DNA from: Salinivenus iranica
GTDB taxonomy: Bacteria > Bacteroidota > Rhodothermia > Rhodothermales > Salinibacteraceae
DNA length: 35,900 nucleotides
Assembly (NCBI GenBank): GCA_002894665.1
Contig: NCRB01000025.1
Coordinates: 1-35,900 of the forward strand
Direction of reading: 5' to 3'
Below are positions 1 through 35,900 of the stretch, in pieces. The first letter of the stretch is position 1; each line of letters opens with the position of its first letter. Position numbers and translations under genes: made by a program. Below the pieces are notes generated by a model. That model was given only the letters and a program-made list of their open reading frames with translations. It was not told where the DNA came from and did not search any database.

Positions 1-110
1 GCACTTCTTCGCTTACGCTCAGGGCGCTTCGCTCCCAGCACAGTCGAGAAGCCTCCCCGAAGGCGGCGGCTTCGCCAGGAAGATGTCTCGACCGTGCTCA
101 ACATGACGTG
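1..110 (-). repeat. Dispersed intergenic repeat-like sequence (copy 1)
   Basis: Read on the minus strand this begins CGTCATGTTGAGCACGGTCG and continues through GAAGCC and CTTCTCGAC blocks. It resembles the short dispersed elements of the CGTCAT..TCGA..TCTCGAC type that are common between genes in Bacteroidota genomes. I see no coding potential. Naming it a dispersed repeat rests on recall of such elements and on the related sequence at 202-256 in the opposite orientation, not on a genome-wide count. Confidence 0.4.
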
Positions 111-201
111 CTGGATGTTCGGGATTTTGAGTTCGATTCGCCCCCCAAAGAATTAACTTGACGAAGTACTAAGTAACGTCAATCGACAATTTGGGGCATG
201 C

Positions 202-256
202 CGTCATTTCGACCGGAGAGCGCCGAACAGGCGCCCGGAGTGGAGAAATCTCCACA
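202..256 (+). repeat. Dispersed intergenic repeat-like sequence (copy 2)
   Basis: The stretch begins CGTCATTTCGACCGGAG and ends GAGTGGAGAAATCTCCAC, with GGCGCCCGGAG in between. It looks like the same class of element as 1-110 but inverted relative to it. Short open frames cross it on both strands, but none resembles a protein I know. It is probably a non-coding repeat. Confidence 0.45.
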
Positions 257-521
257 GATCCCGCGAAAACGGCCTGTTTCCGCCCCCACTCTGGAAGAAC
301 GAAGAGGTCGGAGGATCCGAAGACCCATGGCAATCCACAAACTGAAGATTGATTGCACTTAAGTTTGCATTCTTGCCGCTGGGCCGCCGCAGCGAGTCGG
401 CTTCCGAACCGACAGGTTCTTGCGCTGGTAGATGAACAGGTAAATCCGATGGGGCTCGGAGGTAGTGTCCATGTCGCCAAGGGCGGACGAGTAGAAAGAT
501 GTTGGTTACACCTTTCTTCAA

Positions 522-546
522 GCCGCCTGCGGCGGCGTGGTTTTTT
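522..546 (+). terminator. Intrinsic terminator-like hairpin
   Basis: GCCGCC at 522-527 and GGCGGC at 531-536 form a perfect 6-bp GC stem with a three-base loop, followed by GTGG and six T residues (541-546). This fits a rho-independent terminator on the plus strand. No clear plus-strand gene lies upstream in the window, so it may end an unannotated short RNA or be a remnant. Confidence 0.45.
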
Positions 547-610
547 CAACACCTGATCGGCATTTGAAGCAGCTCCTGCAGGAAGCGGGGCTGCCAAATC
601 CCAATCTGGC

Positions 611-685
611 AGTTGTAAATGTCAGCCACCTTCCGGAAAGTGGTAGATACCACAGGCGCGAGAAGCGGTTGTGGGAGCATAGGCC
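611..685 (-). repeat. 75-base repeat, copy A
   Basis: This stretch matches 3620-3694 at 66 of 75 positions by hand alignment, without gaps. It contains the inverted repeat GTGGTA-GA-TACCAC (640-653). The minus orientation is chosen because copy B lies directly before the start of a minus-strand gene. Copy A has no clear gene after it and lies past the 3' end of the BCCT gene. Confidence 0.75.
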
Positions 686-791
686 CTGCTCTAAACAATC
701 TTCCGGGGCACGCCGCCTGCCGGACTCATTTCCACATCATTCCCCGACCCATGGCCAATTCAAGGGAAGGTTCAGGGAGCGAGTCGGATCT

Positions 792-2372
792 TCACGAAGA
801 GACCTCTTCGACCTCGGAAATGGACCCGTCAGACTGTGAGGCAGAATGACTCGAAGAAGGCGGCGCTCGGTCCTCTCCCCGAAGTCCCTGCATGACGCCA
901 TAGCATGCCACGAGTAGCACCGCTGTGAATGGCAGGGCAGTCGTGATCGTAGCTGTCTGCAAGGCATCTAGACCTCCAGCTAGGAGCAGCACGGCCGCAA
1001 CTGCTCCTGCCGCAATTGTCCAAAACACCCGTTGCACCACCGGAGCATCGAGTTGTCCACCCGCCGTAAGGATGTCCATCACAACCGAGCCGGAGACAGC
1101 CGAGGTCACGAAGAAGCCAATCACTACGAGGATGGCGACCCCAGAGCTTGCTGCCGTCCACGGATAGTGTTCGAGCAACGTAAAAAAGGCTGTTGGGATA
1201 CTTGCCTGAGCGGCTGCGAGGACATCCTGACCAGGCCCCCGTCGCACGAGCCGGATGGCCGTATCACCAAATGTTGTAAACCAGAGGGCAGTAACGACTG
1301 TAGGGACAAACAGTACGCCTCCAATGAACTCTCGGATGGTGCGTCCCCGCGAGATGCGAGCAATGAACATTCCAACGAAGGGTGACCAGGCGATCCACCA
1401 ACTCCAATAGAAGAGAGTCCAGTTGCTTTTCCACTCGCCCCCTTGGAAGGGATAGGTGCGGAAGGTCATGGAAATGAGGTGTTGGAGGTAACCGCCCAAG
1501 TTCTGCACGAGGGAATTTAGCAAGAATACAGTGGGACCCACTACGAACAGGAATAGCACCAGCAGTAGACCGAGGCCCAAATTCATCTCGCTGAGCCGTC
1601 GCATTCCGGTGTCGAGGCCGAGAAGAACGGTGATGGTCGACAGGCTCGTTATGATAGCAATGAGAAGAAGCTGCACGCCCGTCGTGTCTGGGAGGCCGAT
1701 GAGTCCGTGGAGACCTGCGTTCACCTGCATTACGCCGAGTCCAAGCGAGGTGGCCACCCCGAACATCGTTCCGAGAACAGCGAAGGTATCGACGGCGTCC
1801 CCGATGAGCCCGTAGATCCGATCACCGATCAGTGGGTAGAGAGAAGAGCGGAGGGTAAGCGGCAGGTCGTGCCGGTAAGCGAAGTAACCCAGTGACAAGC
1901 CCACCACGATATAGATCGCCCATGCGTGAAATCCCCAGTGAAAGAATGTAATCCGCATGGCCTGGTGAGCGGCCGCTGCAGTTTCGCCGGTTCCTACTGG
2001 TGGTTCTGCGTAGTGGAGAACCGGCTCAGCCACGCCGTAAAATAGAAGACCGATTCCCATTCCGGCACTAAACAGCATGGCGAACCACGACGGATAACTG
2101 TAGTCCGGATCAGCATCGTCCGGCCCAAGCTTTACGTGACCGTAGGGACTGACGAGCAGACCCAGGATGAAGAATAGAAAAGACGCGACGCCAAGGATGT
2201 AGAACCAGCCGGCATTTCGAATAATGCTGCTCTGTACGGACTGGAAAACTGTCTTCGCGGTCGTCGTGAATAACGCCCCGAAAGCCACGACGCTAAGGAT
2301 GAGAACCGCAGATGTGCCGAATACCGTAGTGTTCACTTTCAATCCGAGGCGCTCCATCCAGTCCTGATTCAT
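792..2372 (-). CDS. BCCT-family osmolyte transporter
   Basis: This is a 526-residue polytopic inner-membrane protein of the betaine/carnitine/choline transporter family, which imports quaternary-ammonium compatible solutes. Visible hallmarks are the glycine-rich GMGIG segment at residues 104-108 followed by YGVAEPVLHY. A tryptophan-rich signature at about 317-345 contains FYWSWWIAW and ends ARISRGR. GMGIG is typical of sodium-coupled glycine-betaine carriers such as BetP, so sodium coupling is inferred. The length fits the family, and the C-terminal tail is short, acidic and serine-rich. The ATG lies 91 bases after the stop of the cytochrome gene, so the two could be cotranscribed. An osmolyte importer fits a halophile. 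The exact substrate cannot be read from the sequence. Confidence 0.93.
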   Translation of the reverse strand: MNQDWMERLGLKVNTTVFGTSAVLILSVVAFGALFTTTAKTVFQSVQSSIIRNAGWFYILGVASFLFFILGLLVSPYGHVKLGPDDADPDYSYPSWFAMLFSAGMGIGLLFYGVAEPVLHYAEPPVGTGETAAAAHQAMRITFFHWGFHAWAIYIVVGLSLGYFAYRHDLPLTLRSSLYPLIGDRIYGLIGDAVDTFAVLGTMFGVATSLGLGVMQVNAGLHGLIGLPDTTGVQLLLIAIITSLSTITVLLGLDTGMRRLSEMNLGLGLLLVLFLFVVGPTVFLLNSLVQNLGGYLQHLISMTFRTYPFQGGEWKSNWTLFYWSWWIAWSPFVGMFIARISRGRTIREFIGGVLFVPTVVTALWFTTFGDTAIRLVRRGPGQDVLAAAQASIPTAFFTLLEHYPWTAASSGVAILVVIGFFVTSAVSGSVVMDILTAGGQLDAPVVQRVFWTIAAGAVAAVLLLAGGLDALQTATITTALPFTAVLLVACYGVMQGLRGEDRAPPSSSHSASQSDGSISEVEEVSS

Positions 2373-2463
2373 AAACTCGCTACGCTTTCTGTTTGAAGAC
2401 TGACGGATAGGAGGAAACTTACCAGAAACTCAGGGGGAAGAGGGGAAGGGGACCGGAAAGACG

Positions 2464-3615
2464 CTATTGCGAGTCCCTGAGCGGCCGCCCGTAGCGGGCC
2501 AGGCTGTCCGGAATTGCCTCAGACTTCAGCGCAGAGGTATCCGTAGGAAGTCCCGCTAGCTTAAGCTTTTTGGCCATCGGATTTTGATCGTAGCCGAAAC
2601 GCTGTTGAACCCGCTTGTAGTAGACTGCTTCATCCGGGGGGACGGTTTTCGGATAATCTTTCGGCTTGCGGGCCAGTGAGGGCCGGTCATGTCCATTCAC
2701 AAACCCGGCAAGGTCCTGGACGTCCCGCCAGTTGGTAAGGGTGTGGGCATTCTGGTAGGGCATCGATTCGCGGATGAAGGCCGCTGCGGTGTAGATGCGG
2801 CCCATACCGGCCCCGTCGTTGTACGAGTTGGGGCCCCAGAGCGGGGGATAGAGATTGGCCCGTCCTTGACCGCCAGGTCCGTGACAGCGGGCACATTGCT
2901 CAAGATACAACTTGGCCCCTCGCACAGGATTAATCTTCGGTATCGGGACCTTCTTCTCGTCGGGTGGGTGCTTCAGATTGCGCCAGTAGGGGACGACTTG
3001 GCTCGGCACGCCCTTGTTGAGCCACACGATGTAGGCCTCCATCGCCTGTATCAGCTCGCTGTCGTACGCCGGAAGAGTGCCGGCCGGGGCATTGGGGCCT
3101 CCATTCATGCTTCGAAGGAAGCAGCCAAGAATTCGCTGACGAAGGTCTCGCATCCGATGGGTGCGGTTTGTCCACTCCGGAAGGCCTGCGGCCGTGCCCA
3201 CGAGTGGTAGCATGGAGATGTCCTGTCCGACAATCCCCGTCGCTGCCGGGGAGCCGCCCCCGCCGTGGCAGCTAGCGCAGGACAGGTCATTGCCGACGTA
3301 CTGCGGGATCTTCTCGGCCGTGTTGGCCAGAAGGGCTCGTCCCTCGCGAATGAGTTTTCGCCGATGGAGATTGGAGGGCAGAGTCGAATCGGCGAGGGGC
3401 TTGGGGGCAAATCGAAAACGATCCCCAGCGTCTGGAGACCGGAACGACATGTCGGAACCGGCCCGGAGACTGCTATCGTGCCGCCGTGCTGATTCAGACC
3501 AATCGGCGGGTAATGGTGTCTCCTGGGGGGCCGAACGACGACACCCGAGCTTCAGGAAAAAGACGACGATCAGGAGGAAGAAGGGCAAGCCAAAATGGAG
3601 AGCCGAGTTGCGCAT
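2464..3615 (-). CDS. Dihaem c-type cytochrome, TsdA (thiosulfate dehydrogenase)-like
   Basis: This 383-residue protein has an N-terminal hydrophobic segment (about 8-22) ending in LKLGC, so it is exported and possibly lipid-anchored, although the lipobox is poor. Two haem-binding CxxCH motifs are seen: CASCH at 113-117 and CARCH at 241-245. Between them, GCFLRSMNG places Cys165 where TsdA proteins have the cysteine axial ligand of haem 1. The second domain has PPLWG, an AGMGR segment and SMPY, whose Met285 matches the distal ligand region of haem 2. TsdA couples two thiosulfates to tetrathionate, or the reverse. The activity here is inferred. A C-terminal tail of about 60 residues has no assigned role. 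A 75-base repeat lies directly upstream of the ATG. Confidence 0.8.
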   Translation of the reverse strand: MRNSALHFGLPFFLLIVVFFLKLGCRRSAPQETPLPADWSESARRHDSSLRAGSDMSFRSPDAGDRFRFAPKPLADSTLPSNLHRRKLIREGRALLANTAEKIPQYVGNDLSCASCHGGGGSPAATGIVGQDISMLPLVGTAAGLPEWTNRTHRMRDLRQRILGCFLRSMNGGPNAPAGTLPAYDSELIQAMEAYIVWLNKGVPSQVVPYWRNLKHPPDEKKVPIPKINPVRGAKLYLEQCARCHGPGGQGRANLYPPLWGPNSYNDGAGMGRIYTAAAFIRESMPYQNAHTLTNWRDVQDLAGFVNGHDRPSLARKPKDYPKTVPPDEAVYYKRVQQRFGYDQNPMAKKLKLAGLPTDTSALKSEAIPDSLARYGRPLRDSQ

Positions 3616-3619
3616 AGAG

Positions 3620-3694
3620 AGTTGTAAATGTCGGTCATCTTCCGGAGTATGGTAGATACCACAGGTGCGAGAAGCGGATGTGGAAGCATAGGCC
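3620..3694 (-). promoter_or_regulatory. 75-base repeat, copy B, directly upstream of the cytochrome gene
   Basis: This is the second copy of the repeat at 611-685 (66 of 75 identical). Its end lies four bases before the ATG at 3615, so it would form the 5' leader or promoter-proximal region of the cytochrome gene. It contains TGGTA-GA-TACCA (3650-3661), an inverted repeat of operator type. The conserved block suggests a shared regulatory sequence, but a dispersed element that landed here is also possible. Confidence 0.5.
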
Positions 3695-3747
3695 GTAGGG
3701 ATCTGTTCGTTTAGTCGCGAAGCAGACCTTACGGCCTATCGCTTTTT
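3686..3747 (+). other. Long hairpin followed by a T tract, upstream of the cytochrome gene
   Basis: The arms 3686-3705 and 3723-3742 pair along GCATAGGCCGTA..TCTG with one or two mismatches, around a 17-base loop. Five T residues follow on the plus strand (3743-3747), which makes it terminator-like in that direction. On the minus strand it would fold in the leader of the cytochrome transcript, or lie behind the stop of the outer-membrane gene at 3868. The first arm overlaps repeat copy B. Confidence 0.5.
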
Positions 3748-3867
3748 CATGCAAATCCGCTCCTTACCTGCACGGAGTGTTGGAGAAAATATGTTTTGCT
3801 GAAAAGACGAAATTGGTGGTCCATATCGGGAAGGTCTTAAGCCGTGTCGCCTGTGGAGGCTCCGGCC

Positions 3868-4695
3868 TCACTGCTGTTGATAAGAGGCCGAAAGGGTAAG
3901 GCCAACTAAGAGAGGAACCTCTTCCCATAGATCTCGGTCAACGGGGGCTCCGATTCGGATTCCTGGCTGCACAGGTCCTACGTCAACCATGGCCGTACCC
4001 ACAATGTGGTGAACGCTTTTGGCACGGAACGACCCGGGCCTACTTGGAGTGACGCGGCCCGAAGCCGTGAGGCCCGCAATGACTGGCGACTTTTCATACC
4101 GCAATTGCGCCCCGTATCGGAGCCGGGCTCTCCATCCGGGATTGACACTTCCCTCCAGTTTATGAACGGCGACACCGCCCCCGCGCAACCGAACGATGAG
4201 GTGCCGGTCGAGGAGGTAGCGCCAACTAAGCAATGCGGAAGCGTTTCGTTCTTTGTCGCGGAAGGCCTTGCTCCGGCCTACGTTTACGATAGCGCCCGTA
4301 GCCAGAGCCGCATCGTCCGACGCCACCGGGATTCGGGTACCGACCTCGAGAAGGAGCGGAACGCTGACTGCATCAATCCCAATGGCTACGCAAGCATTGC
4401 CAACCATTGACGTGGCTCGCCGCGTGCCGACCCCTTGATATGCGAACGGCAACTCCGTGATGAACTCCAAATGCCTCGTAGCGGCGAATGAAAAGTCCAG
4501 ATACGCACCTCCGTCGGAAACCCCGAGAGGCCCGCCGCTCTTTGCTGGCAGAATCCATTCAAACGTCACCTGAGTTCGATACGGCGGCGTCCACATCGAC
4601 TGGGAAGAAACGACATCCGTCCCTGAAAGCAGGAACAGGGATACTGGTGCCCCCAGCAGCACAAAACGGTATGAGGGACGATCAGTGGTAGCCAC
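3868..4695 (-). CDS. Predicted outer-membrane beta-barrel protein, function unknown
   Basis: A 275-residue protein read from a GTG at 4695. An N-terminal hydrophobic segment (about 10-32, with FVLLGAPVSLFLLSG) looks like a signal peptide. The rest alternates short hydrophobic, aromatic and glycine-rich stretches such as GAYLDFSF, ATRHLEFIT and LRYGAQLRYE. The end, LVGLTLSASYQ, resembles a closing barrel strand, although the last residues are QQQ rather than an aromatic. I recognise no specific family. It stands alone between a cytochrome and a very small ORF, which gives no hint of its role. The start is uncertain because no ATG is well placed. Confidence 0.6.
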   Translation of the reverse strand: MATTDRPSYRFVLLGAPVSLFLLSGTDVVSSQSMWTPPYRTQVTFEWILPAKSGGPLGVSDGGAYLDFSFAATRHLEFITELPFAYQGVGTRRATSMVGNACVAIGIDAVSVPLLLEVGTRIPVASDDAALATGAIVNVGRSKAFRDKERNASALLSWRYLLDRHLIVRLRGGGVAVHKLEGSVNPGWRARLRYGAQLRYEKSPVIAGLTASGRVTPSRPGSFRAKSVHHIVGTAMVDVGPVQPGIRIGAPVDRDLWEEVPLLVGLTLSASYQQQ

Positions 4696-4730
4696 GAGCT
4701 AAACGACGCGGGTGAGATAAATCTCTTGAT

Positions 4731-4754
4731 GGCGTAGCGCGAAGCGCTGCCAGG
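4731..4754. other. Hairpin between the small ORF and the outer-membrane gene
   Basis: GGC-GT-AGCGC-GAA-GCGCT-GCC forms a compact stem-loop with a GAA loop. It lies between the stop of the small ORF at 4781 and the GTG at 4695. No T tract follows on the minus strand, so it is at best an imperfect terminator or a leader structure. Confidence 0.35.
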
Positions 4755-4780
4755 CGTGGTAGTGCCAAAAAATGGACTGG

Positions 4781-4966
4781 TCAAACCTCCTCATCTCCAA
4801 TCTTTCGAATGTAAGCGTCTCCAACCTCTACGGTCAGGCCCTTCTTCTCTCTTTTCTGGAGCCTCCTCCGAAGACGCTCCTTCTTACGGGCCACAGATGA
4901 GGAAGGCGTTTGAGCGCGCTCGTCCTCATTCGACCCAAAGGAAGCAGATACATTAAACTCAGGCAT
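4781..4966 (-). CDS. Small hypothetical basic protein
   Basis: An ATG-started frame of 61 residues. Its middle (about 27-43) is strongly basic, with KKERLRRRLQKREKK, and its end is acidic (GDEEV). I recognise no family. The basic stretch could be a nucleic-acid-binding helix, but short arginine-rich frames also arise by chance. An AT-rich gap with promoter-like character (4967-5062) lies upstream. Treat it as tentative. Confidence 0.35.
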   Translation of the reverse strand: MPEFNVSASFGSNEDERAQTPSSSVARKKERLRRRLQKREKKGLTVEVGDAYIRKIGDEEV

Positions 4967-5062
4967 AACAAATACGTCTATATGTTTATTTTACAGCTCT
5001 AAAATTAGCATAATGTACCATTAATGCAATGAGATAACACAAATACAATCAGACTCATCATA

Positions 5063-5518
5063 TTATTTGCTCTGCGAGCCGCACACCGTTTCTCTAACAA
5101 GACGGGTTCCACCACTTATCGCTCGCAGGCGTAGCGTAACCTTCCCGCTCTCGGCGCTTGCCTGGGCGGATGCTACGGCACGGGTCTCGGGACTGATTTC
5201 GACACTTTTCGACCAGGAGTCGGATGTTGAACTCACCTGGGTGGGACTTTCGACACGCTGTTCACCCTGATCGGTGCGGTACGAAACGCTAGAGACAGAA
5301 GCATCTCCCGAGGTCGTCAGGGCGTACCTGACAAGGAAACTCTGATTCTGGTCAACGCTCACCTGACGGTTCTCACAGCTGTTTCCACCACTATCGATCC
5401 CGAATAGCCCGCACCCAGAAAGTCCAGTAACGAGAATCGTAACAACCATGAAGATAGAGAGACACCTGCGCAGTGGTAGGTGCTGTATACGTAGGGCTGT
5501 CACGATCAAATCAATCAA
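5063..5518 (-). CDS. Small secreted lipoprotein, function unknown
   Basis: The frame gives up to 151 residues from a TTG at 5518. A GTG at 5503 or the internal ATG (MVVTIL) may be the real start. The hydrophobic segment VVTILVTGLSGC ends in a good lipobox, LSGC, so the protein is predicted to be lipidated and exported. The mature part is about 115 residues, rich in Ser, Thr and Val, with two further cysteines (CENR and VCGSQ) that could form a disulfide. It looks beta-rich. I know no family for it. It starts 37 bases after the gene at 5556 on the same strand, so it may be the last gene of the T6SS-linked transcript. Confidence 0.6.
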   Translation of the reverse strand: MIDLIVTALRIQHLPLRRCLSIFMVVTILVTGLSGCGLFGIDSGGNSCENRQVSVDQNQSFLVRYALTTSGDASVSSVSYRTDQGEQRVESPTQVSSTSDSWSKSVEISPETRAVASAQASAESGKVTLRLRAISGGTRLVRETVCGSQSK

Positions 5519-5555
5519 GTCGATACAAGAAGGTATGGAAAAAGATCTCAGTGCG

Positions 5556-6227
5556 TCAGGACGCAGAGACCGGCTGCTTTTCTTGTCGCAGTCGAAGAAG
5601 CGCGAAGGCTAAGCTCTGCACAAAGCCCTCCTCTTCTTCGTATTCGCGTAGGCGCCGCATGCTTTCCTTCGGATCGTAGCTTCGAGAACGCACCTCATCC
5701 GCAACGACCGACAGCCGGTCCTTGGCCATTCCTGATGCCCTCAGGGCTTCGATGGTGAGAAGGTGGGCAAGTAGCCAGTCTGTGAGCACCGGCTTATGCA
5801 TCCAAGCCTTATTAACGTAGTCCCGGGTGCAAGAGACCGCAAGTTCTTTATAGCGAGCCTTGACAGATTTGGCGGAGGTATCGCCGAGACGGAATCTGTC
5901 TTCGACAAGAACAGGCCGTGCTCCCTGCAACCAACAAACGTCAAGGAGGAAAGTATTGAGCCGGTCCTTCTTCGCTTGCCACTCGGCCCTAGGCGCCTTT
6001 TCGAGCCACGCGGTCGCGGCCTGCTCGAGCCGGTTGAGAAGGGTTGGTACGTAGACGGTTTCCTCATCGAGATCTTGCCGGAGGCGCCCGATAACAGCAC
6101 TTAGTTCGCTTTCCAAGTCTTGCGAACGGGGCAGAGAAGAATTTTTTACCAGTGCTGCCAACCGATCCAGCCGTCGTCGAAACTGCTGCGTGTCAGCCGG
6201 CCGTTTGCGCAGCACCGACACCCGCAT
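5556..6227 (-). CDS. Hypothetical helical cytoplasmic protein
   Basis: A 223-residue protein if it starts at the ATG at 6227 (MRVSVLRKRP), which is preceded by GGAGAACTCCC, a plausible ribosome-binding site. A longer frame runs from 6296. It has no signal peptide or membrane segment. The sequence is charged and predicted helical, with heptad-like stretches near residues 15-70 and an acidic Glu run near the end. Its start overlaps the 3' end of the upstream gene by 35 bases, which suggests translational coupling and a shared role. I recognise no family. Its place at the end of the T6SS cluster makes an accessory role possible. Confidence 0.6.
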   Translation of the reverse strand: MRVSVLRKRPADTQQFRRRLDRLAALVKNSSLPRSQDLESELSAVIGRLRQDLDEETVYVPTLLNRLEQAATAWLEKAPRAEWQAKKDRLNTFLLDVCWLQGARPVLVEDRFRLGDTSAKSVKARYKELAVSCTRDYVNKAWMHKPVLTDWLLAHLLTIEALRASGMAKDRLSVVADEVRSRSYDPKESMRRLREYEEEEGFVQSLAFALLRLRQEKQPVSAS

Positions 6228-6828
6228 GGGAGTTCTCCAATGGATCGTTCCCTCCCGGGTGACCGGCACCCGTTCCACACGGCACCCGTTCCACATACGG
6301 CAACTGTCGGTCTACCGGGGCTTCTTGCAGCTTTTCAATAACTGCCTTGGGGGTTTCCCGCCGGTCCCATATCTCCTCAAGCAGCGTTTCCGCCCGCTCC
6401 ATGTCTGCCCGTGCCTCCGCGTCATCTAGGCCCTCTCCTGTTGGAAGAAGGTCCATCTCGGTCCTAGCCTCTTGGAGGGCCTCCTGAAAGTCCTCATAAT
6501 CGGGAATCTCAACAGTGATGGAGGCCCGAAGCCCCTGTAAGATATGGTGGACTTGCTGCTCAAGTACGGGGGAGAAGCCGATCTCTTCGTAGAGACTCTG
6601 CACCTCCTCGTGGTCTTCAGCTAGCGATCGAAGCGCATCAGGAGGGGACGTAGGGAGCGAAAATACCTCATCAGTGGTCGACGGACCTTCCGTAGCAGAA
6701 TCATCGGGCGCAGTCTCACCGATGACCGAGGCTAACGCCTTGTGGATCGAAGCTCCCCACCACACGAGCAGTTCCCCGGCAACCCCACCGACAAAAACCC
6801 CAGCTATGAGCCACTGAGTGCTGACCAT
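6193..6828 (-). CDS. Membrane-anchored acidic protein, function unknown
   Basis: A 211-residue protein with one N-terminal membrane segment (about 5-25, WLIAGVFVGGVAGELLVWW). A strongly acidic, largely helical part follows (about 35-180), and the C-terminal tail is glycine-rich where the reading frame overlaps the next gene. The acidic part is expected on one face of the inner membrane, and its side cannot be told from sequence. It lies 69 bases after the SPOR gene and overlaps the next gene by 35 bases, so the three may form one unit. I recognise no family. Confidence 0.55.
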   Translation of the reverse strand: MVSTQWLIAGVFVGGVAGELLVWWGASIHKALASVIGETAPDDSATEGPSTTDEVFSLPTSPPDALRSLAEDHEEVQSLYEEIGFSPVLEQQVHHILQGLRASITVEIPDYEDFQEALQEARTEMDLLPTGEGLDDAEARADMERAETLLEEIWDRRETPKAVIEKLQEAPVDRQLPYVERVPCGTGAGHPGGNDPLENSHAGVGAAQTAG

Positions 6829-6897
6829 CGATTTTGATCGACGTCTTATCCTAGAGACTGCGTGCAGAGCGACGGCTTCGTTCTGCCGGATTAAGAC

Positions 6898-7515
6898 CTA
6901 CTTAGCGTTCCGGACACGGGTCACGAAAGCATTGCCTGTATAATCCGCCATCGCGTCCACACGCTGAGAAGCCGCGGCTCGCGTCTCGTACCGCCCCACC
7001 CACACCCTGTACAGGGTGTCCGCCTCTCGCCCTTTGACACGGATGCGCACGGGGCGACCGTCCGCCTCCACGCGCGCTGCCACCCGGCGGGCGCCGGCGC
7101 GATCGGTGTATCCCCCAATTTGAATGGTCCAGTGCGCCGGGGCGTCTCCGGAGTCCGGCAACGCTTCGCCTGCTTCATGCCGCGAGTCCGGCGCCGATAC
7201 TCCGCCCTGCTCTTCAGTCTGCCCCCCCTGTCGCTGAGGCTTTGCCTCGCCCTGAGGTTGTTTCCCCACAGCCCCCGAGCCCGGAGCGGCCGTGCCCCCC
7301 ACCCACGTAGAATCCGGAGCCAGCGGAGAGGATCGGGGCTGAGAGTCAAGGACTTCCCTCTCTGCCGGAGCGCCCGTCGTATCCGCCACCAACTGAGCAA
7401 CTTGGCTGTTCACGCCAGCCACCCAGCCAGCCACAAACACCAGCCCGAAGCACAAAGCCAGCCCAGACGCCAGTGCGATTCCGGTGCGACGGTGAAGGCT
7501 GAAGGTGTACGTCAT
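6898..7515 (-). CDS. SPOR-domain membrane protein (peptidoglycan binding)
   Basis: Read from the ATG at 7515 this is 205 residues: a short cytoplasmic N-terminus, one membrane segment (about 12-35) and a Pro/Gly/Gln-rich linker (about 50-125). A C-terminal SPOR domain follows (about 128-201), with WTIQIGGYTDRAGARR and YRVWVGRYETRAAA. SPOR domains bind glycan strands stripped of stem peptides, often at division sites. A GTG at 7602 would add 29 Cys/Arg/His-rich residues that look non-native, so the shorter form is preferred. The gene follows PAAR on the same strand, so it may help position or anchor the secretion apparatus at the wall. An unrelated cell-wall role is equally possible. Confidence 0.75.
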   Translation of the reverse strand: MTYTFSLHRRTGIALASGLALCFGLVFVAGWVAGVNSQVAQLVADTTGAPAEREVLDSQPRSSPLAPDSTWVGGTAAPGSGAVGKQPQGEAKPQRQGGQTEEQGGVSAPDSRHEAGEALPDSGDAPAHWTIQIGGYTDRAGARRVAARVEADGRPVRIRVKGREADTLYRVWVGRYETRAAASQRVDAMADYTGNAFVTRVRNAK

Positions 7516-7583
7516 TGATACCGCAGACAGGTTCGTAGCAGACGGCGGTTTGGCTCGGGGCGCACTTCCTTCGTGCGCGCGTC

Positions 7584-7601
7584 TGTGCACGCATGTGCAC
7601 A
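7584..7601. other. Inverted repeat after the PAAR gene
   Basis: TGTGCAC-GCAT-GTGCACA is a perfect 7-bp inverted repeat with a 4-base spacer, placed directly after the PAAR stop codon (7603-7605). No T tract follows, so it is more likely an operator or an mRNA-processing hairpin than a classical terminator. Confidence 0.4.
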
Positions 7602-7602
7602 C

Positions 7603-7905
7603 TTACGTAACGATGAACGTGGGGTCGCCCATCGCAACCATTCCCCCGTGCGACGTGACGGCCCCAATACCGGCGGCCGGCGTGCCTGTGAGAAAGGTCG
7701 GCATCCCCATCGCAATCGGATCGACGGGCGGGACCCCTGCGCAAGTGGCCATCGCCCCCATTCCCGCCAGGGGAAAGCCCATCACCAAAAATGTGGGGTC
7801 AGACGGCAAGACAATGGGACCACCCACATGCGGAACCGGCGGGATGGCCGGGGTCGTCATTGGGCAGGCATGCATGCTTCCAAGAAAGGCAACGGGTCCG
7901 GGCAT
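7603..7905 (-). CDS. PAAR-domain spike-tip protein
   Basis: A 100-residue protein made up of a PAAR-like domain, the zinc-bound cone that sharpens the VgrG spike of a T6SS. It shows the family's three-fold pattern: an HACP segment, then PHVGGPI, two repeats ending in TFL, and SHGG followed by GDPTFIV. His12, His26, Cys55 and His86 sit where the three His and one Cys zinc ligands are expected. The usual PAAR arginines are lost: the motifs read PLAGMGA and PAAGIGA. There is no extension carrying a toxin. It lies 54 bases after the MORN gene, downstream of vgrG. Confidence 0.88.
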   Translation of the reverse strand: MPGPVAFLGSMHACPMTTPAIPPVPHVGGPIVLPSDPTFLVMGFPLAGMGAMATCAGVPPVDPIAMGMPTFLTGTPAAGIGAVTSHGGMVAMGDPTFIVT

Positions 7906-7959
7906 CGCGAATAGATAAAATTTGTAATCTGTACGTGCTGACGAAATCGGCAGCGGTTC

Positions 7960-9126
7960 TTACTCCCCACCAAAAGACTCTTTGAGGCTCCGCCAGTACC
8001 AGCGGAGCTGCTTTTTGATGAAGTTGAGGGCCTTGATGCGGCCTTTTCGACTGTACTCCGCCTTCGGGCCTTTCGGGCGACCCATTTCGAAATACTGTTC
8101 CTCCTTCTTTTTCCTCCCCGGGTTATACTTGACGTGCTTCCCGTGCTTTTGGCCTTCGTGGTACTGCACCTCCTCCATTGGGTCTCCGGACGGATAAAAC
8201 ACCTTCTCTGTCTTCACCTTCCGCCCATTTTTATAGTTCTCTTTCCTCATCATATCTCCGTCCTTCGAGTACATTCTTTTTTCGCCGTGAAGCTTGTCAT
8301 TTTTGTATTCAGCTTCTTGAGCAATTGTCCCGTCCTCGTAAAATGCCTTCTGACTACCATCCATTTTTCCATTTTCATACGACTGCACAACCCGTCTTAC
8401 GCCATTAATGTATGCGTTTAGGGTTCCATGTATTTTCCCTGCCTTCATGGGCATTTCCGCCAGCGGAACCTCTGGATCGTCATACACCTCTACAAGGCCG
8501 TCCGCCTTCCCGTCCGATACAGGAATTCGCGCTTTTAGAGCCCCATCCTCGTAGGTTTTTATAAGGTGTGCTTCTCCGTCTTCGTAAAAAATTTCGGCCT
8601 TCAAATTACCATCATGATACGCCTTCAGGCCATCGACCTCTCCTTCATCGAACATGACCCGGCTCGCTATTTCGCCATTGGTATTGTATTCACAGCACTC
8701 ACCGTCCAACTGTCCCTCTCTAAATGATGCCTTCTTCAGCGTCGTCCCATCGGGGGCTTTTTCAATATAGGGACCGTGCATAACGCCCCTTCTGTAATAC
8801 ATGATGACCTGTCCCTCTCCCTGGTCGATCATGCACCGTCCGTGGAGGGTGCCGGATCGGTACGACAGCGCACACACCACCTGGCCGTCCTCATCAAAGA
8901 TCTTGTGGGGGCCGTGCGGGTCTCCATTCACGTACTCTTGCGTCTCCTCAAGGCGGCCGTCATCGTACCGCTTTACAACTCCATGCAGCTGCCCCCCCGA
9001 ATACTCCTCTTTGAGCACGACATTTCCCTCCCGATCGTACTCAACCTTTTCACCTTCCAGTAATCCATACTCGGTCTCTTCGACTTCTTTCAGAATGCCT
9101 TCTTCATAGTATTTTTTGTTTTTCAT
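7960..9126 (-). CDS. MORN-repeat protein downstream of vgrG
   Basis: A 388-residue soluble protein built almost entirely of about 22-residue MORN_2-type repeats of the form Y-x-DG-x(n)-Y-x-G-x-x-HG, for example YSGGQLHG, YKNDKLHG and YHEGQKHG. I count roughly 14 units. The C-terminus (about 365-388) is basic and aromatic (KKQLRWYWRSLK). There is no signal peptide. Repeats of this kind occur in the YwqK family, which is annotated as antitoxin or immunity in polymorphic toxin loci. Lying 14 bases after vgrG and before PAAR, it is a candidate immunity protein, adaptor or chaperone for the unusual VgrG. None of these roles is shown by the sequence alone. Confidence 0.82.
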   Translation of the reverse strand: MKNKKYYEEGILKEVEETEYGLLEGEKVEYDREGNVVLKEEYSGGQLHGVVKRYDDGRLEETQEYVNGDPHGPHKIFDEDGQVVCALSYRSGTLHGRCMIDQGEGQVIMYYRRGVMHGPYIEKAPDGTTLKKASFREGQLDGECCEYNTNGEIASRVMFDEGEVDGLKAYHDGNLKAEIFYEDGEAHLIKTYEDGALKARIPVSDGKADGLVEVYDDPEVPLAEMPMKAGKIHGTLNAYINGVRRVVQSYENGKMDGSQKAFYEDGTIAQEAEYKNDKLHGEKRMYSKDGDMMRKENYKNGRKVKTEKVFYPSGDPMEEVQYHEGQKHGKHVKYNPGRKKKEEQYFEMGRPKGPKAEYSRKGRIKALNFIKKQLRWYWRSLKESFGGE

Positions 9127-9140
9127 TTTTATAACTACTT

Positions 9141-12100
9141 TTAATGTCCTTCCATCGCGTGGTAAACTAATTTTATACCGCCATTCTCTGTCTTAGCACC
9201 TCCTACCCCTTCTTTCACTATATCGACATTAAACATTGCTAACGCGGTTAGAAGTTCGCCTAGCACATTTTTGTTTCCAAGTGATATGGATGCGGTCTCC
9301 AACGCTACCGCTTTAGACTCAAATCCAGCTTGTATGTTTTTCATTGCCGATGCTGTGTTAAAGACACCTTTATTGCTTGCCACGACTCCCTTTCTAACTA
9401 CCTTCACACCACCCTCCAACGTATAGTTTAGATTATCTTTTTTCTTTACGCTGTTTGCAGCCATTTCTACTTTTTGGGTATTGTTTTTACTTCCAACTTT
9501 TATTTTTTTGGCATCCACATCAACTTTTCCACTCCCCCCTGTACCCTCCAGATATATTTTCGGGGACTCTGTTATATTCTTCTTTCCAGATTTAGATTTT
9601 ATTTTTTTATCTGCCTCCATTTTTATATTTTTCTTAGCATACATGTTTATATTCTTATTTGACTGTATATTTATATCTTTTGCTGACTCTATGTTTATTC
9701 CTTTTTCCGACCGTATTGTAATAGATCCATCTTTGCTCAAGATAGCAATAGGCTTATGCTTCTCCTCGTCAAATCGGTCGTGCTTATCGGGCAGGCCGTT
9801 CATCTCCCACTCCTCCCGAAACTCTTTGTCAAACACATCCCCGTCCGATTCGCTGCTCCGGCTGATTTCCACCCGGTCTCCGAATGCATGGAGTTGAAAG
9901 CAGCCGTTCGTTACCTCGATTCCATCCCCCTCTATGTACTCGGCCCGAGACTGCCCCCCCCGTGCCCGCACGTCAACCTCAACAGACGCCGGGTAAGCCT
10001 CCCGAAACGGACGTACAAGGTATGCGTCACGCCCCACCCTTATTGTATCGTATGCCTTTTTAAATGGAGGGATCACATCTCCACTATACGTCGTAAACAG
10101 ATCTTTTCCAGCCTTTTTTAGCCGCCACTCTTCGTAATTCAAACTAGCCTCTCCAGCAAACCAATCTTCTCTTTCAGCTTTCTTAATTACATTATTTATT
10201 CCCTTTACCTCTTCCCTTTTATTCGGCTCAACAATCTCTACGTCAGTTATATCTGTTTCGGTTTCCCACACCTCAAAAGTCGTTTTTTCGGGCATATTTA
10301 TGATTTCTTCTATACTAAAACTCATTTCTCTTATTTTCTCAACATTGTACTCTTTTTTGGCGCTTTTGCTTAGTCTCACCCACCCCTCTTCGAATACATC
10401 TCTGTATCTCTCTGCGTTTTCCCAGTAATCTTCAAGTGTTTCTTCTAACAGATCATCTATCCGTACCTTAAATTCGATATTTTTGGGTAACTTTTTGTAC
10501 TCTTCTATACCAAGTTTTTCTATCATTCCGTGATCTTTTTTTCTATACTCTTTTTTTAAAATTATTTTTGTCTCTTTCTTAGACTTTTCCCATTCCTGCA
10601 GGCGAATCCTTCTCATCTCGTCTCTACTCCGCCCGCGGCTGCTCTCAAAATCCTCATTGCTCCACAGTTCTTCTACGTCGTCGCGCAAGACACATACGCC
10701 GGCGTCCTCCTTTGAGTCCAGCGCCTCCTTCTCTTGCGGCGTGACGTACTGGCGCGGGTACGGGGTTATTCGGTCCGCGTCCAGATGTGGAAAGCCGCTC
10801 AGGTCCCGTTCGTAGTAGACCCTCTTCTCGTCCGAGTAGTCCTCGTCGAGCCCGGTCACGTCGGTCCGGTATTTGGGAGCAAGGATTTGTATTTCTTCCT
10901 CCCCGCCCTCGTCAATTAGGGAAATCTCATTGTGGAGGTACGTCTCGCTGCTCTGGCCGTTGCCGCCTCCATTTTCACCATTTGTCCGGCGAGACTCGCC
11001 CCGGATGCCGGACTTCTTCGCGGGGGTATCGGCGAAGGGCATGCTGTGCGTCCCGTCGAAGAATCCCCCGATGACAAAGGGCGCCTCGCTGGAGTCCTGG
11101 GCCGGATAGGCGATGGCCACCTTGGTGTGCTTTCGGGGCAGGAAGTGGCCTCCGTAGTTGTTGCCCGCCCAGAACGTCAGCACGCGTGCCCATACCTCCT
11201 CGTTGGGCTGCCCGCCCAGGTCGACTTCCACCTTCACCATCCCCTGCTTCGCCCGGTCCCGGTGGGTGCTTTTTTCCGGGAGGCCAGTCACCGTCGCTGG
11301 GTAGATGCCGGGTTGGATCTGAGTTCCCGGCCCCGCAGTGGCTTCGGCAGACAACGCATACCGGTCGACCGACGGGCGCTCGGGGGAGCCGCCTGGGGAC
11401 GCACCGCCCGATTGCTTCATGTAGCGCGCGCCCCGGTACTTGGTGTCTGCTGTGTCTGCGCCCTCCTCGGTGGGCGGCGGCCCGATGGGAAACGCTTCAA
11501 ACTCCACCGTGCACGCGTTTCCCTCCGTGTCCAAGAGCAATCGCCCCACCACAAATTCCATGCGCGCGGCGTCGTCGAAATGGCGCAGTACATCTCCGCA
11601 GGTCTCCTCTTCCAAAACAAACCGGTGGCCCGCCCCCAGAAGGCGCGCCGGGGTAGTGCCACGGAGGAGCTTTTGGGCAGCGCGCAGTTGGTGTTGGCGT
11701 CGGCGCCTCATGTTCGGGCCCTCGGTCCAGGCCTCGGTGGAGGTCTCCGACGCGTACTGGGTCAGGCCGCCCGGTCCTTCCCGCACGGTTCCTACGGCCT
11801 GCGCCTCCCCAGTGTGCACCTCCTCGGAGGAGGTCTCCTGCGCCGTCGCGTCAGGCCCCCTGGCGGACGCCGATACCTCTTTCCCCTGGTCAAAATCCAC
11901 GGATTGGGCCATCAGCATCTCCGGGACAAGGTTCTGCTCGAAGGAATAGGAGAGGAGGGCCTTTTCGTAGTCGGTCTTGTCTGTGCTGGAGATGGGGACG
12001 AGCGTGTGCTTTTCGGTCCCGGCCTCGTCGCGCCGCGTGAATCGATCAAATGCCTCATTGTGGTCCGAGAGCACAACGGTCCCGTCCGCGTCAATCCAGT

Positions 12101-12812
12101 ACACCACACCTGCTTCTTCCGCAACGCGGTGGAAGAAGGCGTAGTCGGTCTCATCGTGCTGGGACACGTGCTTCAGCGGCGGGTATGTTTCCTTCAGGTC
12201 TGTGACGAAGGAAAGCCCGGCACGGGACAGGATCCGATTCAGAATGCCGTCCTCCGAGTCGTCGCTCGACGTTCTCGTCACGACGGGAGCGTCGGCGAAG
12301 GTGCGGCTCGTTCTTGAAAAGCGCAGCGTCCACAGCTGCGGGCGAATCTCGACGCGGTAGCCCGCAAGGCGGGACGGTTCTCGCCCCTGTCCCGCCCCGT
12401 GCTGGCGGGCGCGGCTTACGATTCCGCAGACCGTCCGCGAGGGATTGCCGTCGCGCGCGAGGGCCATCGTAATGCGCTGCCCAATCACCTCGCTGAACGG
12501 CGCGGCCGAGGAGTGGGCACTGTTCGCTCCCGCCCTCGTCTCGCCGAGGCCTCCGTCGCCCTCTCCCCCGAACGACGGCTCGTGCTCGATGTGGAACCGC
12601 ACAATGTACCGGAACAGCCCAGACAGCGACTCTGCGCCTTCGACGTGGTCGACCTTGAGGGCATCGGGGCCGGTGCCCGGCAGTAGCTTTTCAATCGCAG
12701 GTCCCGACAAGGAGACAAAGCTCATTGGGTCAGTGGATCGCATGGGATCGGTGGTTGAGATTGCTCTCGTGTTTTGGGGAGTCGGCGTCGTGCCAATGGG
12801 CGCCGGGCTCAC
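9141..12812 (-). CDS. vgrG: VgrG (TssI) spike protein with a large internal insertion
   Basis: At 1223 residues this is much longer than a plain VgrG (about 600-700). The gp27-like base spans roughly 30-445 and includes QHDETDYAFFHRVAEEAG (218-235). The gp5-like OB fold (about 505-585) contains WAGNNYGGHFLPRKH. The family segment after it (GIRGESRR..SETYLHN) is followed by an insertion of about 370 residues (650-1020), largely charged and without similarity I know. The needle then resumes as octapeptide repeats (1031-1079), followed by a further 140 residues. The 3' half of the gene is notably AT-rich and Lys/Asn/Ile-rich compared with its 5' half and neighbours. The start overlaps the clpV stop as ATGA. 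The insertion or the tail may be an effector or a cargo-binding module. Confidence 0.93.
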   Translation of the reverse strand: MSPAPIGTTPTPQNTRAISTTDPMRSTDPMSFVSLSGPAIEKLLPGTGPDALKVDHVEGAESLSGLFRYIVRFHIEHEPSFGGEGDGGLGETRAGANSAHSSAAPFSEVIGQRITMALARDGNPSRTVCGIVSRARQHGAGQGREPSRLAGYRVEIRPQLWTLRFSRTSRTFADAPVVTRTSSDDSEDGILNRILSRAGLSFVTDLKETYPPLKHVSQHDETDYAFFHRVAEEAGVVYWIDADGTVVLSDHNEAFDRFTRRDEAGTEKHTLVPISSTDKTDYEKALLSYSFEQNLVPEMLMAQSVDFDQGKEVSASARGPDATAQETSSEEVHTGEAQAVGTVREGPGGLTQYASETSTEAWTEGPNMRRRRQHQLRAAQKLLRGTTPARLLGAGHRFVLEEETCGDVLRHFDDAARMEFVVGRLLLDTEGNACTVEFEAFPIGPPPTEEGADTADTKYRGARYMKQSGGASPGGSPERPSVDRYALSAEATAGPGTQIQPGIYPATVTGLPEKSTHRDRAKQGMVKVEVDLGGQPNEEVWARVLTFWAGNNYGGHFLPRKHTKVAIAYPAQDSSEAPFVIGGFFDGTHSMPFADTPAKKSGIRGESRRTNGENGGGNGQSSETYLHNEISLIDEGGEEEIQILAPKYRTDVTGLDEDYSDEKRVYYERDLSGFPHLDADRITPYPRQYVTPQEKEALDSKEDAGVCVLRDDVEELWSNEDFESSRGRSRDEMRRIRLQEWEKSKKETKIILKKEYRKKDHGMIEKLGIEEYKKLPKNIEFKVRIDDLLEETLEDYWENAERYRDVFEEGWVRLSKSAKKEYNVEKIREMSFSIEEIINMPEKTTFEVWETETDITDVEIVEPNKREEVKGINNVIKKAEREDWFAGEASLNYEEWRLKKAGKDLFTTYSGDVIPPFKKAYDTIRVGRDAYLVRPFREAYPASVEVDVRARGGQSRAEYIEGDGIEVTNGCFQLHAFGDRVEISRSSESDGDVFDKEFREEWEMNGLPDKHDRFDEEKHKPIAILSKDGSITIRSEKGINIESAKDINIQSNKNINMYAKKNIKMEADKKIKSKSGKKNITESPKIYLEGTGGSGKVDVDAKKIKVGSKNNTQKVEMAANSVKKKDNLNYTLEGGVKVVRKGVVASNKGVFNTASAMKNIQAGFESKAVALETASISLGNKNVLGELLTALAMFNVDIVKEGVGGAKTENGGIKLVYHAMEGH
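9576..9722 (-). repeat. Octapeptide needle repeats within vgrG
   Basis: Six consecutive eight-residue units (residues 1031-1079) read ITIRSEKG, INIESAKD, INIQSNKN, INMYAKKN, IKMEADKK and IKSKSGKK. The spacing matches the triple-stranded beta-helix of phage gp5 and VgrG needles, though lysine- and asparagine-rich units replace the usual Val/Gly pattern. Confidence 0.8.
9753..10865 (-). other. Uncharacterised insertion between the VgrG OB fold and needle
   Basis: Codes for VgrG residues about 650-1020. From around 733 to 905 it is dominated by Lys, Glu and Ile and predicted helical (EEYKKL, LLEETLEDYWENAERY). A GC-richer part (about 905-1010) has a beta-like character with RVGRDAYLVRPFREAYP. 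No toxin motif was recognised. In most VgrGs the OB fold leads directly into the needle, so this is an added region. Confidence 0.7.
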
Positions 12813-15583
12813 GTGTGAATCTGGTACGCGAATCCTTCGTCACCAACATCGATGTGCGCTCCGGAGAGACCCTCTCCGTCCGCCATCCGGCCCAGCACCT
12901 TTGTAGAAAGGGTGGGCAAGAGCGTCTGCGTGAGGATGGCGTCGATGTTGCGCGCCCCGCTCTCCACCTCCTGGCACCGGGCCGCAATCTGGTCCACGAC
13001 GGCGTCGCTGTAGGTGAGCGGGGCGTTGTGGTTGGCCTCAAAGCGGGCCTGGACCCGCTCCAGCTTGAGCTCCACGATCTTTGCCATCTGCTCGTCGCCG
13101 AGCGGGTAGTACGGGATGGACACCATCCGGCCGAGGAAGGCCGAGCGGAAATGGCCTTGAAGCACGTTCCGCACCGCGTCGCCCAGGGTGTCCGGGGTGG
13201 GACGCGCCGCCCCGTAGTCGCACCGCTGCATGATCGTCTCGGTGCCGACATTGCTCGTGAGGATGATGACGGTGTTGCGGAAATCGACCGTCACGCCGTC
13301 GGCGTCCTCCAGCTCGCCCTTGTCGAACATCTGGTAGAAGAGCTCCAGCACGTCGGGGTGGGCCTTTTCGATTTCGTCGAGCAGCACCACCGAGTAGGGC
13401 GAGTGGCGCACCGCTTCGGTGAGGACGCCGCCTTCGCCGTGCCCCTTGTAGCCCGGCGGGGCCCCCTTCAGCTTCGATACCGTGTGTGCCTCCTGGTACT
13501 CCGAAAGGTTGATGCGCACGAGGTGTCCCCCGTAGAGCTCATCGGCGAGGGCCTGGGCCGTCTCCGTCTTGCCCACCCCGCTGGGGCCGGCCAGCAAAAA
13601 CACTCCGACCGGCGCGTTCGGGTCTTCCAGCTGGGCCCGCGAGGTGCGGATGCGGCGGGCAATGGCCTCCAGCGCGTGGTCCTGCCCAATCACGCGCTCG
13701 GCCAGGCGGTCCTTCAGCGACAGGATGCCCTCCAGCTCGTCCGTCTGCATCTTGCCCATCGGGATGCCGGTCCAGCCGGAGATGACGCGGGCGACGGTGT
13801 TCGTGTCGACGGCGACCGGGACGAGGGCCTCCCCCTCCCGCACCGCAGCGAGTTCCTCCCGACGGTCGGCCAGCTCATCGCGGATCGCGTCTGCGTCGCG
13901 CCCCTCCGATGCGTCGTCGCTCGTCGGCTCGTCCTCGTCCGGCGCGGCCGGCGGCGCCATCGTCTCGGGACGCGCCGGCGCCTCGTTTCCAGCCGCGTCT
14001 CCCTCCGAGGGGGCTTCCCCCAGGAGGCCGTCCGTCGGCACCCGATCGGCCAGTTCCTGCTCCAGGGCGCGAATTTCCGAGACGAGCGACCACTCGATTT
14101 CCCACTGGGTTTCCAGCGCTTCCTGGCGCTCCCGCACGGCGTCGAGCTCGCTCCGAAGCTCCTCGATCCGCGCCGCGTGATCGCGTCCCGCAAACGCCTC
14201 GCGCTCCAGGCGGTCGATTTCGAGCTCCAGGCGATCGGCCCGGTGGCGCGCATCCTCCAGCGCAGGCGGCACCGTGTTCTGCCCAATTGAGACGCGTGCC
14301 CCGGCCGTGTCGAGCACGGTGATGGCCTTGTCGGGCAGGTTGCGTCCCGTGATGTAACGGTCCGAGAGGGCCACGGCGTCCTCAATAGCCTCATCGAGAA
14401 TCCGGACCTCGTGGTGGGCCTGCAGGGCCTCGGCCACGCCCCGCAGCATGTCCACGGCGGCGTCCTGATCCGGCTCCTTCACCTGCACATTCTGGAAGCG
14501 ACGGGCCAGCGCAGCGTCTTTCTCGAAATATTTTTTATACTCCGCCCAGGTGGTCGCGGCAATCGTGCGCAGCTCCCCACGGGCGAGGGCCGGCTTTAGG
14601 AGGTTCGCAGCATCGGCGCCACCCTCCTGCGCCCCCGCCCCGATGATCGTGTGCACCTCGTCAATAAACAGGATGACCGGGCGCGGAGACGCCTTCACCT
14701 CGGTGATGACGGACTTGAGCCGGTCCTCGAACTCGCCCCGCATGCTCGCCCCGGCCTGCAGCAACCCAAGGTCGAGCTGCCGTACGGCGATGTCTTCCAG
14801 GGCGGGGGGCACTTCGCCACGGGCCACCCGCTGGGCAAAGCCCTCCACCACGGCCGTTTTGCCGACGCCGGCCTTGCCGGTGAGGATGGGGTTGTTCTGG
14901 CGGCGACGCATCAGAATGTCGGCCACCTGTCGAATTTCGGCCTCGCGCCCCCGAATCGGGTCGATCTCGCCGCGTCGGGCCTGCGCCGTGAGGTCCAGCG
15001 TGTACTGCGCAAGCGCCTCGCCGTCCGCTGCGCCGTTGCGCCCCGCCTCACGCATCGCGGCCCCGCCCGAGGCGGGCGTCTCCCCCGTGCGCTTCGCAGC
15101 CTCGTCGCTTTCGGCCATGACGGCCGCCACCACCTGGCCGAGGTCGTCGCGCGGGATGGCGAGCAGCGACGGGGCGGCGTCGGTCACGATGCCCAGCAGT
15201 TCGTCGGTGTCGAGGAGGGCAAGAAGCACGAGCCCCGACCGCACGGCCGCTTGGTCGTACTGGGTGGAGGCGCGCAGCCAGGCCTCCTGCAGGAGCGACA
15301 CGATCTGGGGCGACATGCTGGGCGTGCGGCTGTTGCCGCGCTTGAACGCCTCGGTGGCTTCGGTCAGCTCTTGAATGACGGCGGTCGGCTCCAGATCGAA
15401 GTTCTTGAAGATTTGGTGCACGTCGGTCCCCGGCCCCTGTTCCAGGAGCTTAATTAGCAGGTGTTCGACCTCCACGTTGTAGTGTGTCTGCGACACGCAC
15501 AGCGAGGCCGCCTCCTCCAGGGCCGTCCGGCAGACGGAGTTGAGGGTGCCAACCAGCTGTTCCAGATCCTGCGATGCGGACAT
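12809..15583 (-). CDS. clpV: ClpV (TssH) sheath-recycling AAA+ ATPase
   Basis: A 924-residue Clp/HSP100 ATPase that extracts and unfolds contracted TssBC sheath in the cytoplasm. An N-terminal Clp_N domain (about 8-160) is followed by the first AAA+ module, with Walker A GKAGVGKT at 236-243 and Walker B ILFIDE near 304-309. A coiled-coil middle domain spans about 440-600. The second AAA+ module has Walker A GPSGVGKT at 666-673 and Walker B VVLLDE at 732-737. An acidic, Pro/Ala-rich stretch of about 45 residues (518-565) interrupts the middle domain and is not typical. Genomic context with tssG and vgrG separates it from housekeeping ClpB. The ATG follows 42 bases after the tssG stop, and its stop overlaps the vgrG start. 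Confidence 0.95.
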   Translation of the reverse strand: MSASQDLEQLVGTLNSVCRTALEEAASLCVSQTHYNVEVEHLLIKLLEQGPGTDVHQIFKNFDLEPTAVIQELTEATEAFKRGNSRTPSMSPQIVSLLQEAWLRASTQYDQAAVRSGLVLLALLDTDELLGIVTDAAPSLLAIPRDDLGQVVAAVMAESDEAAKRTGETPASGGAAMREAGRNGAADGEALAQYTLDLTAQARRGEIDPIRGREAEIRQVADILMRRRQNNPILTGKAGVGKTAVVEGFAQRVARGEVPPALEDIAVRQLDLGLLQAGASMRGEFEDRLKSVITEVKASPRPVILFIDEVHTIIGAGAQEGGADAANLLKPALARGELRTIAATTWAEYKKYFEKDAALARRFQNVQVKEPDQDAAVDMLRGVAEALQAHHEVRILDEAIEDAVALSDRYITGRNLPDKAITVLDTAGARVSIGQNTVPPALEDARHRADRLELEIDRLEREAFAGRDHAARIEELRSELDAVRERQEALETQWEIEWSLVSEIRALEQELADRVPTDGLLGEAPSEGDAAGNEAPARPETMAPPAAPDEDEPTSDDASEGRDADAIRDELADRREELAAVREGEALVPVAVDTNTVARVISGWTGIPMGKMQTDELEGILSLKDRLAERVIGQDHALEAIARRIRTSRAQLEDPNAPVGVFLLAGPSGVGKTETAQALADELYGGHLVRINLSEYQEAHTVSKLKGAPPGYKGHGEGGVLTEAVRHSPYSVVLLDEIEKAHPDVLELFYQMFDKGELEDADGVTVDFRNTVIILTSNVGTETIMQRCDYGAARPTPDTLGDAVRNVLQGHFRSAFLGRMVSIPYYPLGDEQMAKIVELKLERVQARFEANHNAPLTYSDAVVDQIAARCQEVESGARNIDAILTQTLLPTLSTKVLGRMADGEGLSGAHIDVGDEGFAYQIHT

Positions 15584-15625
15584 GACGAAACGGGATGTTG
15601 CGGAGTGCTTCGGGATTGTGCGGCG

Positions 15626-17458
15626 TTACCTGCGGCCCGACGATGTCTCGGCCCACCACGCACGGAGGGCCCGCTCGAGGGGGGGGTGCTTCTGCAAGAG
15701 GCGCTGGAGTCGACCGAGCGGGAGGACGAGCACCGTGGCCGGTCCGTCGGCGCGGAGCGGGACCTCGGGCGCCGCGCCCCGCACCACCGACCGGAGGTTG
15801 AGGGGCGTGCCGGAGGTCTCCACCGCCTCTCCCTCGCGGCCCCGGATCGGTCCCCCATCGAGCAGCACGGCGAGAGCCGCTGTCTCCTCGCCTTCCGGGA
15901 GCAGGTGCTCCCCGGCCGCCACCATGCGGGTCGTGCCCTCGTTCCGGAGCAGGCGCCAGAGCGCCGCGGGGAGCACTCTGCCAAGGCCGGTCGACGGGGC
16001 GTGGGCGGCCGCCCCCCCATCCGTCCCTCCAACGGCCTCCCCCTCTGCCGACGCGTAGGCTGCCTCCAGGGCCTGCTCGATCGCCGGGTACCGATCGACA
16101 AGGGAGCGAAGCCGGCCGCGCGACACCGCGAGGAGACGAGAGCGCCGCGTGGTCACCAGCGAGCCGTCGTATTGTCCCCCACGTACGAGGGCCTCGTCCC
16201 CGAACACGCCGCCCGGCTCCAGCGTGGCGAGGACCGTTGCCTCGTCGCTCTCGGGCGACTGGTAGCGCACGTCGGCCTCGCCTTCTACGATGAGGAAAAA
16301 GGTGTCGGCCGCCTGCCCCTGCCGCGCCACGTGCCGTTCGGCCTCGACCCGGCGCGTCGGGAGGGACTCGGTCACCGCCCGGAGCTGGCTGGGGCTGAGG
16401 CCGGCGAACAGGGGGATGCGAAGGACTTCCTGCTCCGGGGAAAATGTGTCGGGCGACACGCGGGTGGTCTGGGCCTCTGCGTCGAGCCCCCCGAGCCAGG
16501 CGTCGCGGCCCAGGCGGGGGCCCAGCACCGTGCTCAAGGGCGTCGCGGACACCGACTCGCCCCGCACCGTGAGGGCGAGAGTAAGATCGATGGTCCGGCC
16601 GAGGTACAGCTCCGACAGGTCGACCAGGGCCCGGTGCGCCCGTCCGCCGGGCAAGAACCCGAGGTAGTCCCCGTACGAGAGGTCGCCTACGCGGATCGTG
16701 CCGCCCGCCGTCTGATCCCACGCCCGCCGGCCCAGCACCGCTGCGGTGCCCAGCGCCTGGTTTTGGCCGAAGCGGCCGAGGGTCGTGCGCTGCTCGGGCG
16801 CGAGCTCCATCCACTTGCCGTCGAGCGTCGAGACCGTGACATCGGCTTCGAAGTAATCCTGCAGTATCGACGAGAGGCCGTGGGCCGAGGCGGGCGACTG
16901 GTTGAGCAGGGCCGCGTACCGCAGCAAGGCCTCATCGGGAACGGACAATCGGTCCCGGGCGGCCTCCGTCCCAATCCCCGCAATGGCCCGCAGGTACCGA
17001 GCCGCGGTGCTCTCGCCCGGCGCGCCGGCCTCCATGCCCACGTGGTGGCGCCTTCGGCTCCGGTACTGGAGCGCGATGGGCCGATGAACCAGCAGGTCCA
17101 AAAAGTCCCGCAGGGCCGTGTCGCCAGAGCGGGCCCGGGCCTGCATTTGCTCGGCGTAGGGATCGGGGAGCGGGCCGTGGGGCCCCGTCAGGCTCATAAA
17201 CGAGACCGTCATCTCCACGGGCGCGTCCTCCGCGTCGGGCACCTCGACCGCCACCACCTCGCTGGCCGGGAACGCCCTGCCGTCGTGCGCCCGGAACCGC
17301 ACGGGCTCTTCGGACGGAGATGCACTGGTCCCCACCGGGGCACAGTCCGGGCGGAACCGTTCCAGAAGGCGAACGGCCTCGTAAAAGTCAAACCGGTGGG
17401 CGTCGTCGACCAGCGCCTCCCCTACAGGAGGTTCTGATCGCCGGCTCGGGGGGGCCAT
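15626..17458 (-). CDS. tssG: TssG baseplate protein fused to cyclic-nucleotide-binding-like domains
   Basis: A 610-residue protein from the ATG at 17458 (MAPPSRRSEP). TssG alone is usually about 330-350 residues. Residues about 15-325 are TssG: FYEAVRLLERF, SFMSLTGPHGPLP, FLDLLVHRPIAL and RLGRDAWLG at the expected end. A cyclic-nucleotide-binding-like domain follows at about 346-468, with IPLFAGLSPSQL and GGVFGDEAL. A second, more degenerate copy lies at about 490-605, with LLPEGEE, VLLDGG and LQRLLQKHPPLERAL. In the first copy the CRP-type pocket residues Glu72, Arg82 and Ser83 align with Asp421, Asp431 and Gly432, so cAMP binding is doubtful. The start overlaps the tssF end by 37 bases. A longer frame to 17638 lies inside tssF and is rejected. 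Confidence 0.9.
   Translation of the reverse strand: MAPPSRRSEPPVGEALVDDAHRFDFYEAVRLLERFRPDCAPVGTSASPSEEPVRFRAHDGRAFPASEVVAVEVPDAEDAPVEMTVSFMSLTGPHGPLPDPYAEQMQARARSGDTALRDFLDLLVHRPIALQYRSRRRHHVGMEAGAPGESTAARYLRAIAGIGTEAARDRLSVPDEALLRYAALLNQSPASAHGLSSILQDYFEADVTVSTLDGKWMELAPEQRTTLGRFGQNQALGTAAVLGRRAWDQTAGGTIRVGDLSYGDYLGFLPGGRAHRALVDLSELYLGRTIDLTLALTVRGESVSATPLSTVLGPRLGRDAWLGGLDAEAQTTRVSPDTFSPEQEVLRIPLFAGLSPSQLRAVTESLPTRRVEAERHVARQGQAADTFFLIVEGEADVRYQSPESDEATVLATLEPGGVFGDEALVRGGQYDGSLVTTRRSRLLAVSRGRLRSLVDRYPAIEQALEAAYASAEGEAVGGTDGGAAAHAPSTGLGRVLPAALWRLLRNEGTTRMVAAGEHLLPEGEETAALAVLLDGGPIRGREGEAVETSGTPLNLRSVVRGAAPEVPLRADGPATVLVLPLGRLQRLLQKHPPLERALRAWWAETSSGRR
15659..15961 (-). other. Degenerate cNMP-binding-like domain 2 of TssG
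   Basis: TssG residues about 500-600. It repeats the layout of domain 1: a hydrophobic start (LWRLLRNEGTTRMVAAG), PEGEETAALAVLLDGG, then ATVLVLPLGRLQRLL. The phosphate-binding cassette is not recognisable. Assigned by internal resemblance only. Confidence 0.5.
16055..16423 (-). other. cNMP-binding-like domain 1 of TssG
   Basis: TssG residues 346-468. Jelly-roll pattern with VARQGQAADTFFLIVEGEADV and the cassette FGDEALVRGGQYDGSLV, which aligns without gaps to the CRP cassette. The phosphate-binding arginine is replaced by aspartate. Confidence 0.75.
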
Positions 17459-19224
17459 CGGTGCCAGGTGCCGTCGCGTTGATTCGAAGAGAGTACGAGT
17501 TGGGTAAAGGAATCGACGGAGGCGTGCAGTCCAACGACGTGGTTGAGCACGGCGCCGAGCAGAAAGGCGCTCGACCCGACGAACGAGCGCTCGTCGACGG
17601 TCAGGACGACCTCCGTGCCCCGACAGTAGCCCCGCCACGCCTCGTCCCCCACGCGCCGCGCCACCGTCTGCGTGGAGAGGGCCCGGAGGCCCTCCAGCTG
17701 CTGCTCAAAGTCGGCGGGCGCCCCGCCGCTGTAGAGGCGGAGCCGCTCACGGAGGGCGTCGAGGCTTTCCGGGCGGCTGGAAAGGGACAGGTGGTTGAGC
17801 GTCAGATTGGAGACCAGCTGCCACAGGTGTTCTCCGCCGAGGGGCGGGTCGATCGGATTCGAGGGCGTCGCCACGCCTGTTATCTCGGTCACCGGAAGCC
17901 CCTGATCGGACGTGTACTGGGCCTGCGGCGGAATATCCTCTGGCAGGCGCCGGTTCGTGCAGAGCACGTGCCCGTACACCGTCTCGTCGGCGGGGCGTGT
18001 GGGGTCGAGGTCGCGATCGACAAACGAGACGACGAGGTCCGTCCCCTCGTGGTGCGGATGCGGTCGGCGCTCGGTATACCAGAAGGCCGACGGCCCCTCG
18101 GGCCGGGTTCGGTGATCGAAGCCGAAGTACGGTCGGTACGTCCGCCCCGCTTCCGGATCGCGGGTACTGCGGATGGACTCGACCGAGTGAATCTCGGTCG
18201 TCTCCTCCCGGCGCCGGTCGGCCACCAGCCGGTACTCCACCTGCCGTTGGTCAACGCGGAGGGGGTCGGTGGTGCGCCGAAACAGGTTGACGGCCGGCGT
18301 GCAGTTGAGCCGCACGTTTTGGGCGCTAACCTGCACCGTGTCGTCAGGCGGTCGGTCGAGCAGCGCGAGCACGTCCACGTAGTTCTCGCCCGGGCTCCGA
18401 TCCAGGTGCCGAAGATTCGCGAAGAGGTACTTTCGCGGGAAAGTGGCGTATTCCTGGATGAGGCGGTGAGCGTCGTGGGCGTGGTCGGGGGCCGGCAGAG
18501 TGGCCTCTTCTTCGTCAAAGCCGACGGGCCGCAGGGCGTCGGTCGGCAAAAACTCCGGCGTGCTCTGATCCTCGTCGAGAAGCACCACCCGGCGCGTGTG
18601 AGCAAAGAGCAACTCGTAGAGGCTGGAGGTCAGCTGCGGGTCGCCCGCCAGGTGCAGGCGCACCTGCCGGAGGTCGTAGTCGGACCAGACGCCGTCGTCG
18701 CACCGAATGCGAAGGCGAAGCACCGCTTCCACCTCGTGCGCGCCCGAGAGCACATCGTAGCGGTCCCGCGGTTCTATTGCGACCTGCGTCACCGAGAACG
18801 GCCAGAGCGTGAGCGGGTAGGCTGTGCGAAAGCGACAGGTCTCCCCCGTCGGGGCGTCGAGGTAGAGCGGCGTCTCGGCGGGCACCTGCGTGCCGTCGCC
18901 CGGCACGCCCTGGTCCAGGTCCACCGCAAACTGCACGATGGACTGGGCCGGGACGGGCGACACCAGCTGCGGATACAGCACCCCCAGCAGCCCCGTCGTG
19001 AGGCGAGGCATGTCGCGCTCGATGTTGTACTGGACCCGCCCGCAGAGAAACGCGAGCGACTCGATGAGCCGTTCCATGTGCGGATCAGGGCTTTCCTGAT
19101 CACCAAGCGCCAGCCGACGCGCCACCTTCGGGTACGCCTCCGCAAAGGTCTGCCCCATCTCACGGAGGGCCTGCAGCTCGCGCCGGTAATAGGGCAGCAG
19201 TGTATCGAGGGCCTCGGAAGGCAT
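17422..19224 (-). CDS. tssF: TssF baseplate protein
   Basis: A 600-residue TssF/ImpG/VasA family protein, part of the TssEFGK baseplate wedge. The N-terminus is typical: LLPYYRRELQALREMG, FAEAYPKVARRLAL, DPHMERLIESLAFL, then RDMPRLTTGLLGVLYPQ. A later LFRRTTDPLRV and YRPYFG are also in family style, and the length is normal. It begins 38 bases after the tssE stop. Its last 37 bases overlap the start of tssG, in line with the obligate TssF-TssG complex and coupled translation. Confidence 0.95.
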   Translation of the reverse strand: MPSEALDTLLPYYRRELQALREMGQTFAEAYPKVARRLALGDQESPDPHMERLIESLAFLCGRVQYNIERDMPRLTTGLLGVLYPQLVSPVPAQSIVQFAVDLDQGVPGDGTQVPAETPLYLDAPTGETCRFRTAYPLTLWPFSVTQVAIEPRDRYDVLSGAHEVEAVLRLRIRCDDGVWSDYDLRQVRLHLAGDPQLTSSLYELLFAHTRRVVLLDEDQSTPEFLPTDALRPVGFDEEEATLPAPDHAHDAHRLIQEYATFPRKYLFANLRHLDRSPGENYVDVLALLDRPPDDTVQVSAQNVRLNCTPAVNLFRRTTDPLRVDQRQVEYRLVADRRREETTEIHSVESIRSTRDPEAGRTYRPYFGFDHRTRPEGPSAFWYTERRPHPHHEGTDLVVSFVDRDLDPTRPADETVYGHVLCTNRRLPEDIPPQAQYTSDQGLPVTEITGVATPSNPIDPPLGGEHLWQLVSNLTLNHLSLSSRPESLDALRERLRLYSGGAPADFEQQLEGLRALSTQTVARRVGDEAWRGYCRGTEVVLTVDERSFVGSSAFLLGAVLNHVVGLHASVDSFTQLVLSSNQRDGTWHRWPPRAGDQNLL

Positions 19225-19262
19225 GCGACGTGCGAGGGGAATGAAACAAGGGCGGCCGGTCG

Positions 19263-19718
19263 TCAGCCGCTCGTGCGAATCTTGAAGGGAAAGGCCACGG
19301 GCCGGCGCACCTCGCCGACCACCAGCAGGGCCTCCACCCGCGCGGTCACCCGGCCCGGCGCAAGGGCCGGCTCCACCGTCACGCGAACGTCGTGGAGGCG
19401 GGGTTCAAACGCCTCGATGGCCCGTCGCACCTCGCGGGCCACCTTGTTGAGAGCCTGCTGATTCCCGGGCGACACCGGCGCAAAATCCGGAAGGCCGTAC
19501 TCCGTGACGGTGCGCTCTCCACGCAGCGGCCGGTCCCGCACCAGCGTCCGGCGGGTGCTGAGCAGCCACTCCAGGTCGCGCCGCACGAAGGCCTTCAGTT
19601 CCTCGGCCGTGGCAGTGCGACGAAGCGTCCCCTCAGACGTGTCTCCCGGCCTCTCGTCGAGCAGGCGATCTAGGAGAGACAAGCGAGCACGGGGGTCGTC
19701 CGGTTCGGGAGGGGGCAT
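19263..19718 (-). CDS. tssE: TssE gp25-like baseplate protein
   Basis: A 151-residue protein of the gp25-like lysozyme-fold family that has no enzyme activity. It sits in the baseplate wedge and helps start sheath polymerisation. Seen are LSLLDRLLDERP, then VRRDLEWLLSTRR, TVTEYGLPDF (the usual Y-G-L-P-D motif) and a C-terminal beta part ending VAFPFKIRTSG. Length and position between hcp and tssF are as expected. It starts 63 bases after the hcp stop. Confidence 0.93.
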   Translation of the reverse strand: MPPPEPDDPRARLSLLDRLLDERPGDTSEGTLRRTATAEELKAFVRRDLEWLLSTRRTLVRDRPLRGERTVTEYGLPDFAPVSPGNQQALNKVAREVRRAIEAFEPRLHDVRVTVEPALAPGRVTARVEALLVVGEVRRPVAFPFKIRTSG

Positions 19719-19781
19719 GGCTCAACTCTCTGCCCCTTTGGCCCGGGCCCCCGACTCGCCGGGGGCCCCGGACCCGTTGGG

Positions 19782-20279
19782 CTACGAGATCTTGTTGGTC
19801 GTGAGATCGTGCGTCACGGGCTGCGCCGAACCGGCCTCGCCCGTCTCCTTCTGTGGCGTGTAGGTGTAGGTGATCTTCCCGTAGGTGAGCTCAATCTCCT
19901 CCGTCGGGATGTCGCCTTCTCCGCCGACCACGTTGTAGTCCGAGACGATGACCTTCTCCATTTCGATCTGGAGGTACTTAATCGGCTCGCCCGTATTGCC
20001 GTCGGCCCGGTAGGCCTGCATCACTGCCTTTTCGATGTGCTGTCCTGTCCAGCACATCTTCACCAAGTCGTCGGTCGCCGAATCAATGTGCTTTCGAAAG
20101 GTGAAGGGGCTGTGGTTGACCCGCTCCACGGTGCCGCCCCCCGCCGAGCTGCGGTTGGGAGACTGCGGCTGATCGAAGTGATGCTGCCACCCGAGCACCT
20201 CCACCCAGTCTTCGTGGTTCTGGTCGGTGCTTTCGCCCGTAATGTCAGGGCCGGTGAAATTGATATAAACGTTGGTCAT
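19782..20279 (-). CDS. hcp: Hcp (TssD) tube protein
   Basis: A 165-residue Hcp, the subunit of the hexameric rings stacked into the inner tube and a secreted hallmark of T6SS. Seen are YINFTGPDITGES near the start, VEVLGWQHHFDQP, FTFRKHIDSATDDLVKMCWTG (the typical HxxxK/T-x-D segment) and IELTYGKITYTYTPQ near the end. There is no C-terminal toxin extension. The gene is set apart from tssC by a terminator-like hairpin and a putative -7 element, which fits a need for far more Hcp than baseplate proteins. Confidence 0.95.
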   Translation of the reverse strand: MTNVYINFTGPDITGESTDQNHEDWVEVLGWQHHFDQPQSPNRSSAGGGTVERVNHSPFTFRKHIDSATDDLVKMCWTGQHIEKAVMQAYRADGNTGEPIKYLQIEMEKVIVSDYNVVGGEGDIPTEEIELTYGKITYTYTPQKETGEAGSAQPVTHDLTTNKIS

Positions 20280-20292
20280 GGGACTGTCGGAT

Positions 20293-20300
20293 CAAATTTA
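20293..20300 (-). promoter_or_regulatory. Putative -7 element of an hcp promoter
   Basis: On the minus strand this reads TAAATTTG, an exact match to the TAnnTTTG -7 consensus of Bacteroidota promoters, 13 bases before the hcp ATG. No clear -33 TTG was found at the usual distance. The call depends on the host using this promoter type. Confidence 0.45.
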
Positions 20301-20315
20301 TAATCAGTGAAGAGG

Positions 20316-20346
20316 AAAAACGGGGCCCGGCGAGGCCAGCGCCCCG
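20316..20346 (-). terminator. Intrinsic terminator between tssC and hcp
   Basis: CGGGGC (20341-20346 read on the minus strand) pairs with GCCCCG (20321-20326). GGC/GCC pairing inside the loop is also possible, and five T residues follow on the minus strand (20316-20320). It lies just after the tssC stop and before the putative hcp promoter, and would reduce read-through from the upstream operon. Confidence 0.6.
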
Positions 20347-20357
20347 AAAACCGTTCG

Positions 20358-21836
20358 TTACGCCGGTTCGGGAAGCTCGGCCACCATGCGAATCGAGGCC
20401 GTCAGCTCTTCCAGCTGGAAGTGCGGGCGGACGAACACCGTCGCGTCGTAGGCGCCCGGCTTGCTGGGCTTCTCGACGACGTCGATGCGCGCCTCGCGGA
20501 GCGGATACTGTGCTTTCAGCTCCTGCCCGGCGTCGTCCTTGCCGAGGGTGTACTGGTTGATCCAGCGGTTGAGGAACGTCGAGACGTCGTCCTTCGACTG
20601 GAAGCTCCCGATCTTGTCGCGCATGATGGCCTTGATGTAGTGCGCAAAGCGAGAGGAGGCCATGATGTACGGCAGGCGCGCTGAGAGGGCCGCGTTGGCG
20701 GTAGCCTCGTCCGTGTCGTACTCCTTCGGCTTGTTCGTCGTCTGCCCGCTGAAGAAGGCCGCCCGGTCGGTTTCCTTGTCGTGCACCAGCGAGATGAAGC
20801 CCAGCGTCGAGAGCTCATTCTCGCGCCGATCGGTAATTGCAACCTCCGTCGGCGTCTTAATCGCCACGTCGCCGTCGTCGGTTTTGAAGGCGTGCGTGGG
20901 GAGGCCTTCCACGAGTCCGCCGCCTTCTACCCCCCGAATGGCGGCGCACCACTTGTACTTCGCGAAGGCGTTGGTCATGCGCTCGCCGAGGGCGTAGGCC
21001 GCGTTGCCCCAGAGGTAGCGATCGTGATCCGTGCCGTGCACGTCCTCGACGAACTCGAAGTCGTCGGCCGGCTTCTCCTCCGGGTCGTACGGCTCACGGA
21101 TCAGCATGCGCGGAAGCGTAAGCGCCACGTACCGCGAGTCCTCGCTCTCGCGAAACGAGCGCCACTTCGTCAGCTCCGTGCTCTCGAAGATTTTCGACAG
21201 GTCTCGCGGCTTGTCCAGCTCCGTCCAGCTGTCCATATCGAAGAGTTCCGGCGAGGGCGAGCTGACAAATGGCGCGTGCGCGGCCGACGCCACGCTCGAC
21301 ATGCCGTCGAGAAACGACATGTCTTTAGAGCTGCGATCGATCTCGTAGTCGCCCACGAGCAGGCCGTAAGGACTGCCCCCAAAGGTACCGTACTCTTTCT
21401 CGTAGATCTTTTTGAAGAGCTGGCTCTGGTCAAACTCGACAGCCTTCTCTAGGTCGTCGAGCAGTTCTTCCTTCGAGGCATTGAGCAGACGAAGCTTCAG
21501 CGTGCGACTCGTCTCGGTGTTGAACACCAGGTGTGAGAGGCCGCGCCAGGAGGCCTCCAGGTCCTGAAACTTGTCGTGGTGAAGGATTTCGTTGACCTGT
21601 TCGGAGAGCAGCTCGTCGATCTCGGCAATTCGCTCCTCAATCGAACTGAGCGTATCGGCGTGCACGGTCATGTCCTCCTCCATCACCTGATCGACGAACT
21701 CGCCGACCAGGCTCTTGGCGCGCTCTTCCTGCTCCTCGCTCCGTGCCATCTTTCCTTCCTGCACGATGCGATCGAGGGTGCTTTCTGCTTCGGTTTGGGT
21801 TCCGTTCTGTGCTTGGGTCTCGGTGTCTTCAGCCAT
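20358..21836 (-). CDS. tssC: TssC large sheath protein
   Basis: A 492-residue protein from the ATG at 21836 (MAEDTETQ), the large subunit of the contractile TssBC sheath. Family marks are FQDLEASWRGLSHLV, KEYGTFGGSPYGLLVGDYE, ALTLPRMLIREPY and FVEDVHGTDHDRYLWGNAAY. A C-terminal part follows with RLPYIMASSRFAHYIKAI and LNRWINQY. Length is normal. A longer frame to 21902 exists, but the extra residues lie beyond the usual start. It is 71 bases downstream of tssB, its obligate partner. Confidence 0.96.
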   Translation of the reverse strand: MAEDTETQAQNGTQTEAESTLDRIVQEGKMARSEEQEERAKSLVGEFVDQVMEEDMTVHADTLSSIEERIAEIDELLSEQVNEILHHDKFQDLEASWRGLSHLVFNTETSRTLKLRLLNASKEELLDDLEKAVEFDQSQLFKKIYEKEYGTFGGSPYGLLVGDYEIDRSSKDMSFLDGMSSVASAAHAPFVSSPSPELFDMDSWTELDKPRDLSKIFESTELTKWRSFRESEDSRYVALTLPRMLIREPYDPEEKPADDFEFVEDVHGTDHDRYLWGNAAYALGERMTNAFAKYKWCAAIRGVEGGGLVEGLPTHAFKTDDGDVAIKTPTEVAITDRRENELSTLGFISLVHDKETDRAAFFSGQTTNKPKEYDTDEATANAALSARLPYIMASSRFAHYIKAIMRDKIGSFQSKDDVSTFLNRWINQYTLGKDDAGQELKAQYPLREARIDVVEKPSKPGAYDATVFVRPHFQLEELTASIRMVAELPEPA

Positions 21837-21907
21837 GAGACTATGGGTTCTGTGACGAAGGGGAGTGAAGGGAAGGGCGGGGCCGAACGGATCCGGCGCC
21901 ACCGGGG

Positions 21908-22438
21908 CTACACGGCGTCCGCCTCGTCCTCGTCGGCGGCGTCTCCGTTTGCCTCGAGCGACTCGCGGATTTCCTCTTGCACCTCGGTGTTGTCGAGGAT
22001 GTCCCGGAGGAGCGACTCCAGCTTGGCATTGCCCTCCAGCTTGGCTGCGAGGTCGGACAATCGCTGCCGCGCCTCAAAGAGCTGGCGGAGCGGCTCCACC
22101 TGCCGGACGACCTCCGAGGGGGTGAAGTCCTCCATATCCTCAAACTCAAGGCTCACGTTGAGCTGATCATCCGCATCGTCGGTGAGCTTGTTGTCGACCC
22201 GGAAGTTGAGCTCCGGATTGATCGAGCCGAGGACCTCGTTGAAGTTGTCGCGATCGATCTCGGTGAACTTCCGGTCCTTGAGGGGCGGTTTGCCCTGGTC
22301 CCCGGAGAGGTCCGCGAGGACACCGACGATGAAGGGAAGCTCCCGCTTCTCGATGGCGTCGCCGGTTTCGACGTCGTAGGTGATCTGCACCCGGGGCGGG
22401 CGCACGCGGTCCAATTTGTGCTGCGTACTTTCGGCCAT
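21908..22438 (-). CDS. tssB: TssB small sheath protein
   Basis: A 176-residue TssB/ImpB/VipA protein that pairs with TssC to build the sheath. Seen are RPPRVQITYDVETGDA, KRELPFIVGVLADLSG, KPPLKDRKFTEIDRDNFNEV, then LRQLFEARQRLSDLAAKL and a helical end. The tail (about 155-176) is very acidic, with EANGDAADEDEADA, in line with a high-salt host. The ATG lies 161 bases after the tssA stop, a gap that holds two hairpins. Confidence 0.95.
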   Translation of the reverse strand: MAESTQHKLDRVRPPRVQITYDVETGDAIEKRELPFIVGVLADLSGDQGKPPLKDRKFTEIDRDNFNEVLGSINPELNFRVDNKLTDDADDQLNVSLEFEDMEDFTPSEVVRQVEPLRQLFEARQRLSDLAAKLEGNAKLESLLRDILDNTEVQEEIRESLEANGDAADEDEADAV

Positions 22439-22507
22439 GGGCCTGTGCTGCTTGTGAAGGAAGTGAGCGTCGATGAACGTGAGGACGGCCGTGCGTGCAT
22501 CCTGCGG

Positions 22508-22545
22508 GCAGGCCGCCTGCCGACCGAGGCGTTGCTGCCTCGGTT
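22508..22545. other. Two adjacent hairpins in the tssA-tssB gap
   Basis: ACCGAGGC-GTTGCT-GCCTCGGT (22524-22545) and GGCAGG-CCG-CCTGCC (22508-22522) form two perfect stem-loops side by side. No T tract follows on the minus strand. They may set mRNA processing or pausing between tssA and the highly expressed sheath and tube genes. Confidence 0.5.
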
Positions 22546-22599
22546 GTGTGTGGAGAGTCGATGTTGTGTGCGTTGGAAGAGGGAGTCACGAAACGGGGA

Positions 22600-23688
22600 T
22601 TACGCGGGGTCGTCGCGAGGGCGCGCATCGTCCATGCCCAGCAGTTCGTAGATCTCATCGAGGTCGTCGCCGCTCTTCACGAGTTCGTGCAACAGCTCAT
22701 CGAGCGACATGCTGCCCCACGATACGGCCCGCTTGACGAGGTAGGGTGTGGGGCTGTGCGGTTCGGTCCGAAGTAGGAACTCAGCGGCCTCCCAGAGCAG
22801 CTGGTAGGCTTCTGCCCGGCTTTGAATGGTGACGTTCCCGACCTCCGCAGGCTCGGATTCGCCGGCGGCGTTGGGCATCCAGTCGGGCGTCTTCTCACCG
22901 TCGTCCGCTTCAGGCTCGGGCTCTTCGGTCGGTTCGCGCTCGGTCAGCACCCGCTGCCCAAAGCTGCGCATCTCGCGGAGGGTGTCTTTCCAGCGGTCGA
23001 GCCCCGCGACATCGGGATCACACCGATCCGCCAGGAGGCGTTCGAGGGCCTGCGAGGCATCAAGCAGTTCGTCGAGGCCCGCAACGAGGTCCTGGTAGTA
23101 GGCGGTTGGGGTGAGCGTCACGCTCGTGCGTACATCGCTTCGGGTGGGCTGGTCGTCCGTGGCCTCCGCCTCGGGAGCGGCCCGTTCCCAGTCGACCAGC
23201 GTGAACGTGTCGGCTTCCCCCGACACGTCCGGCGCGGTGAGAGGCACCGACTTGAGCGTGGGGGACAGCTTGTCGTTGACCCACCGGATGGGCGCCAGCC
23301 GGAACTCCAGGTCCCCGTCCCTGATCGGCGGGTACACGTCGGCCCAGAACCCCTCCACCAGGCCGGCCATCAGGTCGATTCCGGCGGCGGCGCCCCCCAC
23401 CCCGTAGCGATGAATCCAGGCCTCGGTGAGCCACGCGGCGAGTTGCAGGTCCTTGGTTTTTGTTTCGAGGGCGTCGGTGCACAGGCGCTCCACCGCCTCC
23501 CAGTCCGCGGTGTCGAGCTCTCGCTCGTAGATGCCCTGCGGAAGGGACGGGTTGTCCGCATGCCGGGCGTCTTTCACCGCGTCGTAGGTGCCCTCATAGC
23601 GGAGGGACGTGCCCGCCGGCTGATCGGGGGATATGGGGTCGAGGAGTCGCTCGACGTCAACCGGAATGTCGTGAATGGTGTGAGCCAT
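22600..23688 (-). CDS. tssA: TssA (ImpA-type) assembly protein
   Basis: A 362-residue protein from the ATG at 23688 (MAHTIHDIPV). TssA proteins prime and coordinate tube and sheath polymerisation from the baseplate. The ImpA_N domain (about 8-140) shows SPDQPAGTSLRYEGTYD and DLQLAAWLTEAW. The C-terminal part (about 290-350) has SRAEAYQLLWEAAEFLL, EPHSPTPYLVKRAVSWG and LDELLHELV, typical of the family. An acidic linker (about 260-285) joins the two. A longer frame to 24147 runs inside tssM and is rejected. It starts 30 bases after the tssM stop. Confidence 0.93.
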   Translation of the reverse strand: MAHTIHDIPVDVERLLDPISPDQPAGTSLRYEGTYDAVKDARHADNPSLPQGIYERELDTADWEAVERLCTDALETKTKDLQLAAWLTEAWIHRYGVGGAAAGIDLMAGLVEGFWADVYPPIRDGDLEFRLAPIRWVNDKLSPTLKSVPLTAPDVSGEADTFTLVDWERAAPEAEATDDQPTRSDVRTSVTLTPTAYYQDLVAGLDELLDASQALERLLADRCDPDVAGLDRWKDTLREMRSFGQRVLTEREPTEEPEPEADDGEKTPDWMPNAAGESEPAEVGNVTIQSRAEAYQLLWEAAEFLLRTEPHSPTPYLVKRAVSWGSMSLDELLHELVKSGDDLDEIYELLGMDDARPRDDPA

Positions 23689-23717
23689 GGCACGGCGGGA
23701 CGAACGAAACAAACGAA

Positions 23718-26700
23718 CTACGGCGCCTTTGAGGAGTCGGCGGCGAACGGCGGGGCCTGGCGCGGCACGGCGGGCGCCGTCGTAATACGGTCCGCCGTGG
23801 CGGCCCGATACAGGCGCAGCCGGACAAAGACATGGGCCTGAGACGGGCCGTCGCCCTCCGTCTCGGCCGTGAGGCGGAGGGTGTATGGGCTCGGGTCTAC
23901 GCGGCGGGAGAAGGCCCGGGGCGGAGCGTCGTGACGCCGCAGGAGACGGAAGAGCGCCCACTGCCCACCGTAGCGGTACGTGACCGTGCCGGCCTGCGGA
24001 TCGACCGTGCCGCGGGCTGCACCGACGGGCCGGGTCGGCGCATCGGCGGCCCAGCGCAGGCGCATCTGCACCGAGTCGCCGGCCGCCCAGTGGAGCGTGT
24101 CCTCTCGCCCATACCGTGCCTGCTCGCCCTCCACATCTATCCGCCACTCGATGATCTGATCGCCCAGCTGCTCCCGGTCGCGGTTCACCCGGAAGTCGGG
24201 GACGACATCGACCGTGGGCACGGGATAGTCGGCGGGGTCGTCGAGGACTGCGGCAAAGAACGGCCGCGCGTCGCCTACCCGATCCAGAAAGTCGCGCGCC
24301 TGCTTCCCCTCCCCCGTGACGCGGAGCACCGGGCGGTAGGTCGACTGGTAGCGGTCGTACCGCTCGTAGAAGCGTTGCACGGCGGTCGGTGAGGCCTCCT
24401 GCGCGGCCCCCATGTCGAGGGACGCGAAGGGAAAACGGCCGCTCAGTTCCTCGTTAAAGACAGCGGCCAGCCGGGTGTACTGCCGCTGGGCCCGGCGGAG
24501 GGCGAGCGTGCGACTTCGTTCGTACAGCCGCCGCCGAATGGCATTGCGCCGCTGTATGAAGAAGTCGCTGCTCTGCTCAGCGACCTCCTCCTGTGACGTC
24601 CGAAGCACGTAGTCGATGGGCTCGACGCCGTGGATCTCGGAGGAAACGAAGGCTTCGTAGGCCGAGAGGGTGTTGCCTGCCGTCTGCTCCTCGTACCGGC
24701 GAAGGGCCCGCTGAATGTCTTCCCACTTCGCCACGACCGGCCGGCGGGCCAGCGGGATCTGCGCCTCCCACTGCGAGAGGAAGGCCAGGGCGGGCCCGGC
24801 CAGCGTCTCGCCCAGAAACGTCATCTGCTCGCGCTGCCCGTCCAGATAGCGCTGCACCTCCTGGGAATCGCGGGCGTTCACCAGGGCGAGGGACGGGGAC
24901 CGGCGGCCGTCCCACCGGTCGAAGGCCGACTCTCCCACGCCGTACAAGTTTTTCTCGCGGAGAAGCTGGTCGACCTCGTCGATGAGGGCGTAGGCCTCCT
25001 CCGCGGTCACCTGCGCCAGTTGCCGGCGGGAGGCGTCCATGTCCAACTCGCCCTGAATGGTGAGGACGGTATTGAGGGTCGAGAGGGCGTCGCGAAACCG
25101 ATCGGCCCGCTGCTGTACCTGTGCCTCGCGACGCCCGACGGCGCCGGAGGGCACGTCCAGAACGAAGGACTGCGCCCGGCCCAGGTGGGTGCGGAGGTGG
25201 TCGTCGAGCCCCGCGGCCGCCAACTGGCGCACCGTCCGCTGCATCGCCCCCGGAAACCGCGCGAGGCCCTTGGTGGTGACGCTGTCATAGGCCTGAATGT
25301 GCTGTTCGATGCGGCGGAGCTCCTGCCGATTCCATCGCAGGCGCCGCCCGTCCGGCACGGTGGCCCGGAACACGGACGAGCCCTCTGGCGACCGCATGAA
25401 GGGTTGGTCGAGCAATTCGCCGATGGCCTCTCGTAGCGCCTCGACGTCGGAGGTCCACTCCCGACGGACCTGTCCGTCTTCGCGCCGCAGGAGCGGGCCC
25501 GTCATGCTCGATTCCACGTCCGCGAGCGCCCCTTGCAGGCGATTGACGGCCAACTGTCCCTCCCTACGTAGGTCCTCGCTCAGTCCGGCAGTCGCAAGGG
25601 CCGACGTGTCGGCAAATGCCAAAAAGGGACCGTAGACGGTCTCTAGGGCGAGGGTATCGGAGGTGATCCATCGGCTGTCGGGGCGGTCCAACATCGCCTG
25701 TACCCGGGTGATGCCCGAATGCACCGATCGGAGGCCGGCGTCCTCCTGTCGGATTGTGCGGTCATCCTCCACGGCAAAGGTGCCGAGGCGGTCGATCTGC
25801 TCGCCCAGCTGACGCAGGCGCGCAACCACGCCGTACTCGCGGGAGAGGGCGTCGCTGAAGCGGTCGGCGTGCCGGCGCATCTTCTCGGTGGCCGGCGCCC
25901 GAACCGACTGTAGGCGCATCGGCTCGGCCCGCACGTCGCGTAGGGCCGCGCGATACACGTCCGGCGAGCGGTCGAGGCTCGACTGGACGTCGACGCCGAA
26001 CAGGTACTCCGACAGGTGCGCAAACGCGTTGAGGTCGGGGCGGTCGGCCAGGCCGTTGTACTGTGCCACGGCCCGCTCCCATGCGGCCAGGTCCTGCGTG
26101 TAGCCCCGCCACGCCTGGTAGGACGGCATGGCCTCCAGCGAGAGCGAGTCCGCAGCCGCCGCGGCGTCCTCGCCGGACCGCAGGCCGCCGGCCACCAGCC
26201 GGTCGGCACGGTCGCGAAGGGCCGACCGCATGGCCCGCAGAATGACCTTGTCGTACGTCGCGACGATCGCTTCGTCGACCTGCCCTTCCACCGAACTCAC
26301 CCAGGAAGCCGGAATGAGGACCGAGGTTAGGTCCACCGACGCGGCCGTATCTGTATTCCGGAGCAGGCTGGTTGCCATTTCGCGAAACGACAGCGCCTCT
26401 TCGCCGTCTGGTTCATCGGGCGCCCCCTCCTGCCACTTGGTGACGCGCTCAATGTGGGCCTGCGCCTCCGTGAGGGTTGAGGTCACCGCCCGGTGCCGAT
26501 CGTGCAGGTCGCTGCCCGCATACCAGAGGCCAACGACGCCGAGCAGCGTGAGGACGGCCACCCCGGCCTGCGCGGCGCGCGTGGCGCGCTGCTGCCAGCT
26601 CTGCGCCGTCGCCACGGGGCGGACCAGCGTCCACTCTTCGAAAATCTTCCGTCGAAACAGGTCCTTGAGAAACGCCGGGTGCGGGTCCGTGTCGGTCGTT

Positions 26701-27824
26701 GCCCCATCCGTTCCCCCTGTCCCCAAGGGCGAGGTGCGGTCGCCCGTCAGGTAAATGCCCCGCAGCATAAAGCTCTCGTGGTAGGCGCTCGGCGCGAACA
26801 GCTCGTCGAGGTATGTGGTGAGGCCCTTCTGTATCTCTTGCAGGCGATCGGGAAAGAGAAAGAAGGCGTCCCGGTCGTCCGTTTGGATGTCGTTGCGGAG
26901 GGTGCGGAGTTGGGCGTGCCGGAGGTCCTCTCGGAGTGCATCAACCGCCTCTTCGGCCCACGCACTCGTGTAGGCGGCATCGACCGCGTAGGGATTGGAC
27001 CATCCGAGCATGTCGTCGGTGCGCTCGTCGGGCAACTCGTCGCAGAAGGCGCGAAAGCCCGGCACGACATCGGCCTTGGTGAGCACGACGTAGACGGGAA
27101 GGCGCAGGCCCACGACACGCTGAAGATCGCGCAACTTGTTGTGCAGGCGGGCGGCTTTCGCCTCGATGTCGGCCGGGGAGAGGGCATCTTCTCCCACGAG
27201 ATCGGGGCATGGGAGGGTCAGCACGATGCCGTTGAGCGGCTGGCGCGAGCGATGCTTGCGCAGCTGAGTGATCACCTCCGCCCACGCTCCGTCGTCGGCG
27301 TCGCCGGCGGGACGGTGCAGGAACCGACCCGGCACGTCCACCACGAGGGCCTGGTTGTAGAACCACCAGTTGCAGCCGCCCGCGGGCGCATCGTCGGTCC
27401 GCACGGGAGACACGGGGGCATCGAGCGGAAGCCGCTCCAGAAGGGTCGTTTTGCCACTGTTCTCCTCTCCGAGGACGGCAAACCAGGGAAGCTCGTACCG
27501 GTAGCTATGACCCGTCAACCGCACGAACCAGTCGAGGTGATACCCCCGCGTGTGCATCAGGCGCCGCAGCTGCTGCATCGCCGCCCGAAAGGAATCGCGA
27601 ATGCTGCTCCCTGCTGCCTCTCGACCAGATGCGGTGGACCCGTCGGGGTGGTCCTCGTCTTCAGCGTCCGCAGGGGCCGAGACGCGCTTGCGGGCCCACA
27701 GCACCACGAACAGGCGCGCGAGGATGAGCACCACCAGGAGGCCAATCGCCACCAGGATGTACGGCATCAGGGTGGGAAGGTCCTGGAGCAGGCGCCGTCC
27801 GTATGTTTCGAGGGTCGTCCACAT
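23718..27824 (-). CDS. tssM: TssM (IcmF) inner-membrane protein
   Basis: A 1368-residue IcmF-family protein that spans the periplasm and links the TssL-bearing inner membrane to the TssJ lipoprotein. Two membrane segments are seen before the long periplasmic part: about 21-44 and about 417-436. Between them lies the cytoplasmic NTPase-like domain with Walker A GEENSGKT at 119-126, DVPG at 163-166 and TKAD at 249-252. The large periplasmic region (about 440-1368) is helical, with a beta-rich end. An acidic linker at 51-65 follows the first segment. Length is slightly above the usual 1100-1200. It starts 39 bases after the tssL stop. Confidence 0.95.
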   Translation of the reverse strand: MWTTLETYGRRLLQDLPTLMPYILVAIGLLVVLILARLFVVLWARKRVSAPADAEDEDHPDGSTASGREAAGSSIRDSFRAAMQQLRRLMHTRGYHLDWFVRLTGHSYRYELPWFAVLGEENSGKTTLLERLPLDAPVSPVRTDDAPAGGCNWWFYNQALVVDVPGRFLHRPAGDADDGAWAEVITQLRKHRSRQPLNGIVLTLPCPDLVGEDALSPADIEAKAARLHNKLRDLQRVVGLRLPVYVVLTKADVVPGFRAFCDELPDERTDDMLGWSNPYAVDAAYTSAWAEEAVDALREDLRHAQLRTLRNDIQTDDRDAFFLFPDRLQEIQKGLTTYLDELFAPSAYHESFMLRGIYLTGDRTSPLGTGGTDGATTDTDPHPAFLKDLFRRKIFEEWTLVRPVATAQSWQQRATRAAQAGVAVLTLLGVVGLWYAGSDLHDRHRAVTSTLTEAQAHIERVTKWQEGAPDEPDGEEALSFREMATSLLRNTDTAASVDLTSVLIPASWVSSVEGQVDEAIVATYDKVILRAMRSALRDRADRLVAGGLRSGEDAAAAADSLSLEAMPSYQAWRGYTQDLAAWERAVAQYNGLADRPDLNAFAHLSEYLFGVDVQSSLDRSPDVYRAALRDVRAEPMRLQSVRAPATEKMRRHADRFSDALSREYGVVARLRQLGEQIDRLGTFAVEDDRTIRQEDAGLRSVHSGITRVQAMLDRPDSRWITSDTLALETVYGPFLAFADTSALATAGLSEDLRREGQLAVNRLQGALADVESSMTGPLLRREDGQVRREWTSDVEALREAIGELLDQPFMRSPEGSSVFRATVPDGRRLRWNRQELRRIEQHIQAYDSVTTKGLARFPGAMQRTVRQLAAAGLDDHLRTHLGRAQSFVLDVPSGAVGRREAQVQQRADRFRDALSTLNTVLTIQGELDMDASRRQLAQVTAEEAYALIDEVDQLLREKNLYGVGESAFDRWDGRRSPSLALVNARDSQEVQRYLDGQREQMTFLGETLAGPALAFLSQWEAQIPLARRPVVAKWEDIQRALRRYEEQTAGNTLSAYEAFVSSEIHGVEPIDYVLRTSQEEVAEQSSDFFIQRRNAIRRRLYERSRTLALRRAQRQYTRLAAVFNEELSGRFPFASLDMGAAQEASPTAVQRFYERYDRYQSTYRPVLRVTGEGKQARDFLDRVGDARPFFAAVLDDPADYPVPTVDVVPDFRVNRDREQLGDQIIEWRIDVEGEQARYGREDTLHWAAGDSVQMRLRWAADAPTRPVGAARGTVDPQAGTVTYRYGGQWALFRLLRRHDAPPRAFSRRVDPSPYTLRLTAETEGDGPSQAHVFVRLRLYRAATADRITTAPAVPRQAPPFAADSSKAP

Positions 27825-27863
27825 GGGACTGAACCGTCCGGCAATGCAGCGGAGGAAGGTGCG

Positions 27864-28679
27864 TTAGGGAGCCGACAGAATCTGCTGTGCGAGCTCGGCG
27901 AGGGCGTCGGTGTACCACCACCAGAGGCCGGTCGACACGACCAGATACACTCCCCCCGTCGCTAGAAGGCTACCGGTCCACCACCGAAGATTGGGGAGGA
28001 GCTGCACCTCCCCCTGATCCAGCGTATGGCGGTAGGCGTCCGCCGAGAGAGAGGCTTCATCGTTCAGCTCCGCGGCGTGCTGTCGCTGAATGTGTTCGTA
28101 GAGGCGGTGTCGATAGTCGTCGAGGGGCGACTTATCGGGCGCATCCCGGTACTGGCCTTCAAACCCGAGCACGAGGAGGTAGAGGTACACGACGGGCACA
28201 TCGGGCTCGGCCGACGGATCGGCCAGGATGTCGTCGATGATGCTGAAGACCTGCACGCCTGCGTTCTGCGACTCGAAGCGGCGCGACTCCAGGAGATGGT
28301 CGTACCAGTCGGCCCGCCCCTCCCAGTCGAGGTTTAAAAAGACCTCGTCGGCGAGGGCGACCATGGCGTATTCGACCGTCCGGTAGCGGCGCTGCAGGGC
28401 CTCCCCGCCAGCCCGCCGAACGACCTGTGCTTGTTCGTCGAGCCGCGTGACGATCTGCTGCTGGACGGCCGTCGCCGTGCTGGCTTGGGCTTCATCCCCT
28501 ACGGCCTCGGGCCACCGGCCATTTCCGGCGGGCACGGAGACGCCCCGCTTCACTTGCCGCTTCAGACGCACGAGTTCCGCATAGAACGCTCGGAACTGGC
28601 GCACAAGGAGTGACGCCTCCCGTTCGGCGGGCTGCACGTCCAGACGCTCCCAGTATGAGGTGTCGACGCTGCTACTCAC
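27864..28679 (-). CDS. tssL: TssL (DotU) inner-membrane protein
   Basis: A 271-residue DotU-family protein with a cytoplasmic helical domain and one C-terminal membrane segment (about 233-255, SLLATGGVYLVVSTGLWWW). Seen are LVRQFRAFYAELVRLK, YAMVALADEVFLNLDW (family A-L-D-E core), FFxxL-equivalent HLLESRRFESQNAG, and VYLYLLVLGFEGQYR. There is no peptidoglycan-binding extension, so wall anchoring would need another protein. The ATG overlaps the tssK stop by 8 bases. Confidence 0.93.
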   Translation of the reverse strand: MSSSVDTSYWERLDVQPAEREASLLVRQFRAFYAELVRLKRQVKRGVSVPAGNGRWPEAVGDEAQASTATAVQQQIVTRLDEQAQVVRRAGGEALQRRYRTVEYAMVALADEVFLNLDWEGRADWYDHLLESRRFESQNAGVQVFSIIDDILADPSAEPDVPVVYLYLLVLGFEGQYRDAPDKSPLDDYRHRLYEHIQRQHAAELNDEASLSADAYRHTLDQGEVQLLPNLRWWTGSLLATGGVYLVVSTGLWWWYTDALAELAQQILSAP

Positions 28680-30015
28680 CAGTGGAATCGTCTTCTACAA
28701 ACAAGATAAGCTCGAGAGGGCGCTCGTCCCCTGCCCGCTCTTCGCCCCGGCGCACAACCAGGTCTGCCCCGGCCTCGATAAACGTCGACGTCGTGTCGAG
28801 GCGAAAGAGCACCATCCCCCGTGTGGGCACAAGGTCGCCTGCCCGTTCGATGGCGGTTCGCTCGACCCCCAAAATGCGTCGCTCGCGCATCGAGGCGATC
28901 TGATCCACAGCTCCAATGAGGCACTGCTCCCCCCAGCGGCGCAGGGCGTCCGTTTCCTGCTCCGGACGGCCCCGAATGCCAAGCACCAGATCCGTATCGA
29001 GCCAGTTCTCTTTGATGGAGAGTGCAAACCCGGCGTCCGTTTTCCGAAACGGCACCGGGACATACGCTTCCTGCACGCCTTCCGAGAGGGCCCGCCCGAT
29101 GTAAGAGGTTACCTCCGCATAGCTCGCACGAAGGTCAGCGTGGTCGTAATCTGAAAACGTGGGCGGCACCATCCGCTCCGTCAGGCCGGCCACGTCGCCG
29201 GCCATGCGGCAGAGCGTTTGGTACAGCCGAAAGGGGTGCACCTCCCCACTCCGGAGTTGGGCCTCCACCGCGGGCACCGCCGACACCAGGGCCTGCACCT
29301 TGCGCTTCTCTGCAAGCTCCTGGGCGGATCCGGTCTCGACAGCGGGGGACTGGATGCGGTCAGCCAGCGAGCCCGCCTTCTTACGCACCTGCGTCAGCAT
29401 CGACTTGCAAAGGCCTCCAATTTCTGAGTCGGGGGGCACGTCGAGGCGCGGCGGTTCGTAGTCAACAAACGAAAATCCGTCGTCCGTATATTCGACGCGG
29501 GCAATCGGCAGGCTCGTATACTGGCTGGGCGGTGTCTCCGCCACGAGCAGGCGCAGACGCGGCACGCGTCGGGGAATGCGCACGGAGCGGTCGCCCGTCA
29601 CCTGGTCCGTCACCCGGGGGCCATCGGCGGAGGTGTACCGGTCAGGCGTATCGCTACCTTGTCCCTCGGCCCGTACCGGAAGGGCAACGTGAATCGTGAG
29701 GGGAGACACCCGCGCTTCCTCCTCGTGCTCCGCAAGGGAGACTTCGAGATCGCCCCTTTCGCCCGCCGTGTGTGCTACCGGTGTGCCGTCGGGCATCACC
29801 GCCTCAAATGAGACCACCCGGCACTGCCCTTCGACCAGGAGCACTTCGTCGAAGGAGAGCGTGCGCACTCCCCAGTAGTATGGCTGCAGTTGGCGCGCGT
29901 GAAAGGCCTGCAGCTGCTCCTGACGCCGGTCGTTCACCTGGAAGTGCTGTGGGGCGAGCATCATGCCCTCGTGCCACTCGATGGCGGCGGGAATGTCGTC
30001 GGCCGACGGGGTCAT
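28672..30015 (-). CDS. tssK: TssK baseplate adaptor
   Basis: A 447-residue TssK/ImpJ/VasE protein that connects the baseplate wedges to TssL/TssM. The N-terminus has the signature WHEGMMLAPQHFQ, followed by YYWGVRTL. Later come EIGGLCKSML, LYQTLCRMAGDVAGL, PTFSDYDHADL and VPVPFRKTDAGF. Length is normal for the family. The ATG is 55 bases after the tssJ stop, a gap with a 14-base perfect palindrome, and its stop overlaps the tssL start. Confidence 0.95.
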   Translation of the reverse strand: MTPSADDIPAAIEWHEGMMLAPQHFQVNDRRQEQLQAFHARQLQPYYWGVRTLSFDEVLLVEGQCRVVSFEAVMPDGTPVAHTAGERGDLEVSLAEHEEEARVSPLTIHVALPVRAEGQGSDTPDRYTSADGPRVTDQVTGDRSVRIPRRVPRLRLLVAETPPSQYTSLPIARVEYTDDGFSFVDYEPPRLDVPPDSEIGGLCKSMLTQVRKKAGSLADRIQSPAVETGSAQELAEKRKVQALVSAVPAVEAQLRSGEVHPFRLYQTLCRMAGDVAGLTERMVPPTFSDYDHADLRASYAEVTSYIGRALSEGVQEAYVPVPFRKTDAGFALSIKENWLDTDLVLGIRGRPEQETDALRRWGEQCLIGAVDQIASMRERRILGVERTAIERAGDLVPTRGMVLFRLDTTSTFIEAGADLVVRRGEERAGDERPLELILFVEDDSTGE

Positions 30016-30037
30016 GCCAACACGGAGTTACGAAAGA

Positions 30038-30051
30038 GTCCAGACGTCTGG
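30038..30051. promoter_or_regulatory. Perfect palindrome between tssJ and tssK
   Basis: TCCAGACGTCTGGA is a perfect 14-base palindrome placed 22 bases before the tssK ATG. It could be an operator or a small hairpin in the tssJ-tssK message. A restriction-site-like chance match is possible. Confidence 0.4.
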
Positions 30052-30070
30052 ATTGAGTGTGCGCCGGAAT

Positions 30071-30580
30071 TCAGCGACGAGGGCGCACCTGAAAGTCTGT
30101 TCGGTTCAGGGTGAGTTCGAGTGTGCGGTACGGCGGCACCCGGTCCCGATGGGCTCCCGGCGATCGGTAGCCGGCAAACACAAACGCCGCCTGCGCCCGA
30201 TGGTCTGCCGTCAGTCGACGAGGAGGGACCGACTGTCCCGGTGCCCACTCCCATCGCCATCGCTCGAAGCCCTGGGGATGCCGCCACGCCAACGCGCGCC
30301 GTTTCCGAAACCACTCCGCAGCAGACAACGATGAAAGCGTGTCTACGAGAGCAGGCTCGTACACATAAACAACCTCCACGGCGACCGGCATTTGCTGATT
30401 TGTGGTGTCAGTGGTCTGCACCGCGAGATCGACCGGACGCTGGTAATACGGGGCGGATACGCACCCGGCGGCAGCGAGAACAATGCCAAGGAAGATGCCT
30501 GCCCTCAATACACCGGCAACTGAACGAAAACACTCTGCGAGTACCACCGGGGGAGGAACGAGGATCGAGATGTCGCACAT
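30071..30580 (-). CDS. tssJ: TssJ-like outer-membrane lipoprotein
   Basis: A 169-residue frame whose hydrophobic segment IFLGIVLAAAGC ends in a clear lipobox (AAGC, Cys40). The mature part is about 130 residues. It has the TssJ pattern of an early beta strand with VAVEVVYVYEP followed by LSSLSAAEWF, where TssJ proteins show their V-x-Y-x-L and F-x-x-L segments, and a C-terminal strand ending LELTLNRTDFQV. TssJ anchors TssM in the outer membrane. The 28 residues before the hydrophobic core are long for a lipoprotein, so an internal start such as the TTG near 30508 is possible. It is the first gene of the T6SS cluster. Confidence 0.75.
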   Translation of the reverse strand: MCDISILVPPPVVLAECFRSVAGVLRAGIFLGIVLAAAGCVSAPYYQRPVDLAVQTTDTTNQQMPVAVEVVYVYEPALVDTLSSLSAAEWFRKRRALAWRHPQGFERWRWEWAPGQSVPPRRLTADHRAQAAFVFAGYRSPGAHRDRVPPYRTLELTLNRTDFQVRPRR

Positions 30581-30936
30581 CAGATCAAAGTCCTTCCTCC
30601 TCCCCGCGTCCCTTAGGTATTACTCTCCCCTCACAGAGGCTTTATCTTATGTTTCAATCCTTTAAACGCACGTTGCAACCCGTGCGCTTTCTCGCTACCG
30701 CTTTCTCGGAGCAGACAACCAAAGAAATTGGATCATTCCAGATTCACTGGGAAGACGTACGGCTGCCCGATTGCATTCAGGTGCTTTGGGCTTCCTGCTC
30801 CCCAAGTCGCTTGTCCCGAAGAGAAAAGAGGTGAATGAGACCCTCGGGCTTCGCCTCCAACTGGGATGTTCGGGCGCTTTCTCAGTCGGCGGGCCCTGCT
30901 TCTCGGCCGGGGGAAGCCGGCAAAAACCAACCGACG
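30581..30936. promoter_or_regulatory. Gap upstream of the T6SS cluster, likely its promoter region
   Basis: This 356-base stretch separates the M1 peptidase stop from tssJ. I see no gene in it. Its half nearer tssJ is relatively AT-rich and contains a 6-bp inverted repeat (30667-30686). No sigma-54 site and no clean -10/-35 or TAnnTTTG match was found. The main promoter of the cluster should lie here by position. Confidence 0.45.
30667..30686. promoter_or_regulatory. Inverted repeat upstream of tssJ
   Basis: CGCACG-TTGCAACC-CGTGCG gives 6-bp arms around an 8-base spacer, about 90 bases before the tssJ ATG. This is the size and place of a dimeric regulator's operator. No regulator gene lies in the window. 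Confidence 0.4.
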
Positions 30937-32592
30937 CTAGTCCGCACGGGCCATTGACAGCTCGGCAAGCACCCGGGTCGCGGGGTCCAGGACGAGGGCG
31001 TCCGGGGCCGTCGGGCAGTTCAGTCGGGCGGTGCGCTCTCGGTTGCGGAGGAACAGCGTCGTGGGTTTTTGCTCTGCCCCGTCCCGGGCCACGTCCACCG
31101 GCACGCGGAAGGGCGCAGCATCCTGGGTCTGGCGCAGCGTCACCACGCACTCCTCGGCCGCTGCGTCGTGGTGCCACGTGCCCTCGATTACCGGATGCCC
31201 CGCCCGGCGCGTCCACTGGTCGAAAAACCACCCGAGCGACTGCCCCGACACGTCCTCCATCACCCGCCGAAAGTCGGCGGTGCGGGCGTTCCGATGACGG
31301 TAGCGATCGTAGTAGGCCCGCAGGCCGTCCCAGAAGGTGTCGGTGCCCACCTCGTGGCGCAGCATGTGCAGCACCCAGGCGCCCTTCTGGTAAGGATTGG
31401 CCGTCAGGAGTTCGTTGGGATCACTGTAGGTTGTGTCTACGAGGGGCGTCTCCGGGTTCTGGTCGTGGAATTGGCGGACGCTCTTCCGAGCGTTTTGCAT
31501 GTGTGTGGCGAGGCGGGCGGGGCCCTCCGCGTGTTCCAGATAGAGCCCCGTAAGATACGTCGCAAAGCCCTCGCTGAGCCAGAGGTGGGGCCAGTCGGCC
31601 TCGGTGACGGTGTTGCCGTACCACTGATGCGCAATCTCGTGGGCCAGAAGGGGCGTGTCATCTTCGCCGTCGGCCACCGCCTCCTCGCTGTAAAAGATGG
31701 CGCTGGCATTCTCCATCCCCCCGTAGCGGGTGGTCGACTGCACGTTGGCCAGTTTCTCGTAGGGGTACGGGCCCAGGTTCTCCTCAAAAAACCGAAGGAT
31801 GGGCGGGGCCTGCCCGAGGTCCCGAAAGCCCGCGGCGCGGTCCTCCGGATACACCCAGCTCTGCACCGGCACGCCGTCGACCGTCGCCACGGTGTCCACG
31901 GCGAAATCGGCCACGCCAACGACCATAACCTTAGGCGGCAGGGGGACGTCGGTGCGCCAGTGCGTGATGCGCGTGTCCCCGGCCGTTGAGTCGCGGACGA
32001 GGGCGCCGTTGCTCACCACTTCGTACTCGGCGGGGGCCGTCACCTGGAATTCGACCGTGGCCTTGTCGGCCAGGTGATCGACCACCGGCAGCCAGTGGCG
32101 GGCCCGGTTCGGCCAGTTGTCCCCAAAGAAGGTGCGGTCGCCGTGTCGGTTCGTGCCCACGATGAGCCCGTCGGCCGGGACGCCGTGGTAACGCACCTCG
32201 AATGTGCGAGTCTGGCCCGCCTGCAGGCCGGGGCGAGGCCGAATCCGAAGAAGGTCGTCGCGATGCTCGAAGGACACCGTGCGCCCGTCCTCCGTCACGT
32301 CCGTGACCCGCATGCCTGTTCTGCCCGCGGGCGGCCCAATCAGATCCAGCCGCACGGCCGAAAGCGTGTCCGTCGTCACGCGGAGATCCACCGTGGCCGT
32401 GCCCCGAATGCGATCCGTGGTGTCGGACAGCGCAAGATCAAAGTCGTAGTCCTGTACGTCGATGCCGGGCTGCGGCTGTGCCGCCGGGCCCAGCGCCGGC
32501 TGTGCCACCGCCCCGGGCACACACAGGAGAACGACGCACGCCCCGAGCAAAACAATCCGTCCGCCCGCCCGGAGCATCGAAATTGGAATCAT
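30937..32592 (-). CDS. Secreted M1-family zinc aminopeptidase
   Basis: A 551-residue metallopeptidase that removes N-terminal residues from peptides. A signal peptide (about 1-30, ending AVAQ) sends it out of the cytoplasm. The zinc-binding HEIAH at 318-322 with Glu341 nineteen residues on (LWLSEGFATYL) is the M1 HExxH-x18-E signature. GGMENASA at 291-298 is the GxMEN substrate-binding motif. The C-terminal helical domain of long M1 enzymes is missing, as in many compact secreted members. It begins 17 bases after the stop of the lipoprotein gene at 32610, so the two are probably cotranscribed. Confidence 0.92.
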   Translation of the reverse strand: MIPISMLRAGGRIVLLGACVVLLCVPGAVAQPALGPAAQPQPGIDVQDYDFDLALSDTTDRIRGTATVDLRVTTDTLSAVRLDLIGPPAGRTGMRVTDVTEDGRTVSFEHRDDLLRIRPRPGLQAGQTRTFEVRYHGVPADGLIVGTNRHGDRTFFGDNWPNRARHWLPVVDHLADKATVEFQVTAPAEYEVVSNGALVRDSTAGDTRITHWRTDVPLPPKVMVVGVADFAVDTVATVDGVPVQSWVYPEDRAAGFRDLGQAPPILRFFEENLGPYPYEKLANVQSTTRYGGMENASAIFYSEEAVADGEDDTPLLAHEIAHQWYGNTVTEADWPHLWLSEGFATYLTGLYLEHAEGPARLATHMQNARKSVRQFHDQNPETPLVDTTYSDPNELLTANPYQKGAWVLHMLRHEVGTDTFWDGLRAYYDRYRHRNARTADFRRVMEDVSGQSLGWFFDQWTRRAGHPVIEGTWHHDAAAEECVVTLRQTQDAAPFRVPVDVARDGAEQKPTTLFLRNRERTARLNCPTAPDALVLDPATRVLAELSMARAD

Positions 32593-32609
32593 GGCACGAA
32601 GCCGGTGTG

Positions 32610-33431
32610 CTATTCTTCGGTGTCGACCTGGATTTCTCGCGTCGTATCGTTAAACGAGCCCGAGACCACCTCTCCCTCCTCGTCTATCAACTGCAACTGC
32701 ACAGTGTACGTCCCGCTCTCAAGCCCGGTCACAAAGGCCGGGGCCCACTCCGTAAGCGTGGTGGAGACAAGCTCCTCACCGTTCGCGTCGGCCGATCGAA
32801 TGGTGTACCGGGCCTTGTAGCCGTCCGCGCTCAGCTCCACGTTGTGAAGGTAGAAGTCGAGCATGATCCGCTCGGCGTCCGCCCCGCTGTACGTGCCCTT
32901 CGGCCGGCTGTAGATGATCGCCGGATCGTCCGGGGCCAGCATAAACGTTCCGGTGTCCTCCTCCACGTAGAAGTTCACGAGGTCGTAGGCGTCCGCCCGC
33001 TTCACGCTCTCGTGGTAGGATCGACTCGGCAGCACGACCAGGGTGTGCGGGCCGGGCTCCAGGGTGCCAATATCGAAGGGCGTGCCCGCCTCGTAGTTGG
33101 CCATGTAGGGCTGGTTGTCCAGAATGACGTGGAAATGCTGGCCGTTGGCGGAGTTGGCAATCTCCTGGGCGCGCTCCGTATCCGTCTGAATGCCCGTTTC
33201 AAAGCTGTCGGCCTCCACGACCACGTCGACGTCCGCACTGTCGAGGACGGCACTGTCGGCGGGCGTCGTCAGTCGGGCCGTCGCGCCCTCAATGGCGGGC
33301 GATCGCTCCCCCTGCTGAATCTGCACGCCGGGCCCGCTGTCTCCGCCCCCACCCCCACACCCGACGACGAGGAAGAGCACAGCGACACTGAACAGCACCG
33401 GAGCAAGCGGTCGAAGCGAAGATCCAATCAT
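32610..33431 (-). CDS. Secreted lipoprotein with repeated beta domains, function unknown
   Basis: A 273-residue protein from the ATG at 33431 (MIGSSLRPLAP). The hydrophobic segment ends VVGC, followed by a glycine run, so lipidation is expected. The middle has GQHFHVILDNQPY and LEPGPHTLVVLPSR, a pattern seen in uncharacterised secreted proteins of the DUF4399 style. The C-terminal half reads as a second beta sandwich with GLESGTYTVQLQLID. A longer frame to 33503 lacks a sensible signal peptide start. It may share a transcript with the M1 peptidase. Function is unknown. Confidence 0.72.
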   Translation of the reverse strand: MIGSSLRPLAPVLFSVAVLFLVVGCGGGGGDSGPGVQIQQGERSPAIEGATARLTTPADSAVLDSADVDVVVEADSFETGIQTDTERAQEIANSANGQHFHVILDNQPYMANYEAGTPFDIGTLEPGPHTLVVLPSRSYHESVKRADAYDLVNFYVEEDTGTFMLAPDDPAIIYSRPKGTYSGADAERIMLDFYLHNVELSADGYKARYTIRSADANGEELVSTTLTEWAPAFVTGLESGTYTVQLQLIDEEGEVVSGSFNDTTREIQVDTEE

Positions 33432-33732
33432 AGGACACAAGGCAGTCAGCAACGGAAAAAAGTGAAGGCCCCCGGGCGCACCGCACGGCGGGGACTCTTT
33501 CAAAAGGTAGGGGGCACGGCCCCGCCTGTCAACGACACAAGGTCGCGGGGCACGACGCGCGGGGCGGACGTTTCAGTTGCGGACGATTCGTTTTATCATT
33601 CTGTTGTCTACACGATCCCGCACCGGGCCCACGGAACTGCCCCGCGCAGGGGTGGATAGGACGTTCCGAGGTTGGATGTTCGTGCTCCGGCCCGTGCCTT
33701 TTCGCTGGTTTTGCTCTGCGACACTTCCCCCC
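33432..33732. promoter_or_regulatory. Divergent intergenic region before the phosphatase and lipoprotein genes
   Basis: These 301 bases lie between two genes transcribed away from each other, so promoters for both should be here. The most AT-rich part is around 33588-33610 (TCGTTTTATCATTCTGTTG). I find no convincing Pho box, hairpin terminator or TAnnTTTG element. Open frames that cross it are upstream extensions of the flanking genes. Confidence 0.4.
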
Positions 33733-35160
33733 ATGCTCCGTTCCGCCTTTGCCGTCTGCCTCGCCCTTCTCCTCGCCGTGGCCCTCCCCAGCCGCGCCCA
33801 GGTTGCCCCCGAAACCCTCGGACAGGGCGAGACGCCGACGAACGTCATTCTGATGATCCCGGACGGCTACGGGCCCGCCAGCGTCACCATGGCGCGCGAC
33901 TACCTCCGCTGGCGCGACGGCACCACGGAGTTGGCCTACGACAGCCTCCACATTGGGAGCATCCGTACGTTTTCCTCCTCCAGCCGCATCACGGACTCGG
34001 CCGCCGGGGGCACTGCCCTCGCGACCGGTGAAAAGACGTACAATGGCGCCATCTCGGTCGACACGTCCAAGCAGGCCGTCGCCACGCTCCTGGAGGGGGC
34101 TGAGCGCGAGGGCATGGCCACCGGCCTGGTCGTCACGAGCCGCATCACGCACGCCACGCCCGCCGTCTTTTCCGCCCACGTCGCGGATCGCGGACAGGAA
34201 AATCGGATCGCCCGCCAGCAGCTGAACCAGGACATGGAGGTCCTGCTGGGGGGCGGGCGGCGCCACTTCGTGCCGCAGTCGGTGGACGGCAGTGCGCGCG
34301 ATGATCGTCGCAACCTCCTCCGCACGGCCCGCGACCGCGGCTACGCCATCGCCGAGACGGCCGACGAGCTCGCCCAGGCCGGCGACGGGCCTCTCCTCGG
34401 CCTGTTCAGCGACAGCCACATGGCCTATGAGCTCAACCGCGACGACACCCAGCAGCCCAGCCTGGCAACGATGACCGAGGCCGCCATCGACCGTCTCTCC
34501 ACCGAAGAGGACGGGTACTTCCTGATGGTCGAGGGCAGCCGCATCGACCACGCCGGGCACGGCAACGACGCCGCCGCCCACCTTCACGACATCCTGGCCT
34601 TCAACGAGGCCGTAAAGACAGCCCTCAACACCGCGAAGGCCGACGAGAATACGCTCGTCCTGGTGGTGTCCGACCACGAAACCGGCGGGCTCAGCCTGGG
34701 CCGCAACCGCGACGGCGAGGGCATCTACTCCTGGCACCCCGACGTGCTGTCCAACGTGACGGCCTCCAGCGGCGTGATTGCGGACAGCATCCGCACAATC
34801 CGCAGCTCGGACGCCGGCGAGGACGAGAAAGAGCGCCGGATTGTCGGCGCGCTCAGCCACTTCACCGGGATCTCGGACGTTGAGGACGACGCCGTTGAGA
34901 AACTCATGAGCGCCGACGGCTCCTTTACCCTCAGCAGAACGGTGGCGGCCATCGTGAATCGCAAGGCCCTGGTGGGCTGGACGAGTCACGCCCACACGGC
35001 GGTCGACGTGGGCGTCTACGGCTACGGCCCGGGCGCCTATCAGTTTATCGGGAACCAGGACAACACCGAGATTGCCCTCACCCTGTCCGACCTTCTCGAC
35101 GCCGACCTGCGCCCCCTCACGAAGGAGATGCGGTCCGAGCGCGCCGCCGTGGGCCGGTAG
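33733..35160 (+). CDS. phoA: Secreted alkaline phosphatase (PhoA family)
   Basis: A 475-residue enzyme from the ATG at 33733, with a signal peptide (about 1-22, ending SRAQ). It hydrolyses phosphate monoesters outside the cytoplasm using two zinc ions and one magnesium. Catalytic Ser89 lies in ITDSAAGGTA. The metal-binding segments are MIPDG (Asp44), THATPA, VEGSRIDHAGH (Glu267, Asp272, His276), VSDHETGG (Asp314, His315) and a late SHAHT. The order and spacing match the PhoA family. A longer frame to 33577 adds 52 residues before the signal peptide and is rejected. It is the only clear plus-strand gene in the window and ends 16 bases from a convergent gene. Confidence 0.94.
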   Translation: MLRSAFAVCLALLLAVALPSRAQVAPETLGQGETPTNVILMIPDGYGPASVTMARDYLRWRDGTTELAYDSLHIGSIRTFSSSSRITDSAAGGTALATGEKTYNGAISVDTSKQAVATLLEGAEREGMATGLVVTSRITHATPAVFSAHVADRGQENRIARQQLNQDMEVLLGGGRRHFVPQSVDGSARDDRRNLLRTARDRGYAIAETADELAQAGDGPLLGLFSDSHMAYELNRDDTQQPSLATMTEAAIDRLSTEEDGYFLMVEGSRIDHAGHGNDAAAHLHDILAFNEAVKTALNTAKADENTLVLVVSDHETGGLSLGRNRDGEGIYSWHPDVLSNVTASSGVIADSIRTIRSSDAGEDEKERRIVGALSHFTGISDVEDDAVEKLMSADGSFTLSRTVAAIVNRKALVGWTSHAHTAVDVGVYGYGPGAYQFIGNQDNTEIALTLSDLLDADLRPLTKEMRSERAAVGR

Positions 35161-35176
35161 GGCCCAATGGGGCGGC

Positions 35177-35890
35177 TCATCCGGCGATGGCCCACCAGGC
35201 CACAAAGACAAGCAGCCCGCCGATCGACGTGCTGGCGACGGCGTGCAGACGCAAGCGATCGAGCAGGTGATGCTGGGCGTTGAACGGCGCCTCCCCCTCC
35301 CCTCCTTCCGAAAACCCGGCCACCTCCATTAGCTCCCCGCCGATCTCGCACTGCGGCAGAAAGTCGAGGGCCACGTGCAAGAACACGCCGGTGGCGACCC
35401 CAAATACCAGCGCGTGCGCCACCGGCGGGCCCGGAACGGCCAGAACCCCCACGGGCACCGCCGTGACGGCTACGGCCGCCGCCGGCACCAGCAGCCCGGC
35501 CACCGAGCGCCCGCTTCGTCGCAGCCGGCTGGCCGCGGCGTACCCCGCCGGCCCCTTGTGCGATACAATGGCGAGGCCGAGCGTGAGCCCCAGCGCCGGC
35601 ATCGTGGCGTAGACGGCCCCAATCACCAGCCCGGCCGTGAGCGCGTGGACCGTCAGCTCCAGCGTCGTCCGGTCGAAGGGCAGCGGCAGGTGCGCCATCT
35701 GGTGCTGCACCACGTGCAGGGCAAAGCCGATGAGCACGCCGGCGGCAATGCCAAACCCCCCGAAGGCCGCGTGGTGCCCAATTGCGCTCGGGATGAGGAA
35801 GACCGCGGTGCTCGTAATCATGGCCCCACTCGATAGCCCGTACCCCCACACCAGTCGCCGGGCCGCGTCGGCCCCGCCATCCGGCCCCAC
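35177..35890 (-). CDS. ZIP-family metal transporter, probably 5'-truncated by the window edge
   Basis: A polytopic membrane protein of at least 237 residues. The visible ZIP features are a transmembrane segment starting HALTAGLVIGA, followed by AIVSHKGPAGYAA, matching the two histidine-bearing metal-site helices of ZIP carriers (H-N-x-x-D-G and H-K-x-P-E-G type), although several of those residues differ. HVALDFLPQ lies further on. ZIP proteins move zinc or iron into the cytoplasm. The first possible start is a GTG at 35890, but the frame stays open to the window end and the first transmembrane helix looks incomplete, so the real start is probably outside. Confidence 0.7.
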   Translation of the reverse strand: MGPDGGADAARRLVWGYGLSSGAMITSTAVFLIPSAIGHHAAFGGFGIAAGVLIGFALHVVQHQMAHLPLPFDRTTLELTVHALTAGLVIGAVYATMPALGLTLGLAIVSHKGPAGYAAASRLRRSGRSVAGLLVPAAAVAVTAVPVGVLAVPGPPVAHALVFGVATGVFLHVALDFLPQCEIGGELMEVAGFSEGGEGEAPFNAQHHLLDRLRLHAVASTSIGGLLVFVAWWAIAG

Positions 35891-35900
35891 TGGCGCCGCC

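What the first reader, a model, noticed from the sequence alone, without database searches (positions are those of the whole stretch)
15626..17458. TssG fused to cyclic-nucleotide-binding-like domains
TssG is normally a baseplate protein of about 340 residues. Here the frame continues for about 280 more residues into a clear cNMP-binding-like domain and then a degenerate second copy. The first copy aligns without gaps to the CRP cassette, but the phosphate-binding Arg is Asp431 and the ribose-binding Glu is Asp421. The fold may therefore sense another ligand or act as a binding surface. It would place a sensor, or a docking module, in the baseplate itself and suggests a post-translational control of firing. 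I know of no described T6SS with this fusion.
Basis: partly seen in the sequence, partly recalled or inferred. Interest (0 to 1): 0.88.

Follow-up and report, generated by a model that had tools for sequence, protein, structure and literature searches.

The report
TssG baseplate protein with pseudo-sensor tail
In two related bacterial genomes a structural part of the toxin-injecting type VI secretion machine has gained two extra domains shaped like cyclic-nucleotide sensors but lacking the usual binding residues, so they are more likely a docking or regulatory add-on than a cAMP sensor.

Summary
One uninterrupted 610-codon gene (window 15626-17458, minus strand) encodes a complete TssG, with the LG motifs of both TssK-binding feet, followed by two cyclic-nucleotide-binding-fold (CNB) domains. 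CNB1 is above Pfam's cut-off. CNB2 is below it, but is homologous to CNB1 (0 of 2000 shuffles reach the score) and is modelled as a CNB fold at low confidence.
An assembly error is very unlikely: a second genome of the same genus has the same 610-residue protein, 95% identical. The fusion is rare: 38 of 38 other complete TssG proteins compared end 13-65 residues after the last matched residue, against 287 here.
Both copies lack the phosphate-binding arginine and the ribose-binding glutamate. CNB1's best NCBIfam match is the domain of family 2B encapsulins, reported not to bind cyclic nucleotides. The genome has a canonical-looking CNB protein and a cyclase-family match, so the loss looks specific to this protein.
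I favour a docking or assembly-control module beside TssK over a cAMP sensor. A non-cNMP ligand remains open. No ligand, partner or effect on firing is shown.

The parts
15626..17458 (-). tssG-CNB-CNB fusion gene, 610 codons plus stop
   Evidence: same gene in L032 at 95% identity
16490..17401 (-). TssG core, residues 20-323 (PF06996 / TIGR03347)
16730..16780 (-). TssG foot 1, residues 227-243, three LG motifs (227, 236, 242)
   Evidence: sequence and alignment; feet as defined in PMC8406304 (passages)
16490..16525 (-). TssG foot 2, residues 312-323, three LG motifs (312, 316, 322)
   Evidence: PMC8406304 (passages)
16427..16489 (-). junction, residues 324-344: end of the TssG tail running into the start of CNB1
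16025..16426 (-). CNB1, residues 345-478 (PF00027 best at 369-457)
   Evidence: dN/dS 0.20
16148..16213 (-). phosphate-binding-cassette equivalent of CNB1, residues 416-437 (FGD instead of FGE; Tyr430/Asp431 where Arg is expected)
   Evidence: identical in both genomes
15986..16024 (-). Gly/Ala-rich linker between CNB1 and CNB2, residues 479-491
15629..15985 (-). CNB2, residues 492-610, degenerate second CNB copy
17422..19224 (-). tssF, directly upstream, overlapping tssG
12809..15583 (-). tssH/clpV, directly downstream, 42 bases after the tssG stop
19263..30015 (-). rest of the T6SS core: tssE, hcp, tssC, tssB, tssA, tssM, tssL, tssK
9141..12812 (-). vgrG with a long C-terminal extension

Best explanation
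This is a TssG with all its recognisable working parts and a tandem of pseudo-cyclic-nucleotide-binding domains added just behind foot 2. Shown here: one frame, complete TssG profile, LG motifs in both feet, two CNB-type copies, loss of the canonical cNMP-binding residues in both, presence in a second genome. Inferred: one TssG sits in each of six wedges, so every baseplate would carry twelve CNB domains near the peripheral TssK trimer. There they act as a protein-docking or steric assembly-control module. They bind a partner (candidates: TssK or TssM cytoplasmic parts, Hcp, or another wedge's CNB pair) and so help or delay wedge closure and docking at the membrane complex. They do not read cAMP or cGMP in the usual way.
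For: Both domains are in one frame in two genomes. CNB1 dN/dS is 0.20, like the TssG core at 0.24, and residues 401-447 around the cassette are identical. Both copies lack the Arg and the Glu. The best NCBIfam match of CNB1 is the family 2B encapsulin domain (E 7.1e-15, below that family's cut-off), reported to bind no cyclic nucleotide (PMC12407261, passages, citing earlier work). The same genome has a CNB protein with a canonical GELALLNESPRSAT-type cassette and one Guanylate_cyc-family match, so cNMP signalling is probably available there. TssG is the adaptor that holds two TssK trimers through two loops, and a C-terminal T25 fusion to the EAEC TssG C-terminal domain showed no TssF or TssK contact (PMC6300606, passages), so a bulky C-terminal module lies where it could matter. 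A CNB domain is known to bind a T6SS part: in Lysobacter, Hcp binds the cNMP domain of the regulator Clp in a pull-down, and binds GST-Clp with Kd 1.51 uM (PMC7577485, passages).
Against: No partner is identified. CNB2's dN/dS of 0.56 rests on 7 nonsynonymous and 5 synonymous changes and does not exclude near-neutral drift. The fusion is known from only two closely related genomes. A degenerate canonical pocket does not exclude another ligand: the Xanthomonas Clp domain is described as a c-di-GMP effector (title only, in a reference list). NCBIfam holds few CNB models, so a best match there is weak evidence of kinship. The place of the TssG C-terminus in the assembled baseplate and the twelve-copy count are inferred from other species' structures, which I did not superpose.
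Confidence: 0.5

Rival explanations
1. Ligand sensor for something other than cAMP or cGMP. CNB1 binds a different small molecule (for example c-di-GMP or a metabolite) and changes the CNB pair's contact with TssK, so baseplate assembly or firing follows the cell's state.
For: CNB1 is under constraint and its cassette region is unchanged between the two genomes. The Xanthomonas c-di-GMP regulator CLP (3iwz) is among the structural matches of the CNB2 model (Z 9.5, rmsd 3.5, 115 aligned). Authors of encapsulin work suggest unknown ligands for such domains (PMC12407261, passages).
Against: No ligand residues can be named. The 50 rows are nearly tied (Z 8.7-9.9), so CLP is not singled out. CNB2 lacks any recognisable cassette.
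Confidence: 0.25
2. Tolerated passenger. A gene fusion joined a CNB protein to the end of tssG, where it is harmless; it has no role of its own.
For: Known from only two related genomes. CNB2 dN/dS is 0.56. No tandem-CNB relative was found elsewhere in the 114 genomes of the order at E 1e-5.
Against: CNB1 is as constrained as the TssG core. In EAEC a C-terminal fusion to the TssG C-terminal domain was not harmless in two-hybrid tests (PMC6300606).
Confidence: 0.17
3. Canonical cAMP or cGMP sensor in the baseplate.
For: Clear PF00027 match and a match to cyclase family PF00211 in the genome.
Against: The phosphate-binding Arg and the ribose-binding Glu are missing in CNB1, and the cassette is gone in CNB2.
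Confidence: 0.05
4. Artefact: misassembly, or a read-through of two genes that are separate in nature.
For: The window is a whole 35.9 kb contig of a 133-contig assembly. A GTG conserved in both genomes lies at codon 334.
Against: Same fusion, same length, no stop or frameshift, in another genome. The GTG has no well-placed Shine-Dalgarno-like sequence (by eye); this is weak evidence, since not all bacteria need one.
Confidence: 0.03

Closest known systems
Canonical TssG (EAEC TssG, PDB 6giy, 6n38; PF06996)
   Same: Whole profile matched, LG feet kept, gene order tssE-tssF-tssG-clpV as in the annotated Pantoea plasmid cluster.
   Different: 38 of 38 other complete TssG proteins compared end 13-65 residues after the last matched residue; this one goes on for 287.
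Family 2B encapsulin CBD (NF041163)
   Same: Best NCBIfam match of CNB1; a CNB-fold add-on in an HK97-fold assembly, with divergent pocket residues and reported not to bind cyclic nucleotides.
   Different: There the domain is inserted in the E-loop of an HK97 shell protein; here it is a C-terminal tandem on a tail baseplate protein.
Tandem CNB of PKA regulatory subunits and PKG (for example 3shr, 2qvs)
   Same: Two CNB copies in a row; among the best solved-structure matches by sequence for CNB1.
   Different: The cNMP-binding residues are lost in both copies; no kinase; a bacterial baseplate protein.
Lysobacter Hcp-Clp contact (PMC7577485)
   Same: A T6SS part binds a cNMP-type domain.
   Different: There the domain belongs to a transcription factor and Hcp acts on gene expression; here the domain is covalently in the baseplate protein.

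Membership tests
TssG (T6SS baseplate wedge) | Full-length profile match above the curated cut-off | tested here: met
   298.2 bits vs 24.6; 285.9 vs 143.3
TssG (T6SS baseplate wedge) | Two TssK-binding feet with LG repeats | tested here: met
   LG at 227, 236, 242 and 312, 316, 322; motif from PMC8406304 (passages)
TssG (T6SS baseplate wedge) | Lies in a T6SS cluster next to tssF | tested here: met
TssG (T6SS baseplate wedge) | Forms the TssK-TssF-TssG wedge | not testable with these tools
   needs co-purification or cryo-EM
cNMP-binding domain family (PF00027), CNB1 | Profile match above the cut-off | tested here: met
   66.5 bits vs 27.5
cNMP-binding domain family (PF00027), CNB2 | Profile match above the cut-off | tested here: not met
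   14.5 bits vs 27.5. Homology to CNB1 is supported otherwise, so I call it CNB-like by descent, not a Pfam member
Functional cAMP/cGMP receptor | Phosphate-binding Arg in the cassette | tested here: not met
   Tyr430/Asp431 in CNB1; none in CNB2
Functional cAMP/cGMP receptor | Ribose-binding Glu (FGE) | tested here: not met
   FGD, Asp421, in CNB1; LNL in CNB2
Functional cAMP/cGMP receptor | Binds the nucleotide | not testable with these tools
   needs purified protein
Family 2B encapsulin | NCBIfam score above the cut-off (shell protein with CBD) | tested here: not met
   51.5 bits vs 400; only profile positions 71-201 of 450 match

The most novel reading that the evidence does not exclude
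A T6SS whose baseplate carries a built-in allosteric switch. The C-terminal CNB pair on each TssG holds the wedge in a state unable to close around TssK, and binding of a partner (free Hcp, by analogy with Lysobacter Hcp-Clp) or of a non-cNMP ligand moves it aside and licenses assembly. Tube-protein supply or a metabolic signal would thus be read directly by the baseplate, without transcription or the phosphorylation pathway.
Probability: 0.15. Interest if true: 0.85.

Novelty: new variant of a known kind. Interest (0 to 1): 0.55.

Why it matters
Reviewed T6SS control acts on transcription, on messenger RNA, on phosphorylation (the TPP pathway), or through accessory proteins such as TagA and TagF, and the signal that triggers the baseplate is called uncharacterized (PMC10482370, passages). 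A regulatory-type fold covalently in the wedge adaptor would be a new place for control and a handle on what licenses baseplate assembly. If it is only a docking module, it still shows that the end of TssG can carry about 30 kDa, which bears on models of the wedge.

Tried and rejected
Fusion elsewhere: P0001 against relatives (60 genomes), a phylum sample (395), the order (114), the family of the nearest TssG (14), the class (244) and a sample of the class of G237 (391); the sets overlap. Only the window's genome and G006 match over residues 1-610. Plasmid records: 353 with a match, 0 with one place covering 80% of the query (60 of 353 rows seen). That threshold could miss a TssG plus CNB1-only fusion among the 293 rows not listed. 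The best-covered row seen, Pantoea H10 (75%), is a read-through of two annotated genes, tssG and an AAA ATPase. The Gemmatirosa hit H1 has an ordinary TssG end. The match of G215 to residue 375 crosses a stop and is chance tail similarity. Phyla outside Bacteroidota were tested only through the plasmid set and one genome-contig scan with P0001 alone, which reaches close relatives only and gave G006's contig and one Paraburkholderia contig.

Source of the CNB domains: no tandem relative of the extension in 114 genomes of the order at E 1e-5, no match in the phage collection, 14 plasmid records, none over 80% of the query; the annotated ones are Crp/Fnr regulators, ion channels or a CNB-domain protein, three have no annotation under the match. 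None confirmed in viral contigs with the tail or with A1; one locus with A4, not used further. Among the 60 loci then held, CNB1-like frames were only in loci of the window and G006 and in loci fetched for CNB matches, so no separate CNB gene was seen beside tssG in the fetched relatives. The single CNB with the highest score (G486, 40.5 bits) has a canonical-type cassette and is a separate 181-aa ORF. PHROGs gave nothing for the tail.

Structure: the first AlphaFold job (tail, 2 sequences) gave mean pLDDT 41.8 and is too poor to rely on, although the 50 Foldseek rows listed are, by title, CNB, Crp/Fnr or channel-type entries, kinases with CNB domains or an encapsulin with one. The second (CNB2 with CNB1 as relatives) gave 58.9, and its matches lean on the CNB1 rows in the alignment, so they support but do not prove the fold. 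CNB2 against canonical CNB proteins without CNB1 gave nothing (hhalign probability 0.4). No family is excluded by absence from these lists. An internal start making a free CNB product was looked for and not supported.

Papers: organism-based searches gave 4 papers for Salinibacter with type VI secretion (genus guessed from recall; listing only) and 0 for Rhodothermaeota.

Full report
What is there. The window is a whole 35.9 kb contig of a 3.4 Mb genome and carries a T6SS cluster on the minus strand with TssK, TssL, TssM, TssA, TssB, TssC, Hcp, TssE, TssF, TssG, TssH/ClpV and VgrG. The tssG frame (15626-17458) encodes 610 residues without a stop. Residues 20-323 match the TssG profile over positions 2-304 of 304, and residues 369-457 match the cNMP-binding profile over 2-89 of 89, above its cut-off. 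By sequence, solved TssG structures match residues 23-322, and PKG/PKA and CRP-type CNB structures match about 345-475.

The second copy. Residues 492-610 alone reach only 14.5 bits in Pfam, below the cut-off of 27.5 (E 0.034 over the library, about 1.4e-6 for the one model by my arithmetic). CNB2 aligns with CNB1 at score 82, with 0 of 2000 shuffles at or above it whichever copy is shuffled, and hhalign gives P 1.3e-4, probability 54%, against an alignment that contains CNB1. Against canonical CNB proteins without CNB1 it gives nothing. So CNB2 is best read as a diverged duplicate of CNB1. A model made with CNB1 rows as relatives (mean pLDDT 58.9) has the order helix, strands, short helix, strands, two helices. 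The 50 entries listed by VIA-align are, by title, CNB, Crp/Fnr or channel proteins, Z 8.7 to 9.9, best 9.9 with rmsd 3.6 over 119 residues. Those rows lean on CNB1.

Not an artefact. Another genome (G006, whose contig is CAJXLV010000004.1, an 'uncultured Bacteroidetes bacterium' MAG), placed by the tool in the same genus, encodes the same 610-residue protein at 95% identity. Between the two, dN/dS is 0.24 for the TssG core, 0.20 for CNB1 and 0.56 for CNB2. Synonymous divergence is small (0.084 overall), so the open frame alone is weak evidence of function; the value for CNB1 is better evidence, and that for CNB2 is not conclusive. Third-position GC is 0.87 in the core, 0.86 in CNB1 and 0.90 in CNB2.

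How rare. Of 41 distinct TssG proteins in fetched loci (alignments), one is cut by a contig end (L017) and was dropped. Of the other 40, 38 end 13-65 residues after the last residue matched to the profile built here, and the window and G006 go on for 287. In two of the 38 (L074, L078) the match stops within foot 2, so their true tails are shorter than counted. The nearest TssG proteins (G237, 41% identity over 17-339; G215) have ends of 48-49 residues. Searches of 60, 395, 114, 14, 244 and 391 genomes (overlapping sets) found full-length matches only in these two genomes. Two other members of the genus (G008, G010) have an ordinary TssG.

The TssG part looks working. Both TssK-binding feet keep their three LG motifs (227, 236, 242; 312, 316, 322), the motif described in PMC8406304 (passages). 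The CNB starts about 20 residues after foot 2.

The pocket. In CNB1 the FGE motif reads FGD (Asp421). In CNB2 the corresponding stretch is PLNLRSVVRGAAPEVPL, with neither residue. The genome has five PF00027 matches, this gene among them. Of the three others whose frames I printed (one of the four was not), one has a canonical GELALL...PRSAT cassette. There is one Guanylate_cyc-family match. So cyclic-nucleotide signalling is probably present, and the binding residues were lost in this protein in particular.

How it most likely works. TssG is one per wedge, binds two TssK trimers by its feet and two TssF, and six wedges close around VgrG (PMC6300606, passages; six TssG per baseplate also in PMC12872787, passages). 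A T25 domain at the C-terminus of the EAEC TssG C-terminal domain went with loss of TssF and TssK interactions, which the authors read as steric hindrance (PMC6300606). A natural addition of about 30 kDa at that end is therefore well placed to affect wedge assembly. With the canonical pockets gone, the best NCBIfam match a domain reported not to bind cyclic nucleotides (a library with few CNB models; PMC12407261, passages), and a precedent for a cNMP-type domain binding Hcp (PMC7577485, passages), I commit to a docking or assembly-control module at 0.5. Steps shown: fusion, fold family, residue loss, constraint on CNB1. Steps inferred: location in the assembled baseplate, copy number, partner, effect.

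Prior description. Full-text searches combining TssG, T6SS or contractile injection system with cyclic-nucleotide-binding terms returned 0 papers, 481 papers holding two of three terms, of which the 20 listed do not hold the domain term, 2 papers and 6. Of these last eight I saw the passages with the search terms in seven (PMC7577485, 12 of 49 places shown; PMC12419801; PMC10482370; PMC12872787; PMC9963460, TssG only; PMC10360401; PMC8125075) and found no such fusion in them; PMC6037860 I saw only in the listing. The library lacks most subscription papers and all preprints, so this is not proof of novelty.

Score. The architecture is new as far as I can see but is a domain fusion within a known system, known from two related genomes, with no functional evidence.

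Noticed in passing
window 19263-20279 and 30071-30580: Between the window and G006, TssB, TssC, TssF and ClpV are 97-98% identical, but TssE is only 64%, Hcp 87% and the ORF 30071-30580 63%: local replacement by recombination, or fast change.
   Followed up: partly
window 30071-30580: ORF next to tssK with a lipobox-like stretch (LAAAGC, by eye) and no family match above cut-off; a candidate TssJ, by position and inference only.
   Followed up: partly
window 9141-12812: VgrG of 1223 aa with about 600 residues beyond its OB domain and only weak DUF3540/DUF2345-like matches there; possibly an evolved VgrG.
   Followed up: no
window 7960-9126: MORN_2 repeat protein directly downstream of vgrG, with a similar stretch (30% identity) near the T6SS genes of L047; could be an effector, an adaptor or an immunity protein.
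   Followed up: no
L044, L045, L046, L047: Clusters with a related tail module (TssC 59-65% identical in three of the four) show no relative of the window's TssK, TssL or TssM at E 1e-5 in the fetched stretches; they may use another membrane complex, or the genes may lie outside the stretches.
   Followed up: no
L074: A TssG with a long low-complexity insert within foot 2.
   Followed up: no
L029 1501-1893: A degenerate CNB domain in a 567-aa frame of G035, on the same contig as its T6SS but some 170 kb away.
   Followed up: no
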